A stretch of 64,000 nucleotides of DNA, from contig JAGQOH010000006.1 of NCBI GenBank assembly GCA_020427635.1, positions 1 to 64,000 of the forward strand. Reading direction: 5' to 3'. The translations under genes were made by a program, and so were the position numbers. The notes beneath the pieces were generated by a model. That model was not told the origin of the DNA. It saw only the letters and a program-made list of their open reading frames with translations, and made no database searches. Source of the stretch: Phycisphaerales bacterium. GTDB taxonomy: Bacteria; Planctomycetota; Phycisphaerae; Phycisphaerales; UBA1924. Positions within the stretch are counted from its first letter, which is position 1; every line of letters begins with the position of its first letter. Shown here in pieces: positions 1 through 64,000 of the stretch.

Positions 1-57
1 CGCCAGGGCGTCACGACGCCACAAGAAGTGATGCGCGTCACCGAAGCTGCGGTGTGA
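1..57 (+). CDS. C-terminal end of a GspE/PilB-family secretion ATPase (partial)
   Basis: Only the last 18 codons and a TGA stop lie in the window. The peptide (RQGVTTPQEVMRVTEAAV) matches the end typical of GspE/PilB traffic ATPases, where a Gly-x-Thr-Thr-x-Glu-Glu-Val-x-Arg-Val-Thr motif closes the protein. It is transcribed toward the T2SS operon, whose last stop is only 7 nt away. Because a separate GspE is encoded at 8787-10472 and pilT/pilC lie at 17495-19841, this could be the pilus extension ATPase PilB, but 18 residues cannot settle it. Confidence 0.6.
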   Translation, partial: RQGVTTPQEVMRVTEAAV

Positions 58-64
58 GGTCGCT

Positions 65-1060
65 CTACTTTGGCGACGTGTCTTCCGTTGCTGGCTTGGC
101 AGGCTGCTGCTCCGCCTCATGGGGCTTGGCCGTCAGTGCCATGAGTTCCGCCAGATCATCCGGCGTGATTGATCCCCTGCTCTCAAGCTCCTCTGCGCGT
201 TTGCGGATCTGCTCAAGAGCGTGCGCCTGATCTTCGCGCAAGACACGCGGCACGGGACGTCCATCAGCAGTGCGCTTTGGCATGGCGGGCGCAGCAGCGA
301 CCGGCACATCCGCGGGGCTCTCCGGCGCCGCAGCAGCAGCAACAGTGACTTGGCCGCTCTCAACCGTGTCATCGGGAAACAGCGGGATGCCCAGGGTTGT
401 CTTGCCGTGACGCACATAGATCCGATTGCGCACCGTATCCACGCGCAGCAAGGTCCACTCATCCTCGCCCTTGTCCTTCTGTCGCGGCACGATGAACTGA
501 TCGCCTTCCGCAACGCGCTCCGCACGATCGACGGTGCGCGAGTGGGCGTAGCTCAATAGAGCTGCAGGCGTTTGCTCGCGCAGCGTGACGATGGCGCGCA
601 GGCGAATCGTCTCGAAGGAATCGCGCACTTGCTTGTCCACTTCCTCCGGATCATCAACGTGAACGACGATCACCTCAGCTTGCGTCGCACCGGATGGCGC
701 TTCCACACGCACCGGCTCGGGTTCCACTTGTGCGATTGCCTGCTCGGGCTCCGTGGTCAGGCCCCATGTCGCGCGATCGCGCGAGAACAGGTGCGCACTG
801 CTCATTGCGGCCATCTGTTCGCGACGCGCGTTGACCGCCGGCGCGTCAGGCAACCGCACTGACTGAATGCTTGGCAAGCGCGGCGCATCCGCCTGGATCG
901 GCGTGGCCAAGGGCCCAAACGCAGCCCAACCAACGATCCCGCCCGCAAGCACAATCGCCAAAGTGCCCAGGCGCTTGGCCCAGGTCACGGCATCGGGCCG
1001 GCCCGAGCCAACGGGATTGAGGCGCCTTCGATCAATGTGGATGCGCGTGCGGCTAGCCAT
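65..1060 (-). CDS. GspC-like/T2SS-associated inner-membrane protein
   Basis: Last gene of the type II secretion operon, 331 aa from the ATG at 1060. That start has a GGAGG six bases upstream, embedded in the end of the gspM-like gene, which it overlaps by 8 nt. One membrane helix (about residues 31-49) follows a basic N-terminus. A Pro/Glu-rich linker then leads to a small domain with a VAEGDQF...DEWTLLRVDTVRNRIYV pattern around residues 160-220, which resembles the beta-rich domain of GspC/PilP proteins. The C-terminus is charged and probably helical. Position and topology suggest the trimeric GspC or PilP role linking the inner platform to the secretin. The sequence match is loose, so the name is an inference. 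Confidence 0.5.
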   Translation of the reverse strand: MASRTRIHIDRRRLNPVGSGRPDAVTWAKRLGTLAIVLAGGIVGWAAFGPLATPIQADAPRLPSIQSVRLPDAPAVNARREQMAAMSSAHLFSRDRATWGLTTEPEQAIAQVEPEPVRVEAPSGATQAEVIVVHVDDPEEVDKQVRDSFETIRLRAIVTLREQTPAALLSYAHSRTVDRAERVAEGDQFIVPRQKDKGEDEWTLLRVDTVRNRIYVRHGKTTLGIPLFPDDTVESGQVTVAAAAAPESPADVPVAAAPAMPKRTADGRPVPRVLREDQAHALEQIRKRAEELESRGSITPDDLAELMALTAKPHEAEQQPAKPATEDTSPK

Positions 1061-1646
1061 GGCCAACCTCCGTCACCAACGCGGGTGTTTCAATGGTGAC
1101 GCGCACTTGAATCGACTGCTTAACCTCCCTGATGCCAGGCCCAGTCATGCGCAGATCCGTCAATCGTGTGCGCAGGTTTGGCATGTTGGCCAAGCGATCC
1201 AGCAATGCATATGCAGCTTCGGGGGTTTGCGCATCAAACGATACTACCTGGGCAATCATTTGGACGGATTTTCCAGGCTCGTTGTTGCCCACACTTGGAG
1301 CCGGCTGCACGCGCGAGCCGGCGGCGTCGCGCTCCAGGACATCAAGCAGGCGCTGGCGTACTGTTGAACGTGCAAGCTCGAGCGTTCGGGCTTGCACCAG
1401 ACCCGAAGCGAGCTCTTCCCACTGCTGCTTCGCGGTGTCACGTGCTTGCACGATCTGGGGTGCTGCGGCGAGCAAGGCCTGTTCCTGCGCAGTGAGTTCG
1501 ATCAAGTCTCGATGCGCGCTTGCAGTTGAGGAGCCTTGTGACATGGCCTCACCGCCGCCAAGCCGGTCGACAAGCACAAGCGCTGCGATCACGCCCAATG
1601 CGCCGACAAGCGCCACGCGCCGACGTTGGGTGGCGGCAGCGGTCAT
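1053..1646 (-). CDS. GspM-like T2SS inner-membrane protein
   Basis: A 197-aa protein with a short basic N-terminus, one membrane helix (about 11-27), a heptad-like helical stretch (about 40-80) and a small alpha/beta domain (about 110-190). This is the layout of GspM/PilO, which pairs with GspL/PilN on the periplasmic face of the inner membrane. It overlaps the gspL-like stop by 4 nt and the next gene by 8 nt, indicating translational coupling. The primary sequence of this family is poorly conserved, so the call rests on topology and operon position between the GspL-like and GspC-like genes. Confidence 0.6.
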   Translation of the reverse strand: MTAAATQRRRVALVGALGVIAALVLVDRLGGGEAMSQGSSTASAHRDLIELTAQEQALLAAAPQIVQARDTAKQQWEELASGLVQARTLELARSTVRQRLLDVLERDAAGSRVQPAPSVGNNEPGKSVQMIAQVVSFDAQTPEAAYALLDRLANMPNLRTRLTDLRMTGPGIREVKQSIQVRVTIETPALVTEVGHG

Positions 1647-2884
1647 GGCATCGCGCTCGCATTCTTGCTGGTGTCTTGTGTCCTCATCTGCACGCGTTCC
1701 GCAGCAATCTCGAACGCCTCCTTGTTATCGAGCGATGAGCCAAGCGGTGAGGGAGGGCTGACATCGCGCGCGCTATCAAATGCTGTTGACGCCTCCAGGC
1801 CCGCCAGCACATCGCCCGCGCGCTCCGCGGCGCCACGCAGCGTGATTGATGCGCGCTGGATGTCGATCTGCTCCACGAATGCTGACAGTGGCACCGCCTG
1901 GTGCGCCGCGACCAGATCACCCAACACGTGGCTCGGCTCGCCCAAGTCGAGCGCACGAACCTGTTCAATCATCGCAGCGTAGTGCTCGAGATCGCGGCGC
2001 GCTTCCTGCACGTGCGCCAACTCACTCGCCATCGCAGCGCGCTGCGCATTCAATCGATCGATTGCCCTGGCATGACGCGCTTCGCGAAGCGCCGGGGCGG
2101 CAATCAACAGCAAGACCGCAGCAGCTGCGCAAATCGCAGGCGTCACCCACCGCTTCGCTCGGCTCGGCATCGCCCCACCCATCGGCGCGATCTCACTCCG
2201 AGCGGTGTCCAGCGCGAGTGCCGCGGCCTCGGCGAGCAAGTACCCGTGTTCCGATTCGGGGATCGCGTGGGTCGGCATCGTGACCTGAGCCGGCGCCGCG
2301 CCGGGTTCGCCATCCAGCTCGACCACCTGCCCATGTCGCAGGCCGTGATACATGGAGCCCATCGGGCCCTGCTCCTCAACCCACGCCTTCTCCTGACCTT
2401 GCAGGTCGTAGCCAAGCATCGCCATCGTTGGAGACAGCATCGTGATCGCCTGGATACCAAGCGCGTTGCGCAGATGATCGAGGACGGGCTCGATGCGCGA
2501 GCGCTGGGCCGCGATGAGATAGCCACCCATTTCGTCGCCCGACTCGCGCGCCACGCGGCGCACAAAGCCCAGCGCCAAGTCATCCGCAGCGAGCGGGAAC
2601 AACTCCCCTGCAGATCGTTGCAACTCTGCGGCGCCTTGCTGGAACTCCTTGAGCCCGAAGGCTACCTGTCGCACAAGAGTTGCACCGGGCGGCATCACGA
2701 CCACCACGCGTCCCGGCGCCCGACCCACCAGACGCTGCAGCGCCTTGGGATCCGTCCGCATGACCGACTCGATCACGCCCAGACGCGTGGAGCTGAGCGC
2801 GCCCACGCCGCGCTGCACGCGCACCAAGGCTGCGCCTTCCCCAAGCAGCGCGATTGACAGGATGTCTTGGCGTGCCCAGCTCAT
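1643..2884 (-). CDS. GspL-like protein (PilM-like cytoplasmic domain joined to PilN-like membrane domain)
   Basis: This 413-aa protein has a cytoplasmic actin-like domain at about residues 1-235, a single membrane helix at about 247-264, a coiled coil at about 268-310 and a small periplasmic ferredoxin-like region after 315. GspL has this arrangement and corresponds to a natural fusion of the pilus proteins PilM and PilN. In a T2SS it recruits the GspE ATPase to the inner-membrane platform. The ATG overlaps the gspK stop by 4 nt and the stop overlaps the gspM start. The downstream neighbour with GspM topology supports the assignment. Confidence 0.7.
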   Translation of the reverse strand: MSWARQDILSIALLGEGAALVRVQRGVGALSSTRLGVIESVMRTDPKALQRLVGRAPGRVVVVMPPGATLVRQVAFGLKEFQQGAAELQRSAGELFPLAADDLALGFVRRVARESGDEMGGYLIAAQRSRIEPVLDHLRNALGIQAITMLSPTMAMLGYDLQGQEKAWVEEQGPMGSMYHGLRHGQVVELDGEPGAAPAQVTMPTHAIPESEHGYLLAEAAALALDTARSEIAPMGGAMPSRAKRWVTPAICAAAAVLLLIAAPALREARHARAIDRLNAQRAAMASELAHVQEARRDLEHYAAMIEQVRALDLGEPSHVLGDLVAAHQAVPLSAFVEQIDIQRASITLRGAAERAGDVLAGLEASTAFDSARDVSPPSPLGSSLDNKEAFEIAAERVQMRTQDTSKNASAMP

Positions 2885-4059
2885 GAGCGTGCATTCCCCC
2901 CGAGCGTGATCGTAGGCCGGTCGGACTCCGCCCGCCTCGCGTTGTCCGCTCGCAAACCAAGTTCCAGCAGCCCGCGCTCGCCGACAATCGCCGCGCCCTC
3001 ATAGCGCAGCGCTTGCCCAGTTTCGCCAAGTTTCGCGCCAGGCGGGTAGGCCTCGACCCGCACGCGAAGAACAGGGGATGTCTCCAAGCGAACTCGCTTT
3101 GCCAGGGACTCGTCATCGAGATCAATGATGCCTTCGAGTGCCCCGGGCGTGAGTGCCCCTTGATCGCGCAGTGCGATGATCCGGCTAATCTGATCGGCAG
3201 ACAACACGCCCGTTGCCGCAAGCACCGTTGCCGACGCCGAGCCCAGGTGTGCCCTGCCATCAGAACTCAAACACACATCCGGTTCCATACGGAGCAGAAT
3301 CTCGCGCGTCATCGCAGGCAGGTACAGCAGCTCCGCCAGCGAGCGCATCGGCGCGTTTCGATGCACGATGCCCAGCCGCTCATATGTGTCACGCTCCGCA
3401 CCGCGCTCACCGGTGAAATCATCGTCATCCCGCCAATCGATGACCTGACTCACAATGGCGCGATCGGTCGGCGCTTCGATTCCGATGGCCTGGACGTAAC
3501 GAAGAAGTGATGCTTCATCCGCCGTATTGATGTTGAGCCCGCCCGCGCCATCCGACAGCGATACGCGACAATGCCAGCCATCAACTTCGACATCGATCAG
3601 CTGCGTGGGCAATATCAGCTCGATCGCCTGCGTGAGATCGACGCGCTTTGGCGCCGTTGCGCCGAGCCCCGACCCATCGAGCGCCTGCGTCGTGGCCTGC
3701 GACGCCGCCGCGTCCGCAGCGGCCCGCTCCAGCTCCGCGCCACTCTCTTCGAGCATCTGCCTCAGGAACGCGGGAAGCTCCAGATCATCTGGTGCGATGC
3801 TTGGCGGCGCCTGCTTTGGCGAGGCATCGCTGCCCGTGCCGGCGATCGGTTCTTGATCCGCCGCGGTGCGCAGGAGTCCTGCAAAGACAAGCGACGCCGC
3901 GCCGCGCGCGCGCATTGCGCCATCGTGAAGCCGCAATGAGCTCGCGGTCTCAACAGCGCCCAGGCGCGAGGCCACCGCGCCCTGCATCGCCAGCGCAAAC
4001 ACCGCCGCTGCTGCAACGAGCACAAGAATCAGCGCAATGCCTGGACGGCGAACACGCAC
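2881..4059 (-). CDS. gspK: GspK minor pseudopilin of the type II secretion system
   Basis: A 392-aa protein starting at GTG 4059 with AGAGGA six bases upstream. The start lies inside the gspJ-like gene (31-nt overlap). The N-terminus has a prepilin-like pattern, basic residues then PG followed by IALILVLVAAA. Typical GspK signs follow: LNINTADE at about 175-182, DWRDDDD at about 208-214 and a later NAPMRSLAEL segment, from the helical region carrying helix-hairpin-helix-like motifs. GspK caps the pseudopilus tip with GspI and GspJ, whose candidates are the two adjacent upstream genes. An alanine-rich, probably disordered insertion sits at about 105-140. Confidence 0.85.
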   Translation of the reverse strand: MRVRRPGIALILVLVAAAAVFALAMQGAVASRLGAVETASSLRLHDGAMRARGAASLVFAGLLRTAADQEPIAGTGSDASPKQAPPSIAPDDLELPAFLRQMLEESGAELERAAADAAASQATTQALDGSGLGATAPKRVDLTQAIELILPTQLIDVEVDGWHCRVSLSDGAGGLNINTADEASLLRYVQAIGIEAPTDRAIVSQVIDWRDDDDFTGERGAERDTYERLGIVHRNAPMRSLAELLYLPAMTREILLRMEPDVCLSSDGRAHLGSASATVLAATGVLSADQISRIIALRDQGALTPGALEGIIDLDDESLAKRVRLETSPVLRVRVEAYPPGAKLGETGQALRYEGAAIVGERGLLELGLRADNARRAESDRPTITLGGNARS

Positions 4060-4715
4060 GCGATGTCCTCTCCTTGATAGGCGCCAACAAATCGAACCGC
4101 AATCGGAAGCGACTGCATCTCACCCGACACCTCAGGCGACTTCTCCGGTGTGATCCAGGCCAGGTGCTCAATCACTCGATCGGACGCACTTCGACCATCG
4201 AGCTTCACCGGCACAAACTGTTCAAGCCGGAGCGAAGTGCAGCCTTGCAATACTGCAAGCCGAGATACCTTTGATCTCGCTTCTCGATCCGCACGGAACG
4301 AGGTGATGGGCCGCTCCTGATAGACGAGATTCCACGAAGGCGCGGCGCCGGGTTCGGCCTCTGCACGCTCCACCATCCAGCTTGCTTCAACCAACGGCGC
4401 CTCAGGTTGCAAGATTGCCGTCGCCGTGATGAAGCGCACTGCGTCCTCCGAGCACGTCACACCCGGTTTGCTCGGGCTCTGCGCGTTTGGCTCATCGCCT
4501 TCTAACTTCACAACACGTCGATCCGCCCATTGATCCTGCATGAGCCGGAGCACGCGGTCCACCTGCACCGCTCGCTCCAGATGGGCGCCGCCATCGGCCG
4601 CATCATGCGCAACACGAAATGCCTGGGCAATGAGCACGCTCATCGACGCCATCACTGTCAGGGCGAGCAGCGTCTCGAGCAATGTAAATGCAGCATGTCG
4701 CTTCACCGATACCAC
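4029..4715 (-). CDS. GspJ-like minor pseudopilin
   Basis: A 228-aa protein with a type IV pilin-like N-terminus: basic leader, Ala9 before Phe10, then FTLLE with Glu14 at the +5 position and a hydrophobic helix. The residue before the cleavage site is Ala rather than the usual Gly. Length and position between gspI-like and gspK fit GspJ, a subunit of the pseudopilus tip complex. Translation probably begins at GTG 4715, overlapping the gspI-like stop by 13 nt; a GTG three codons downstream is an alternative. The C-terminal domain alone is not distinctive enough to exclude GspH. Confidence 0.7.
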   Translation of the reverse strand: MVSVKRHAAFTLLETLLALTVMASMSVLIAQAFRVAHDAADGGAHLERAVQVDRVLRLMQDQWADRRVVKLEGDEPNAQSPSKPGVTCSEDAVRFITATAILQPEAPLVEASWMVERAEAEPGAAPSWNLVYQERPITSFRADREARSKVSRLAVLQGCTSLRLEQFVPVKLDGRSASDRVIEHLAWITPEKSPEVSGEMQSLPIAVRFVGAYQGEDIACVFAVQALR

Positions 4716-5125
4716 AGGAATGTCGCCTTCTCATCACCGATTGTCATCGTGTAACGCCAAACGCTGACCATTGCGGGCGCATTGGCCTCGCCTGTAACCT
4801 GGGAGATTGGGTTGTCCACTTGCTCGCGCACACGCGTGATGACGTACTGCTGACCATTGAAGTCACCACTCCACACGGGCTGGCCGGTTTCCGGATCCGC
4901 GATGGGATCGGGCAGCGCTCGGTTGATCAGCATCGTGTGCAGAGCATCCAATGGCCTCGCCGCACGACATGCCTCACCAACTTGCGCACCCGTGCGCATC
5001 GCTTGCACGCGCAGTTCGAGCGACGCCACCAGGATCATCGTCATGAGCGCCAATGCGATCACCGCCTCGAGCAATGTGAAGGCGTGCGCGGCACGACATA
5101 CAGATTGGCCACGCATGCTGTTCAC
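4703..5125 (-). CDS. GspI-like minor pseudopilin
   Basis: A 140-aa pseudopilin. The leader ends at Ala15 and the mature protein begins FTLLE (Glu20 at +5), followed by a hydrophobic helix and a short globular domain. The short length fits GspI, which initiates the GspI-J-K tip complex. The GTG start overlaps the gspD TGA as GTGA, implying coupled translation, and no clear separate Shine-Dalgarno sequence is visible. The processing site has Ala at -1, as in the GspJ-like and GspG neighbours. Confidence 0.7.
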   Translation of the reverse strand: MNSMRGQSVCRAAHAFTLLEAVIALALMTMILVASLELRVQAMRTGAQVGEACRAARPLDALHTMLINRALPDPIADPETGQPVWSGDFNGQQYVITRVREQVDNPISQVTGEANAPAMVSVWRYTMTIGDEKATFLWYR

Positions 5126-7419
5126 TGCGGGCTGCGCCCCCCACCGCTGCTGCCGCCTGACTGTTCCATCATCTGCCGAAGGATTGGCGGCAACTCCGGC
5201 GCACTGTCTACCCTGTCTGGTGTCGCCTCATCCTGTGTAGCTGCATCGTTTGTGCTGGGCTCTTCCATGGTTTGATCCGGCGCAGACACTGGCGGGCCCA
5301 CGAACATCGATTCTTCGTGTGTTGGCGCAATCGGCTCGCCCGCATACAGCATGCCTTGGGGCATCTCATCATGATGCATACCGAGTGCTGCGCGCACACC
5401 TGCCGCCGCCTGCACGAATGGATCACTCGCCAAGTGCGTTTGATACGGATCGTTGATCACTGTGGGTGTGATCGTGAGCAGGAGTTCCGTCCGCGTGTCA
5501 CGGTCGCTGTAGCGCTGGAACGCCGCGCCGATCACCGGCGCATCGCCCAGGAACGGCACTTTCGAGATCGTCTTGCGCGACTCGGAATCAATGATGCCGC
5601 CAAGCACCAGCGTGCGCCCGTGTGGCACGACAACTTCGGTCTTGAGGCTGCGCGTGGTGAATTCCGGCCCCAAGTCACTCTGGGCCCCGACGTCTGTAAT
5701 CTCAAGATCAACAGTCATGCGCACGAAGCCCAGCTCATTGATCTGCGGCTGGATAGTCAGGATGACGCCGGTCTCCCGGTAATCGATCTCGCGGCGAATG
5801 GCGGTATTGCCGCCCGACTGCGCCGTCGAGTCCTGATCCGCCTTGACATATGGAGTCTCGCCACCAACTTGTTGCTTTGCCTCAAATCCATCCAGCGCCG
5901 TGAAATATGGCTGGGTCAGAATCGTGACATCGCCTTCCGACTCCAGCGCCTGAATGAGCGCCAGGCCATCGGCGCCCACGAAGAACACCGAACCTGTTGA
6001 TGCCGCGGGCAAACCCGGTGCGCCTGTCAACTCGAGCGAACCCAGGCCCGGCACATCTGCCGCTTGCAGAAAGTACTCAACGCCATACTCCAGCGCGCCG
6101 GTCAGCGCGACCTCGGCAATCACCGTGCGCAACGCCACCTGCTGCGGCGGGCGATCGAGCACGCGCAACGTTGTCAACAGGTCCGCATAATCCTCGGGCG
6201 TCGCTTGTATCAACAGAAGCCCCTGGCGCGGCTCCCACGTCAAGTGCATCTTGTCGCTGCCGGATTTCGCGTCGCTATCAATACGCTCGGCGTAGAACGA
6301 ATCGACAAGCGTCTTCAAGTCACTCGGATCGAAGTGCTGGACGTGATAGAGATAGCGATGACGTGTTGCGTCGGACTTTGGACGATCGACCTGATGCACC
6401 AGATCATTGATCGCGGGAAACGCCGCTGCATCTCGGCACAGCACCATGATGCGATCCGTTCCATCGACCGCAATGAATTGGGCCGTTGAACTGGCCGCGT
6501 TGTTGCCACCGATGGACAGACCGGCGCCATCCGCAAGCGTCTTCAACAGATCGGCTGCTTCCTTCGGCTGGCGATCGGACAACCGGAACGTATACACCTG
6601 AGCGCCATCAAACGCGGGCACATCAAGCGCCGCGAGCAGGCGACTGGCCTTGTCCAACTGGTTCACCGTATCGACGAGCACGAGTGTTCGGCCAATCATG
6701 CTGATCACGGCGCCGTCGCTCATCAGGCCCTTCAGCGCAGTCTCGGCGTCCTTGGTCGAGATATAGCGCATCGGACGCACGCGAATGGCCGTCTGCTGCC
6801 CGCCGAACGCTGATCGCGCCTGCAGGATCGGCGCCGACGCCAACGTCGCCGACTGCTCACTCAGCTTGCGCACTGCGAGCACATCGCCCACATCCTCGAT
6901 CGACCAGCCATGCAGCATTGCGAGCGCTTCGACCAGATCGCTCACATCACCAAGCGTCATCTCTTGGTCGATATCCATTGTGAGTTTGTCATTGATCGCG
7001 GCATCGATCAGCACATCGCGCCCGAGGTTCTCGCCGATGAGCACGCGCAACACATCCCGGGCATCCGCGCCGTTGGCCGCGTACTTCACCCGCTTCAGTT
7101 CACCTGGATTGACCGCGCGCGCGCCGAGCCCGGTGCGTTCCGATCGTTCGCTCTGTGCGCTCAACGTGACCGATGACTCGAGCGTCGGCCCCTTGCCCGA
7201 ATGGATGTTGTCGCGTCCGACATCGAGGCGCTGCGCAACCACGCGATCGCCCGGGTCATATGGCGACGGTGCGCGTGCGCCGGTGGGCGGCTGCAGGTCG
7301 ACTGGGCTGACCGGGTTTGATGCACACCCCGCCAAAAGTACAAGCAGCCCCGCAGCACTCACGGCGCGCGGCGCGACCCGATACCAACAGCGCCTGTTCG
7401 ACGCGAACCGATTCTGCAT
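5122..7419 (-). CDS. gspD: Type II secretion secretin GspD, predicted lipoprotein
   Basis: Outer-membrane channel of the T2SS. I place the start at ATG 7419, which has AAGGAG six bases upstream, giving 765 aa; the open frame extends 30 codons further without support. The N-terminus is a lipoprotein signal, a hydrophobic stretch ending LLAGC with Cys32. Then come N0 (about 110-185), N1 (about 210-270) and N2-type (about 275-345) periplasmic domains and a C-terminal secretin domain. Its hallmark motif VPFLGDAPVIGAAFQ and the ELLLTITPTVI strand are both present. The last 100 or so residues are Pro/Glu/Gly-rich and look disordered. A lipidated secretin may reach the outer membrane without a pilotin, and none is seen nearby. 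Confidence 0.92.
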   Translation of the reverse strand: MQNRFASNRRCWYRVAPRAVSAAGLLVLLAGCASNPVSPVDLQPPTGARAPSPYDPGDRVVAQRLDVGRDNIHSGKGPTLESSVTLSAQSERSERTGLGARAVNPGELKRVKYAANGADARDVLRVLIGENLGRDVLIDAAINDKLTMDIDQEMTLGDVSDLVEALAMLHGWSIEDVGDVLAVRKLSEQSATLASAPILQARSAFGGQQTAIRVRPMRYISTKDAETALKGLMSDGAVISMIGRTLVLVDTVNQLDKASRLLAALDVPAFDGAQVYTFRLSDRQPKEAADLLKTLADGAGLSIGGNNAASSTAQFIAVDGTDRIMVLCRDAAAFPAINDLVHQVDRPKSDATRHRYLYHVQHFDPSDLKTLVDSFYAERIDSDAKSGSDKMHLTWEPRQGLLLIQATPEDYADLLTTLRVLDRPPQQVALRTVIAEVALTGALEYGVEYFLQAADVPGLGSLELTGAPGLPAASTGSVFFVGADGLALIQALESEGDVTILTQPYFTALDGFEAKQQVGGETPYVKADQDSTAQSGGNTAIRREIDYRETGVILTIQPQINELGFVRMTVDLEITDVGAQSDLGPEFTTRSLKTEVVVPHGRTLVLGGIIDSESRKTISKVPFLGDAPVIGAAFQRYSDRDTRTELLLTITPTVINDPYQTHLASDPFVQAAAGVRAALGMHHDEMPQGMLYAGEPIAPTHEESMFVGPPVSAPDQTMEEPSTNDAATQDEATPDRVDSAPELPPILRQMMEQSGGSSGGGRSPQ

Positions 7420-7539
7420 GACGAACTCCTTCGGCGCCTCCATGCGCTTCACTCGGAGATCCTTCGCCGAGGCAGGCGGTCCGGGGCATCCGCCCCGGGG
7501 GGTGGGCATCCTCGCCCGCCGCCCTCGGTCTCCTCGACG

Positions 7540-8790
7540 TTATCCGCCTGCGATGGTGCTCATCGCAAGCATTCCAGACACAAGACTATAAACGACCCAG
7601 CCGACCGCGCCGGCCATGCACAGAATGATCATCGGCTCCATCACCGCCAAGAGGCGACTTCCCAGTGCCTCCTGCGTCTCCAAAGCCATCTCCGTCGCGC
7701 GGCGCAACGCGGGGGCCAGGTCCCCCGACTTCATCCCCGCCGCCACCACCGCGCCAAGCATGGGGGGCAACACCTCGTGCTCCCGCAGGGCCTGCCCAAG
7801 GTCGGCGCCTTCGCGGACGGCGGATCGCGCCGCCGCCACCCGCTCGGCCAAGACCGGCGATTGCACAACATGCGTCGCGTGTTCCAGCCCTGAAAGGGCA
7901 TCCCCGCCACCCTCGATCGTCGTCGCAATGATGTCGGTGATCGCCGCCGAGCGTGCATGCCACAAGAGCGTTCCTGCGATCGGCAAGCGAAGCGCCAGGC
8001 GCGCGATCCGCTTGCGCAGCCCTGGCGTCATCCACTGCTTCCGGAGCCCCACCGCCAGCAGCGCAACAACTGCGCTCCCAGGCACGAGCCACACCAGCAC
8101 GTGTGATGCCGCCAGCGTGATTCGTGTGGGCAATGGCAACTCACCGCCAAGCGATTCGAGCGTCGCCGCGAAGCGGGGGATCACGAATACACCCAGCATC
8201 CACACCGCGCCAATCGCCGCAATGAGCAGCAGCGCCGGGTAGATCAGACGAGATGCCAGGGTCCGCTTGATGCGCGCCGCATTGCGCATGGACGTATCGA
8301 TCAACTGCACGACATGCGCCAGTCGGCCCGCGTGCTCGCCGCTACGAATGAGTGCGACTTGCTGCGCACTCGCCAACTCCATGCGCGCTCCATCCGCCTC
8401 ACCACTGGCCAGCGCCTCGAGCCCCTTCGCAAGGGTCTCGCCGCCACGAAGCCGATCGCGCAGCACCTTGCATGCGCGCTTCACCAACGTACTCGGCCCG
8501 AGTTCTTCCATCGTCTGCAATGCGCTCTCGATCGGCACCGCAGAACCCAGCAACATGCCAAGCGTCTGGAAGAACCAAAGCCGGTCGCTCGCACGCAACA
8601 CACTGCGCCCCGCCGCCAACTGCCCCCGCAACGCATCAAACGCATGCACGGGCCGCACGGACAGCGGCACAAGACCTTGCTCGCGCAGCTGCTCGCGCAC
8701 CGCGTTCTCGTTGGCCGCTTCACGCTGTCCGGTGATCGGCGCCCCGGTCCCGCCCCGCGTCGCCACTGCTGTGAAGGCAAACGTCGTCAC
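7540..8790 (-). CDS. gspF: GspF inner-membrane platform protein
   Basis: A 416-aa polytopic protein of the GspF/PilC family, with two repeated T2SSF domains (about 75-200 and 275-400) and three membrane helices. The first domain carries the family signature region around LWFFQTLGMLLGSAVPIESAL. GspF forms the centre of the inner-membrane platform and contacts the GspE ATPase. The GTG start overlaps the gspE stop as GTGA. A gap of about 120 nt to the gspD start contains only the gspD leader. Confidence 0.88.
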   Translation of the reverse strand: MTTFAFTAVATRGGTGAPITGQREAANENAVREQLREQGLVPLSVRPVHAFDALRGQLAAGRSVLRASDRLWFFQTLGMLLGSAVPIESALQTMEELGPSTLVKRACKVLRDRLRGGETLAKGLEALASGEADGARMELASAQQVALIRSGEHAGRLAHVVQLIDTSMRNAARIKRTLASRLIYPALLLIAAIGAVWMLGVFVIPRFAATLESLGGELPLPTRITLAASHVLVWLVPGSAVVALLAVGLRKQWMTPGLRKRIARLALRLPIAGTLLWHARSAAITDIIATTIEGGGDALSGLEHATHVVQSPVLAERVAAARSAVREGADLGQALREHEVLPPMLGAVVAAGMKSGDLAPALRRATEMALETQEALGSRLLAVMEPMIILCMAGAVGWVVYSLVSGMLAMSTIAGG

Positions 8791-10472
8791 GCGCCGGCCT
8801 CCGTCGCAACATCGGGATCATTGGCCCCGAGCACGCGCAACATCTCGGCCTCGTCTGTCATGCCCTGTGCAACCAACCGCTCCGCAGCGAGGCGCATCGG
8901 CTCAAAACCGCCCGCCAACAGCGCACGCCGAATCGCGCCCTCCTCAGCACCTTGCAACATCGCTTGTTTCACCGCCGATGTCACCCGCCCATACTCCATC
9001 ACTGCGACGCGCCCGCGATAGTTCGCCGAGCCATCAGCATTCCGTGGCTGCTGCGCATCCAATCGGCGCATGAGGCGCTGCGCGCTGATGCCCTCCACCG
9101 CAGCATTGACAAGGTAGGGTTCGACGCCCATGTCGACCAATCGCACAAACGAACCCGGCACATCATTTGTGTGCAGCGTGCTCATCACCAGGTGTCCTGT
9201 GAGCGATGCTTGAAACGCCATCTGCGCCGTTTCCTGATCGCGAATCTCGCCCACGAGAATGACATCCGGATCGTGCCGCAGAATGTGGCGCAGCGAATTG
9301 CCAAACGTCATATTGATCGCGGGATTCACTTGCATCTGATTCACGCCCGGCTGTGCGTACTCCACCGGATCTTCCACTGTCATGATCTTGCGCTCACTTG
9401 ACACGAGCTTGCGCAAGATTGCATACAGCGTCGTTGTCTTGCCCGAGCCGGTCGGACCAGTAATGAGCAGAATGCCGTGCGACTTCGCCGCCGCTCCAAA
9501 GAGCGCGTCCGACTGAGCCTGCGTAAACCCCAGATCCGCAAGTTCAATGTCCGCAAGCTGCTGGCGATCCTGGATACGAATCGCCGCGTCCTGACCATAC
9601 ATCGTGGGCACGATGCCCACGCGCAGGTCAACACCTCGCCCGCGCAAACGCATGCGTACGCGCCCATCCTGCGCGCGCCTGCGCTCAGCAATATCCAGCC
9701 CGCCCAGGATCTTGATGCGACACAAGAGCGCCTCATACATGTTCGCCGGCGGCGGCGTTTCCTCACGCAACACGCCATCCACGCGCAGGCGAAGCCGTGG
9801 CGATTGCTCGAACCGCTCCAAGTGAATGTCCGATGCGCCGAGATCCATCGCACGCTCGACCACCTGATTGAAGAACCGAATCACCGGCGCTTCCGACGCC
9901 ATGTCGCGCAACTGGCTCAATTCCGCCGAGACATCTATTGCCCCGTCATCCTGCGCCGACTCGATCTCGCCGTCGTGCGCACGCTCCTCGAGAAACGCCG
10001 CCACTTCCTTGTGCGTCCCGACGAACAAACGAACAGGATGCTGCGCCAGATCACCACCCGGCGCAAACCTGGCCAACACCGCCATCACCGTGAACTTGTC
10101 ACTCGGATCTGCAAGCACAATGTGAATGTCCGGCGCGGTTTGCTCCTCCAACGCTTGCGCCTCGAGCACAAGCACCATCCCGCTCTGCATGAAACCGATC
10201 GGCACATGCTCGGTCAGCTGTGCTTCATTCGCGTCGAGCGTCCACCGCGTCAGACTCAGCAGTTGACACAACGCGTCCGCAAGTTGTTCCTCGCCCACCT
10301 GGCCCAGATCCAGCAAAGCGCGCACCTCGCTCAGCCCTTGCTGCTTGGCCACCTCCTGCGCGATGCGCCAATCGCTTGCCGTCAGCAATCCGCGAGCGAT
10401 CAGTAGTTCACGCAGCGCGCCGCCATTGAATCGCGGCGCGACCATACTCGCGTTGTGCGCCGCCTGCGTCAT
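8787..10472 (-). CDS. gspE: GspE secretion ATPase without the zinc-binding domain
   Basis: A 561-aa cytoplasmic hexameric ATPase powering the pseudopilus. An N1-type domain at about 15-150 precedes a PAS-like N2 region and the RecA-like core. Walker A is GPTGSGKT at 339-346, Walker B is ILVGEIRD at about 405-412, and the Asp box (TVEDPVEY) and His box (LVMSTLHTND) are present. The four-cysteine zinc site usually found after the QRLxRRL segment is absent; that stretch is short and Cys-free. The start overlaps gspG and the stop overlaps gspF, each by 4 nt. Confidence 0.9.
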   Translation of the reverse strand: MTQAAHNASMVAPRFNGGALRELLIARGLLTASDWRIAQEVAKQQGLSEVRALLDLGQVGEEQLADALCQLLSLTRWTLDANEAQLTEHVPIGFMQSGMVLVLEAQALEEQTAPDIHIVLADPSDKFTVMAVLARFAPGGDLAQHPVRLFVGTHKEVAAFLEERAHDGEIESAQDDGAIDVSAELSQLRDMASEAPVIRFFNQVVERAMDLGASDIHLERFEQSPRLRLRVDGVLREETPPPANMYEALLCRIKILGGLDIAERRRAQDGRVRMRLRGRGVDLRVGIVPTMYGQDAAIRIQDRQQLADIELADLGFTQAQSDALFGAAAKSHGILLITGPTGSGKTTTLYAILRKLVSSERKIMTVEDPVEYAQPGVNQMQVNPAINMTFGNSLRHILRHDPDVILVGEIRDQETAQMAFQASLTGHLVMSTLHTNDVPGSFVRLVDMGVEPYLVNAAVEGISAQRLMRRLDAQQPRNADGSANYRGRVAVMEYGRVTSAVKQAMLQGAEEGAIRRALLAGGFEPMRLAAERLVAQGMTDEAEMLRVLGANDPDVATEAGA

Positions 10473-10879
10473 GAACGATTGTCCAGGTCCGCGGCGTCAC
10501 CATCACCGCCTTCGCGCCCGTCCGATCCAAGCGAGATGATGATGTAATCAAACTCAGGATCCGTCTTGTAGACGAAGTCGTGGTTCCAACCATCCTTGGG
10601 CAGTGACCGCCGCTCCAGGTAAGGACCCTCCCACTTTTCATCCGCATCCGTTGGCTTCTCGATCAGGGCGTGCAGCCCCTCCTCTTCCGTGGGCACACGC
10701 AACATGTCCAACTGAAACTTCGCCACCGCGCCGGACAGCAATTGGATCTGCGCCTTGGTCTGCTTCACCTGCCCACCTGAGAACACGCCCGCCAACCGCG
10801 GCGCCACCAGCGCGGCGAGCAGTCCAATGATTGCCAGCACGATCAACATCTCAAACAAACTGAACGCTCGTCGCATCAT
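10469..10879 (-). CDS. gspG: GspG major pseudopilin
   Basis: A 136-aa major pseudopilin. A very short leader (MMRRA) precedes FSLFE with Glu10 at +5, so cleavage would follow Ala5 instead of Gly. The globular domain ends with the diagnostic GspG calcium loop, LGSDGREGGDGDAADLDN, preceded by the conserved GPYL and LPKDGWNHDF segments. GspG polymerises into the pseudopilus that pushes substrates through GspD. The start overlaps the gspH stop and the stop overlaps gspE by 4 nt. Confidence 0.92.
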   Translation of the reverse strand: MMRRAFSLFEMLIVLAIIGLLAALVAPRLAGVFSGGQVKQTKAQIQLLSGAVAKFQLDMLRVPTEEEGLHALIEKPTDADEKWEGPYLERRSLPKDGWNHDFVYKTDPEFDYIIISLGSDGREGGDGDAADLDNRS

Positions 10880-11460
10880 CGATCGTCCCTCCCTTGGCCA
10901 TCGACACGCTCGACGCGCGGTGCGCCGGACACCGGATCAAACACGATGCGCCACACGCGTCCTTGCACATCACGCGCTGGTGCATCACCTGTGACCTCCC
11001 ATGGTGCCACCAGCAGATTCGCATTCAGCAGCTCGGTACGCTGCACATCCTCATTCACAAACCACCACATGCGCTGAAGGGTGCGGCCCGCGCCATCAAA
11101 ATCCACGTGATGGCCACCCACCGGTTCAACACGATCATCGATCGCGATGAGCCCTTGCGCTTCAACCAAACGGTGCATCCCAGGGCCGTCCACTGCGAAC
11201 TGCTCTTGCTTGCAGGTGAGCGTTGCCGTCAGCATCTCGCCGCGGCGCATCGCCTCAACGCGCGTCGTGGCGAGCACATCGACCATTGCTTGAAGCGCCG
11301 CACGCTCCTGTTGTACCGCCGAGGATGACGCCACGCGCACGCCAACCAAACTCGCCATAAGCCCAACCAGCGCGACAACCACCACGAGCTCGAGCAGCGT
11401 GAAACCACATCGAGCGCCCTGACGCCGCGGATTACCGGTTGCGCAACACGCTGATCGCAT
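10876..11460 (-). CDS. GspH-like minor pseudopilin
   Basis: A 194-aa protein with a Cys/Arg-rich leader ending in Gly19 followed by FTLLE (Glu24 at +5) and a long hydrophobic helix (VVVVALVGLMASLVGV). It then has a beta-rich globular domain typical of GspH/FimT. Its place next to gspG fits GspH, the subunit thought to join the tip complex to the GspG shaft. Of the four short pseudopilins here, this is the only one with the canonical Gly at -1. The start lies within the end of the upstream dockerin gene (29-nt overlap). Confidence 0.75.
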   Translation of the reverse strand: MRSACCATGNPRRQGARCGFTLLELVVVVALVGLMASLVGVRVASSSAVQQERAALQAMVDVLATTRVEAMRRGEMLTATLTCKQEQFAVDGPGMHRLVEAQGLIAIDDRVEPVGGHHVDFDGAGRTLQRMWWFVNEDVQRTELLNANLLVAPWEVTGDAPARDVQGRVWRIVFDPVSGAPRVERVDGQGRDDR

Positions 11461-12151
11461 CTTCGGTGCTCACCACTTGATCGCCATTGACATCGGCGCG
11501 TTGCAAGACTTCCGCCGAAACCGTGGCGCTGCCCGAGACGATCCGCAAGACCAGCGCCGCGTCGCGCGTGGTCACCTTGCCATCGCCATCCACGTCAAAG
11601 CTGCCAGCGGGCGACCCGCCGCCTTCGCCACCTGTGCCGCTGCTTCCAGTGCCGCCGCTGTTCGTTGTGTCTGATGTCACAACGAGATCAAGCGACTGCG
11701 TGGGCACCAGCAACTCAATCGGAAATCCTGGCAGATCAAACGGCGGCAAGACTTGGCCCGCATACTTGTAGTTGTAGTTCTCACCAGACGTGTTCTTCAC
11801 GCCCAGCTTGTGATACTCGGTGTTCGAGCTGCCGTCATAGAAACGGAACTCAATCAGTACGTTCTGCTCCGCGCCGTCGACCGCTTCCGTATTCGCATCG
11901 TCGCCAAACACCATGAACGCAAACTCGCCCGTCGCGGCCGACTCACCGGTAAAGGTGAAGCTGCCCACGAGCAGATCTCCCGCAAACGCACCGATCTGAT
12001 CGCCCGCCTCAATGATCGGGCCACCCTGGCTGGTCAACACGCCCGCCACACGCTGGCGCGTATCCGTCGAACCTGGCGTGTCGAATTGCGCGCGCGCTTC
12101 GGTGGCAAGCATGCCAAGCAACACCGCGATCACCCACTGCATCGTCCGCAC
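11432..12151 (-). CDS. Secreted protein with C-terminal dockerin-like EF-hand pair, first gene of the T2SS operon
   Basis: The GTG at 12151 has AAGGAG seven bases upstream and gives 239 aa. The frame extends upstream, but that part has no signal peptide or ribosome site. A Sec signal (VIAVLLGMLATEARA) precedes an unassigned beta-rich domain (about 25-150) and a Gly/Ser linker (about 155-175). Two EF-hand-like loops then follow, FDVDGDGKVTTRDA and ADVNGDQVVSTEDA, each followed by a hydrophobic helix, as in type I dockerins. It overlaps gspH by 29 nt, so it is co-expressed with the secretion machinery. It might be a T2SS substrate or an accessory factor; the N-terminal domain function is unknown. 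Confidence 0.75.
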   Translation of the reverse strand: MRTMQWVIAVLLGMLATEARAQFDTPGSTDTRQRVAGVLTSQGGPIIEAGDQIGAFAGDLLVGSFTFTGESAATGEFAFMVFGDDANTEAVDGAEQNVLIEFRFYDGSSNTEYHKLGVKNTSGENYNYKYAGQVLPPFDLPGFPIELLVPTQSLDLVVTSDTTNSGGTGSSGTGGEGGGSPAGSFDVDGDGKVTTRDAALVLRIVSGSATVSAEVLQRADVNGDQVVSTEDAISVLRNR

Positions 12152-12197
12152 GATGGTTCTCCTTGTCCGCCCCGGGTGGGCGCCGGCACGACCTGTC

Positions 12198-12226
12198 ATG
12201 CTAGCGCTAAACCGCCACGCCAGCAA
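12198..12226 (-). promoter_or_regulatory. Candidate sigma-70-type promoter of the T2SS operon
   Basis: On the minus strand TTGCTG (12226-12221) and TAGCAT (12203-12198) are separated by 17 bases, about 45 nt upstream of the GTG at 12151. The site lies between the terminator of the upstream gene and the first T2SS operon gene, where a promoter is expected. The hexamers match consensus only moderately. Confidence 0.35.
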
Positions 12227-12248
12227 GATTCTGCTCCAAACCGCCCGC

Positions 12249-12289
12249 AAAAACAAAAAGCCGGGGGGCCGCGTGATGCGACCCCCCGG
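12249..12289 (-). terminator. Rho-independent terminator of the giant surface protein gene
   Basis: An 8-bp perfect stem (CCGGGGGG/CCCCCCGG, 12261-12289) with a 13-nt loop is followed on the minus strand by a T-rich run (complement of 12249-12259). It lies 30 nt beyond the stop of the surface protein gene and insulates the T2SS operon. Confidence 0.85.
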
Positions 12290-12318
12290 TCCCTCATGTC
12301 AGATCATTCGGCGGTCAA

Positions 12319-15300
12319 TTACGGATAGTGGATGAACACGGCCGAGCCGTCTTCCACCGTCTCCAGATCGCCATGGCTGTTCGTGCCAGCCGAGCGAGTG
12401 AAGAAGTCGTAATCGTCGTTGATGAACTGGATCGCGAAGTCGGCTCCGCCACCCAGTGCACTCACGCCGCCCGACACATCGATGTCCTGGCTCACGGTCG
12501 CAAGCACCCAACCGAGGTTAGTGTTGCTGGCCGGGAACGAGCTGAAGGGCACGCCCGGGGCAATCTTCGGCCCGAACTGGAAGCAACCGAGGTCGCCCCA
12601 CAGGTTCAGGATGCCGAAGCCGTAGCCACCAACCAGGCTCGTGATGTTGTCACCACCGAACTGCACGCCCAAGTTCGTCATCGTGAACTTGAAGTGCGGG
12701 AGGCAATCGATGTCAACGATGATTTGATCCAGCGGACCATCGTCATCGTCTGCCGCAGTCCACTTGCCGTCGCCGTTGAACCCGTCGTACCAGAACACGA
12801 ACTGCTCGAACGGACCAGCCGCCGGCAGGTCGCGCGACAGACCAGTCTGCACGTTCGTGGAGAGCACGCCACTGGGCAGCGTGGGCAGTGAGCTGTCGGC
12901 CACGCCCGAGGCGCGATCGAAACCAACCGCATTCCAGCCGTACCAGATCTCACGCTTGCCGATGTTGTTGAGTTCGACATCGAAGTCGAACGTCGAGGGC
13001 ACATCGGTGCCAAGCGTTGCCTGGAAGAGGATCGGGCCGCCGCCATCCGCGGCGTTGAGCAAGCTGGACGCCGCGCAACGCTCGCCGTTGGGAAGCTCAA
13101 TCACGATGATCACCGGGAAGTCCGCAGTCGACACCTTCGTACGACCCGTGAACAGGCCGCTCGGGGCGCCAACTTCGAGCTCGTAGCGACCATCCGAACC
13201 CGCAACAACCGCGCGGGAGAGGATGGGCTCGCCGTTCATTTCATAGCCGTTCCACCACAGGCACTCGCTCTCGCCATTGCAGCTACGCAGCGCGTCCCAG
13301 CACAGCGTGACCGTGCCGGACAGCGTCTGATCACGCGACTCACCCGTACCACGGAACGTGATGCTGGTGAAGCTGCGGAACGAGAACTCAAGGTCGATGA
13401 TGTCGGTCACGAAAGCGTGATCGTCGCCATCGCCGCCGAAGCTCTCGCCGTCGTCCTTGTAGTTGCTGAACCACTGCGAGTTGTTCTGGCCACGATGCAG
13501 ATACACGTGGTCCTCGAGGCCGAGCAACCAGTTGGTGATCGCATCGAAGCTGTTGTTGTCGCCGTGGTTGCCGTTGCGCTCGTAGGTGAACGGAATGCCA
13601 TTGTGCGTCGCGGTGATCTTGTCGACCACGGGCACGCAGACCAGGCCGTACACCTTCGTGCCGATCGGCGCGGGCACGCCACCATGGGTGATCGTGCCGG
13701 AGATCAGCATCGAGTTGATGTTGTCAGTCTCATCGCCGGTCTCGGACGGATTGACCAGGCCGTCGATCGGACGGATGCGGGCGTTCGTGTCCGCCGCCGC
13801 CGAAGCGAGCTGCGACACCGCGCCATTCGCGCCCTCGATCAACGGATCAGCCGTGTTCGAGTTGTAGCGCACTTCGAGCGGCGTCACCGTCGAAATGCCG
13901 GCGCTCGGCGAGTTGTCCAGCGTCAAGATGATCTCGGCATCCGAAGCGCCGACCGAGATGCCCGTCACCGGCGCGTCGGCCGGCGAGGTGATCTCGAAGT
14001 CATCCGTCGTCATGGCCGACGCATTGATGTTCTCGGTGAAGTTGAAGTGAACTTCATCGATGAACCCGTTGCCATCGAGGTCGATCGCCACGGCGCCGTG
14101 AATCACATCGCCTGCGATCGTCGACTGGAACGCCACATACGGCGCCGTGCAGGCCACCGCGGTCGCGCTCTCGACCGTCGCGGGATTGCCCGCGTCGTCC
14201 GTGATGTTGGCACCTTCGCGAATGCTGACCGACGCGCCGGGCTGCAGCTCATCGCTACCGGATGCATCGTTCTGGATCGTCACGGCGTTGTCGGTCGTGA
14301 AGATCGTCGGGCCGCCCGAGAAGATCGGAGCGCCGTTCACGAACACCTCGTCCTCATCGAACCCGCCAACCGACATCTCCTCAGAGAAGATGATGCCGAG
14401 GCGATCGAGCTCCTGGTTGTCGCCCAGCTGGCTGGTCGGCACGCCCGGAGGATTGTCGAGGACGTTGTCATCCATTTCGCGCCAGTACTGAATGTTCGAA
14501 CCATTCAGCTGGTTGTCGCCCTCATAGTGGCACAGCGAAACGAACAGCGCAGCCGCGCGGTCAACACTCGCAGCGGCAGCCGCGAGCGTGTTCATCGTCT
14601 CGTTGCCGGACGGATCAGACCAAGTTGCGTCCGTGAAGTCGAGCGTCAGCACGCTCGAGTCACCGGTGCCGGGCGTCGCCTCGCCATCGGTGTCGTCCGT
14701 GCCTGAGTTGCCGTCATCGTCCCAGTCCACGCCCGTCGGATCGAAGGCGAAGAACTGGCCGTTGCCAACCTGCAGGCGGCTGGGCACGTCGGGATCGAGG
14801 AAACTGATATCCGCGGAACCGGTCGAATCGACCGTGATCTCGTCGTCATCAGGATCCGCCGCGTTCTCGACATCGTCTTCCGTCAGATCGCCATCAGCGG
14901 TGATCTGCGCGAAGGGGAACACCGTGCCGCCATCCTTATTGAGCTCGACGTCGCCGATCGCCAGATCGCTCGTCACAGGCTCATCAAAGAACGGGGCAAC
15001 AGCGTCAAGCTCGCCATCGCTGTTCATATCGAGGAACGCCAGGCCGAGGTACGTCGGCTCGATGCAGTCCTCGACGTCGACCGTGTCATCCTGGCCGATC
15101 GAGTCCGCGAAGATCGAATCCGGAGGCGTGCCGCCGGTCGAGTCCGTCGCGATCTTGAACGTCTCGCCATCCGTCGACATGCCGTCGGCCCAGATGGTGA
15201 TCGAGTCGTCCGCGCCGCCATCGATGTCCCAATCCACGAGCACCGAAGAGGTGTCATCCGGATCGAGCCCGATGCTGTCGACCGTGAAGTCGGCGCCGCC

Positions 15301-16383
15301 GGACGTCTCGAGCAGATTGCCAAGCGAGTTCTGCACTTCGCCGTAGTAATCAGAGTCACCAAGCGAGCCGCCATCGACCGGCAGCGAGAAGGTCACGCGC
15401 ATCGTCGCGGTGTCGCCAGGGCCGCCGCCGACCGTCCAGCACGCCGAGAGGACCTCGAACGTCGGGGTGTCGGTGGTGAGCACGCCGGTCACGACCATGT
15501 CGCCCTGCCCGGCTTCGTTGCCGACCAAGTCATAGATCGCCATGTGCGTGGGCAGACCATCGTCGTCCGCGGCCGCGCGCCAAATCGTGCCGACCGGGAA
15601 GTCGTCCGCAGTCACATCAACACCAATCGTGGTGTTGCTGTCACCCGCGTTGTCGACAAAGTCGGCATCGGGGGTGAAGGTCAGCGCGGCGCCGTTCGGC
15701 GTCTGCGTCGTGTTGTCGAACGCGTTCGTCGATCCCGTCGCCAGGAACTGGAAGGTCGTGTCGTCAACGTTCGTGAGGTCGGTGTCCACCATGCCCGGAC
15801 CGCCGGCGCCTTGCAGCGCCTCGTCAAACACGAAGAACAGGCGATCATTCGCCGTGTTCGTGTACACCGCAGTCAGCATCGGACCGGTGATGTCAATCTC
15901 GAGCGTCTCGTCGACCGTCTCGTCGGCGCTGTCGATCGCGGTGCCGGCACCATCGACCAACCCCGCCGTGCCTTCCGTCGAGCAGACGAACTCAACAGCG
16001 ATGATGTTCGGGTTGCCCGCCCAGCCGTCGATCGTGCCCGATGCACCAGCACCAGCAATGTCAACTGTGAAACTCTGGGCCGTGTTGGCGGCGAAGATCG
16101 GGGCGCCACCAATGCCCGCGGACACATCCACGAGCGAGGTCACACGCGCGCCGGCGGTATTCACGCCATACATCCCGACCGCGTCAATCGCTTGGCCGAC
16201 CACCAAGCCCGCGCTCGCGGGCGTGTCGTACTCAAGCTCGACCACGGCGACCGGGCCGATGAATTCGTTGTCATTCAAGCGGGGACTCAGCACCACGAGA
16301 TCGGTCGCCGGTGCGGCGGCCGCGATCATCGGGAGTGCGAGGCCGGCGGTAGCCGCCAGCAGCCCTGCCAAGTTGCGATTCAT
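12319..16383 (-). CDS. Giant acidic secreted protein with repeated Ig-like domains, candidate surface-layer or cell-surface protein
   Basis: Translation is placed at ATG 16383 (AAAGGA nine bases upstream), giving 1354 aa; the frame runs 71 codons further upstream without a signal. A Sec signal peptide (MNRNLAGLLAATAGLALP then IAAAAPA) is followed by an extremely acidic, lysine-poor body. At least five spaced segments share a pattern such as FVFDEALQG, VTFSLPVDG, PFFDEPVTS, IIFSEEMSV and FNFTENINA, each opening a beta-rich unit like the SbsA-type Ig-like domain of surface proteins. The C-terminal third (from about residue 900) is a distinct Trp/Gly/Asn-rich region without a recognised family. 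No membrane anchor or dockerin is seen at its end. It has its own strong terminator and lies next to the T2SS operon. Confidence 0.7.
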   Translation of the reverse strand: MNRNLAGLLAATAGLALPMIAAAAPATDLVVLSPRLNDNEFIGPVAVVELEYDTPASAGLVVGQAIDAVGMYGVNTAGARVTSLVDVSAGIGGAPIFAANTAQSFTVDIAGAGASGTIDGWAGNPNIIAVEFVCSTEGTAGLVDGAGTAIDSADETVDETLEIDITGPMLTAVYTNTANDRLFFVFDEALQGAGGPGMVDTDLTNVDDTTFQFLATGSTNAFDNTTQTPNGAALTFTPDADFVDNAGDSNTTIGVDVTADDFPVGTIWRAAADDDGLPTHMAIYDLVGNEAGQGDMVVTGVLTTDTPTFEVLSACWTVGGGPGDTATMRVTFSLPVDGGSLGDSDYYGEVQNSLGNLLETSGGADFTVDSIGLDPDDTSSVLVDWDIDGGADDSITIWADGMSTDGETFKIATDSTGGTPPDSIFADSIGQDDTVDVEDCIEPTYLGLAFLDMNSDGELDAVAPFFDEPVTSDLAIGDVELNKDGGTVFPFAQITADGDLTEDDVENAADPDDDEITVDSTGSADISFLDPDVPSRLQVGNGQFFAFDPTGVDWDDDGNSGTDDTDGEATPGTGDSSVLTLDFTDATWSDPSGNETMNTLAAAAASVDRAAALFVSLCHYEGDNQLNGSNIQYWREMDDNVLDNPPGVPTSQLGDNQELDRLGIIFSEEMSVGGFDEDEVFVNGAPIFSGGPTIFTTDNAVTIQNDASGSDELQPGASVSIREGANITDDAGNPATVESATAVACTAPYVAFQSTIAGDVIHGAVAIDLDGNGFIDEVHFNFTENINASAMTTDDFEITSPADAPVTGISVGASDAEIILTLDNSPSAGISTVTPLEVRYNSNTADPLIEGANGAVSQLASAAADTNARIRPIDGLVNPSETGDETDNINSMLISGTITHGGVPAPIGTKVYGLVCVPVVDKITATHNGIPFTYERNGNHGDNNSFDAITNWLLGLEDHVYLHRGQNNSQWFSNYKDDGESFGGDGDDHAFVTDIIDLEFSFRSFTSITFRGTGESRDQTLSGTVTLCWDALRSCNGESECLWWNGYEMNGEPILSRAVVAGSDGRYELEVGAPSGLFTGRTKVSTADFPVIIVIELPNGERCAASSLLNAADGGGPILFQATLGTDVPSTFDFDVELNNIGKREIWYGWNAVGFDRASGVADSSLPTLPSGVLSTNVQTGLSRDLPAAGPFEQFVFWYDGFNGDGKWTAADDDDGPLDQIIVDIDCLPHFKFTMTNLGVQFGGDNITSLVGGYGFGILNLWGDLGCFQFGPKIAPGVPFSSFPASNTNLGWVLATVSQDIDVSGGVSALGGGADFAIQFINDDYDFFTRSAGTNSHGDLETVEDGSAVFIHYP

Positions 16384-16737
16384 GCCAACTCGTCCTTTCT
16401 TTGCTTCTCCACCGCAAAAACCGGTGAAGCCGACTTGCTTGCTCCCGTGCAGGACCCGCCTCTTGAGGGCAAAGACTGGGCGCCTCCACTTGTCGAGCCT
16501 GTGCGGGAACACGGCAACCCTGCCGACCCCGCCGATCAATCTGACTCGCCGCGACGTCCACTCGACGCCTCGGCGATGACACCAAAACCCCGACATTTAT
16601 CGGAGCTTAGTGTCAGGTAACTTACACGCCCCTTGCGGAACGTGCAAAGACGCCCCGAGCGGGTTTCTCCGCCTGAGGCACGCGTATGGGGCTATCGACC
16701 GCCTGCCACGAAAAGCCGCAACCTTTCTCGGAGCAGG
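16384..16737. other. Intergenic region upstream of the surface protein gene
   Basis: A 354-nt gap between the LuxR-type gene and the surface protein gene, both on the minus strand. It must contain the promoter and 5' leader of the surface gene. An AT-richer patch near 16595-16625 is the likeliest site, but I found no hexamer pair with good spacing. Small inverted repeats occur (for example CCGA...TCGG near 16590-16605). No convincing small gene is seen. Confidence 0.4.
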
Positions 16738-17169
16738 TCATTTTTCGGACCTGCCCACTTCCGGGCCAACCGCCTTGAGCTGACCCCCTCGGTACGCCTC
16801 CACAAGCCGACGCCACGCCAGCCCGACCAGCTCCGACTTTCCGGACGTACCCAGTTTCTGGTGCAGCCGCATCAGGTGCGTGCGCAAGGTTGGCAGCGCA
16901 ATGCAAAGACGCTCGGCCACCTGCTCATTGCTTCCGCCATCGCACAGCGCAAAAAGAACCTCGCGCTCGCGCGGCGTCAGGTCCGAGAACGTCGACTCCA
17001 GCGCCAATCGTTCCTCGGCCGTCTCGGCCAAAACCGAGCCAACTTCATCATCCAGGGCATTCGTCGTGGTGCGCAAGGAAGGACCCGCCGCGCGCTCCGA
17101 CGGCGCTTCGGCGTCCCACTTCCGCAGCGCGCGCGCAGCACTCGCGCGAGCGATCTTCAGTGAGGTCAT
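16738..17169 (-). CDS. Single-domain LuxR/GerE-type transcriptional regulator
   Basis: A 143-aa protein from ATG 17169 (GGAG nine bases upstream; a GTG five codons earlier is an alternative). Residues 62-122 form a LuxR-type helix-turn-helix beginning LTPREREVLFALCDG and continuing SNEQVAERLCIALPTLRTHL, where the recognition helix lies. The N-terminal 60 residues are basic then acidic and lack the Asp phosphorylation site and length of a receiver domain. It is therefore not an obvious two-component regulator. It sits between the surface protein gene (same strand) and the divergent pilus operon, either of which it might control. Confidence 0.8.
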   Translation of the reverse strand: MTSLKIARASAARALRKWDAEAPSERAAGPSLRTTTNALDDEVGSVLAETAEERLALESTFSDLTPREREVLFALCDGGSNEQVAERLCIALPTLRTHLMRLHQKLGTSGKSELVGLAWRRLVEAYRGGQLKAVGPEVGRSEK

Positions 17170-17494
17170 GACTGCTTTCTCCACCCACGGGCCTACGGGC
17201 GCCCGGAGCCTATTTCTCCCGCGACCAGCCTAGCGAACCATGGGACGCCAAGCAATCGTCCGAAGTGACGATAAGTGCTGAAAGGTCCCAGATTTGTTTC
17301 CCATCTCCTGGCAACCTGTAGGCGTCAGTCAAGGCCGCGCATTTGGCGTGCCTGTGCGGCCTGGGACGACCTGTGAATGCGCCGCGCCCGCTCCCCCCGG
17401 GCCCCGCGCTCGGGCCGGGGCTCGCCCTGGTCGATCAACCGGATTGGCTGTGCCGCGCGATCGCGGCCGACGGGCCCGAAGCTGGGGGTGCGAC
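17170..17494. other. Divergent intergenic region between the LuxR-type gene and pilT
   Basis: About 325 nt that must hold the promoters of both divergent transcription units. The left 120 nt are the less GC-rich part and contain the likely promoters. The right 150 nt are very GC-rich, with runs such as CCCCCCGGGCCCCG (near 17393), and could form stable leader structures before pilT. An open frame continues upstream of pilT through this region, but it has no signal of being coding. Confidence 0.4.
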
Positions 17495-18571
17495 GTGTCG
17501 AAGGTCGAACAAGGCGTGGAAGTGGACGAGATCCTTCGCCGGGCCGCTGAAGCCGGCGCCTCAGATATCCACATCGTGGCGGGCCACCCGCCGGTGATCC
17601 GTGTCCACACAGTCATGACCCCAATGGACTTGCCGGTCGTCTCCTCCGAAGACGCCGAGGCCATGGTCCGCGAGATGACCTCCGAGGGCTCCTACCAGAC
17701 CTTCCAGCGCCAGCACGACGCCGACTTCTCCTACGCCGTCGAAGGCTTGGGACGCTACCGCGTGAATGCCCACCGCCAACGCGGCGTGCCGGGCATCGCC
17801 CTGCGTGCCATCAAGACCACCGTGCCGCCTCTGGCACAACTCAACCTGCCCGAGGTCATCACCCGGTTGACCTACCTCCCGCGCGGCCTCGTGTTGGTCA
17901 CGGGTGACACCGGTTCTGGTAAGTCGACCACGCTCGCCGCCATGATCCAGGCGATGAACGAGCGCTATCAGAAGCACATCATCACCCTTGAGGACCCGAT
18001 CGAATACGCGCTGCAGTCCAACCGCTGTCTCATTGAACAGCGCGAACTCGGGCAAGACATGCCCAGCTTCGCTTCGGCACTCAAGCACGCGCTGCGTCAG
18101 GACCCGGACATCGTACTGGTCGGCGAAATGCGTGACTTGGAGACCACCGCGCTCGCGATCACCGCTGCAGAAACGGGCCACTTGGTGTTGAGCACGCTGC
18201 ACACCACCGATGCCTCGCAGACCGTCGAACGTATCATCGACATGTATCCCGCGGGTCAGCAAAACCAGATCCGCGCGATGCTCGCCAACACGTTGCAGGC
18301 GGTCATCTCACAGACCCTGTTCCGTCGCATCGACGCCAAGGGCATGGTGCCCGCCGTCGAAATCCTGTTGTGTACGCCCGCCGTGCGCAACCTGATTCGC
18401 GAAGGTCGAACCTTCGAAATCCCGAACGTCATCGAAACCAGTCGCGCAATGGGTATGTGCTCGTTGGACTCATCGATTGCGCAGCTGTACTTCAACGGCA
18501 TGATTGGCAAGGAAGACGCCGTCGCACAGGCCGCCTTCCCGGACAAGCTCGAGCAGCAGTTGGCGGCGTAA
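17495..18571 (+). CDS. pilT: PilT twitching motility (pilus retraction) ATPase
   Basis: The GTG at 17495 has a GGGGG run about six bases upstream and gives 358 aa, the usual PilT size; the longer upstream frame reads as GC-rich leader. PilT features include EAGASDIHI near the N-terminus, PPVIRV, Walker A GDTGSGKST at about 137-145, the Asp box (TLEDPIEY), Walker B (IVLVGEMRD) and the His box (LVLSTLHTTDA). The C-terminal NLIREGRTFEI segment corresponds to the AIRNLIRE motif needed for retraction. PilT depolymerises type IV pili at the inner-membrane base. It is followed 43 nt later by pilC. Confidence 0.93.
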   Translation: MSKVEQGVEVDEILRRAAEAGASDIHIVAGHPPVIRVHTVMTPMDLPVVSSEDAEAMVREMTSEGSYQTFQRQHDADFSYAVEGLGRYRVNAHRQRGVPGIALRAIKTTVPPLAQLNLPEVITRLTYLPRGLVLVTGDTGSGKSTTLAAMIQAMNERYQKHIITLEDPIEYALQSNRCLIEQRELGQDMPSFASALKHALRQDPDIVLVGEMRDLETTALAITAAETGHLVLSTLHTTDASQTVERIIDMYPAGQQNQIRAMLANTLQAVISQTLFRRIDAKGMVPAVEILLCTPAVRNLIREGRTFEIPNVIETSRAMGMCSLDSSIAQLYFNGMIGKEDAVAQAAFPDKLEQQLAA

Positions 18572-18614
18572 GGATCGAGTGCTGGCAAAGGCCACGCGTA
18601 GGTAAGGGGAGCTC

Positions 18615-19841
18615 ATGCCCGCGTATCGGTATCAAGTTCGCCAAGGCAATGGCCAGACCGTCGTCGGCGTGTTGAACGCCGAGACGGCAGCTGCTGCAGC
18701 TTCCTCGCTGCGCGCCCAGGGCATGCAGGTGCTCACGGTCTCGCCAATCGTGAGCGGCATCGATTCGCAGGCATTCTTCAAGCGCCTTCGCGAACTGAAC
18801 GCGGGCAAGGTCTCCTCCAAGCATGTGCTCGATTTCACCACCCAGCTCGCGGTGATGGTCCGCGCGGGCATTGGCATTCGTGCAGCCCTCGAGGGCATCG
18901 CCGCCCAAACCGAGCACGCCAACTTCCGCAAGATCATCATGGGCCTGAAGTCAGATGTCGAGTCCGGCAAGCAGTTCTCGGAAGCCCTTGCACGCCATCC
19001 GAAGCTCTTCAACCCGCTGTACATCAACATGGTGCGCGCCTCGGAAATGTCAGGCTCGTTCGGCAAGATGCTCGACCGCATCGCCGCCTACCTTGCGCAG
19101 CAAATCGAAACGCGCAAGATGGTCATCGGCGCCATGATCTACCCAGGCGTCATCGCCACCATGGCCGTCGGCGTCACCGTCTTCCTCCTGACCTTCGTGT
19201 TGCCCAAGTTCGCCGGCGTCTTCAAGGGTAAAGAAGACGCCCTGCCCTGGGCCACCACCTTCCTGATGGACCTGTCTGCAACACTTCGCTCGGATTATCC
19301 GATCATTCTGGGCGTGCTGGCTGGCATCGGTTTCGCCATCTTCATGCTCCTGCGCACTGACACGGGCTCGTTCTGGTTCGACAAGCTCAAGCTAACCGTG
19401 CCCGTCATGAAGCGCATGTTCCGAGCCCTCTACATCAGCCGCTCCCTGCAAACACTGGGCGAACTCATCAACGCAGGTGTCCCCATGCTCGACACCATCG
19501 CCATCACGGGCGATATCTCGGGCAACAAGCTCTACAAGCGCATGTGGCGCGGCGTGTACGCATCAGTCAAGCAGGGCAAGAAGATCGTGCACACGCTCAA
19601 CACCTCGGCTCTCATGCCTCACGCCGTCGTGCAGATGATCGGCGCGGGCGAAGAATCCGGCAAACTGGGTGAAGTGCTCGAGGAAGTCGCTGGTTACTAC
19701 GCCAAGCAACTCCGGGAGTCCATCAAGGCGGTTACCGGAATGATCGAGCCCCTCATGATCATCATGATGGGTTCAATCGTCGGCTTCATCGCCATGGCCA
19801 TCATCCTGCCGATCTTCAAGATGAGCCAGATCGTTCGGTAA
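18615..19841 (+). CDS. pilC: PilC type IV pilus platform protein (GspF family)
   Basis: A 408-aa polytopic inner-membrane protein with the YRYQVRQGNGQTVVGVL N-terminus typical of PilC. Two GspF domains (about 70-195 and 270-395) and membrane helices near 175-200, 220-240 and 375-400 are visible. The start has AGGGGAG just upstream. It contacts PilB/PilT on the cytoplasmic side and the pilins in the membrane. It is the second GspF paralogue in the window, and its neighbours show it belongs to the pilus. Its stop overlaps the longer version of the next frame by one base. Confidence 0.92.
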   Translation: MPAYRYQVRQGNGQTVVGVLNAETAAAAASSLRAQGMQVLTVSPIVSGIDSQAFFKRLRELNAGKVSSKHVLDFTTQLAVMVRAGIGIRAALEGIAAQTEHANFRKIIMGLKSDVESGKQFSEALARHPKLFNPLYINMVRASEMSGSFGKMLDRIAAYLAQQIETRKMVIGAMIYPGVIATMAVGVTVFLLTFVLPKFAGVFKGKEDALPWATTFLMDLSATLRSDYPIILGVLAGIGFAIFMLLRTDTGSFWFDKLKLTVPVMKRMFRALYISRSLQTLGELINAGVPMLDTIAITGDISGNKLYKRMWRGVYASVKQGKKIVHTLNTSALMPHAVVQMIGAGEESGKLGEVLEEVAGYYAKQLRESIKAVTGMIEPLMIIMMGSIVGFIAMAIILPIFKMSQIVR

Positions 19842-19915
19842 TGCGATGGTGTAAGGGCAGGCAACGTGCGGCCAATGGTTGGCCGGGCGTATGTGCCGCA
19901 GGACCGGAGCGAGCG

Positions 19916-20638
19916 ATGTTGGCTGCGCGACGGACAATCAGGACACACCGGTTGGAGCGTGCGCGCTCGGCGCTTGGCTTCACGCTCATCGAAACCATGC
20001 TCGCGGTGGTCATTCTCGGACTGGGCGTCGTCGTGATCTTGCGATCCATGATGACCTTCCTCCAGACCAACATCTGGTCCACCCATTCCGCAACTGCCGG
20101 CTATCTCGGGCAGGAAATCCGCGAGCTCACACGCAACCTGCCGCGCCACGATGTCTTCTCAGGCGGTCTGTACTTCACCATCGACGCCGGCGGCGACACC
20201 GTTCTCAACGGTTGGGGCCTCGAGACCGGCGAGATCCTCCCCGAAGACATCGATGACATTGACGACCTCGATGGCCTGGCCTTCGGCACACCGCCGGCGC
20301 CCGATGGCTTCGACGTCACCCAATGGATGGCGACCGGGCCCATCAATGCCTTTGGTTCGATCATCGAACAAACACTGCACGACGGCACCGTCTCCATGGT
20401 TGACGATGGCGAAGGTGGACAGGAAGCAGAAGCGCTCCGCGGATGGTCTCAGTTCATTCGTGTCGAGAAGCTCGACCCCTACGACCTGTCAACCGTCGTC
20501 GACAACGCAGCATTTGTCGCAGGCGTGCGCCCAGTCGATGCATACCCGCTGCGCGTCACCGTCATCGTGACGTACAACGGCGTCTGGGCCGACCAAGCGC
20601 CCGCCAGCACTGAATTCTCATGGATCATCCCGCCGTAA
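19916..20638 (+). CDS. Type IV minor pilin, PilV-like
   Basis: A 240-aa protein from ATG 19916 (GGAG six bases upstream); the frame is open back to 19841 without support. A basic leader ends in Gly21 before FTLIE (Glu26 at +5), then a typical pilin helix (TMLAVVILGLGVVVILRSM). The globular part is acidic with an EDIDDIDDLD stretch. Position after pilC and before PilX- and PilW-like genes suggests a priming minor pilin. It could also be called a GspI/PilV-family protein, since the C-terminal domain is not diagnostic. Confidence 0.78.
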   Translation: MLAARRTIRTHRLERARSALGFTLIETMLAVVILGLGVVVILRSMMTFLQTNIWSTHSATAGYLGQEIRELTRNLPRHDVFSGGLYFTIDAGGDTVLNGWGLETGEILPEDIDDIDDLDGLAFGTPPAPDGFDVTQWMATGPINAFGSIIEQTLHDGTVSMVDDGEGGQEAEALRGWSQFIRVEKLDPYDLSTVVDNAAFVAGVRPVDAYPLRVTVIVTYNGVWADQAPASTEFSWIIPP

Positions 20639-20727
20639 GCAGAGCTTCGAAACGGGCGCCGCGCGCCCAACGACTCCATCGGCGTGAGGGAGAAAGCACG
20701 GTTGCCTCTGAGTTGAGGAGTCCGGCA

Positions 20728-23562
20728 ATGAACGGGAAACGCATCAAGCAAGTTCGAGGTTCACGCAAGCGCCGTCCGCGCTCGCAGAAGGGCGTCGTCG
20801 GCATTCTCGCCATGATGTTCTTGGTGATGTTCGCGTCACTGGCGACAACGCTCGCCATCGTGACGCAGGGCAACCTGCGCAGCGCCGTCGCACACCAACG
20901 TGTCGTAAAATCGATCAGCGCCGTGGACACAGGGCTGGAAATCGCACAGGCGCGCCTCGCGGAAGCCGCTTCTCGCTTCATTGTCGCCAAGGGTGACATC
21001 ACGCCCCTGTACGCATCGCAACTCTGGGATGGCAGCTATCTGAGCGACCCGCCCGTGACCGTCATCGCGCCCCTGTACATGCGCGACGAACCGGCACTGC
21101 CCACAAGCATTGCCCAGGCCCTGGCGTATCACCACGCTTCCGACGATGAGGACAACATTGTTGCAGAGGATGGCTCCAACGCCCCCGCAGGCATCGTGTT
21201 GCCCGATGAATCGCCCGTCGATTGGGTCGTCACAGCGCCGATCGGCCTGGAGCGCGACCAAACCGGCAACATTGTCACCGCAGCACAAATCACCTACTTG
21301 CCGCCCGACGAGTACGGCGCTGTTCGCGTCGTCGTCACGGGATACACCTGGGACTTCGCACGCCAGCGCTGGGTCACGCGCACTGCGCAACAGTCCTTCG
21401 ACATGACCAAGAATCTCGAGCAAGCCGTGCTCGCGCCGTCTCGCCTCATGATCGGCCGAAACGTGCAGATCAATGGCCCGCTCGGCATTCGATACAACTC
21501 GCAATCGCTCGACACAATCGATGGCGCTCCACTTACCATGAAGAGCGACTTCTATGGCCTGAGCGCCGAGCTCGACGCCAAACTAGACGACTTCTACGAA
21601 ATGGTCGTCGCCTATGACGTCGATGGCGACAACCGCCTCCGCGAGCTGCACTCGTTGGAAAACTTCCCGCTCACATCCCTCAATGCCAACGACTATGACG
21701 GCAACGGCACGAGCGACCAAGCCTTCCAAGACGTCACCCGCGACGGTGTGGTTGATGACTTCGACATCTTCGTCAAACACTTCGACACCAATGGTGACAA
21801 CAAGCTCGTCCTGTCTTCAGATCTCATCGATGGCACGCCCGCCGAGGCCCTCACGCCCGAGTTCACACTCGACGACGCACTGGGCATGCTGATCGACAGC
21901 GGCAAGCGCGATCGCAACGGCAACGGCCAATGGAATGGCCAGTTCGAGAGCGGTTCTTGGGACTACTCAACCTTCAAGGACAACAATGGCGATGGCTTCA
22001 CAGACAACAGCGACGTCGACGCCGACGATGTCGTCCTTGGCTATCGCGATGGCGTGCTCGACTACCGAGACCGGTACGCAAAGGTGCGCGGCCCCATCAC
22101 CTTCATCGCCAACCGCGATGATTGGGAGACCATGGACAATGGTTGGGGGAATCCCGTTGGCGACTACCAGCAGTATGTGCAAGGCGGCATCGTGCCCGGG
22201 CGCGGCGAGCAGCCCATCTCGTTCGACGCAAGCGACAGCGAACTGCCGCCCATCGATGCGGACAGCTTCGCCGATGCAACCCAAACGTTGATCGATGTCG
22301 CCGAGAGTGAATCGCTCTCCTTCGAACAGCAGGTTGCAGCTGCCATGGGCGGAGGCTATACGCCCCCCACGATCATCGAAGGCACGCCCTATGGCGCCCC
22401 TTCCGCCGCCGATCTTTATGAACGCCCGGTGTACTCGGACATCACGTTCAAGAACGTGAAGATCCCGATGGGCACCAACGCGCTGTTCCAAAATTGCACG
22501 TTCATCGGCGTCACCTTCGTCGAGTCCTACGCCGACAACACACACCCGTCCTGGCCCTTCTATGGCCAGCAGAATCGCGACCCGGACACCGGCGCGCTCG
22601 AATGGACCTACCCGCAGTCCGAGGACTCGGAAATCGCGCTCGACAAATCATGGGCCGAGCCCGACTGGGAAGGCTATGACAGCTTGCCCGACCCGCTCAT
22701 GGTCAACATCGATCTCGATGGCGATGGCACGACCCCAGACCAGTGCATCAACACCAAGCTCTTGTCGAACAACTTGCGCTTCAATGACTGCCTGATCGTG
22801 GGCTCGATCGTCTCGACGCGAACCACCGTGTTCCACAACAAGCGCAATAAGATCCAGTTCACAGGGTCAACGCGCTTCGCCGAGCAGCACCCAGACTACC
22901 CCGATGATCCGGACTACAATCCGGACAGCGAGGACATGGATGCCATCTCGCGCAGCTCCTTGATGCTGCCCAACTACTCCGTTGACATCGGCACCAATAA
23001 CTCGGACCCCGATCAGGATGTCCACCTGCACGGCGCGATCGTCTCGGGCATCATCGACATCCGCGGCAACGCAATCATTGATGGCGTGCTCCTGAGCGAC
23101 TTCACGCCGACCTATGGCGTCGCGCCGCTCAATCTGTACGACCAGGCCGTCGGTAATCCCGCCGACTTCAACATCACCCTGGGCTACTTTGGCCCGGAAG
23201 ATGGCGACGAGGAAGGCATCGACCTGTCTGGCCTCGAGATGGTCGATGGCCAATACGTCCTGGGTGTTGACACCGCGCGCGATCCCGACACCGGCGCGAT
23301 GATCACGGTCGCTCAGGCGTCCGCGCTGGGCTATGACTCGCCCGACGAGTACCCGGACGCTTGGTTCGACGGCATCGCCGACACCGACGCCGAGTTCTTC
23401 GATGGCGACTGGGCCGTGCGCAACGTCACGTTCAACGGCTTCGGACGCATCGTGCTCAACTTCGACCCGTCCATGCCATTGCCCGATGGTCTGGCGACGC
23501 CCATTCGCATCGCCCCGCGCAGCTGGGGGTACGTCGAAGGACGCCTGTCCTACGACGAGTGA
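20728..23562 (+). CDS. Giant PilX-like pilus protein with calcium-binding-type loops
   Basis: A 944-aa protein from ATG 20728 (GAGGAG about seven bases upstream). The N-terminal 60 residues are basic then hydrophobic (helix about 22-46, GVVGILAMMFLVMFASLATT) and followed by alpha-helix, as in PilX-type minor pilins, but without a consensus G|FTLIE site. The middle (about 290-460) holds many Asp/Asn-rich EF-hand-like loops, for example DVDGDNRLRE, DYDGNGTSDQ, DTNGDNKLVL and DNNGDGFTDN. The C-terminal half contains segments that suggest a beta-helix-like fold (FKNVKIPMG, FQNCTFIGVTF, FNDCLIVGSIV). PilX proteins are normally about 200 aa. Location between minor pilins suggests a tip adhesin-like role; that is inference. 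Confidence 0.65.
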   Translation: MNGKRIKQVRGSRKRRPRSQKGVVGILAMMFLVMFASLATTLAIVTQGNLRSAVAHQRVVKSISAVDTGLEIAQARLAEAASRFIVAKGDITPLYASQLWDGSYLSDPPVTVIAPLYMRDEPALPTSIAQALAYHHASDDEDNIVAEDGSNAPAGIVLPDESPVDWVVTAPIGLERDQTGNIVTAAQITYLPPDEYGAVRVVVTGYTWDFARQRWVTRTAQQSFDMTKNLEQAVLAPSRLMIGRNVQINGPLGIRYNSQSLDTIDGAPLTMKSDFYGLSAELDAKLDDFYEMVVAYDVDGDNRLRELHSLENFPLTSLNANDYDGNGTSDQAFQDVTRDGVVDDFDIFVKHFDTNGDNKLVLSSDLIDGTPAEALTPEFTLDDALGMLIDSGKRDRNGNGQWNGQFESGSWDYSTFKDNNGDGFTDNSDVDADDVVLGYRDGVLDYRDRYAKVRGPITFIANRDDWETMDNGWGNPVGDYQQYVQGGIVPGRGEQPISFDASDSELPPIDADSFADATQTLIDVAESESLSFEQQVAAAMGGGYTPPTIIEGTPYGAPSAADLYERPVYSDITFKNVKIPMGTNALFQNCTFIGVTFVESYADNTHPSWPFYGQQNRDPDTGALEWTYPQSEDSEIALDKSWAEPDWEGYDSLPDPLMVNIDLDGDGTTPDQCINTKLLSNNLRFNDCLIVGSIVSTRTTVFHNKRNKIQFTGSTRFAEQHPDYPDDPDYNPDSEDMDAISRSSLMLPNYSVDIGTNNSDPDQDVHLHGAIVSGIIDIRGNAIIDGVLLSDFTPTYGVAPLNLYDQAVGNPADFNITLGYFGPEDGDEEGIDLSGLEMVDGQYVLGVDTARDPDTGAMITVAQASALGYDSPDEYPDAWFDGIADTDAEFFDGDWAVRNVTFNGFGRIVLNFDPSMPLPDGLATPIRIAPRSWGYVEGRLSYDE

Positions 23563-23589
23563 TCGGCCCGTCCCGAAAGGAGTCACACC

Positions 23590-24309
23590 ATGCATCCGCA
23601 GGTGCTCGACAACGCAGGTTCGCACATCCGTCGTCGCTCGCGGCGCCGGCGCGGCTTCACCCTGATCGAGATGCTCATGGCACTCACCATCAGCGCCTCC
23701 CTCATGGCCGCCACGCTCGTCGCATTCGACGGCATGTACAAGATCTACGACACCTCGACGACGTCCGCCTCGAACCATGTCGTCGCGCGCATCGCGGTCT
23801 CGCGCTTGCTTGGCATGATGCGCACCGGGTCCGACTTTGGGCCCTTCCCCGCCGACGTGCTCAACAGCGATGTCAACCCGCTAAAGGCAGACTACTTCGA
23901 GTTCGCCTCGCAAACCAACGCGCAAACGGGCGCGATCGAACAGATCACGCGCGTCGAGTTCCGCCTGCCGGGCCAAGACGCACCGCTGCGCACTTGGGGC
24001 GCCAATGACGATCCGCCATTGATCGACTCCGATGCCGATGGCGAAGGCGATACCATGGGCCCGGGCGAGCTCTGGGTCATCGTGATCGATCCCTCATCGG
24101 GCGATGAGCAAGAGTTCCTCATGCTCTCCGACGTGCGCTCCGTCGCATTCGAGCTCGAATATGACATCGGGCCGCGCCTTGTCAAAGGCACCATCGACAT
24201 CACCTTCGAGCCCACGCTCGCGTCAGACAACACCGTCTGGACGCCTGCGACGCCCGAGAGTGTGCGCCTGGTCGCCAGCGCCATGCCCCGCCGATCAGTC
24301 GATCGTTAA
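23590..24309 (+). CDS. Type IV minor pilin, PilW/GspJ-like
   Basis: A 239-aa protein with AAAGGAG about seven bases before the ATG. A strongly basic leader (RRRSRRRR) ends in Gly22 before FTLIE (Glu27 at +5), then a hydrophobic helix. The globular domain carries Asp-rich stretches (DSDADGEGD) near 140-150, again suggesting calcium binding. It is the last gene of the pilus operon and meets gnd tail-to-tail with one base between the stops. The PilW label rests on size and operon order. Confidence 0.75.
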   Translation: MHPQVLDNAGSHIRRRSRRRRGFTLIEMLMALTISASLMAATLVAFDGMYKIYDTSTTSASNHVVARIAVSRLLGMMRTGSDFGPFPADVLNSDVNPLKADYFEFASQTNAQTGAIEQITRVEFRLPGQDAPLRTWGANDDPPLIDSDADGEGDTMGPGELWVIVIDPSSGDEQEFLMLSDVRSVAFELEYDIGPRLVKGTIDITFEPTLASDNTVWTPATPESVRLVASAMPRRSVDR

Positions 24310-24310
24310 G

Positions 24311-25852
24311 TCAGACCTCGACTTCAACCCGCTCATCCGCTGGCCAGGTCACATGGAAGTGCTTGCCGCGCGGCGCATCGACACGCTCATACGTATGTGC
24401 GCCAAAGTAGTCGCGCTGCGCCTGGAGCAATGATGCGGGCAATCGACTGGCACGGAAGCCATCGAAGTACGTCAGCGCCGATGCAAACGCTGGCGCAGGC
24501 ACGCCCGCCATCGCCGCTGCCGCAATCACATTGCGCCACGCCTCTTGGTGCTTCTGCATCACATCCGTGAAATACGGATCCAACAACAGATTGCGCAAGT
24601 CGCGCTGCTTGCCATACGCATCCGTGATCTTCTGCAGGAACTTTGCACGGATGATGCACCCGCCGCGCCACAGGCTCGCAATCTCACCCAGATCCAGATC
24701 CCATCCAAACTCCTGCGACGCCGCCGCCATGAGCGCAAAACCCTGGGCATACGAGCAGATCTTCGCGCAATACAGCGCCTGCCCCACCGCGTCGATGAAC
24801 CGCTCACGATCCTCGAAGAACCGATCATCAAGCACACCGATCGCATACCCGTTCGGCCCGCTCAGCATCTTCGAGGCCGTTTCGCGCCCGTCACGATCCG
24901 CGCTCAGCGCCCGGGCAAACACCGCTTCCGCGATCGTCGCCGCCGGCACGCCCATGTCGAGCGCCGCCACCGCCGTCCACTTGCCCGTGCCCTTCTGCCC
25001 CGCAGCGTCAAGCACCACATCAACAAAAGGTGACCCCGTGCTCGGATCACGCTGCCGCAGAATGTCCGCGGTGATCTCGATCAGGAACGAATCCAGGTCG
25101 CCCTTGTTCCAGCGCGCAAAGACCTCTGCACACTCGCTTGGCTGCAGCTGCGCAAGATGACGCATCAGGTCATACGCCTCGCAGATCATCTGCATGTCCG
25201 CATATTCGATGCCGTTATGCACCATCTTCACGAAGTGCCCCGCAGCGCCAGGCCCGATGTACGCCGTGCATGGCACGCCACCCTGCACAGGCTTGCCCGG
25301 CGCAGCACCCTCAATGGGCTTGCCGGTCTTCGCATCCACCTTCGCCGCGATTGCGTTCCAAATGGGCTCGAGCATGGGCCAAGCTTCCTTGTCCCCGCCC
25401 GGCATCAATGATGGCCCAAACCGCGCGCCCTCTTCACCTCCAGAGACACCCGAACCAATGAACCGAATGCCCTCTTCGTGCGCTTCGCGCTCACGCCGTG
25501 CCGTGTCATCCCAACGCGCATTGCCGCCGTCGACAATGATGTCGCCCTCGTCAAGCAGCGGCATCAACGCCTTGATCACCGCATCCGTGCCGGCCCCCGC
25601 CTTCACCATCAGCACAATCCGCCGCGGGCGGCGAATCGCCGAAACGAAGTCCTCCAACTCTTCATAGCCTTCCAACGAGCCGCCCAGCTCGCCGAACGAC
25701 CCCGCCGGGTGCGCCGCCACGAAATCCTGCATGGTCTGCGTCGTCCGGTTGTAGACCACCACCTTGAACCCGTGGTCCGCCATGTTCAGGGCCAAGTTCT
25801 GCCCCATCACCGCCAACCCGATGAGCCCAACGTCCGCTCCGTGTTCAGACAT
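24311..25852 (-). CDS. gnd: 6-phosphogluconate dehydrogenase (decarboxylating)
   Basis: Cytosolic enzyme of the oxidative pentose phosphate pathway that converts 6-phosphogluconate to ribulose 5-phosphate, CO2 and NAD(P)H. The 513-aa sequence has the N-terminal Rossmann motif [18 protein letters not shown] and the substrate-site motif [21 protein letters not shown]. The catalytic Lys/Asn region KMVHNGIEY and the C-terminal helical domain with KGTGKWT follow. It is somewhat longer than the usual 470-480 aa, with an acidic insertion near 60 and an extra stretch around 170-190. It is monocistronic, between the pilus operon and tRNA-Ala. Confidence 0.95.
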
Positions 25853-25896
25853 GCCCAGATCCCCCCTGCAGCTCGTTTGTTTCGGACCTTGCCCTC

Positions 25897-25925
25897 ATTG
25901 TCGGCAGAAAAACACCCCGGGACAA
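25897..25925 (-). promoter_or_regulatory. Candidate promoter of gnd
   Basis: On the minus strand TTGTCC (25925-25920) and GACAAT (25902-25897) are 17 bases apart, about 45 nt before the gnd start. Both hexamers match consensus at four of six positions. Confidence 0.3.
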
Positions 25926-25930
25926 CGCAA

Positions 25931-25959
25931 TCGCCAGGATTCTGCCCTTGGGCTATGCT
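25931..25959 (+). promoter_or_regulatory. Candidate promoter of tRNA-Ala
   Basis: TCGCCA (25931-25936) and TATGCT (25954-25959) are separated by 17 bases, and the tRNA begins 13 nt after the -10 element, a normal distance for tRNA transcription. Confidence 0.35.
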
Positions 25960-25971
25960 TGGGGCCCTCCC

Positions 25972-26044
25972 GGGGCGGTAACTCAATTGGGAGAGTGCCA
26001 GCTTTGCAAGCTGGAAGTTGCCGGTTCGAGCCCGGTCCGCTCCA
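25972..26044 (+). tRNA. tRNA-Ala (anticodon UGC)
   Basis: A 73-nt cloverleaf. The acceptor arm GGGGCGG pairs with CCGCTCC and contains the G3-U70 wobble that identifies alanine tRNAs. The anticodon stem CCAGC/GCTGG encloses TTTGCAA with anticodon TGC at 26005-26007, and the T-loop GGTTCGAGCCC is standard. The CCA end is not encoded (ACTT follows the discriminator region). Confidence 0.96.
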
Positions 26045-26106
26045 CTTCATACCAGGCGATTCGCCGCAGGCCCGCACGCGCCGCGACGCCCCGACCCACG
26101 TCCAGA

Positions 26107-26137
26107 TTGAAACCGATCGGCTCAACCCTGGAATAAT
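26107..26137 (+). promoter_or_regulatory. Candidate promoter of the lipoprotein operon
   Basis: TTGAAA (26107-26112) and AATAAT (26132-26137) lie 60-90 nt before the first LpoB-like gene. The spacing is 19 bases, long, but a TG one base before the -10 makes an extended -10 element that could compensate. Confidence 0.4.
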
Positions 26138-26197
26138 GGGGCAGCGCGGCGCAATCGCCAAGCGTCGAGGGGATGACCTTTTCAGGGGGAGCAACAC

Positions 26198-26764
26198 ATG
26201 CACCATCGAGCACACACCAGCGCCTTCATTGTCGGCCTATCCACCGTCGCCTTCACCTTCCTCGGCGCGTGCGAGACCACGCCGCCCGACTATGGCCGCA
26301 CAACCACCCGCCCCGTCGATCAGCGCGTCTCAAGCGAGCAAGGCTTGGCCTCCAAAGACCTCGTCTCCGCCACCGACAACATGACCCAGTCCATCGCCTC
26401 GATGCCAGAGTTCCGCGACGCGCCCTACCGCGTGCAGATCGTCATGGACCAGGTGCAGAACCGTACGCACATGCCCGCGCGTGACTTCGACATCTACCTC
26501 GCGCGCATCCGCGCCAACCTCAACCAATCCGGCGCGCGCTACAACATCGGCTTTGTTGAAAACCGCGCAAGCCTCGAAGCCGTCCGCGCCCGCGAAGGCG
26601 CGCCGCAGGTCGACTACCAGACCAAGGCCGATTACACGCTCAAGGGTGTGTTCTACGACCTGCCCAACCGCGGCTCGGACTACTACCTCCTCACCTTCCA
26701 GATTGTCGACCTGCACGATGGCCAGATCGTCTGGGAAGGCTCCTACGAAGTGAAGTTCGCCTGA
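26198..26764 (+). CDS. LpoB-like lipoprotein (putative penicillin-binding protein activator)
   Basis: A 188-aa lipoprotein with AGGGGGAG before the ATG. The signal ends FLGAC (Cys25), then a Pro/Thr-rich linker and an alpha/beta domain beginning ASKDLVSATDNMTQSI. Segments RVQIVMDQVQNRTHMP and YTLKGVFYDL...YYLLTFQIVDLHDGQIVWEGSYEVK are typical of the LpoB/CsgG-type fold. LpoB is an outer-membrane lipoprotein that reaches through the peptidoglycan to stimulate a bifunctional PBP in gammaproteobacteria. It is the first of four consecutive lipoprotein genes, and the presence of a YcfL-like gene supports the family call. Confidence 0.75.
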   Translation: MHHRAHTSAFIVGLSTVAFTFLGACETTPPDYGRTTTRPVDQRVSSEQGLASKDLVSATDNMTQSIASMPEFRDAPYRVQIVMDQVQNRTHMPARDFDIYLARIRANLNQSGARYNIGFVENRASLEAVRAREGAPQVDYQTKADYTLKGVFYDLPNRGSDYYLLTFQIVDLHDGQIVWEGSYEVKFA

Positions 26765-26774
26765 GGCGCGCCCC

Positions 26775-27335
26775 ATGTGCCGATGGACCGGAATCATGGG
26801 CGCGCTGTGCGCCGCGGGCGTCTTCGCGCTCGGCGCTTGCGCCACGCCGCGCATCAACACCACGATGCTCGACGCGCGCGACATCGTCTCCATGACCGAC
26901 GCCATGCTCGAATCACTTGCCCGTGATCCTGCAATCGGTCAGCGCCCAGACTCCAGCGCCCCCTGGATCGTCACACTCGACCGTGCCGAGAACATGACCG
27001 AACATCCCATGTCAGAAAATGAGCGCTGGACCGCGATGGCGCGTCTCCGCGCCAAGCTCGCCGAAAGCAGCTTCGCGCACGAACACGCCCTCATCTTCAT
27101 CCTGCCTGGCGAAGAGTGGCGTCGCCTCGAACCCGCCCAAGCCGCCGCGAGCACGCGCCTCCAACCGACCCACGCCCTCCGCGCCACCTTCTGGTCCGAC
27201 ACGCAGTCCAACCGCCGCCAGCGCACCGACGCCTACCTCTGCACGTTCCGCCTGAGCGAACTCACCACCGGCGCCATCCTGTGGGAAGACGCCTTCGAAC
27301 TCGAACACGCCATCGCAAGGAACACCCTCGACTGA
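26775..27335 (+). CDS. Second LpoB-like lipoprotein
   Basis: A 186-aa lipoprotein (ALGAC, Cys22) starting 10 nt after the previous gene. It aligns with its neighbour at ARDIVSMTDAMLESLA, PWIVTLDRAENMTEHPM and the terminal LCTFRLSELTTGAILWEDAFE. It is probably a diverged tandem paralogue and lacks most of the first protein's linker. A role in peptidoglycan synthesis is inferred only from family resemblance. The stop overlaps the next start as TGATG. Confidence 0.65.
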   Translation: MCRWTGIMGALCAAGVFALGACATPRINTTMLDARDIVSMTDAMLESLARDPAIGQRPDSSAPWIVTLDRAENMTEHPMSENERWTAMARLRAKLAESSFAHEHALIFILPGEEWRRLEPAQAAASTRLQPTHALRATFWSDTQSNRRQRTDAYLCTFRLSELTTGAILWEDAFELEHAIARNTLD

Positions 27336-29011
27336 TGCTGCGCACATTCGCATCCATCGCGCTGCTCGTCATTCCGCTGCTGCTGGGCGCATGCGCCGCC
27401 CAGGATCGCGCCATGAACGCCGCCGCCGGCGCATTCAGCGCCGCCGATTACACGCGCACGCGCAAAGCCCTGCGCGGCCCCGCCAACCGCGAACCGATCC
27501 ACGAAAACACCGTGCTCGATGCCGCCGCGCTGGGCATGGCCGCCCTCGCAGATGGCGACACCTTCGAAGCCGACCAGGCCCTCATGCGCGCCTATCAGCT
27601 GCTCGAATCGGGCAACCTGAACGATGACAACCGCCTCTTCGCCGCCGCCGTCATCAACGAAGGCATTTCGGTCTACAAGGGCGAGCCCTTCGAACAGGCC
27701 ATGACCTATCACGCGCTCGCCGTCACTGCCGCGCTCGAAGGCGATTGGGAAAACGTCCGCATCGCCTCCCGCGCGAGCACGCGCAAGCTCCGCGAATTCG
27801 CCGACGCCCGCAGTTCAGACACACCCACGCCGCCCGAAGCCGTCGCCGAGGAACTCGCCGAGCGCGACACAAATGACGACGCATCCGCATTCATCACCGT
27901 CGACACCAACTTCGCCGTCGCCTACCTCTTGGAGGCCATCGCCGACAACGCCATCGGGCGCACCTCGAACGCCATCGCGCTCGCCAAAGCCGCCGACTCG
28001 CGCGTCGCGCCACTCGCCGACGACATCGCCGCTGCGCGCTACAACACCGTTGTCATCGTGCATCTCGGTATGGGCCCCGTGAAGGAGCCCACGGGCCCGC
28101 ACCAAGAGTCAACACTCTGGACACCTCGCGAGCCTGACGACCCGGGCCCCATGTTCACCACCTTCAACGGTTGGGACGCCGCGCCGGGCGTGCGCCCCGT
28201 CACCAACGTCGCGCGCATGTCACGCGACCATCGTTGGATCAATTTCGAATCAATCCGCCGACTCAAGGCCCTCATTGGCGAAGGCCTCGTCGTAGGTGGC
28301 GTGATCGTCGGCGCAGGCAATGAGCGCAACGAATCCAACCAAATCGCAAGCGCCGCGATGATCCTCACGGGCATCCTGCTGCAAGCTTCCTCCGCCGCAG
28401 ACCTGCGCCACAACTCCCTCCTCCCCGCCGCCGTCTACCTCGCCGTCATGGACTTGCCCGAACAACCGGGCACGCTCGAGCTGCGCTTCCCCGAGCGCGG
28501 CCTGCCGCCCATGGCCATCCCCAACTTCACGCCAGGCGCCGTGCGCAATCCCGCGGTCGTCTACATGCGCCTCACCGGGCGCGAACCTGCGCGCTGGTAC
28601 ACCGCAAACACCATCCTGTACACGAACGACGCCGACCCACCCCGCGCAGGCGCCATCCCATGGATCCTGGGCGGGCGCGACGTCTCCACGCCAACCCAAG
28701 CCGTGCTCGACGCCTACCAGGCCGGCGGCGTGCTCACCGACATCTCACTGAGCGAACTCGAAGAGCTCTATCGCCTCGAAGGCATCCAGATTGGCGAAGG
28801 CCCAACCGGGCCCGATGACCGCCGACACGCAAGCTATCAGCACATCTTCGATGGCGGCAGCGCACTCTTCACCCCGCACCCATTCACGATGGGCTACAAG
28901 CGATTGATGTGCATCTCGCACATTTCATACGTCCCCAAGAGCGCGCGTGTACGCGAGCTCGCAGAACGCATTCGACGCAACACGCATTCCAACCAGGAGG
29001 TCTCCCCATGA
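27335..29011 (+). CDS. COG3014-like helical-repeat lipoprotein
   Basis: A 558-aa lipoprotein starting at ATG 27335, which shares a base with the upstream TGA. The signal ends LLGAC (Cys20). The first half is alanine-rich with TPR-like helices (for example AALGMAALADGDTFEADQALMRAYQLLE). The second half has a hydrophobic Gly-rich helix near 310-335 (LVVGGVIVGAGNERNESN), then beta-rich sequence. In gammaproteobacteria, genes of the COG3014 group sit beside lpoB and ycfL, which is the arrangement here. I assign the family from this context and the overall architecture; its biochemical function is not established to my knowledge. Confidence 0.6.
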   Translation: MLRTFASIALLVIPLLLGACAAQDRAMNAAAGAFSAADYTRTRKALRGPANREPIHENTVLDAAALGMAALADGDTFEADQALMRAYQLLESGNLNDDNRLFAAAVINEGISVYKGEPFEQAMTYHALAVTAALEGDWENVRIASRASTRKLREFADARSSDTPTPPEAVAEELAERDTNDDASAFITVDTNFAVAYLLEAIADNAIGRTSNAIALAKAADSRVAPLADDIAAARYNTVVIVHLGMGPVKEPTGPHQESTLWTPREPDDPGPMFTTFNGWDAAPGVRPVTNVARMSRDHRWINFESIRRLKALIGEGLVVGGVIVGAGNERNESNQIASAAMILTGILLQASSAADLRHNSLLPAAVYLAVMDLPEQPGTLELRFPERGLPPMAIPNFTPGAVRNPAVVYMRLTGREPARWYTANTILYTNDADPPRAGAIPWILGGRDVSTPTQAVLDAYQAGGVLTDISLSELEELYRLEGIQIGEGPTGPDDRRHASYQHIFDGGSALFTPHPFTMGYKRLMCISHISYVPKSARVRELAERIRRNTHSNQEVSP

Positions 29012-29427
29012 AACGCACCATCGCAACCGGTTTGTCGCTCCTGAGCCTCGCGCTGCTCGGCGCATGCCAGACCACGACGCCCTATCCAAACGCAGGCCGA
29101 CCCGACCCGGTCATGGCCCCCGCGAATAACCCGCGCATCACGGTCATCCAGCCCGAACTCATGGAGCTGCTTGGCTTCGACGCCCCGATCGTCACCAAAG
29201 ACCAAGGCCGCCTGCGCGTCGCGGTGCCCGTGCGCAACCTCACCGACACGCGCTACACGCTCGATTACAAGTTCACCTTCTATGACGAGGTTGGCAGAGA
29301 AGTTCGACCACTCTTCGGCTACCAGGAGATGATCCTGGACGCCAAGGAGCAGCGCCGCCCCGAAGCGACAGCGCTCGACACCACCGCCACGGACTGGCGC
29401 TTCCAAATCAAATGGGCCAACCGCTGA
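29008..29427 (+). CDS. YcfL-like lipoprotein (DUF1425 family)
   Basis: A 139-aa lipoprotein with a strong AGGAGG seven bases upstream of the ATG, which overlaps the previous stop (ATGA). The signal ends LLGAC (Cys20). The mature part has the YcfL pattern: a VPVRNLTDTRYTLDYKFTFYDEVGREV core followed by a final TATDWRFQIKW strand. E. coli ycfL is next to lpoB, so the context agrees. It ends the operon, convergent with the cytochrome gene 10 nt away; a 6-bp inverted repeat (29429-29448) spans both stops. Confidence 0.8.
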   Translation: MKRTIATGLSLLSLALLGACQTTTPYPNAGRPDPVMAPANNPRITVIQPELMELLGFDAPIVTKDQGRLRVAVPVRNLTDTRYTLDYKFTFYDEVGREVRPLFGYQEMILDAKEQRRPEATALDTTATDWRFQIKWANR

Positions 29428-29436
29428 TCAGTCGCC

Positions 29437-31401
29437 TTACACCGACTGTCCGAAGTTGAACAGTACGACCGTCAAGTCGGCGAGGTCAACGATGCCATCG
29501 CAGTTGACATCGCCCACCACCGCGCCCGCGCTCGTCACCGTTCCAAAGTTGAACAGCACGACCGACAGGTCGCTCAGGTCCACCGTGCCCTCGCCGGTCG
29601 TATCGCCCGGCACGAACGCATTGATCGCGCTTGACACGTCGTCCATCGCGAATGGCGTCGCCCGTCCCACCGCGTCCCACGCGTTGTACAGGTCAAGCCC
29701 GCGCGAATCGGTCACGTTCGCATCACGCAGGAACTCGATGTACTCCTTCGACGTCGTCTGGTAGTACAGTCGCACGCGCACATCCGCCGTCCCTTGCGGA
29801 ATGCAGAAGCGCGTGTCGTCCCAGTGCTGACCGTCCGCGTAGGTGTACCCAACAGGCTCCGCCTGCACCGCCTCGAACCCCGCGTTCGTGAACCCCATGG
29901 GTGGAATGCGGTTATCGAAGTAGATCTTGTTGTTCAACGCCAAGTGGAAGCTTGGCCCCACGGGCAAACCAGTCGCGCCGCTCATCACAGAATCAATTCC
30001 GTGCTCCGCGTGATAGACCTTCGTATCTTCCGTCAGGTCAGCATTCACGAAGTCATACGCGCCTCGCTCTTCGATCAGGCCGCCGCCCGAATCGAGGAAC
30101 TGCACGTTCACCCAGATGCGCCGCCCCTCGGGATACGCCGTCAGCAGCTTGTGCCCACAGTAGTTGGTCACACGCACCTTCAACTCGCCACCAAACTGGG
30201 TCAGTTCGACGTCCGTCGCGTTCGACAGCATGTATTCCACGTCCGGCACCGCGTCCATCAACGCAATCGTCTGCTCGAAGTCCAGCGCAGGAATCGCGCC
30301 AACCGGAGACTGATACAGCTCCAGCAACAATTCAATCAAGTGCAGGTTTGCGCCCTGGAATGAGTGATATGCGCGGTCTGTCAACGTGCCGAAGTTGCCA
30401 ATCGAGCAGCCTTCCGCAGTCACATCAGGCATGTGACAGTCCTGACACTTGCGCACCACCGACAGATTGCCGCCAAAGCGCCCACCCAGGTCCACGCCTG
30501 TGCTTGCATATTCCGAGTTCGCCCATTCGCTATACGTCCGCTGCTCCGGGAACATGTCGAACTTGTCACCCGTCGGGTGAGGCAGATTGTCGACCACTGG
30601 CAAGTAGCTGCCGTCGGGCTGCCGCATCAACGTCGGAATCGAAACGTCATGGCACTGCCCGCACATCGCGGCATCACGATGGAACGCCGAATCGCGCCAC
30701 GCATGCGGTGGCGACGGCGCGGCGTACGCGCGCGGCCCGCGGCGAATATCCAACGGATCCACCACATACTGCGCATTGCCTGGCGATGTCGGCACCAAGC
30801 TGCCGCCCGGCGCCATGGCCAGCGCATCCAGAATCGCCTGATCGTCCGGCGGGCTCACGCCTGGCTGATACACCGGGTCCACCGTCCGGTGACAGAAATG
30901 GCAACCCACGCCCTCATTCCAATCGGACGCAAAGAAGTCCGCACCGTTGGTATCACTCGGCGTCGTCACACGGCCTTCCAGCCACGCGCGCGGTGCGTGG
31001 CAACGGAAGCACAATTGTCCCGCGCCCGGCGCATCTTGCTCTGCAATCGTCACCGCCGCCAAGAAGATCGGATCGCGCGCCGCATGGCTGTGCGTCGAGC
31101 CCAACCACCGCCCAGGCAAGAGCGCTGTCTGCGCATCGAACACGCCGTGGCACGACACACAATTGGTGAACGTGAACACGGGATCGGTCACGGTGTTGGG
31201 CTGCGTGCCCTTTTGCTCAAAGTCGCCATCACCCGTCGGCACGGGCAAACCCCGCGCCCGCACTGACGAAGGCGGATCGACGCTCAAGGCCGACTCCGTC
31301 GCCTCCGCCTGCGTCCATGCCGCAAGCCCCAGCAACACCGTGCTGCCAACGCCGACACCCACAACCCACGCCGACCGACGACGATTCAGACCATTCTCCA
31401 T
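29437..31401 (-). CDS. Secreted pentaheme cytochrome c with C-terminal dockerin-like module
   Basis: The ATG at 31401 gives 654 aa. The open frame extends antisense into ftsK as an artefact of composition and is not used. An N-terminal signal/membrane helix (about 12-30) is followed by five CxxCH haem-binding motifs, at about 81, 131, 167, 247 and 319, in the pattern of multihaem electron-transfer proteins. The middle (about 380-560) is beta-rich. The C-terminus (about 590-654) holds two EF-hand-like units, GDTTGEGTVDLSDL and GDVNCDGIVDLADL, each followed by VVLFNFG. The dockerin suggests attachment on or beyond the outer membrane. No redox partner is encoded nearby. Confidence 0.8.
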   Translation of the reverse strand: MENGLNRRRSAWVVGVGVGSTVLLGLAAWTQAEATESALSVDPPSSVRARGLPVPTGDGDFEQKGTQPNTVTDPVFTFTNCVSCHGVFDAQTALLPGRWLGSTHSHAARDPIFLAAVTIAEQDAPGAGQLCFRCHAPRAWLEGRVTTPSDTNGADFFASDWNEGVGCHFCHRTVDPVYQPGVSPPDDQAILDALAMAPGGSLVPTSPGNAQYVVDPLDIRRGPRAYAAPSPPHAWRDSAFHRDAAMCGQCHDVSIPTLMRQPDGSYLPVVDNLPHPTGDKFDMFPEQRTYSEWANSEYASTGVDLGGRFGGNLSVVRKCQDCHMPDVTAEGCSIGNFGTLTDRAYHSFQGANLHLIELLLELYQSPVGAIPALDFEQTIALMDAVPDVEYMLSNATDVELTQFGGELKVRVTNYCGHKLLTAYPEGRRIWVNVQFLDSGGGLIEERGAYDFVNADLTEDTKVYHAEHGIDSVMSGATGLPVGPSFHLALNNKIYFDNRIPPMGFTNAGFEAVQAEPVGYTYADGQHWDDTRFCIPQGTADVRVRLYYQTTSKEYIEFLRDANVTDSRGLDLYNAWDAVGRATPFAMDDVSSAINAFVPGDTTGEGTVDLSDLSVVLFNFGTVTSAGAVVGDVNCDGIVDLADLTVVLFNFGQSV

Positions 31402-31611
31402 GTCCCACCCCAATCTGGTTCTTCGGCTAGGGAATAGCGACCTGTAGACCCGAAATAAGGCTACCCCATTGCAAAGTGGCTGCAAGCGGGTTCTTACCAG
31501 AAAATATGCCCGATTCCGGGCAATCCCGAACAGATGAGAATCCGGGAAAGACCGCCGCCGCAACGCCCGAAAACATCCCCCCGCCCGACCCCCTTGGTCG
31601 ATATCCCGAGC

Positions 31612-34600
31612 ATGACAAAGCGCTCCCAAAAGGACACCAGGGAAGCTGCGCGCCGCGCTCAACAGGACGAGCCCTCCAGCCGCGCACGCGTGGGTTGGCT
31701 CATCGGCATGATCGCTTGGGTCGTCGCCGCCGCCGCCGCCTTCAGTTTCGACCCCGCCGACCCCCCAAGCCACGCCCTCGCCGGTGCCGCCGCAGACGCC
31801 GCCCGCCCCATCTCCAACTGGATTGGTCAAGTCGGCGCCTTCGGGAGCTACCACGCCTTCCTCATGCTTGGCGAAGCCGGCGCCTGGACCATCCTCCTCG
31901 GAGTCCTTGTCGGCATGATCCACGTCGCCTGGCGCGGTCCGCTCACCTGGCCAGGCGTCCGCGCCGTAGGCCTCGTCATGATCGCCCTCGCTGTCAGCTG
32001 CTTCCATGCCCTGCTTTTTCCGAATTGGACCGCCATGCCCGAGGGCGCAGGAGGCCTCCTGGGCATCGCCGGCGCCGGCGTCCTCACCGAACGCTTTGGC
32101 GGACTCGGCGCAGGGCTCATCATCTTCGTCGGGCTCGTCATTGGCACATGGGTCGCCGCCGAACAACTGCTCATCATCATCCCGCGCGCACTTGGGTTGG
32201 TCGCAGGCAAAACCGCCGGCAGCGCTGCCCGGGCCGCTGCGCGCGCCAAACAAGCACGCGCAGCAATCGCCTCGCGCCAAGACGATGTCTCCGACGATCG
32301 CAAACTCGCAGCCGTCGGCAAGCTCCTGGGCGCCGCCGCCAAGAAGCGCAAAGCCAAGGACGAAGAGCAAGACGACGATGAATACGAATATGAGGATGAA
32401 TACGAAGACGACGACGAAGCGTGGGAGGAAGACGACGAAGCACCGGACGACGCAGAGGATGACGACGAGTGGGAAGAAGTCGACGAAGACGATGACGAAT
32501 GGGAATACGAGGACGAAGAAGAGGATGACGCCGATGCAGAAGTCGTTGCCGAGCATGACGATGACCATCCCGCCGATCAGCCCCTCGACAAGGATGCCCT
32601 GCGCCAAAAGATCGCAAAACTCCCAGTGCGCTTCGCTTCGTCCTCAAAACTCACCGCCACGCAGGAAGACTTGGACGCCCTGCGCGCCGCTCGCCTGAGC
32701 GAAGAGGAAATCGACCGCACCTATCAATTCCCGCCGCTCGACATCCTCGCCGAACCCGAAGAGAACTTCTCTGAGGAACTCGAGCGCTGGGTGCGCAATC
32801 AGGCCGAGCACCTCGAACAAGCCATGCATACCTATGGCATCAAGGGCTCGGTCGTCGGCATCGACTCAGGCCCCGTCATCACGCTCTTCCGCGTGCGCCT
32901 CGCGCCAGGCACAAAAGTCGCCCAGCTCACACCCATCGCCTCCGACATCGCGCGCATGCTCAAGGCCATCAACATCCGCATCGTTCCCAACGAAGAAGGT
33001 CAAGACACCGTCGGCGTCGAAGTCCCCAATCGCCGCAAAGAAAAAGTCCGCCTCAAGGAGCTGATGACCAACTCCAAGGCCGCACAGTCAATGCGCCTGC
33101 CCATGTTCCTGGGCAAGGACGCATCGGGCAATCCACTGGTCATCGACCTGGCATCACTCCCACACATGCTCATCGCCGGCACCACCGGATCGGGCAAGAG
33201 CGTGTGCATGAACGCGATCATCATGGGCTTCCTCTACACGATGAAGCCAAGCGACCTGAAGCTCATCCTCGTCGACCCCAAGATGGTCGAGCTCTCTCAG
33301 TTCAAGGACATCCCGCACCTGCTCTGCCCGGTTGTCACCGACATGGGCAAGGCCGCCGCGATCCTCGAATGGGCCGTCGGCAAAATGGACGAGCGCTATG
33401 AACTGCTCGCAGAAGCCGGCTGCCGCGACATCGCTGCATACAACGAGCTGTCCTGGGAAGAGAAGAAAGAACGTCTCAACCCCAAGACTGAACTTGAAGA
33501 GGCGCGCATCCCGCGCAAGCTCCCATACATCGTCTTCGTGATCGACGAACTCGCCGATCTCATCATGACCCACAAGGATGTCGAAAGCTCGATCGTGCGC
33601 ATCGCCCAAAAGGCCCGCGCCGTCGGCATCCACCTCATCCTCGCCACCCAACGGCCCCAAGCAAACGTCGTCACGGGCCTCATCAAGAGCAACATGCCCG
33701 GACGCCTCAGCTTCCGCGTCGCTTCAGGCATGGACTCACGCATCGTCCTCGATCAAAAAGGCGGCGAACTCCTGCTGGGCCATGGCGACATGCTCATGCT
33801 CACCCCGCGCTCCAGCGTGCCCATCCGCGCACAGGGCACGCTCGTCGACGATGCCGAGGCGCGCAAGGCCGTGCGCTTCATCCGCGAGGTGTCGGCGCCA
33901 TCATTCGAACACTCCCTCGCGACCATCACCAACCACGGCTTTGGCGAAGCCGGCGGCAGCCCCCTCGTCGACGACTACGAAGAACGCATGCGCCGCAGCG
34001 CACAAGAAGATCCCCTGTTCGACCGCGCCGTCGAAATCGTGCTCGAGACACGCCGTGGCTCCGTCTCCTTGCTTCAGCGCCGCCTTGCCATCGGCTACAC
34101 CCGCGCAAGCCGCCTGATCGAACTCATGGGCCAGGCGGGCATCATTGGCTCGCACAAGGGCTCGGTCGCGCGCGAAGTCATCATGACACTCGAAGAGTGG
34201 CAGGCGATGAAGCAGATCGCAGAGTCCGACGCTTCCACTGCTGTCGAAGACCAAGGCAATGATGACCAAGCCGCCGAAGCATTCGAAGCCGACGACTTCT
34301 CCCATGAAGCCCTGCACAATGCGCCCGCAGAAGAGGATGACCGAGCAGACGCACGCGCGTTGGCGCACACCGAAGTGAAGCCGGCGCTCGCGCCGCCGGT
34401 CGAAATCGAAACACGCGCCCCGATCGCCCCCACCCCGGTGCTTGCGCTCACCGCCGCCGAGCCGAACGACGACCTCATCGACGAAGCCACAGCGCCTGCG
34501 GATGAAGACGACGAAGACCTGGACACGGTTGCTGAGGCAGCGGCCGACGAGAGCGAAGAAGAAGAAGACGAAGAGTATGAGTACGTTGACGAGGACGAGG

Positions 34601-34887
34601 ACGCCGAGGCCGAAGACGAAGAGGAACTCGATGAAGACGAGGAATACGTCTACGTCGATGAGGATGGCAACGAATTGACCCCCGAAGAAGTCGCCGCCAT
34701 GGACGAAGAAGAGTGGGAATACGTCGACGAAGATGAGGACGAAGAAGCAGAGACCGAAGACGAGTACGAAGAAGAAGATGAATACGACGACGACGAAGAA
34801 GACGCTGAAGAAGCTCCGCCAATCAAGGTGACAACGCGCGCCAAGTCGGGCAAGCCCGAAAAACCCGGCAAGCGGGCCTCGGCCTAA
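31612..34887 (+). CDS. ftsK: FtsK/SpoIIIE DNA translocase with two long acidic tracts
   Basis: I prefer ATG 31612 (1091 aa); a start 26 codons upstream is possible. Four membrane helices occupy about residues 25-215. An extremely acidic linker (about 250-320, mostly Asp/Glu/Tyr/Trp) leads to the motor: the alpha domain begins FPPLDILAEPEENF, Walker A is GTTGSGKS at 523-530, and the Walker B-like FVIDELADLI and LATQRPQANV follow. The winged-helix gamma domain (about 799-865) would read DNA orientation sequences. Beyond it lies an unusual extension of about 220 residues ending in a second acidic tract (about 978-1070) with repeated EEWEYVDEDEDEE-type motifs and a basic tip. FtsK couples chromosome dimer resolution to division. 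Confidence 0.93.
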   Translation: MTKRSQKDTREAARRAQQDEPSSRARVGWLIGMIAWVVAAAAAFSFDPADPPSHALAGAAADAARPISNWIGQVGAFGSYHAFLMLGEAGAWTILLGVLVGMIHVAWRGPLTWPGVRAVGLVMIALAVSCFHALLFPNWTAMPEGAGGLLGIAGAGVLTERFGGLGAGLIIFVGLVIGTWVAAEQLLIIIPRALGLVAGKTAGSAARAAARAKQARAAIASRQDDVSDDRKLAAVGKLLGAAAKKRKAKDEEQDDDEYEYEDEYEDDDEAWEEDDEAPDDAEDDDEWEEVDEDDDEWEYEDEEEDDADAEVVAEHDDDHPADQPLDKDALRQKIAKLPVRFASSSKLTATQEDLDALRAARLSEEEIDRTYQFPPLDILAEPEENFSEELERWVRNQAEHLEQAMHTYGIKGSVVGIDSGPVITLFRVRLAPGTKVAQLTPIASDIARMLKAINIRIVPNEEGQDTVGVEVPNRRKEKVRLKELMTNSKAAQSMRLPMFLGKDASGNPLVIDLASLPHMLIAGTTGSGKSVCMNAIIMGFLYTMKPSDLKLILVDPKMVELSQFKDIPHLLCPVVTDMGKAAAILEWAVGKMDERYELLAEAGCRDIAAYNELSWEEKKERLNPKTELEEARIPRKLPYIVFVIDELADLIMTHKDVESSIVRIAQKARAVGIHLILATQRPQANVVTGLIKSNMPGRLSFRVASGMDSRIVLDQKGGELLLGHGDMLMLTPRSSVPIRAQGTLVDDAEARKAVRFIREVSAPSFEHSLATITNHGFGEAGGSPLVDDYEERMRRSAQEDPLFDRAVEIVLETRRGSVSLLQRRLAIGYTRASRLIELMGQAGIIGSHKGSVAREVIMTLEEWQAMKQIAESDASTAVEDQGNDDQAAEAFEADDFSHEALHNAPAEEDDRADARALAHTEVKPALAPPVEIETRAPIAPTPVLALTAAEPNDDLIDEATAPADEDDEDLDTVAEAAADESEEEEDEEYEYVDEDEDAEAEDEEELDEDEEYVYVDEDGNELTPEEVAAMDEEEWEYVDEDEDEEAETEDEYEEEDEYDDDEEDAEEAPPIKVTTRAKSGKPEKPGKRASA

Positions 34888-34890
34888 ACG

Positions 34891-35808
34891 TCACGCGCCT
34901 AAGATCACAACGCCCAATACAACGCCGCTCATCAACCAAACCGGTGCCGCGATGCGCTCGCTCCGTGTCAGAATCGCCCAGAGCCCAAGCTGCGCGAGTG
35001 CAAACACCACCGCCGCAACGCCCCACGACCAGCACGCCATCGCCGCGCCCGCCATCGATAGGCCGCCTGCCAACAGTCCAACCAAGACGAGCAGCAGCGT
35101 CGCGCCCTGGCGACCCAGCGCGCCAGCGGTCGTCCCGATCCCCGCGCCACGATCGGCAACCTCGTCGCGAATCACGCACAACAACAACATGCCACTCATG
35201 AGCGACGCCCCAAGCAACACGCCCAACACACCACACGCGTCGAGGCCCGTCGCCAGAACCTCAGAAGATTGCGCCGCCGTCGTTTGGTCATAGGCGTGCG
35301 TCACTGTGTCCCGCACCGCTTGTACCGCATATGCGCGCGCCAAGAGCAGTGGCGCTACGAGCGCTGCAATCGGCAAGGTGAACTCAACCCAGCGCAGCAA
35401 CCACGCCAGCCGTGCGCCATCTTGCCCGCCCACGCCAAGCCGAACAAGCAGCAACGCGGCAAACAGCGTCAGTCCGACCCAGCCTTGCACAAACAGCGCA
35501 CCAAACGCAAACAAGCACGCCACGGCGCCCAGCACAAAACGCGCAATCGCCACTGATTCACTGTCGACGGCAACAACACTCGGCAGTACCTGCAGCCGCA
35601 CCCGCCGCTCGCGCCCAAGCACCAGACTGTCGAGACACGCAAACGCATACAGCAGGGTCGCGAGCAACCCCACCACCCCAACCCAGCCACCACTCGATAC
35701 GCCGCGCGCAATCAGCAGCGCATAGGGCGCCACCATCGCTCCAATGAGCCATCGACCCGCAAGCAGTGCGCGCAGAAGAACCATTGCTGCGGCTATCGGT
35801 CCATCCAC
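34891..35808 (-). CDS. Polytopic membrane protein resembling UbiA prenyltransferases
   Basis: A 305-aa, strongly hydrophobic protein with eight or nine predicted helices. A segment near residues 215-235 (VIRDEVADRGAGIGTTAGALG) matches the second Asp-rich motif of the UbiA family, RDxxxDxxxGxxT followed by a helix. The first motif, normally NDxxDxxxD, is reduced to a CLDSLVLGRERR-like stretch near 58-69, so activity is doubtful. UbiA enzymes attach prenyl chains to aromatic or other acceptors. It ends 3 nt from the convergent ftsK stop. A different polytopic family is possible. Confidence 0.45.
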   Translation of the reverse strand: MDGPIAAAMVLLRALLAGRWLIGAMVAPYALLIARGVSSGGWVGVVGLLATLLYAFACLDSLVLGRERRVRLQVLPSVVAVDSESVAIARFVLGAVACLFAFGALFVQGWVGLTLFAALLLVRLGVGGQDGARLAWLLRWVEFTLPIAALVAPLLLARAYAVQAVRDTVTHAYDQTTAAQSSEVLATGLDACGVLGVLLGASLMSGMLLLCVIRDEVADRGAGIGTTAGALGRQGATLLLVLVGLLAGGLSMAGAAMACWSWGVAAVVFALAQLGLWAILTRSERIAAPVWLMSGVVLGVVILGA

Positions 35809-35870
35809 GACCCCGCATCACGCCACCAACGCCACACCATGCAAAATAACGCGCAGGCGGACCATGCCCA

Positions 35871-36869
35871 CTAGCGTACGAGCCCCGCAGCTGCCGCTGT
35901 CGCACGCGGACATCCAAATGACTCAGCCGTCCGGACCAGCGCTTCATCAAGCGAGGTCGTCGCCGCAAACCCAAGCAGGCGAGCCGCCGCCGCAACATCC
36001 GCGCACGAATGCCGCACTTCACCCTCGCGCTCGGGTGCGAACCGAATCTTGCGCTCCGGCGCGCACAGCGCAACCAAACGCTCCGCCACGTCCAGCACTG
36101 CCGTCGCACGCCCCGTGCCAATGTTAATCGCCTGTCCACCCGGATCGAGCTCGCCCGATGCGCCAAGCAAGATCGCTTGCACCACGTCGTTCACATAGAT
36201 CAGATCGCGCGTTGCCGACCCATCACCGAAGATCGTGGGCGCCTCGCCCGCCCGCAACGCCGCCAAGAACGCCGGAATCATCGCTGCATAGGTCCCATGC
36301 GCCGGCTGACCAGGCCCATACACGTTGAAGAAACGCAAACTCAGCCCCGCCAGACCATAGCTCTCCGACCACGCACGCACGATGTGCTCGCCCGCCGCCT
36401 TGCTCGCAGCATAGGGCGAGCGCGGATCGAGCCGACCCGTCTCCGTCAGGGGCAACGCCGCCCGATCGCCGTACACCGCGCTTGACGACGCATACACCCA
36501 TCGCCGCACGCCCGCCCGACGCGCCGCCTCCGCGATCCGCTCCGTGCCATCAGCATTCACGGCAAAGCACCGATCGGGATCACTCATCGACTGCATCACC
36601 GACACCATCGCCGCAAGGTGAAACACCACCTCGGCCCCATGCATCGCTTCATGCAACGCCACCGGGTCAAGAATCGATGCGTAGACAAACCGAAGACGAT
36701 CGCCCGAAGCCTCAACCAGCTGCGCAATCCGCTGCGCATCGCCCCCCGACAGGTCGTCGATCACCGATACATCGGCGCCGTGCCGCAACAACGCCTGCAC
36801 AAGGTGCGCACCGATGAAGCCGGCGCCGCCAGTCACGCACACGCGCCTGCCTTCAAACCAGTTGAACAC
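35871..36869 (-). CDS. NDP-sugar epimerase/dehydratase (GalE-like, extended SDR)
   Basis: The likely start is GTG 36869 (332 aa, AAGAGA upstream); an ATG 21 codons earlier would add a non-homologous leader. The NAD-binding motif VTGGAGFIG is at about 12-20, followed by the catalytic Ser segment SSSAVYG and the Tyr-x-x-x-Lys pair in YAASKAAGEH. RFFNVYGPGQ is typical of UDP-glucose 4-epimerase relatives. Specific substrate cannot be fixed. It would supply an activated sugar for envelope polysaccharide. Confidence 0.85.
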   Translation of the reverse strand: MFNWFEGRRVCVTGGAGFIGAHLVQALLRHGADVSVIDDLSGGDAQRIAQLVEASGDRLRFVYASILDPVALHEAMHGAEVVFHLAAMVSVMQSMSDPDRCFAVNADGTERIAEAARRAGVRRWVYASSSAVYGDRAALPLTETGRLDPRSPYAASKAAGEHIVRAWSESYGLAGLSLRFFNVYGPGQPAHGTYAAMIPAFLAALRAGEAPTIFGDGSATRDLIYVNDVVQAILLGASGELDPGGQAINIGTGRATAVLDVAERLVALCAPERKIRFAPEREGEVRHSCADVAAAARLLGFAATTSLDEALVRTAESFGCPRATAAAAGLVR

Positions 36870-36980
36870 TGGATCTCTTCGCTCACTCGGTCCCACAACG
36901 ACAGCAGTGTACCCCGCAAACCACACCATCAAAGGATGTATCTCGGGCTACGCCTGGGAATTGGGCTCTCGATGCATGGC

Positions 36981-37012
36981 AAAAAGGGCCGCCGGCATCG
37001 TGGCCGCGGCCC
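36981..37012 (-). terminator. Rho-independent terminator downstream of the first dockerin protein gene
   Basis: On the minus strand a GC stem (GGGCCGC.GGC paired with GCC.GGCGGCCC, one bulge, loop CACGAT) precedes TTTTT. It follows the stop at 37144 by about 130 nt and stands before the epimerase gene. Confidence 0.75.
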
Positions 37013-37143
37013 CTGGGCGAAACCGAAATTGCCCTGCGTCACCCGTGGGTGGGAGCGACGCTCTATTCCATCCAGACGCGCTTCCGCTCCACTGGTTCGC
37101 TGCTCCACCGGTTTTTTCTGGCGGCCCAGTGCCCAGAGCCCTC

Positions 37144-38442
37144 TCAACAACTCGTCGCACCGAACCAGAACAGCAGAATCTGCAGGTCATCCAGATCCAC
37201 CGTGCCATTCCGATTGATGTCCGCCGGACAAGGCGGCAACGTGTCAATCACGCGAAGCCTGTAGCTCCGCGGGCCCGTATCAAAGAAAAAGCTCGGCGCC
37301 ACAAACACGACATAGGTCCCCGCACTCGGGAAGTTGAAACGCAGCGCATCCGTCGTGCAGGCAAGCACCGTGATCGCACTCGCAAAATCCACCGCCGGAC
37401 AGAACGTCGCGCTACTTGTGTACTGCAACCCTCCGGCGCCAAGTACCACGCCGACATCCATCGTTCGATCACAGGTCAGCTCAATGTCGAAATCCCCTGC
37501 GTGCGGAATGTCGACCAGGAACCAGTCCGTGTCACGACACGCACCGTTGTAGTCACTCGCACCGCACAGCGGCACATTCAACTGCAGCATGTCGAATGGT
37601 AGTGTTGCAGTATCGCTGCATCCGCCGTTCACCGGATCCCATCCAGGTGAATCGCATGCGCCCAAGTTGGCCACCTCACCCAGCACGCCCTCTGTATCAC
37701 TCCCCACGCAATCAATCGCACAACTGTTGATCACCACCTCATAGTGCGCCACGCCAATATCCCCGCCTGGCCCGAACACCACGAACACATATTCGCCATC
37801 CGTCGGAACCGACACCAACGTCCGCCCGCGATTGCACGCAAGCACCGTCAATCCACCGTCCACAAAGTCAAACGCGTCCGCGCAGAACGCAAATGGATCG
37901 CCATCGTAGAGCAGTGGCACATTGCCGATGTCCGCGACGACGCCAATGAGCACATCGACCTCCGCCGTGATGTCAATGATGTAGCTCGCGCCCGTCTCCA
38001 ACGAAATGCGATACCAGTCCGTGTCCGTGCATGCGGGGACAATCGGCGGCGCGCCGTCCTGCCCATTGAGCAGCCCGCACGTCGGCACTCCAACCTCCAT
38101 CCGTCCAAATACTGGGATCGTGCCGAAGCAACCGCCGTTGGTCGAGTCCTCACAGAGACCGCCCGCGATCTCCCCTTCCAGCACCCCATAGCACTCACCG
38201 CCGCAGGCATCCACCCCGCGCGCCTCAACCGCCGCAGCGCCGCCAAGCCCGCTGCGCCGCGCCTGCACCGAGTCCGCCCGCGCTTCGTCCGAGGCCACCG
38301 CCTCCGCAATGCGCGTTCTCCCGCGCGCAACCATCTGCGCCCAGTGGTCCCGCGACGCGACATCCTGCGCACCTTCCGCATGCACAGCCCCTGCCACACT
38401 CGCCAGCACTACACCCACAACGAACGCTCGACCGCTACTCAT
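37144..38442 (-). CDS. Secreted repeat protein with C-terminal GC-type dockerin-like motif (1 of 4)
   Basis: A 432-aa protein from ATG 38442 (GGAG seven bases upstream). A Sec signal (FVVGVVLASVAGAVHA) is followed by two tandem beta-rich units. Each has a NGGC...LPVCG-type entry, a DTDWYRISL or DTDWFLVDIPHAGDFDIEL strand and a GxYVFVVFxP ending, similar to pre-peptidase C-terminal-type beta sandwiches. The C-terminus is CPADINRNGTVDLDDLQILL then FWFGATSC, one EF-hand-like loop plus helix and a terminal Cys. The function is unknown; the units recur in the two paralogues at 40639 and 42630. Confidence 0.75.
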   Translation of the reverse strand: MSSGRAFVVGVVLASVAGAVHAEGAQDVASRDHWAQMVARGRTRIAEAVASDEARADSVQARRSGLGGAAAVEARGVDACGGECYGVLEGEIAGGLCEDSTNGGCFGTIPVFGRMEVGVPTCGLLNGQDGAPPIVPACTDTDWYRISLETGASYIIDITAEVDVLIGVVADIGNVPLLYDGDPFAFCADAFDFVDGGLTVLACNRGRTLVSVPTDGEYVFVVFGPGGDIGVAHYEVVINSCAIDCVGSDTEGVLGEVANLGACDSPGWDPVNGGCSDTATLPFDMLQLNVPLCGASDYNGACRDTDWFLVDIPHAGDFDIELTCDRTMDVGVVLGAGGLQYTSSATFCPAVDFASAITVLACTTDALRFNFPSAGTYVVFVAPSFFFDTGPRSYRLRVIDTLPPCPADINRNGTVDLDDLQILLFWFGATSC

Positions 38443-38624
38443 CAGCTTGCTCCGATGCTCAAACAATTCCAAACGCCCTGGCACACTGCATATAGGGTGT
38501 ACCACGGCCCCGACCTCACACCAAACACAAAGTGGCCACCGAGCCGTGGAAGCCATGTTTTAGCGTTCTTATGGGCCGCGCCTGCTACCAGGGCCAGCAA
38601 CGTTCACCCCCGCAGCTTGGGAAA

Positions 38625-38653
38625 CAAAAAACGCCCAGCGTGATGCCGGGCGT
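38625..38653 (-). terminator. Rho-independent terminator of the beta-helix protein gene
   Basis: On the minus strand ACGCCCGGC-ATCAC-GCTGGGCGT forms a stem with one G-T pair and is followed at once by TTTTTTG. It lies 26 nt after the stop at 38679. Confidence 0.85.
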
Positions 38654-38678
38654 CTGTTTCACATTGTGCGATGCGCTC

Positions 38679-40451
38679 CTAGCAGCCGGACCCAAACGCG
38701 AAGAGCACATCCGAAATGTCCGCCAGATCGGTCACGCCGTCGCCATTGACATCGCCATTCGCATAAGGCGCGCCGCTCTGCCCAAACCCGAACAGCACAT
38801 TGGTCAAGTCCGCAAGATCGCAGACGTTGTCGCCGTTCGTGTCACCCGGGCACGACGCGCCCGCTTCCGCAGCAATGCACGCTGAAAACTCGCTCGTCGA
38901 TGCCGTCAGCAGATCCGTCGCCGTCGCGGTAATCGCTTCACCCGCCGCAACCGAAGCCGGCAGTGTGACATCAAACACCGCGTCACCACTCCCGTTGGTC
39001 AGGACGACCGCGCTGCCAAGGAAACGCTCGCCCTCGCCGTGTCCACTCGGATCGCATGCAGAAGATGCAAAGAACTCCACGCGATAGCTCGAATCCGCCA
39101 TCGAATTGAGCGTGCCCACAATCTGCACACTCGCCGGCGTTCCATACGCGTCCACCAGCACCGGGAAGTTCTGCAAGCCGTTCGCGCCTGTGTCGACATC
39201 CAGCGCATCATTGGCCGTCACACCAATCCCGCTTGGTCCTTCATACAAGTCGATCCCAAGATCAGCATTGTCGTGAATCGAATTGCCCATGATGTCCACA
39301 CCGTTCACACCGGTGCGCACATAAACACCACTGATCAAGTGCCCCGCAATCTCGTTGCCCGAGATCGTTACGCCATCGACCGGCCCGGCAAAATAGTCCG
39401 CAACCTCAATCCCGAACACACTGCCCAAGGGATCGCCATTCGCATCGAGCCCAATCGTGTTGTTCTCGATCGTGATGTTGCTGCCCGTGCCCGTGACATA
39501 CACGCCCCAACCGACGAGATACCCCACATAGTGCGGCCCAATACCAATGCCCAGAATCCCCGCAATCTGATTGTTGCGAATCGTCACATTCGTGTTCGTG
39601 CCGGTAAAACCAACACCCTGCGTCGATGCGGTGCTCCCCGACGTCACACCATCGGGCAGCGTGCCAATCCAATTGTTCTCGACGATCGTCCCGTCGTTGT
39701 CAAAGATTTCGACTGTTGTGCCGCTCGGAAAGCCTTCGCCGCTGTGCGTGCCGTAGCCCGTGATGTAGTTCCGCTCGGCAAGCGTCGGCCCGCCGATCCG
39801 GTTGTTCGAGGCAGGCCCCGTGCCGAATTCGCTGACCCAACCCTGCACGCGCACGCGCGTCGTCACATTCCCAACGACCACGCAATTGTTGCAGCGATCA
39901 ATCTTGATCGTGCCCGCAATGTTGTTTTCCACGAGCGTGCCGTGGCTGTCAAACAACGTGATGTTCGTATTGCCCGTGTTGTCGAACACGTGCGAGTTGT
40001 CGCCCGACACCTGCAGCGGGATGCCGTCAAACCCACAGATCGAGCTGTTGTCAGCATTCAGGTAGATCGTCGATCCATAGATCGCCACCTCGTTGCCGCC
40101 GGCGTAGGTATCACCCGTAAACGCCGTTTGCGTCGTCGCATCAATCTCCACGCTGTCATTCGCGCGGAAGTTCCCCTGCACGAGCACCGCCCGCCCCGGG
40201 TACAGCCACTGCATCAACCATTCATTCTGCGGAATCGCGAACTCAATGCGGTCGTGCCCGGGCGTGTTGTTCGTCGCGATCATCGCCTCGGCCATCGACA
40301 CCTTGCCGTCAGGCCCAGGCAAATCCGCAATCGTCCCCGTGAAGAAATCAATGTCCGTCACGTTCGACCCCGTGGTCACCGTGACCGTCGCACCCATCGC
40401 GCAGCCAACCACACTCGCCAGCAGGCCGGCGCCGATTGCCACCTTCTTCAT
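38679..40451 (-). CDS. Secreted right-handed beta-helix protein with dockerin-like pair (2 of 4)
   Basis: A 590-aa protein from ATG 40451 (GAGGGGG about five bases upstream). The signal (KKVAIGAGLLASVVGCAMG) has a Cys near its end but no clear lipobox. From about 70 to 420 it shows repeating short beta-strands with NNxI/VxG and DGVTISGNEIAG-type turns (NITIENNTIGLDANGDPLG, NSIHDNADLGIDL), the signature of pectate-lyase-like parallel beta-helices. The C-terminus has two EF-hand-like units, GDTNGDNVCDLADL and GDVNGDGVTDLADI, and ends FAFGSGC. No catalytic residues can be assigned. It may bind or cut polysaccharide. Confidence 0.75.
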   Translation of the reverse strand: MKKVAIGAGLLASVVGCAMGATVTVTTGSNVTDIDFFTGTIADLPGPDGKVSMAEAMIATNNTPGHDRIEFAIPQNEWLMQWLYPGRAVLVQGNFRANDSVEIDATTQTAFTGDTYAGGNEVAIYGSTIYLNADNSSICGFDGIPLQVSGDNSHVFDNTGNTNITLFDSHGTLVENNIAGTIKIDRCNNCVVVGNVTTRVRVQGWVSEFGTGPASNNRIGGPTLAERNYITGYGTHSGEGFPSGTTVEIFDNDGTIVENNWIGTLPDGVTSGSTASTQGVGFTGTNTNVTIRNNQIAGILGIGIGPHYVGYLVGWGVYVTGTGSNITIENNTIGLDANGDPLGSVFGIEVADYFAGPVDGVTISGNEIAGHLISGVYVRTGVNGVDIMGNSIHDNADLGIDLYEGPSGIGVTANDALDVDTGANGLQNFPVLVDAYGTPASVQIVGTLNSMADSSYRVEFFASSACDPSGHGEGERFLGSAVVLTNGSGDAVFDVTLPASVAAGEAITATATDLLTASTSEFSACIAAEAGASCPGDTNGDNVCDLADLTNVLFGFGQSGAPYANGDVNGDGVTDLADISDVLFAFGSGC

Positions 40452-40638
40452 GTCAACCCCCTCACTGCTTGAGATCCTGGGCCATCGCATCGAGGCCCCG
40501 AAAGCCATGAGGTCTCCTGGGTCGGCCCTGATTCAGGAAATCCGGACCTAGAACTAGTGTGCCGCCATGCGCCGCCCCTTGCAACCCCGGCGCAGACTCC
40601 GGACCAATTCCGGGCAACAATCGCGCCCCGCCTCGCGA

Positions 40639-42516
40639 TCAATCACACCTGGAGCCAAACAGCGACAGCATCTGCTGCAGATCGTCCAAATCGACCTTGC
40701 CGTCCCCCGTGATATCCCCAGGCCCCGCACAGGAATGACACGCCGGCGTCACCAACGCGCTGTACTCGCCCACAGAGTCCGCCGGCGCGTTCTGCGCCGA
40801 CACCGTCACCACATAGGTCCCGGCTTCCAGCGCAATCTCATTGCCTGATTCCACACGACATGAGTCCAGCGTCGAAGCGGCACTCTCGATCGCAAAGATG
40901 CTGCTGTCACACCACGTCTCCGGATCCTCAATCATCATCCCGCTATCCGTGCGAACAAACCCGCCCAACGCCCGCCAGTCGCTGGCCAACTCGAACATGA
41001 AGACATCATCAAATGGGATGTCGATCAGGAACCAGTCCAGGTCCCAACAGGACGGGCTGCCCGTCGGCGCCCGATTCAACGCCCCGCACATCGGCGTGCC
41101 GACGCGCATCACATCAAACGCAAGGCTCTCATCGAAACATCCGCCATTCACCGCATCCTTGCACGTATCGAGATCCTTGATCTCCCCGGGCACGCTCTCC
41201 GTATCGCCCACGCAATCAATGCACGGCGGCGTGCCCTGTTGCACCACAGGCGTATCCTCCGCGCACACCGACAACCCAAAGAAGTACAACAGCTCCTGCA
41301 AATCAGTCAGCCCCACCGCGCCATCTTGATCGATGTCCGCCGTGCCAAGGCAACTGACCCCGCACACATTCGAAATGCGAATGCTGTACTCCCCTTGTGA
41401 ATCCAGCGGCTCGTCCGGCATCACCGCCCAAACCACATACTTGCCCGGCGTGTCGATACTGAACGTCCCCGTGCGCGGATCATCCGAAAGACATCCACTC
41501 GCGGAATATCGCCGACGCCCCCCCATATCGCTGCAAAACGATTCATCGAATGGCCTGCTGTGAAAGAACCAGACGTCAACCAAGGGCCTGCCGCGAACCT
41601 CGATCTTGTACTCCCCCGCCACGGGCAGATCGATCAGGAACCAGTCTTCGTCGAGGCACCCCGCCTCTTCGCGGTACGACGCGCCGCACAGCCAGTGATC
41701 AAGACGCAGCTCGTCAAAGAGCAACCCGCCACCCTCGACACATCCACTGTTGACCATGTCAATGCACGAGCCCGGCTCTGGCCGCTCGAACGGCACGCTC
41801 TCGTGATCAGTCTCAGGCGAGCAAACCTCGCACGGGTCCGGAGTGCCGTACATCTCGATCCTGTACGAACCAACACCAACCGGCGCGTCATCCTGCGGCG
41901 CGATATACAAGGAATAGTGCGCGTCCACCGGCACCCTGAACGTCGACCGCTGCTCCACACAATCGCTCGCGAGCACCTCGCCAACCAGCTCGTTGGCTTG
42001 GGCGCAATACGCAACCACGTCATCAGACAAGGGCAGCGCCTCGCCGTTGTAGCCGATGACGCCCACACGCACCGGGTAGTCCGCGCGCACGCGCAGCTCA
42101 GTAGTTACCCCGGGCACAAACCGTGTCTCGTACCAGTCCGTGTCCCGATACTGCTCATTGCGCCCGGTTACCCCGCACATCTGGAACGGCGCAATGATCA
42201 CCCATTGCGGATCCCACGGAATGTGCGGCGTGCATCCGCCATTCACCGAGTCGATCCCGTTCGCAAAGTTGATGATCTCGTTGTCACTGAAGACAGGCTC
42301 ACAATTGCCGTCGCACACCGTTGCCGGCCCGCCAAGCAACTCCGTCACCGGCGCGCCAGGTGCATACCCCTGCACATGCTCCGACAGCGCCCAGGGCAAC
42401 CCGTCCGGCGCTCGCTCGCCCCTATCGCCCGGCCGCTCCAACACCACCTGCCCGTGTGCAACCACGCCCGCAAACGCAAGCCCAATCCCGAGTCCGATCG
42501 TGCCGGTCCGTGCCAT
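40639..42516 (-). CDS. Secreted repeat protein with internal and terminal dockerin-like motifs (3 of 4)
   Basis: A 625-aa protein from ATG 42516 (GGAG eight bases upstream) with a Sec signal. It has three units of the NGGC...DTDWY/DEDWFLIDLP type seen in its neighbours. A dockerin-like segment, ADIDQDGAVGLTDLQELLYF then FGLSVC, occurs in the middle (near 41265-41350). It is followed by another unit and a second dockerin-like end, PGDITGDGKVDLDDLQQMLS then LFGSRCD. An internal copy of what is normally a terminal motif suggests fusion of two ancestral genes. The function is unknown. Confidence 0.72.
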   Translation of the reverse strand: MARTGTIGLGIGLAFAGVVAHGQVVLERPGDRGERAPDGLPWALSEHVQGYAPGAPVTELLGGPATVCDGNCEPVFSDNEIINFANGIDSVNGGCTPHIPWDPQWVIIAPFQMCGVTGRNEQYRDTDWYETRFVPGVTTELRVRADYPVRVGVIGYNGEALPLSDDVVAYCAQANELVGEVLASDCVEQRSTFRVPVDAHYSLYIAPQDDAPVGVGSYRIEMYGTPDPCEVCSPETDHESVPFERPEPGSCIDMVNSGCVEGGGLLFDELRLDHWLCGASYREEAGCLDEDWFLIDLPVAGEYKIEVRGRPLVDVWFFHSRPFDESFCSDMGGRRRYSASGCLSDDPRTGTFSIDTPGKYVVWAVMPDEPLDSQGEYSIRISNVCGVSCLGTADIDQDGAVGLTDLQELLYFFGLSVCAEDTPVVQQGTPPCIDCVGDTESVPGEIKDLDTCKDAVNGGCFDESLAFDVMRVGTPMCGALNRAPTGSPSCWDLDWFLIDIPFDDVFMFELASDWRALGGFVRTDSGMMIEDPETWCDSSIFAIESAASTLDSCRVESGNEIALEAGTYVVTVSAQNAPADSVGEYSALVTPACHSCAGPGDITGDGKVDLDDLQQMLSLFGSRCD

Positions 42517-42629
42517 TACAGGGTCTCCTCGACGCGCGGTCACCCCACCGCCGCCAACGCATTGGAACCGCAGACCAGCCCAAAGTTCCCCACAATCCGC
42601 GCGGAAAAACAAAAACCGCCACGAGACCC

Positions 42630-43880
42630 TCAGGGGCACATCGAACCATATTCAAACAGCAACTGCTGCAGATCATCGAGGTTGATCACGCCGTCCTCGT
42701 TGATGTCCGCCGGGCACGGCTCCTGCGTGTCGCTCACCAACAAGCTGTAGTACCTGGTGCCTGATTCCGACGCCGCCGCCTGCGCCACAATCACATAGGT
42801 CCCCGCAGCTGGGAACTCAAATTGGAACGAGCTCGTCGTGCAGCCTGCCACCGCCATGCCGTCCGCTACCAGAACCGCCGGGCAGTAGTCCTCTGGCGTT
42901 GTGAACGGCAGCCCCGTAAAGAAGTTCGTCGCGACGAGCACCTCCATGTTGCCCTCCGCCTGCATCTGGATGTCGTACACACCGCCATGCGGCAGATCGA
43001 TCAGGAACCAGTCTGAGTCGCGACACACACCGTTGTAACCACTCGCACCACACAACGGCACGCCAAGCCGCAACGTGTCAAACAACATCATGTCCGACAC
43101 ACACCCGCCATTCGTCGTGTCGAATCCAGCGCCCCCGCAATTGCCGAAGTTCGGGGTCTCAAACGGCACGCTCTCGTAGTCACCGTTGCACGTCACCGCG
43201 CACGACTCAATCGACACCGAGTAATGCATGACTGGGTAATCACCTGCCGGACCCCTGACCACAAGGCCATACTCGCCCGGCCCGGGAACGCGCACACGAA
43301 CCATTGTCGGCGTGCACCCATCTACAACCGTTGCAAAGTGAAGGCGCTCATACACCTCGCACAGCAGCGCCGCACCACCTTCGACCGGCACCGGAATCGC
43401 CGCGTCGCCGGCTATGCCAACGAACGCACCATCGAACTCCGCCTCGAATTTGATCAGGTAGTCCACGCCACCTTCCAGAAACACGCGATACCAGTCCTGG
43501 TCGACGCACTCAGGGAGTGGGAATGGCCCCCCCAATGCCGGGATCCCGTTGATCGTGCCGCAAATCGGCGTACCCGCATCCATATGGGTGAAGTACGGAA
43601 ATGCCACCGCAGCGCATCCGTGATCGTCGCTGATGCACCCAAAGACAAGCACTGGGGCGCCAAACTCCGTGATGATCCCGCCTTCGCAGTTGATGCACGG
43701 CGCCAGCCCCGAATCCCAGGGATCCGTGCCGCCCAATCGTTCCGCCCCATCCCCCGCCGGTTTGCTACCAAGCGAAAACTCCGCTGCCCCCGGCGCCACG
43801 ACTCGCTCCACCGTTTCGCCAAACGCCGGCATGCCGCACAAGCTCAGCACCACCGCGCCCGCACCAATTGCCATTCGCAT
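42630..43880 (-). CDS. Secreted repeat protein with C-terminal GC-type dockerin-like motif (4 of 4)
   Basis: A 416-aa protein from ATG 43880 (GGGGGCAGG upstream). A signal peptide (MAIGAGAVVLSLCGMPAFG) and two beta-rich units are closely similar to the 37144 protein (PLCGASGYNGVCRDSDWFLI, DQDWYRVFLEGGVDYLIKFE). The end is CPADINEDGVINLDDLQQLL then FEYGSMCP. The stop is followed by T-rich sequence on the minus strand, but I see no good hairpin. The four consecutive genes are separated by 110-240-nt gaps, so they may be separate transcription units. Confidence 0.75.
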   Translation of the reverse strand: MRMAIGAGAVVLSLCGMPAFGETVERVVAPGAAEFSLGSKPAGDGAERLGGTDPWDSGLAPCINCEGGIITEFGAPVLVFGCISDDHGCAAVAFPYFTHMDAGTPICGTINGIPALGGPFPLPECVDQDWYRVFLEGGVDYLIKFEAEFDGAFVGIAGDAAIPVPVEGGAALLCEVYERLHFATVVDGCTPTMVRVRVPGPGEYGLVVRGPAGDYPVMHYSVSIESCAVTCNGDYESVPFETPNFGNCGGAGFDTTNGGCVSDMMLFDTLRLGVPLCGASGYNGVCRDSDWFLIDLPHGGVYDIQMQAEGNMEVLVATNFFTGLPFTTPEDYCPAVLVADGMAVAGCTTSSFQFEFPAAGTYVIVAQAAASESGTRYYSLLVSDTQEPCPADINEDGVINLDDLQQLLFEYGSMCP

Positions 43881-43959
43881 CACCTGCCCCCGTTCTCGGA
43901 CCAACGCCGCGCCCACGCAGCGAAGACTGTTGTAACCCCAGCAAACTGCAGGCCCAAGC

Positions 43960-43985
43960 AAAAACCGCCCGGAACTTCCGGGCGG
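43960..43985 (-). terminator. Rho-independent terminator of the ATP synthase operon
   Basis: A near-perfect palindrome (CCGCCCGGAA-C-TTCCGGGCGG, 43965-43985) is followed on the minus strand by TTTTT. It lies 31 nt after the atpA stop and marks the end of the operon. Confidence 0.9.
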
Positions 43986-44016
43986 CTCTTCATTGATCCC
44001 ATGTTGTCGAAAGGCC

Positions 44017-45576
<1,560 letters not shown>

Positions 45577-45606
45577 TCAGAGTTCCTTGCTTCTGTACCG
45601 TCCAAC

Positions 45607-46224
45607 TCAGTTGTTTCCGTCTTCAAATGCACGATCCGCCGCCGCCCGCACACGCGTAATGCCGTCACGCTTCAACCGCTCGGCCATCGAACGCAACTGC
45701 GACCGCACCGAATCGTCAAACAGGCGATCGCCGATCTGCATCCGCACGCCGCCGATCATCGCCGGATCCGTATAGCTGTACAGCACCGGCTCGCGCTGCA
45801 GCGCCGTCTTCAGATGTGTCCGAATGCGCTCGAGCTGATCCGCGGGCAACGGCGAACGCGTATACACATCCACCTCGATCCGCCCGAACTTCTCCTGCAC
45901 CATCTCCTGGAACGCCGCCACCACGCTGAGCAGTCGCATCAACCGCTCCTTGCGATTCAGCACCTGCAACGTGTTCAACAGCAAGTTGCTCACCTGCCCC
46001 TTGAACATCTTGTCGAGCGACTTCTCGCGCTCCGCGATGCTCAAGATCCGACTCGCCAGAAACTCGCTCAACTCCGCGCTCTGACGCGTCAGCTCCACAA
46101 GCTCGTCGAACTCACCCGAGAGCGACTCCAAGCGCTCGCGCCCGCCCTCGGCTTGCGCAAGCTCAAACACGCTCTCCGCATACACGCGGTCAACAGCTTC
46201 CGGAGGTGCTTCATACAGCGGCAT
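45607..46224 (-). CDS. atpH: ATP synthase F1 subunit delta
   Basis: A 205-aa stator subunit. The N-terminal helical bundle begins YEAPPEAVDRVYAESVFELA, and the C-terminal DPAMIGGVRMQIGDRLFDDS segment is the family signature. It links the F1 head to the b-subunit stalk. It lies between atpF (30-nt gap) and atpA in the conventional order. Confidence 0.93.
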   Translation of the reverse strand: MPLYEAPPEAVDRVYAESVFELAQAEGGRERLESLSGEFDELVELTRQSAELSEFLASRILSIAEREKSLDKMFKGQVSNLLLNTLQVLNRKERLMRLLSVVAAFQEMVQEKFGRIEVDVYTRSPLPADQLERIRTHLKTALQREPVLYSYTDPAMIGGVRMQIGDRLFDDSVRSQLRSMAERLKRDGITRVRAAADRAFEDGNN

Positions 46225-46254
46225 CGTGCAACATCCTCACTCAGCGACACACGC

Positions 46255-46920
46255 TCACGCGCCCGCGCTGGCGTACTCCGAAGTGATCTCCGCCAACGTC
46301 TCTTCAACCAGTCGCGCCTGATCCCGATCATTCAGCTCGCGCTGCAGGATCTTCTCCGCCGCCACGATCGCCAGATTCGTCGCATGCTGACCAAGCTCGG
46401 CAATCGCCGCTCGCTTGGCCGCCTCGATGTTCCGACGCGCGCCGTCTCGCAACTCGTTGAGCTCCGCTTCCGCCTGCGCCCGCAGATCCGCCGCCAGACG
46501 CGACTGCTCCGCCTTCGTCTGCTCGACCATCGCCGCCGCCTCAGCCTTCGCCTGCGCGAGTGATCGCTCATACTCCTTGAGCGCATCATCCGCACGCTTG
46601 CGCGCTTCCTCAGCAGCCAGGATCTCACCACGAATCTTCGCGTCGCGATCGTCCAGCCCCTTCACGATCTTGGGCCACACCATCTTCGACAGAATGAAGA
46701 ACGCGACACCGAACACCACGATCGCCGTGATGAACGGCACGATCTGGAAGTCCAGCGGGTTGACCACACCACCGCCATGCTCTGAAGCGCCGTGTGCTGC
46801 CTGTACCACATCCTCAGCACTGTGCGAGGTCGTAGGCGGCGCATGCGCTGCACCCATCGCAACGCGCGGGAGCATTGCCGCGATCATCACACCCAACCGA
46901 ATGGAGGTCCGATTCAACAT
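46255..46920 (-). CDS. atpF: ATP synthase F0 subunit b, with N-terminal extension
   Basis: I choose ATG 46920 (AGGTG upstream; 221 aa), with ATG 46953 as an alternative. The membrane helix is at about 59-80 (PFITAIVVFGVAFFILSKM) followed by VWPKIVKGLDDRDAKI and a long alanine-rich coiled stalk. Before the helix there is an unusual 55-residue region beginning with a hydrophobic signal-like stretch (GVMIAAMLPRVAMGAAHA) and a His/Glu-rich linker. Most b subunits start only a few residues before the helix. Confidence 0.92.
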   Translation of the reverse strand: MLNRTSIRLGVMIAAMLPRVAMGAAHAPPTTSHSAEDVVQAAHGASEHGGGVVNPLDFQIVPFITAIVVFGVAFFILSKMVWPKIVKGLDDRDAKIRGEILAAEEARKRADDALKEYERSLAQAKAEAAAMVEQTKAEQSRLAADLRAQAEAELNELRDGARRNIEAAKRAAIAELGQHATNLAIVAAEKILQRELNDRDQARLVEETLAEITSEYASAGA

Positions 46921-47005
46921 CGTTTCACCTACCTCGGGCATTGCCACGCGCATGCCGACCCGCCGTCCGCGAGCGAATCGGCGCTGACTGCGTTGGCATG
47001 GTGCC

Positions 47006-47341
47006 TCAGATCATGATCATCGCCAGAAGGCCAACGACCACCGCGAACAGCGTCGCGCCTTCGACCAGCGCGGCCGTCAGAATCATGTTCGTGCCGATCG
47101 TGCCCGCCGCCTCCGGCTGACGCGCGATCGCCTCAACCGCAGAACCGCCGATGCGACCGATGCCCGGACCGCCGCCCATCACCGCAAGACCAGCGCCCAA
47201 GCCCGCGCCCAGACCCTTGCCAATCGCGGTCAGGCCGTCACCCGTGCTCTGCACCGCATCCTGCGCAAGCGCCGGATCCGCCGCCACAAGGCCAAAGGTC
47301 GCCATCGCGGCGCCGCACGCTGCCATCTTCCGAATGTTCAT
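47006..47341 (-). CDS. atpE: ATP synthase F0 subunit c, with signal-like N-terminal extension
   Basis: A 111-aa subunit, longer than the usual 75-85. Residues 1-27 look like a cleavable signal (MAACGAAMATFGLVAADPALA). Then come the first helix with the Gly-rich packing motif, the polar loop RQP at 74-76 and the second helix with the ion-binding Glu94. The residues after Glu94 (GATLF) do not match the Glu-Ser/Thr pattern of sodium-binding rings, so a proton-driven enzyme is likely. Confidence 0.95.
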   Translation of the reverse strand: MNIRKMAACGAAMATFGLVAADPALAQDAVQSTGDGLTAIGKGLGAGLGAGLAVMGGGPGIGRIGGSAVEAIARQPEAAGTIGTNMILTAALVEGATLFAVVVGLLAMIMI

Positions 47342-47455
47342 CGCTCAAACTCCGTGTCTATGCGGCACACACGCCGCTTCCAAAATCCAACTGCCTACTC
47401 GGAAACACGCTTCGACCGGCACACGCCGCACGAAGCACTCTGTTGTCTCGTCAAC

Positions 47456-48427
47456 CTACGCCGTCACCGGCACCGCAAGGTCCTCCACCGCCGAGTGCTC
47501 ACCACCCGTGTACGCCTCCGCAGGCTCATGATCGTGATGCTCATGATGGCGCAGCTGCGCAATGAACACCGTCGTCAAGAACATGAAGATGAACGCTTGC
47601 AGGAACGCCACGAACAGCTCCAGGAACATCAACGGCACCATCGCCAGCGCAGCACCAATGGTGACCGGGATCCCGCCCGCCGGCCCAAGCCCCTGGAACG
47701 CAAGCAACGTGAACATCAAGAGCGTCGCCAGCAGCGTGTGCCCCGCCGTCATGTTCGCAAACAAACGAATCGCCAATGCAAAGGGCTTGATGAACATGCC
47801 CATGATCTCGACCGGCACCATGATCGGCGCCAAGTACACAGGCGCACCGCCCAGAAAATGCTTCGCCCAGCCGCCCAGACCGTTGCTGCGCAGCCCACTC
47901 ACCTGAATCACGATGAACGCAATGATCGCCAGCGCCGCCGTAATCGCAATGTTCGCCGTCGCCGTCCCGCCAATCCATGTCGAGAAGTGCAGCCCAAGCA
48001 AGCTCCCCGCCAAATGCTGAATGTCAGTCAAGGGCACCAGCCCAAGCAGGTTGTTGTAAAGAATGAAGAAGAACAAGGTCAGCAAGTACGGCAAGAACTT
48101 GTTCGTGTCATCGCCAAGTTGCGGCTTGATGATGTTGTCGCGCATGTACAGCACGATCACTTCCACCATCTGCCCAAACTTGCCCTTCGTCATGTACCGT
48201 TCGTTGCCCTGGCTCTCGGGCCCCGTCGCAATCGCATCCGCCGCCAGCTTCAGCGTCAAAACCAACAGCCCCGCGACGATCACCATCGTCACCGCGTTCA
48301 TGGAAAGCCCGCCGGGCAACGGCTTGTCCACCACGTGATCGAGCGGGTTCGAGCTCGCCAGAAGGACAATGACATCACCCATAACGCCGGACACTCCACC
48401 AAAAGCCTTGGACACCCAACCGCTCAC
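47456..48427 (-). CDS. atpB: ATP synthase F0 subunit a
   Basis: A 323-aa polytopic subunit forming the proton half-channels. The essential arginine lies in ALAIRLFANMTAGH (Arg221), and the helix patterns of the family are present. The C-terminal tail is His/Glu-rich (LRHHEHHDHE) and extends about 30 residues beyond the last helix. The start overlaps the atpI-like stop by 4 nt. A 114-nt gap separates it from atpE. Confidence 0.95.
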   Translation of the reverse strand: MSGWVSKAFGGVSGVMGDVIVLLASSNPLDHVVDKPLPGGLSMNAVTMVIVAGLLVLTLKLAADAIATGPESQGNERYMTKGKFGQMVEVIVLYMRDNIIKPQLGDDTNKFLPYLLTLFFFILYNNLLGLVPLTDIQHLAGSLLGLHFSTWIGGTATANIAITAALAIIAFIVIQVSGLRSNGLGGWAKHFLGGAPVYLAPIMVPVEIMGMFIKPFALAIRLFANMTAGHTLLATLLMFTLLAFQGLGPAGGIPVTIGAALAMVPLMFLELFVAFLQAFIFMFLTTVFIAQLRHHEHHDHEPAEAYTGGEHSAVEDLAVPVTA

Positions 48428-48918
48428 TCACACTCAACTGCGTCGGCGCCCTCACCCGTCACCGATCGCACATGAGCCGCATACACCGCGACCTCTGCAA
48501 GCAGCGCCGCAAAGTATCCCGCCGCGATTGCCAGCCCGAAAGCCAGCGGTCGGGGCTGGGTCGCGGAGTATATCAGCACCGCCAGAATCAGCACGAATGC
48601 GAAGCTCACCCCCCGCCCGACCAGCCACACGAATGGCCATTTCCCAACCCGCCGCGGGCTCCAGGGCCGCATCGCCAGCAGCCCAACCACCTTCGCCACC
48701 ACCACCGCCCCAATCCCCCACCACACCGCCGCCGCCCAGGGCCCCTTGGGCAAGGGGGCGAACATCAGCACCGCCACCCAACCCGCAGCCCCCACCATCA
48801 CCGCACCGGCCGACGCCGCCGTCGCCAATCGAAGCCCCGGCAGCCCGATCTCAGGCCCCACATCCACCCGCATCATCGCGGGCGCGGGCTTCTCCGATGG
48901 ACCTGCTGAACCACTCAT
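48424..48918 (-). CDS. AtpI-like membrane protein of the ATP synthase operon
   Basis: A 164-aa protein with four predicted helices. Overlaps of 4 nt on both sides place it between the AtpZ-like gene and atpB, the standard position of AtpI, an assembly factor for the c-ring. The last helix pair (FAFVLILAVLIYSATQPRPL and FGLAIAAGYFAALLAEVAVYA) fits. Sequence conservation in this family is low, so the call leans on topology and context. Confidence 0.65.
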   Translation of the reverse strand: MSGSAGPSEKPAPAMMRVDVGPEIGLPGLRLATAASAGAVMVGAAGWVAVLMFAPLPKGPWAAAVWWGIGAVVVAKVVGLLAMRPWSPRRVGKWPFVWLVGRGVSFAFVLILAVLIYSATQPRPLAFGLAIAAGYFAALLAEVAVYAAHVRSVTGEGADAVECE

Positions 48919-49199
48919 CCCTCGTCGTCATCCTTCGTTGAAGTCGCCCGCTTCGTCGCCGCCTTCGTCAAGATCAAGGCCTGCCGGATGAAGTTGTACC
49001 CGCTCCCGATCACCCCAATCACCGTGCAGATGATGATCCCCTTGGGCTTCGTGTGAAAGAAGTAGTCGATCGCCCACCCCAGCAGCACCATCCCGATGAT
49101 CCCAAATGCCAACTCGCTCCCCATCGCGCTGAGCCGCCACAACCGCTGACTCTCGCGTTCTTGGGCGCTCTGGCGCTTGCCTGGCAGGGGAAGAGGCAT
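48915..49199 (-). CDS. AtpZ-like ATP synthase accessory protein
   Basis: A 94-aa protein with two membrane helices (GSELAFGIIGMVLLGWAIDYFF and GIIICTVIGVIGSGYNFIRQA), the signature of AtpZ/AtpI small subunits first in many atp operons. An internal ATG at 49124 starts just before helix 1 and is an alternative start. The C-terminus is basic then acidic. The operon promoter must lie in the short space before the divergent zinc-ribbon gene or within its 5' end. Confidence 0.75.
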   Translation of the reverse strand: MPLPLPGKRQSAQERESQRLWRLSAMGSELAFGIIGMVLLGWAIDYFFHTKPKGIIICTVIGVIGSGYNFIRQALILTKAATKRATSTKDDDEG

Positions 49200-49233
49200 C
49201 GAGCGCTACGATACCCTGCACGCCGAGCGAGCC

Positions 49234-49764
49234 ATGATCATCCCCGTCGCCTATGCCGCCTTCGTCTGGATCGTGCTCTACACCTATCGCGGGCGCTGGC
49301 TCGCCATCCTCCTGCTCCTGCTCTCGCTCATCCCGCCCGCTGCGCTCACCCTCACCGCCAGCTTCGCCGCCCGCCAGGGCAATGCCCTGCCCTCTCACAA
49401 TTTCTTCGTCAACAACCTCGCGGGCATGGGCATGATCTTCCACATCTTCACGGGCAGCTACGCCGCCGTGCTCTTCTCCGTGGGCCTCGTCATCGCCGTC
49501 CAAAAACCCGTCGATCGCAGTTCACTGCAATGCCTCTCCTGCGGCTACGACCTCGCAGGCAACGAAACGGGCGAGTGCCCCGAGTGCGGCGTCATGCTCA
49601 CCTACGAACAGATCGAGCGCCTCGCACGCGCACCAGGCACATCCAAACACCCCGGCGCTGCACCCGACTTTGCAAGTGACGCCGAAGCCGAAGCCGCGGG
49701 CCGGCGCCACGCGCGCCCCAAACACATCCCCGCGCATCTCACCACGACTTCACGCGACGCCTGA
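49234..49764 (+). CDS. Membrane protein with planctomycete-type zinc ribbon
   Basis: A 176-aa protein from ATG 49234 (a start 19 codons upstream would overlap atpZ). Three hydrophobic segments (about 4-17, 21-43 and 74-90) are followed by a zinc ribbon CLSCGYDLAGNETGECPECG with Cys100, 103, 115 and 118, and a disordered tail. The CxxCGYDLxG...CPECG motif occurs twice more in this window (60646 and 63076) and is characteristic of small planctomycete membrane proteins of unknown role. The stop lies within the tail of the convergent DUF368 gene (15-nt overlap). Confidence 0.7.
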   Translation: MIIPVAYAAFVWIVLYTYRGRWLAILLLLLSLIPPAALTLTASFAARQGNALPSHNFFVNNLAGMGMIFHIFTGSYAAVLFSVGLVIAVQKPVDRSSLQCLSCGYDLAGNETGECPECGVMLTYEQIERLARAPGTSKHPGAAPDFASDAEAEAAGRRHARPKHIPAHLTTTSRDA

Positions 49765-50799
49765 TTCGCTCTTCCCCTCGGGTGACAGCGCGCCCAACCG
49801 CGCCACGCCACCCGTAATCAGGAAACCCAACACCATCAGCCCAAGTGAACTCGCCACCTGCACTGCGCTCGGACGAAACGCCTGCAAAGGCCAATCCTCG
49901 CGATCCGCCTCAAGCCCCGCGAGCGTCTCCGCTGTCACCGCCTGCCCCTTGAACACATCACCAACCGCAGGTGACACCGAATCGACAAAGGGATAAAGCC
50001 CCAACACCGAACCGATCAACAGCCCAAGCAACAATCCAAGCGTCAGCGCCTCGTGCCTGTGCAACATCCACTTCAAGAGGTTGCTCACGCCAACAAGCCC
50101 CACCGCAACACCAAGCCCAACAGGCACCACGACGGGCCACTCCGCAACCGCCGCGCCGATATCACCGCCCTTCAGCGCCTCTTTCACCCGATCAACCGCC
50201 GACAAAATCGGCACATACTGCCCAAGCACCAAGAGCAAGTACGCCCCCGACACCCCGGGCAGCACCATCGCGCTCGCCCCCGCCGCACCCGCGACAAGCA
50301 GCAGTCCCATGTTGCTGCCCCCGCTCGCGCTCGCGCCCTTCGTGAACGCCATCACCGCGAGCGCCGCAAACCCAATCGCAAACCCAATCCATGTCGCCCG
50401 CGCGCGCACCGCTCGCGCATCACGAATCAGCCCCCACACCATGGGCACGCCGCCAAACGTCAACCCGATGAACAGCGAATACATGATCCAACGATGCTCG
50501 AGCACCAGACTCTTGAGCAGCCCAGCGCCAAGCAGAATCGCAACACCACCCGCCGCCGCCACCGACGCCAACAAAACCAACGACCGCACCCGAAACTTCA
50601 GCGTCGTCACCTCCGCCAACGCCGTAATGACAGCCCGAAAGATCCCCGCCGCGAGCAACATCGTCCCGCCCGAGATCCCCGGCACCAGGTTCGCAAGCCC
50701 CATCAACGCGCCGCCAAACGCACCGCGCGCAACCACCCCACCCATGCGCCCATCAATCTCGTGACTGTGCTCATGCTCAGGCATCTTGCGCTCGCTCAA
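49750..50799 (-). CDS. DUF368/PopT-family undecaprenyl-phosphate translocase
   Basis: A 349-aa polytopic protein. Two re-entrant Gly/Pro motifs, GLANLVPGISGGTM near the N-terminus and MVLPGVSGAYLLLVLGQY in the second half, are the hallmarks of DUF368. Members of this family (PopT) were shown to return undecaprenyl phosphate to the cytoplasmic face for cell-wall and polysaccharide synthesis. The N-terminus is His/Glu-rich. The start overlaps the stop of the PagL-like gene by 4 nt. Confidence 0.88.
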   Translation of the reverse strand: MSERKMPEHEHSHEIDGRMGGVVARGAFGGALMGLANLVPGISGGTMLLAAGIFRAVITALAEVTTLKFRVRSLVLLASVAAAGGVAILLGAGLLKSLVLEHRWIMYSLFIGLTFGGVPMVWGLIRDARAVRARATWIGFAIGFAALAVMAFTKGASASGGSNMGLLLVAGAAGASAMVLPGVSGAYLLLVLGQYVPILSAVDRVKEALKGGDIGAAVAEWPVVVPVGLGVAVGLVGVSNLLKWMLHRHEALTLGLLLGLLIGSVLGLYPFVDSVSPAVGDVFKGQAVTAETLAGLEADREDWPLQAFRPSAVQVASSLGLMVLGFLITGGVARLGALSPEGKSESGVA

Positions 50800-51518
50800 A
50801 ACGGAAAGATGAGCCCGACATACACCATCGCCGCATCACGCGATGGATTGTCATCCGAACCCGCCGACGACCCATTCGAAAAGTGCTGCCACCGCACGCC
50901 CAAATCCAACCGCGAAGGCCCATCACCCAATGGCCACGTGGCGCCAATCCCCGCCCGCGGCGTGAAGTCATACCGCGTCCCGCCCGTCGGTACATCGCCC
51001 GTTGCATACAACATCCCAATGCCGGTCTCGCCATACACCGTCATCCCCGAGCCATCCGCAAACTCGCGCGCCCGACTGATGAAGTGCCAGCGAAAACCAA
51101 GATCAAACGCCGCCGACGCCTGATCATCTCCACTCTGCAAGTGCCCCCACCCACCAAGCGAGCCAATCGCCTCAAAGTCGTCCGCCAGGAATCGATGCAA
51201 ACTCAATCGCCCGTTCACGTCAGTGTTGTTCTTCGTGAACGCCGCCCCGCCCTGCACGCTCCACCACGTCGTGCCACGATCACCAAAGCTCGCCGTCACC
51301 GCAGGTGCACGTGTCTCGGCAGCGCCTCCGGACGCCGAGCCCTGCGCAACAGCAGCCCCCGCGCCCCCATCCTGCTCAACGCGCGCCGCCCGCTCACTCC
51401 GCATCGCCGAAAACGCCGCCACACCGCCACCACCCGACGCCATATGCGTCCCGGATGTGCCGCACCCTCCCAACCACGCCACCACAACAATGCCTGCAAG
51501 ATCCGCCATTCTTCGCAT
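50796..51518 (-). CDS. PagL-like/acyloxyacyl-hydrolase-type outer-membrane protein
   Basis: A 240-aa protein. After a signal ending LGGC (Cys19, a possible lipobox) there is an Ala/Gly-rich linker (about 25-80), then alternating beta-strands (about 85-240) consistent with a small barrel. The motif RWQHFSNGSS near the end contains His212 and Ser214 in the spacing of the catalytic His-x-Ser pair of lipid A 3-O-deacylase PagL, and the C-terminus is aromatic (VYVGLIFPF). The combination of a lipobox with a barrel would be unusual. It overlaps the PopT-like start by 4 nt, so the two are probably translated together. Confidence 0.6.
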   Translation of the reverse strand: MRRMADLAGIVVVAWLGGCGTSGTHMASGGGGVAAFSAMRSERAARVEQDGGAGAAVAQGSASGGAAETRAPAVTASFGDRGTTWWSVQGGAAFTKNNTDVNGRLSLHRFLADDFEAIGSLGGWGHLQSGDDQASAAFDLGFRWHFISRAREFADGSGMTVYGETGIGMLYATGDVPTGGTRYDFTPRAGIGATWPLGDGPSRLDLGVRWQHFSNGSSAGSDDNPSRDAAMVYVGLIFPF

Positions 51519-51556
51519 GGGGCAGCACGCTACCCGCGAAGCTACAGTCTGTCACC

Positions 51557-51817
51557 TTGACCGATGACCAACCGCCCATCTCGCCCGAAGACGCCAAGCG
51601 CATCCGCGAAATCGAAGAGCGCCAAGCCTTCAACGAGCACACCACCGACCAACTCAACGCCGAACTCCTGCGCCTCGTCCAGGCCGTCGACAAGCTTGCC
51701 TCTCGCCTCGAACGCCTCGAAGGCCGCCTCCGCACGCTCGACGCGCTCACCTCTGGCGAACCCGACGCCGCCGACCCCCTCGAGCGCCCGCCCCACAGCG
51801 CAGGCCCACGGGACTGA
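51557..51817 (+). CDS. SlyX-like coiled-coil protein
   Basis: An 86-aa protein probably starting at TTG 51557, since no ATG or GTG lies in frame close by. Residues 12-60 form a heptad pattern (RIREIEERQAFNEHTTDQLN, then AELLRLVQAVDKLASRLERL) matching SlyX, a small coiled-coil protein of unknown function. The tail is Pro/Asp-rich. No good ribosome site is visible, so the start is uncertain. It ends 3 nt from the convergent gene at 51820. Confidence 0.6.
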   Translation: MTDDQPPISPEDAKRIREIEERQAFNEHTTDQLNAELLRLVQAVDKLASRLERLEGRLRTLDALTSGEPDAADPLERPPHSAGPRD

Positions 51818-51819
51818 CT

Positions 51820-52323
51820 TCAATCCTCGATTGTTGCCGAAGCGTCTTGGATAACGCCCGTTCGTCCGGTGTGTTGTTCAAGCTCGCCAAGTAGGCGGCG
51901 CGCCTCACTTGGCGGCACAAGTTGAATGATGCCGAAGCACACATCAAAGAGCGCGTGCATGGAGATTGCCTGTTCGCCCTTCTTGGCAAATGCTTCCGCC
52001 AGCTGCAAACAGTCCGTGCTCTTGGCAGATGGTTCCACGCCGAGCATTGCAACGTTGGTCATGATTACACGCGAGGCACCCTCATTCGCCTCCGGAAGCC
52101 GATCGCGCACCCACCCAACAAGCCTGCCCACGCTTGGCCCCTCAACACCCATCGTCGCGCTCAATATCGTTCCACACAGGCCGGCAAGGTCATTCTGTTG
52201 CAACTGCTCATCGGCAATTGCGAAGACCTCCGAAAGACGCGCCGCCGACTGCAGTCTTGGATCGTAAGTAGCATCGAGGCGCTGGACTTCGTACTCCCCG
52301 GCATCATTGTGCTCGTGTGCCAT
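51820..52323 (-). CDS. Hypothetical helical protein behind OppB
   Basis: A 167-aa soluble protein starting at ATG 52323, 1 nt after the OppB stop; an ATG seven codons earlier overlaps OppB. It is rich in helix-forming sequence (ARLSEVFAIADEQLQQND, CLQLAEAFAKKGEQAISM) and has no signal or recognised domain. Tight spacing suggests co-expression with the oligopeptide transporter genes. I do not recognise a family. Confidence 0.6.
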   Translation of the reverse strand: MAHEHNDAGEYEVQRLDATYDPRLQSAARLSEVFAIADEQLQQNDLAGLCGTILSATMGVEGPSVGRLVGWVRDRLPEANEGASRVIMTNVAMLGVEPSAKSTDCLQLAEAFAKKGEQAISMHALFDVCFGIIQLVPPSEARRLLGELEQHTGRTGVIQDASATIED

Positions 52324-52324
52324 G

Positions 52325-53296
52325 TCAATCAATCCGAGGATCAACCCACCGATACATCACATCGACGATCAGATTGAAGATCACAAGCATCGCCGAAAAA
52401 ATCAGCGTCACCCCCATGATCATGAACAGATCCTTCCCCCGCACCGCATCCACAAAGTGCTGCCCCATCCCAGGCACATTGAACACCATCTCAACTACAA
52501 AACTCCCCGTCATCGCAAACGCCGTCGCCGGCCCCAGGTAACTCAACACAGGCAGAAACGCATTCTTCAGCGCATGCTTCAGAATCACGCCATGCTCCGG
52601 CACACCCTTCGCCCGCGCCGTCCGAATGTAATCCGAGTGCAGCACATCGATCATCCCCATCCGTGTCAGCCGTGCGATATACGCCGCGAACGGCAAACTC
52701 AACGTCAACGCAGGCCAGATGATCTGCCCGGGCTCGCCCCATCCGCCAACACTGCCCCACCCGAGCCACACCGGAAACACAATCAACAGCACCGTCCCGA
52801 TCACAAAGCTCGGCAAACTGATCCCAATCAGCGCCACCAGCAGCGTCGACAAGTCAAGCCAACTGTTGGGCTTCAGCGCACCAAGCACCCCAGCGCCTAC
52901 GCCAATCCCCACCGCAATGATCATCGCGCTCAACCCAAGCACCACCGATACAGGCAACGATGCCCCAATGATCTCGTTGACGTTCCAGTCTTCATACTTC
53001 AACGATGGCCCAAGATTGAACACATACGGCCCCGGATTCCCCTCCGCGCCCTTCATCTTCTCGACAACAAAACGCAATCCCGTCACGCGATACAGATACC
53101 GGTAGTAAAACCGGTACGGCGAATCCAAGTCATACTGCCGCTCAATCGCGTCCAGCACTGCCGCGGGCGGCTGCCGACCTTCATCATTCACCACCGCCTC
53201 GCCAGGCAGCGCCCACGCCAACGCAAACGTCACCGTATAGATGACAAGCAAGATGATCGGCAACTGAATCAGCCGCCGCACGACCATGCCCATCAT
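52325..53296 (-). CDS. Oligopeptide/dipeptide ABC transporter permease OppB/DppB
   Basis: A 323-aa inner-membrane permease. The N-terminus is typical of OppB (MVVRRLIQLPIILLVIYTVT), six helices are predicted, and the EAA loop ARAKGVPEHGVILKHALKNA contacts the ATPase subunit. The sequence lies between an OppA-type binding protein (4-nt overlap) and a small unknown gene. The partner permease (OppC) and ATPases (OppD/F) are not adjacent and must be encoded elsewhere, or the transporter borrows them. Confidence 0.9.
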   Translation of the reverse strand: MMGMVVRRLIQLPIILLVIYTVTFALAWALPGEAVVNDEGRQPPAAVLDAIERQYDLDSPYRFYYRYLYRVTGLRFVVEKMKGAEGNPGPYVFNLGPSLKYEDWNVNEIIGASLPVSVVLGLSAMIIAVGIGVGAGVLGALKPNSWLDLSTLLVALIGISLPSFVIGTVLLIVFPVWLGWGSVGGWGEPGQIIWPALTLSLPFAAYIARLTRMGMIDVLHSDYIRTARAKGVPEHGVILKHALKNAFLPVLSYLGPATAFAMTGSFVVEMVFNVPGMGQHFVDAVRGKDLFMIMGVTLIFSAMLVIFNLIVDVMYRWVDPRID

Positions 53297-55161
53297 CGCG
53301 CCGACTCCTCAGCCCCCGCCGCCAACTTCGCGCGCTGCGCTTCGCGCACATCCTCTTCATCCACCACATCCAGCAACCACAAATACTGCACAAGCCGTGG
53401 ATGCATCGAGATGCCCCGCAGCCCCCCCAGATTCGGATTCCCGTCCTTGTCCAAAGGCGGCTTGTACATGTAGTAGTAGTTGTAGGACCAGATAGGAAGA
53501 ATGGGCAGCGTCTCTTCCATCGTGTATCGCTCGGCCTCCTCCAAAACCCGCAAGCGCTGCTCCGCGTCCACTTCGTTGGCGGCCCGTTCCAGCATCGCGT
53601 CAAACTTCGGGTCGCTGTACCCGCGATCATTGTTGCCGTCCCCAGTCTTGTGCAAATCAAGGAACGTCGTCGGGTCGCCGTAGTCACCAAACCACCCGCC
53701 CCGCGCAACCATGTAGTCCTTCTTCTTGAGCATGTCCTTATAGATCTTCAACTCTTTGGCATCAAGGCTGACTTCCACGCCAAGATGTTTCTTCCACATG
53801 CGCCCCATCGCCAAAGCAATGTCCGCGTGATAGGACCCCGTCGAGTACAGCATGCTCACCACAGGAAACGGTTCGCCCTTTGCATTCTCAGGCACGCCGT
53901 CGCCATTGCGATCGATCCACCCTGCGCTCTCCAACTCCTGTTTCGCACGCACCGGATCAAAGTGCAGGCCCTCCGGACTCTCGAATCCCTTGATGCTCCC
54001 GCGCGGCACGAACACCTGCGCCGGCTTCTCACCTGATCGCTTCACCTTGTCCACGATCTCCTGCTTGTTCACTGCCATCGTGAATGCCCGCCGCACCGCC
54101 GGGTCATAAAACGGATTGTCGCGCCCATCGCCCAACCTCGGGCGACAATTGAAACTCCAGAAGTACGTGCCGAATGTGCTGAACGCGTGGATATTGTCGC
54201 GCTCACTTTCCTTCTTCTGCTCGAGCATGTCCGCCAGGTAGCTCACTGTCACGTCCGTGGTCCAATCACCGGCCCCTGTCTCGTAGGACAGCACACTCGT
54301 ATTCGGATCGTTGATCGGGATGATTCGAATCGTGTCCGCATACCCAATCGATGGATCACGAAACTGCGGATTGCGCACCAAGTACATCTCTCGCTTGTAC
54401 TTCCAGCTCTTGGGTTTGTAGGGGCCATTGCAAACGATGTTGCGCGGCTTCGTCCACTGATAGTCCTGCTGAATCCGCCCCGATGCACGATCGAGAAAAG
54501 TAAACCGCTCGATCGTTGGCGGATGCACCGGGTTGAATGGCGAGAACGCACACAAATCCAGGAAGTATGCGGTGGGCCGTTCCAACGTCACGACCAGCGT
54601 GTGATCGTCCGGCGCTGACATACCTACCGTCTCATTCGCATGCGCCAGCGTTTGATCCCACAGCTCGCGCGCCGCTCCCGCCGTGCGATCTCTCTCCGGA
54701 AGCAACGCATACGCCTCCAGCTGATCGCTGCGCCAATCAAACAGCGCTTCAGCACCCTTGATCGTGAAGAACAAGCTCGAATAGTCCGCCGCCGTGTCGG
54801 GCAGCATCGCCCGACGCCACGCAAAGACGAAATCACTCGCGCGCACCGGATCCCCATTCGACCACTTGCCTTTGGGATCGAGGTGGAACGTGTAGGTCAC
54901 GCCGCCGTCCGCAACCTCCCACGATTGTGCAAGCCCCGGCAGAATCCCAAAATCGCCATACGTGTCCCAGCGCACAAGCGTCTCGTAGATCGCGTAGCTC
55001 AGACGATTGTCGTGGATGTAGCTCATCCGTTGCGGATCGAGCGTGTTGAACTCGGTCCGCTCGATGATCGTCAGGTCCGCCTTGGGCAATGGACGGTCCG
55101 CCGCCACCGCCGCGCCCAGCGCAACCAGCAACACGAACAGTACGCCCAGCATCTTCTTCAT
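53293..55161 (-). CDS. Peptide ABC transporter substrate-binding protein (OppA family)
   Basis: A 622-aa periplasmic binding protein. The signal peptide (MKKMLGVLFVLLVALGAAVA) lacks a lipobox. The SBP_bac_5 fold shows EFNTLDPQRMSYIHDNRLSY near the start, then WEVADGGVTYTFHLDPKGKW SNGDPVRASDFVFAW, and CNGPYKPKSWKY in the middle. At 622 aa it is longer than E. coli OppA (about 540), with extra sequence near 150-200 and at the C-terminus. It binds peptides for import through OppB and its partners. AAGG lies four bases before the ATG. Confidence 0.9.
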   Translation of the reverse strand: MKKMLGVLFVLLVALGAAVAADRPLPKADLTIIERTEFNTLDPQRMSYIHDNRLSYAIYETLVRWDTYGDFGILPGLAQSWEVADGGVTYTFHLDPKGKWSNGDPVRASDFVFAWRRAMLPDTAADYSSLFFTIKGAEALFDWRSDQLEAYALLPERDRTAGAARELWDQTLAHANETVGMSAPDDHTLVVTLERPTAYFLDLCAFSPFNPVHPPTIERFTFLDRASGRIQQDYQWTKPRNIVCNGPYKPKSWKYKREMYLVRNPQFRDPSIGYADTIRIIPINDPNTSVLSYETGAGDWTTDVTVSYLADMLEQKKESERDNIHAFSTFGTYFWSFNCRPRLGDGRDNPFYDPAVRRAFTMAVNKQEIVDKVKRSGEKPAQVFVPRGSIKGFESPEGLHFDPVRAKQELESAGWIDRNGDGVPENAKGEPFPVVSMLYSTGSYHADIALAMGRMWKKHLGVEVSLDAKELKIYKDMLKKKDYMVARGGWFGDYGDPTTFLDLHKTGDGNNDRGYSDPKFDAMLERAANEVDAEQRLRVLEEAERYTMEETLPILPIWSYNYYYMYKPPLDKDGNPNLGGLRGISMHPRLVQYLWLLDVVDEEDVREAQRAKLAAGAEESAR

Positions 55162-55215
55162 GGCGCCTTCTTCGTTTGAACCGCCGATCGCTCAGCCGCC
55201 GGATCGCGCAAATGG

Positions 55216-56310
55216 TCAGAAGTCGCCCGCAGCAAAACCAAAGGGCGCACGCGTCAGCTTCCCCCGCGCGCCCACCCACGCATCCACCGCGTCTGCAAAG
55301 CGATCCCAGCCGCCGCCGTCCGCGCCCTCCTTGAACGCCGGCGCCACCGCCTGCGTCCCCGCCGAACCCGACAGATTCGCCTCAACAAGCAGCAACACCT
55401 GCTCCGCCGCGCTCACCACACGCTCCAACCGCCCCGCGTCATCCGCTCCCTGCGCCGTCTTCGCCTTCACCATCGCCAGAATCAGCCCACTCATCCGCGC
55501 CGCGCTCTTCTTCGCCTGGTTCGAAACCTGCCGATCAGGATTCGCCTCGAACAACGCCTGCCGCGACGCCCCAAGCCCCCAGAGCAATGTCTCAGACCAG
55601 GCCGGCGACAACGATTGATCCAGCGGCATCGCGCGCAACCGCGCCGCCACCGCCTCGAGCGCCCCCGCCATCTGCTCAGCGCCCTTCACGAAAAACTCAG
55701 TGTCATCAGGCGTGCTCGCCAACGCATGCAACATCGCACGCGCGGCAAGGGGCGACGCCTCGCCCTTCAACGCCGTCGCCAATGCCTCTTGCAATCCAAA
55801 CCCGGGCTGCCGAAAAAACTGCTGGTTGGGCGACGCCGCCAAAATCCGCAGCATGCGCTTCGCAGCCCCCGCCGCCGCAACACGCACCGCCTCACGATCA
55901 TCGTTCAAGCCCGCCTTGATCATCCGGTCCGCGGGACGCACCGCCAATTCGCCCGCAACCATCAGCGCACTCACCGCCTTGAACGCATCCGCCCCACCAA
56001 CGAGCGGCTCCAAAGGCGACACCGATTTCGTGATCTCTTGGCGATACTCCACCGAGATCGGGCCCGATTGCATCAGTTCAACAAGCCGATCCTGCGCCGC
56101 ATACGCCGCCTCCGGCGCATCCGCTCGCACGATCGCGCCGACCTGCCCCGACACAAATGCTTCAATCTGCGACTTCTGCGATGTGCTCAAGGTCTCCGTC
56201 GACACCGGAGGCACATCCTGCCCCATCGCAACCGACTGCCCCAACAGCGTTGCCACCCAGGCCAACGCCACACGCCACCTGACGGATCGCCCCATGCCGC
56301 TATGCCGCAT
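55216..56310 (-). CDS. Secreted helical hypothetical protein
   Basis: A 364-aa protein from ATG 56310 with AAAGG about ten bases upstream (ATG 56295 is an alternative). A signal peptide ends near AMGQ (residue 31). The rest is alanine-rich helix with a HEAT/ARM-like feel, for example DDREAVRVAAAGAAKRMLRI and SPLAARAMLHALASTPDD. No catalytic motif or known domain is recognised. It is upstream of the OppA gene by 54 nt on the same strand, so it may lead that transcription unit. Confidence 0.6.
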   Translation of the reverse strand: MRHSGMGRSVRWRVALAWVATLLGQSVAMGQDVPPVSTETLSTSQKSQIEAFVSGQVGAIVRADAPEAAYAAQDRLVELMQSGPISVEYRQEITKSVSPLEPLVGGADAFKAVSALMVAGELAVRPADRMIKAGLNDDREAVRVAAAGAAKRMLRILAASPNQQFFRQPGFGLQEALATALKGEASPLAARAMLHALASTPDDTEFFVKGAEQMAGALEAVAARLRAMPLDQSLSPAWSETLLWGLGASRQALFEANPDRQVSNQAKKSAARMSGLILAMVKAKTAQGADDAGRLERVVSAAEQVLLLVEANLSGSAGTQAVAPAFKEGADGGGWDRFADAVDAWVGARGKLTRAPFGFAAGDF

Positions 56311-56479
56311 CACCCAGAGCCTTTCGCAGAATCACTCGCTCGGGCCGCCCCAGAGGCAACCACCGCCACACCAAGCCCACGCCGGAACCTGTGCCACCAT
56401 CCTACGGAAACCAGCCACCCGCGGTTGCCCACACCCGCTCGACCCTCCACCAAACCCCCGCTATCGTCCGATTGCACCC

Positions 56480-56803
56480 ATGCTTCACCCGAACACCCGT
56501 CACCGCAGCTGGTCCTCACGCCACGTCGCCCTCAGCGCCCTCTCTTTCTTCTGGGCCACCGCGATGCTCGTCCTAGGCCTCCGCCTCGTCGTCGGTGCCC
56601 CCAATGCCTCCCCAAACCTCCCCCTCGCACTCTTCGGACTCGCACTCGCCATGGCCGCCCTCGCACTCTTCGCCCAGCAGGTCGCAAACCGCCTGTTCCC
56701 AAGACGCTCTCGACGAATCTCCGATACCGTCGAACTGACCACCGGGGCCCTCTTCGTCCTCTGTCTCGCCCTCGCTGTCATTGCCCACATCGCCACATGG
56801 TGA
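56480..56803 (+). CDS. Small three-helix membrane protein
   Basis: A 107-aa protein from ATG 56480 with three hydrophobic segments (about 15-37, 47-72 and 86-106) and a basic Arg-rich loop before the last helix. The stop overlaps the start of the next gene (ATGG...TGA), implying translational coupling. No family is recognised. A membrane-partner role for the downstream secreted protein is possible. Confidence 0.55.
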   Translation: MLHPNTRHRSWSSRHVALSALSFFWATAMLVLGLRLVVGAPNASPNLPLALFGLALAMAALALFAQQVANRLFPRRSRRISDTVELTTGALFVLCLALAVIAHIATW

Positions 56804-59520
56804 CCCGCACACGACTCAACCTGACGCTCCCGATCGCAGCCTGCTTCGCAGCGCTCACCGCCATCGCCGCCGCCGCACCCCTCGACGCCCAACGCGACGA
56901 AATCGCCCCCGCACAGACACCATCAGCAACTGCCGAAGCACCCAACGACCCCACAACGCAACAAATGATCGGCCGCCTCTTCGCCAGGCAAACCCGCGAC
57001 CGCCTCCGCGCGATCTTCGACCCCACCACAGACGACTACCGCCTCACCGCACGCTGTCTCCGCCTCGCCCAACGCGCCGTCGGCGAGGACATCGAACTCC
57101 TCCGACAAGAAATCGAAGCCTGGAGCGCCGCGGGCGCCGCCAAAGAAGCACTCGCCGGCACGCGCGAACTCATTCGACGCGACCCCGCAGACACCGTCGC
57201 ACAACTCCGCTACATCACCTCACAACTCGACAAGCTCCAAACCGTCGACGATCGCCTCGCCGCCGCACAACGCTTCCTCGGCCCCGACGGACGCAAACTC
57301 GACCCGACCGTACGCAGCCGCATTGCTCTCGACGCCGCGCTCCTCGCACGCGAAGCAGGCGAAGAAGAACTCTTCCGCGAACTCCTCCAAACCGCCGCAA
57401 CCCTCGACGTCACCAACAAACAGGCCGCCACGCTCTTTGCCACCTACTACCTCGATCGCCTCGATGACCCGCACGACCGCGTCGACCTGCTCATCAACGT
57501 TGTGCTTGCCGATCCGCTCGACATCAGCGCACTCGAAAACCTCGCACGCGAACTTGTCCGCCTCGGCGCATTCGCAGGCGCCATGCGCTTCTACGACCGC
57601 ATGCGCGACATCCTGCAAACCAGCAACGATGACCTCGGCGCAGAACAGCTCACCGAATATCTCATCTGCAAATGGAACACGGTTGGCCACGCCGCAATGC
57701 TCGACATCATCGCCGACCTCGATCGGACGCGGCTCACGCCATACCTGCGCAACCGACAACTCCAACGACGCGATGACATCGACCCGGGCCCCTTCCTTGA
57801 GCCCATCCACCCACTCGAACTCGAAGAAGTTCGCCTCTGCGCACTCGTTGGTCTCGGCGCACGCGCCGAAGGCGCCGCATTCATCAAACGCCCCGAAGAA
57901 GCCGACGAAATCTTCCAACGACCCTCTGACGCACCAACCACACCGAAAGCAACACTCGTCGCGCTCGATCGCTGCATCCGCTCCATCGATGTCGCACGCA
58001 CCGGCATCGAGAACCCAAAGTTCCGCGAAGAAATCCGCCGCGCCGGACGCGACCCAAACGAGCTCTATGCCGAAGTCAGCCTTCATGGCCTCTGGATTCG
58101 ACTCCTTGTCGGCTGCAGACTCGATGAAGCAGAGCAACAGCTTGGCGATCTCGAACGGGGCTTGCTTGGCGTCAACCTGCAGGACCAAGCGCTCGATCGC
58201 TATCGCGGCTGGCTCGCTGGCCTCAGAGGCGACGCCGATACCGCTCGCGCCAAACTCGAACCGCTCGCCCCAACCGACGACCAGGCGCTCTGGGGGCTAG
58301 CAGTCACCGAAGAACGCGCTGGCTTCCCCCTCATCGCCGCCGAGCGCTTCGCCGAACTTGCAAACCGACGTCCATACTCCGCCCTGGGCACCGCCGCCCG
58401 CGCCCGCGCCGGCGACCTCTATGGACACCCCATCCCGCGCGCACAACTCGCCGAAGAGCTCGACGCAACCGCCCTGCGCGTCGCGCCTTGGTTTGAGCGC
58501 ATGACCGCCGAGCCCCGAACCTTTATGGAGCTCGAACTAAGCGTTGCGCCAAGCATCGCCTCACCACTCGACTTCCCCGAACTCATCGTCAGCTTGCGCA
58601 ACACGAGCCCCGTCCCCTTGGGCATTGGCAGCAATGCGCCGATCAGCAGCCGCGTGCTTCTCACACCACGCCTCATGATCGACACCACCGAAGTACCCAA
58701 TGGCCTGCGCGCCATGCTCATCGCAATGAAAATGAAGGGCGGCGCACGCCTCGATCAAGCAGAAGCACAAACCGCCGACGACCTGCGCCAATTGGGCGCG
58801 CGCCTGCTCGAAGTCGTTGACTTCGATCGCCGCTTGCGCCTCGAACGCAACGAAAGAGTCAGCGCCAAACTCTCCGCGTGCCTAGGCACCGCCGGACGCC
58901 TCATCGCCGATGATGTTGCCAAACGCTCCACCATCGCCTGGCGCGCCACCCAAGGCTTCATGCCTGGCGCCGATGGCTTTGCCGCAGGACCACTGTGCCT
59001 CACCACCCAAAGCGAAAACCTCATCATCACGTCATTGGGAAGCGAACTCACCCACGAGGACGCCCTCGCCATCCTGCAGCAAGACCAACTCTCAGTGCAG
59101 GACATCTTGATCACGTCCTCCAAGCTCAAGCGCATCGCCATCGAGCAAGCCCTCGACGCCGCCACCCAGGCGAATCAGTTCGAGGCCTTACTCCAGGGCG
59201 TCGAACAGGCCCTGCCCAAGCTCGACCGCCTGCAGCGCACGCTCTTCATGCTGCGTCTGGGCGACCTCTCGATCCCACAAATGCGCAACCAGATCGACTT
59301 CGTCGAGCGCGTCATCGACACCATGCGCGAACAGCCCACGTCCATTGGCCTTGCCTACGCCTGTTTCCGCGCGAGTAGCCCTGATGACCGCGCCTTGATC
59401 GATGCATTGGCCAGCGACGATCCGGACGTCGCCGCCATCGCAAAGATCCGCCTTGCACAAATCGCGTCGCAAGCCGAGGGCAAGGCAATCGACACTCCTG
59501 AAACGCCCGTCATCCGCTAG
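56797..59520 (+). CDS. Large secreted helical-repeat (TPR-like) protein
   Basis: The ATG at 56797 gives 907 aa; the open frame reaches much further upstream but is antisense to the 55216 gene there. A signal peptide (LTLPIAACFAALTAIAAAA, cleavage near PLDAQ) is followed by long stretches of helical pairs in the TPR style (LRLAQRAVGEDIELLRQEIE, then AWSAAGAAKEALAGTRELI, and so on). The region about 560-700 is less helical (ELELSVAPSIASPLDFPELI) and may be a separate beta domain. The stop and the convergent purM stop share the palindrome CTAG. A scaffolding role in the periplasm is plausible but unproven. Confidence 0.65.
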   Translation: MVTRTRLNLTLPIAACFAALTAIAAAAPLDAQRDEIAPAQTPSATAEAPNDPTTQQMIGRLFARQTRDRLRAIFDPTTDDYRLTARCLRLAQRAVGEDIELLRQEIEAWSAAGAAKEALAGTRELIRRDPADTVAQLRYITSQLDKLQTVDDRLAAAQRFLGPDGRKLDPTVRSRIALDAALLAREAGEEELFRELLQTAATLDVTNKQAATLFATYYLDRLDDPHDRVDLLINVVLADPLDISALENLARELVRLGAFAGAMRFYDRMRDILQTSNDDLGAEQLTEYLICKWNTVGHAAMLDIIADLDRTRLTPYLRNRQLQRRDDIDPGPFLEPIHPLELEEVRLCALVGLGARAEGAAFIKRPEEADEIFQRPSDAPTTPKATLVALDRCIRSIDVARTGIENPKFREEIRRAGRDPNELYAEVSLHGLWIRLLVGCRLDEAEQQLGDLERGLLGVNLQDQALDRYRGWLAGLRGDADTARAKLEPLAPTDDQALWGLAVTEERAGFPLIAAERFAELANRRPYSALGTAARARAGDLYGHPIPRAQLAEELDATALRVAPWFERMTAEPRTFMELELSVAPSIASPLDFPELIVSLRNTSPVPLGIGSNAPISSRVLLTPRLMIDTTEVPNGLRAMLIAMKMKGGARLDQAEAQTADDLRQLGARLLEVVDFDRRLRLERNERVSAKLSACLGTAGRLIADDVAKRSTIAWRATQGFMPGADGFAAGPLCLTTQSENLIITSLGSELTHEDALAILQQDQLSVQDILITSSKLKRIAIEQALDAATQANQFEALLQGVEQALPKLDRLQRTLFMLRLGDLSIPQMRNQIDFVERVIDTMREQPTSIGLAYACFRASSPDDRALIDALASDDPDVAAIAKIRLAQIASQAEGKAIDTPETPVIR

Positions 59521-60608
59521 GCGCGCCACCGCACAACGCCCGTCCCGCGCTGGATCTCGCCGATCACATGCGCCCGCTCGCCCAATCGCTCGAGCTGCTT
59601 CATCACGCTCGATGCAAACGCCGGACGCACCACAAGGCAATACCCAATCCCCATGTTGAACACGCGATCCATCTCGTCCGCATCAACCTGACCCTGATCC
59701 TGCAAGAACCCAAAAACCGCCGGCGGCGTCCACGCCCCACGATCAATCACCGCATCCACCTCGCCGTGCAATGCCCGATTCAGATTCCCCGGAATCCCGC
59801 CACCAGTGATGTGCGCCATCCCGCTCACCACTTTTTTCACCTTGTACCGACGCAACAGCTTGGCAATCGGCGCCGCATACAACCGCGTTGGTGTCATCAA
59901 CACATCGCCCAAACTGCGCGCCGCGTCCACCTCCGGATACACCCGCCCCAGGTCGAGCCCCGCACTGCGCACAATCGCGCGCACAAGTGAATACCCGTTC
60001 GAATGAATGCCGTCGCTTTCAAGCCCAACCACGACATCGCCTGGCTCAACACGCTCCGTATCAATCGCGCGATCAAGCTCCAATACCCCGACCGCGAATC
60101 CTGCAAGATCAATGTCACCCGGCGCATACAGATCATTCAATTCCGCCGTCTCGCCACCCAGCAGCGCGCATCCACAGGTCTTGCACGCCTGCGCAATGCC
60201 GCGAACAATCCGCTCCAACAACTCGGGCTCCACCTTGTGCGCCGCGATGTAGTCCAAGAACAACAGTGGCTCTGCGCCTTGCACCGCAAGGTCGTTCACA
60301 CTCATCGCCACCAGATCAACACCAAGCGCCTCATACTTGTCCAGTTCGATCCCAAGCTTGATCTTCGTGCCCACACCATCCGTCGTCGCCACCAACACCG
60401 GATGCTCGAAGTTCCGCTTGAAAAGCTGCTCGTTGAAGTCCAACCGAAACAGCCCCGCAAACCCACCCTCATTCGCAATCACCCGCGGCCCGTGCGTACT
60501 CCGCATGTGCCGCTGAATCAGTGACACAAATCGATCGCCTTCACCGATCGACACACCCGACGCGGCATACGTCGCCCCGCCCGCCTTGCTCCCCGTCGAG
60601 TTGCTCAT
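59517..60608 (-). CDS. purM: Phosphoribosylformylglycinamidine cyclo-ligase (AIR synthetase)
   Basis: A 363-aa purine-synthesis enzyme that closes the imidazole ring to give AIR using ATP. PurM signs include YAASGVSIGEGDRFVSLI at the start, the Gly/Asp motif VATTDGVGTKIKLG, the core MSVNDLAVQGAEPLLFLDY and GGETAELNDLY. The conserved DGIHSNGYSLVRAI and HITGGGIPGNLNRAL follow. Length is normal. It is monocistronic. Confidence 0.96.
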   Translation of the reverse strand: MSNSTGSKAGGATYAASGVSIGEGDRFVSLIQRHMRSTHGPRVIANEGGFAGLFRLDFNEQLFKRNFEHPVLVATTDGVGTKIKLGIELDKYEALGVDLVAMSVNDLAVQGAEPLLFLDYIAAHKVEPELLERIVRGIAQACKTCGCALLGGETAELNDLYAPGDIDLAGFAVGVLELDRAIDTERVEPGDVVVGLESDGIHSNGYSLVRAIVRSAGLDLGRVYPEVDAARSLGDVLMTPTRLYAAPIAKLLRRYKVKKVVSGMAHITGGGIPGNLNRALHGEVDAVIDRGAWTPPAVFGFLQDQGQVDADEMDRVFNMGIGYCLVVRPAFASSVMKQLERLGERAHVIGEIQRGTGVVRWRA

Positions 60609-60645
60609 GCCACAAGGCTATCGCACCGCGCACCGCCAAGCGACC

Positions 60646-61515
60646 CTACCGCCCCCTGCGCTGAGCGCCGCCCACGGGATACACCGCATCCAGCGCAAAC
60701 CCCTGCGCTCGCGCGTCCTCCACTGTCACCCGCACCAGCTTCTCCTGCGCATCGCTCCACACCCACACATGCGTCTGACCCTCTTCTTGCAACACCGGCT
60801 CCACCTCCACCCCATACCGCTTGAACAACTCCGTCAGAATCTCATCCTCGCTCCCGCGAATCACATACGCCGCCGTCGGCTTCAACCCAGGCTGATTCGT
60901 CGGGCGCACCCCAAGCAGCCCGTCGCGCGTCGAATTGAACCCCGACACAATCGCCAGATACGCAGTCCCCGGATCGCTCACCGAGATCGTCCAATCCGTC
61001 TCACCACGCTCCACACGCCACAACTCAACATCACGCCCGCGCGTCGACGACCCGCCAGCACGCCACCGCGAGTCAGGCCCGCGCGCAATCACCGTCGTCG
61101 GACGATTGATATCCCCCCACACCCAGTACGCCAACTTCACATCACCCGCGGTGCGCCTGTCCCACCCGTAGTACTTCCCCAGCCACTCCCACAGCCCAAT
61201 GCCCGTATCGAAATACCGCGTCGTCGACAGACTCGCCGGCCGAATCACCCACGCACGCTCCACCGCCACAAACACAAACACCGACAACACAACCACAACC
61301 GCCCACGACAACAGACGCCGCGTCCACTCCTGCCGCTTCGGACACGCACGCATCGTCTTCGGGTCGCTCGGCTCAAAGACGCGCCCACACTCCGGACACA
61401 CCGCCGGGTTCGTCCGCCACGCACCACCCAAATCGTAGTCGCACTGCCGACAAAACAGCCCCTCGACCGGCCACGTCATCGCCTCACCCGCCGGTTGTGC
61501 GCTCTGCTCTTCCAA
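60646..61515 (-). CDS. Membrane protein with N-terminal planctomycete-type zinc ribbon
   Basis: A 289-aa protein. The N-terminal zinc ribbon FCRQCDYDLGG...CPECG has Cys22, 25, 40 and 43; a start at Met13 would keep it. One membrane helix (about 68-87) is followed by an extracytoplasmic domain of about 200 residues with many Trp/Tyr, unlike known families. The C-terminal 70 residues are alpha/beta-like (EDEILTELFKRYGVEVEPVL). The cytoplasmic ribbon plus external domain suggests a sensor or assembly factor; that is inference. Confidence 0.65.
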   Translation of the reverse strand: MEEQSAQPAGEAMTWPVEGLFCRQCDYDLGGAWRTNPAVCPECGRVFEPSDPKTMRACPKRQEWTRRLLSWAVVVVLSVFVFVAVERAWVIRPASLSTTRYFDTGIGLWEWLGKYYGWDRRTAGDVKLAYWVWGDINRPTTVIARGPDSRWRAGGSSTRGRDVELWRVERGETDWTISVSDPGTAYLAIVSGFNSTRDGLLGVRPTNQPGLKPTAAYVIRGSEDEILTELFKRYGVEVEPVLQEEGQTHVWVWSDAQEKLVRVTVEDARAQGFALDAVYPVGGAQRRGR

Positions 61516-61571
61516 CCGCCCTCCAAACCAATCAACGCCCCAATGCCGCCAAACCTCTATCCTCTGCCCCC

Positions 61572-62003
61572 ATGCACTTCTGCCTCGTCGATCGTGTCCT
61601 CGAACACACGCCCGGACGCATCGTCACACTCAAAAACGTCTCCGCCGCCGAGGAATACCTCCAAGACCACTTCCCAACATTCCCTGTCCTGCCCGGGGTA
61701 TTCATGCTCGAAGCCTGCGTGCAAGCCGCCCGCACACTCATCGATCTCGACGCCCAAGCAGCAAGCCAACCCATCCCCCCCCGATACGTCCTCGCCGCCG
61801 CCAAGGCCCTCAAATATGGCAACTTTGTCGCCCCAGGCCACGCCCTCCGCATCGAAATCACCGCCGCGGGCGACCCCCACGCCCCCGAACGCGCCTTCAA
61901 GGCACTCGGCACCCTGATCAACCCTGCCGACCCCAACGCCGACACCCCCACCTGCGTCTCGGGTCGCCTCACCCTTCGGCCGCTGCGCATCCCCCCCTCC
62001 TAA
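61572..62003 (+). CDS. FabZ-like 3-hydroxyacyl-ACP dehydratase (first of pair)
   Basis: A 143-aa hotdog-fold protein from ATG 61572. The active-site motif DHFPTFPVLPGVFMLEACVQ contains His33 and Glu47 in FabZ positions. The first residues (FCLVDRVLEHTPGRIVTLKN) also fit FabZ/FabA relatives. It would dehydrate an acyl-ACP intermediate. Next in line on the same strand are an ACP (53 nt later) and a second dehydratase, forming a three-gene cassette. The separate role of two dehydratases is not clear. Confidence 0.8.
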   Translation: MHFCLVDRVLEHTPGRIVTLKNVSAAEEYLQDHFPTFPVLPGVFMLEACVQAARTLIDLDAQAASQPIPPRYVLAAAKALKYGNFVAPGHALRIEITAAGDPHAPERAFKALGTLINPADPNADTPTCVSGRLTLRPLRIPPS

Positions 62004-62055
62004 CTTGGCCTCCACCCCACGCCACGCCCGCCCGCCAATCGGCAATAATGCCTCC

Positions 62056-62448
62056 ATGAACCGCGACGAAATCTTCTCCAAGATCCAAGAGGTCCTCGTC
62101 GACGCCCTGGGTGTCGATGACGACGAGGTCACCCCCGAAGCCGTCCTCACCGCCGACCTCGGGGCCGAGTCCATCGACTTCCTCGACATCTCCTTCAAAC
62201 TCGAACAGGCCTTCGGCTTCAAGATCGCACAAGGCGAACTCTTCCCCGACAACGCCGCGCAAAACCCCGACTACGTCAAAGACGGCCTCGTCACCGACAA
62301 AGGCCTCGCCGAACTCAAAGACAAAATGCCACACGTCGACTTCGCCGGCTTCGAAGCAGACCCCCAACTCTCCAAGATCGGCAAGCTCTTCACCGTCAAC
62401 GCCCTCGTCAGCTTCGTCGAAAACAAGCTGCAAACCGCCAACGCGTAA
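62056..62448 (+). CDS. Acyl carrier protein with internal insertion
   Basis: A 130-aa protein from ATG 62056. The N-terminal half is a normal ACP: IFSKIQEVLVDALGV, then the phosphopantetheine site DLGAESIDFLD with Ser39. The usual third and fourth helices (VNALVSFVENKL) occur only at about 114-125. The stretch between (about 62-110) is an insertion of nearly 50 residues compared with a standard 80-aa ACP. A specialised ACP for its flanking dehydratases is likely. Confidence 0.85.
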   Translation: MNRDEIFSKIQEVLVDALGVDDDEVTPEAVLTADLGAESIDFLDISFKLEQAFGFKIAQGELFPDNAAQNPDYVKDGLVTDKGLAELKDKMPHVDFAGFEADPQLSKIGKLFTVNALVSFVENKLQTANA

Positions 62449-62459
62449 GGAACTCAACC

Positions 62460-62981
62460 TTGCGCTGGATGTGGATCGATCGCGTCGTCGAACTCGAGCG
62501 CGGCAAACGCCTCGTCGCCATCAAAAACATCTCACTCTCAGAAGAACACCTCCACGATCACTTCGCCGCCGACGCCGCGCGCAACCTCCCCGCAACACCC
62601 GTCATGCCCTTCTCCCTCGTCATCGAAGGCATGGCCCAAACCGCCGGCATCCTCGTGGGCCACGCCAACGACTTCGCTGAAAAAGTCATCCTCGCCAAGA
62701 TCGGAAACGCATCCATCGACCGCGAACCGCTCCCAGGCCACACCCTGCGCTACACCGCCGAAATCGTGCAGCTCGACGCCGCCGGCGCCGCCACCAAAGG
62801 CGTGATCGACCTCTTCGACCACGCCGACCCCACCGCCTCATGGCAACGCGTCGGCTCCATCGACCTCATGTTCTCCCACATCGACGCCAATCGCTCCGGC
62901 CACACCTTCCCCGAACACAACTTCGTCTTTGGCGACGCCTTCAAAACCCTCCTCCGCACCTCGGGCGTCCCCGTCGCCTAA
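62460..62981 (+). CDS. FabZ/FabA-like 3-hydroxyacyl-ACP dehydratase (second of pair)
   Basis: A 173-aa hotdog-fold protein. The TTG start at 62460 has AAGGA eight bases upstream; an ATG at 62469 is the alternative. The motif DHFAADAARNLPATPVMPFS contains His34 and an insertion relative to the classical HFPxxPVMPG, and Glu56 lies in IEGMAQTAG. It starts 11 nt after the ACP gene. Together the three genes resemble fragments of fatty-acid or specialised lipid clusters, but no ketosynthase follows. Confidence 0.8.
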   Translation: MRWMWIDRVVELERGKRLVAIKNISLSEEHLHDHFAADAARNLPATPVMPFSLVIEGMAQTAGILVGHANDFAEKVILAKIGNASIDREPLPGHTLRYTAEIVQLDAAGAATKGVIDLFDHADPTASWQRVGSIDLMFSHIDANRSGHTFPEHNFVFGDAFKTLLRTSGVPVA

Positions 62982-63022
62982 CCCAGCGCACCTACCACAC
63001 ACACGGCAAGGCTCCTAACCCC

Positions 63023-63049
63023 GCTAGCCCCGACCGCAAGGGAGGGGGT
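63023..63049 (+). repeat. 27-bp direct repeat, copy 1
   Basis: Starts GCTAGCCCCGACCGCAAGGG and ends GAGGGGGT. It is identical to the copy at 63383-63409 and followed by TGGCGCTTCGCCGGGTGAGG. The two copies flank a disrupted zinc-ribbon gene. Confidence 0.9.
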
Positions 63050-63075
63050 GGCGCTTCGCCGGGTGAGGGGTGCTT

Positions 63076-63352
63076 TCAGGTCCCACACTCCGGACACACC
63101 ACATCTTCTCCAAGCCCCGTCCTGTCATATCCACACTTGCCGCAGCGCCCTCGCGCCCGTCGACGCGCGGCCCGCGCGGGCGGATAGAGAACATTGAAAA
63201 GCACAATCCCAATCAACCACGCGGAACCAAACACCCCACTGTCTGCAAGCAAGCCGCGCCAAACTCGTCGCCACACCAAGCACCGCGCACACCACAACCA
63301 ACGCAACGCGCTTCGTCGTGATGAATCGCCGAATGCGGCTCACGCGAGGCAT
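63076..63352 (-). pseudogene. Frameshifted small zinc-ribbon membrane protein
   Basis: From ATG 63352 (GGAGAAGG just upstream) one frame reads MPRVSRIRRFITTKR then a helix (VALVVVCAVLGVATSLA). After about residue 33 the sense continues in the +1 frame as LLADSGVFGSAWLIGIVLFN, a second helix, then CGKCGYDRTGLGEDVVCPEC and the TGA at 63076. Neither frame alone makes a sensible protein, but joined they give two helices and a planctomycete-type zinc ribbon. The span of 277 nt is not a multiple of three. A real mutation, programmed shifting or a sequencing error near 63260 could explain it. Confidence 0.6.
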
Positions 63353-63382
63353 CCTTCTCCGGGTGCCCGGCTGCAACACCTG

Positions 63383-63409
63383 GCTAGCCCCGACCGCAAG
63401 GGAGGGGGT
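63383..63409 (+). repeat. 27-bp direct repeat, copy 2
   Basis: Identical to 63023-63049 over 27 bases with different flanks. It is followed 15 bases later by CCCTCTGCGCCTCTGCGGTG, a motif that I recall as common in bacterial intergenic sequence. The region 63353-63446 otherwise shows no gene. Confidence 0.9.
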
Positions 63410-63446
63410 TTCTTCTCTGTGCCCTCTGCGCCTCTGCGGTGAATCT

Positions 63447-63770
63447 TCATCCCCACGCCGCAAGCTGCCCAAGCGCCACACCCACAGGCAACACACTGAT
63501 CGCCACCGCCGCGCGCGACAACGACTTCCCCGCCATCTGCTTGCGCCGCCCCACCAGCTCACACGCCACGAGCACGAAACCCACCGTACAGAATTTGTAG
63601 AACGTGATCCCCTTGGGCCCGCCGTGTTCGATCACCCACGCCGCGATCCCGTTCAACTCCTCGCCGCCCATGCACAGGATCGTCCAGGTGAGAAGCACAT
63701 CCAGTGCTGCAAGCAGCACATAGGACCCATAGGCCCTCGGAAACAGGACCGGTTCGCGGAAAGTCCGCAT
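63447..63770 (-). CDS. Small membrane protein, DUF5658-like
   Basis: A 107-aa protein with three predicted helices. The pattern LAALDVLLTWTILCMGGEEL followed by NGIAAWVIEHGG and a FYKFCTVGFVLVACELVGRR helix resembles the DUF5658 family of small membrane proteins (Asp in the first helix, Glu/Asn between helices). Function is unknown. It starts 24 nt from the end of aroE on the same strand, so it may be co-transcribed. Confidence 0.65.
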   Translation of the reverse strand: MRTFREPVLFPRAYGSYVLLAALDVLLTWTILCMGGEELNGIAAWVIEHGGPKGITFYKFCTVGFVLVACELVGRRKQMAGKSLSRAAVAISVLPVGVALGQLAAWG

Positions 63771-63793
63771 GCCGTCAAGGGTTTTCGCATATC

Positions 63794-64000
63794 TCAGCCC
63801 AAGGTTGCAAGAGCCTCGTGTGTGATCCGGGCGAAGAAATCACTCGATGGCGCCCCCGCCCCCACCCAGGCCCGACTTTGGGCCGCCGCCTGGGCCGCAA
63901 AAAGGGCCGCCCCATCAATCACACCCCAACCGGCCTCGCGCGCCGCCGCCACCAAGGGCGTTGCCAAAGGCCGGTACACCGTGTCGAACACCACGGACTT
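63794..64000 (-). CDS. aroE: Shikimate dehydrogenase, C-terminal part
   Basis: Only the C-terminal 68 residues lie in the window; the gene continues past 64000. The segment KSVVFDTVYRPLATPLVAAA, the conserved IDGAALFAAQAAAQSRAW and the final helix are typical of the end of AroE, which reduces 3-dehydroshikimate to shikimate with NADPH in aromatic amino acid synthesis. Confidence 0.88.
   Translation of the reverse strand, partial: KSVVFDTVYRPLATPLVAAAREAGWGVIDGAALFAAQAAAQSRAWVGAGAPSSDFFARITHEALATLG

Follow-up and report, generated by a model that had tools for sequence, protein, structure and literature searches.

A giant minor pilin with calcium-type loops in a pilus operon of the Phycisphaerae

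The usual PilX proteins of type IVa pili are about 200 aa, which raises the question of what a protein of 944 aa, with about five times the length of a typical minor pilin, is doing in the PilX position of a pilus operon in a Phycisphaerales bacterium. The window analyzed here is a 64,000-nucleotide stretch of that genome (contig JAGQOH010000006.1 of assembly GCA_020427635.1, hereafter the source genome). An earlier sequence-only reading suggested that the protein, referred to here as X, could replace a PilY1-type calcium-dependent tip adhesin. We examine the operon, the distribution of X, its calcium-type loops and its predicted structure, and weigh the roles that X could play at the pilus tip.

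The operon and the N-terminus of X

X is encoded by the fourth gene of an operon with the order pilT, pilC, pilV-like, X, pilW-like (T-C-V-X-J):

17492 to 18571, plus strand: pilT, type 4a pilus retraction ATPase (TIGR01420 pilT_fam, 442.6 bits against a cut-off of 319.1)
18615 to 19841, plus strand: pilC/gspF-type inner-membrane platform protein (PF00482, 1.3e-56), conserved in the operon
19841 to 20638, plus strand: V, PilV/GspI-like minor pilin with a GFTLIE prepilin motif, position conserved
20728 to 23562, plus strand: X, giant minor pilin of predicted modular build, 944 aa, pI 4.1
23590 to 24309, plus strand: J, PilW/GspJ-like minor pilin with a GFTLIE motif (PF07963 above cut-off)

The best NCBIfam model for V was TIGR02523 pilV (E=0.003) and J was matched by gspJ (E=0.0013), both below cut-off. 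The pilT reading frame opens at 17294, a start near 17492 is suggested by homology, and its product is 92% identical to the PilT of the related locus L031 (358 aa ORF). The proposal that X lies in a minor-pilin operon, and that the same operon should be sought in other planctomycetes, was borne out, as X is encoded next to pilus machinery genes, between pilins of the PilV and PilW types, and this order is identical in 30 of 31 related Phycisphaerae loci (L031 to L061). The exception is L047, where T and C were not found within the stretch. The genes that flank the operon vary between loci. PilB precedes it in L049, and a relative with a shorter form of X (L115) has the same operon, preceded by a second ATPase of the T2SSE type that is probably PilB. 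The source-genome PilB that best matches that of L049 (60% identity) lies at the end of another contig (C84), close to a weak PilM match. A 1425-aa Asp-rich, secreted-looking protein with no Pfam match is encoded divergently from the pilus operon, at 12319 to 16596 on the minus strand; it also adjoins the operon in L031 (62% identity) and L035.

The mechanical call of the X reading frame is 20620 to 23562, with an in-frame ATG at 20620. We prefer the ATG at 20728 as the start, since the ortholog in L031 (78% identical) begins at the equivalent residue. From this start, a basic leader leads to a conserved Gly22 and then to a hydrophobic helix beginning VVGILAMMFLVMF:

20728 to 20793, plus strand: prepilin-like leader, residues 1-22, to the conserved Gly22, without Glu at mature position +5 (sequence, conservation)
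20788 to 20970, plus strand: long N-terminal helix, residues 21-81 (AlphaFold2 model; PilX_N match at the equivalent residues of relative L126)

Mature position +5 is Leu, and Glu is also absent from this position in GspK and in some PilX proteins. The class III signal peptide motif (IPR012902/PF07963) was not matched in X, though the Gly22 leader is present without Glu5. No Pfam or NCBIfam model matched X, including PilX_N (PF14341, no match at E<=1), the PF05567 propeller domain and T2SS_GspK. Eleven close relatives of X likewise had no Pfam match. More distant relatives match PilX_N together with weak solenoid-type families such as Pentapeptide_3; PilX_N reaches 30.4 bits against a cut-off of 25.5 in L126 and is weak in L124, L116, L120 and the second protein of L118. 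The 944-aa frame with a PilX-like N-terminal helix described by the sequence-only reading is thus real, with the PilX_N cut-off passed in a relative.

Several other filament systems are encoded in the source genome (G000, 3.06 Mb), which has 16 T2SSE-type ATPase matches (one below cut-off) and 6 secretins, a sizeable complement of type IV filament systems. Near the pilus operon, a type II secretion cluster (65 to 12256, minus strand) encodes GspD, E, F and GspH-like, GspK-like and GspL-like proteins. Its pseudopilin lies outside the X operon:

2881 to 4059, minus strand: GspK-like pseudopilin of the type II cluster (NF037980 T2SS_GspK, E=9.6e-14, below cut-off)

A second PilT-containing cluster with four pilins (L089:2087-6790, contig C58, with L078:7076-19001) could make its own pili. 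Since one of its products is a 1567-aa protein that has a PilX-like helix at its N-terminus and no NCBIfam or Pfam match, X is not the sole tip candidate. Loops of the D-x-D-x-D-G type are also present in another minor pilin of this genome (656 aa, L089:66-2036), so that pilins of this genome may often carry calcium-type loops. Proteins of the Verru_Chthon cassette were considered as well and rejected, as weak N-terminal matches were obtained for J and for pilins of the second PilT-containing cluster and none for X; we found no paper on this cassette.

Calcium-type loops and the two forms of X

X is strongly acidic, with 110 Asp residues, and the sequence-only reading had counted at least five Asp/Asn-rich loops. 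When the loop core pattern D-x-[DNST]-x-[DNS]-[DNG] was scored, eight cores were found, at residues 297, 322, 335, 353, 395, 418, 429 and 662, which agrees with that count, though several of the loops are degenerate. Shuffles of the whole protein gave 1.3 expected cores (1 of 2000 reached 8), and local shuffles of residues 280-460, where seven cores are found, gave a mean of 0.8 (0 of 5000 reached 7). The local shuffles rule out loops that arose by chance from the acidic composition. The insert and the loops are as follows:

21496 to 22362, plus strand: calcium-type insert, residues 257-545, mostly missing in other families of the class (alignment, tree)
21616 to 21660, plus strand: loop A, DVDGDNRLRELHSLE, residues 297-311; D297, D301 and E311 invariant in 61 sequences
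21691 to 21726, plus strand: loop B, DYDGNGTSDQAF, residues 322-333; in the window's own family only
21730 to 21765, plus strand: loop C, DVTRDGVVDDFD, residues 335-346; near-canonical EF-hand loop, family-wide
21784 to 21819, plus strand: loop D, DTNGDNKLVLSS, residues 353-364; position 12 is the canonical E in other families
21910 to 21945, plus strand: loop E, begins DRNGNG, residues 395-406
21979 to 22014, plus strand: loop F, DNNGDGFTDNSD, residues 418-429; mostly in the own family
22036 to 22071, plus strand: loop G, LGYRDGVLDYRD, residues 437-448; degenerate EF-like, D448 invariant
22711 to 22746, plus strand: loop H, begins DLDGDG, residues 662-673; in a few close relatives only

The insert is an EF-hand-like segment of about 290 residues, about 30% of the protein, that is placed after the first predicted coil of a beta-solenoid. 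D335 of loop C is also invariant in the 61 sequences, and this loop has the 12-residue EF-hand layout with acidic positions that other families conserve. A full EF-hand consists of a 12-residue D-x-D-x-D-G loop with a helix on either side. In the window's own family loop D has no acidic residue at position 12; in other families of the order it ends in the canonical Glu. The strict PROSITE EF-hand pattern gave no matches in X, and one or two matches in nearly half of its relatives. Pfam EF-hand did not match X; weak, below-cut-off matches to EF-hand and dockerin models were found in two insert-bearing relatives. When the family profile was compared with the PDB, the matches listed were weak ones to EF-hand proteins (E about 0.2-0.9), with neither ComZ nor any pilin among them. 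The loops are putative Ca2+-binding sites. The conserved operon, the PilX_N match in a relative and the conserved loop residues together provide good support for X as a pilus-associated giant pilin in the PilX position with calcium-type loops.

X was matched in 156 of 397 genomes of the class Phycisphaerae, which rules out a one-off gene or an assembly artefact, and in 41 of the 43 genomes sampled from the window's own family. With a shorter relative of X as the query, 246 genomes sampled over the phylum yielded no match beyond the class. Two forms can be distinguished. The insert-bearing form (705-1000 aa) was sampled from families f1-f5, f8 and f10, and its loop number ranges from 0-2 EF-type loops in f8 and f10 to 4-10 loop cores in f1. 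The insert-less form (525-670 aa), sampled from f12, f14, f17, f19, f22, f23 and f25, has the pilin and solenoid parts with most of the insert missing and no 12-residue EF loops. In an unrooted tree of 411 core columns from which the insert was excluded, the two forms are separated by one split with support of 0.999. Because the tree is unrooted, gain and loss of the insert are formally indistinguishable; gain requires the simpler account, since the insert-less form matches ComZ (a tip pilin discussed below) in size and keeps the same operon in L115. The calcium-type insert was therefore probably gained once inside the class. Beside the insert-less homolog of X in L118, another PilX-like protein of 531 aa is encoded (L118:7516-9111), with a weak match to PilX_N.

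Predicted structure and known tip pilins

An AlphaFold2 model of X was built from 12 sequences. Its mean pLDDT is 55.5, and the pilin module is modelled best (about 75-88 over residues 130-230). The predicted order is a 60-residue helix, an antiparallel sheet, a series of short repeated strands, then the insert, which is poorly modelled, and further repeated strands:

21241 to 21435, plus strand: antiparallel sheet of the pilin module, residues 172-236 (model)
21427 to 21489, plus strand: first predicted beta-solenoid coil, residues 234-254 (model; every member of the core alignment aligns here)
22363 to 23232, plus strand: remaining predicted beta-solenoid, residues 546-835 (models; solenoid-type matches, none significant alone)
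23449 to 23541, plus strand: conserved C-terminal strands to Y-x-E-G, residues 908-938 (conservation), probably the returning last pilin strand

Among 350,542 PDB chains searched with Foldseek, the top match was ComZ (E=0.038, probability 0.11, 726 alignment columns), and no match reached E 0.001. This match is not significant alone, yet it is an unprompted match of the model to a solved pilin with an inserted solenoid. A C-terminal fragment modelled separately gained no confidence (mean pLDDT 54.7), and its matches were mostly solenoids (pentapeptide repeats, tailspikes, polygalacturonases, PfbA), all with E above 1. The earlier description of beta-helix-like sequence, and the structure prediction that had been proposed as a check on it, are therefore upheld in part: a pilin module followed by solenoid strands is predicted and almost all of the matches are solenoids, while each match is individually weak and the mean pLDDT is about 55. 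The solenoid fold and the domain layout are predictions of low confidence.

ComZ from Thermus thermophilus (PDB 6QVI) is a DNA-binding tip pilin that carries an inserted beta-solenoid and is encoded in a minor-pilin locus; its pilin module is closest to that of GspK (PMC6561018). X resembles it as a large minor pilin from such a locus with a predicted beta-solenoid, a GspK-like pilin module and a probable tip position. ComZ differs in its size (554 aa) and in lacking a calcium insert, and no significant sequence similarity between the two was found. The solenoid of ComZ is inserted between the last pilin strand and the one before it. The end of ComZ, SYERR as inferred from a cloning primer (PMC6561018), compares with Y-x-E-G in X, and the likeness to the Y-x-E of X relatives is suggestive only. 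PilX proteins (PF14341) share with X the N-terminal helix and the position between PilV-like and PilW-like pilins, but have neither solenoid nor loops. Modular tip pilins provide a precedent (PMC8179133): in Streptococcus sanguinis PilB and PilC, as proposed for X, a functional module is grafted onto a pilin for display at the tip, the modules there being vWA or lectin domains and in X an unnamed predicted solenoid with an EF-hand-like insert. GspK of type II secretion is also a large tip pseudopilin with an extra domain within the pilin fold and I and J partners; its insert differs from that of X, and in the source genome it belongs to a separate cluster. The PilC/PilY1 tip adhesin (PF05567) is likewise large, calcium-related and encoded with minor pilins, but it is a secreted non-pilin with a type I signal peptide and a C-terminal propeller. 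X, in contrast, starts with a prepilin-like sequence, lacks the propeller and does not share the secretion route of PilY1.

Candidate roles at the pilus tip

The reading that we favor, and consider reasonably probable, is that X occupies the PilX/GspK position in a retractile type IVa pilus, as a large minor pilin that displays a solenoid adhesin or cap at the tip, with an insert held by Ca2+. The N-terminal helix and sheet of X would pack with the minor pilins V and J in an initiating and tip complex. By analogy with GspI-J-K, ComZ-PilA2 (PMC6561018) and the modular pilins (PMC8179133), assembly would start with X together with V and J, and X would cap the fibre. A beta-solenoid of roughly 300 residues would leave the pilin sheet and project from the tip, and Ca2+ would rigidify the EF-hand-like insert after the first coil. 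The head would most likely act as a built-in tip adhesin or ligand-binding cap. No adhesion domain is recognizable in X; for such a module a role in adhesion seems likeliest, with DNA binding next.

The loops might instead merely stabilize the fold or resist proteolysis, X being a structural cap that binds no ligand. That the insert is dispensable in the insert-less forms and that loop number differs between families would fit such a cap, but the invariant loop positions and the share of the protein taken up by the insert suggest selection beyond a spacer, and we regard this possibility as rather doubtful.

The proposal that X took over from PilY1, as a calcium-dependent tip adhesin and initiation factor, appears unlikely. 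PilY1 tip complexes need calcium (PMC8833165) and X lies among minor pilins. The absence of pilY1 noted by the sequence-only reading was confirmed, as PF05567 gave no matches in the window or the source genome in a search that did find its positive control in a Cupriavidus megaplasmid. As for a normal pilY1 and pilX set elsewhere in this genome, the pilY1 half is absent, while the second PilT-containing cluster has its own PilX-like protein. PF05567 exceeded its cut-off in 2 of 397 class genomes, G108 (clear, on small contigs) and G112 (marginal), and matched none of 294 genomes sampled across the phylum. The domain in G108 (L139, G108:C184:1795-2778) is clear and comes from a fragmented assembly; it is either a true gene or contamination. 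Against replacement, PilY1 is also missing where the X homolog is insert-less (e.g. G008, G028, G035 and G042), so the calcium loops do not track the loss of PilY1. Because the absence of PilY1 is nearly class-wide and includes genomes with loop-less homologs, replacement by X is not specifically supported. X may still do a PilY1-like job as a tip adhesin, with calcium loops that look like a later addition and not an ancestral PilY1 substitute. It is conceivable, if improbable, that a class-specific family of self-contained, calcium-gated tip adhesins fused to a tip pilin makes PilY1 unnecessary in the Phycisphaerae, with attachment or pilus initiation switched when the EF-hand-like loops of the insert bind Ca2+.

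A ComZ-like tip receptor for DNA uptake in competence is less likely again. Such a role would agree with the best fold match of X, with the ComZ-like size of its insert-less relatives (525-670 aa) and with the known DNA-binding tip pilin that carries its solenoid in this way (PMC6561018), but X is strongly acidic, ComZ has no counterpart of the calcium insert and the fold match is not significant. That X is the GspK of a type II secretion pseudopilus is highly improbable, and we reject this reading: the same I/K/J-like pilin set, the missing Glu5 and the closeness of the ComZ pilin module to GspK (PMC6561018) are outweighed by the separate type II cluster in the window with its own GspK-like gene, the PilT encoded in the X operon and the lack of a GspK match for X.

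X is a real and conserved protein that is unnamed in the model libraries and is probably a variant of the known modular tip pilins. As no Pfam or NCBIfam model describes it and yet it is found in nearly all sampled genomes of its family, it is a missed clade-wide component and not an oddity. The favored reading offers a way in which an adhesin could be displayed at the pilus tip in the absence of PilY1, and does so for a phylum with little-studied pili. Within one class, lineages that have the calcium-type insert in this tip pilin and lineages that lack it provide a natural before-and-after pair, and the role of calcium at pilus tips is therefore directly testable.
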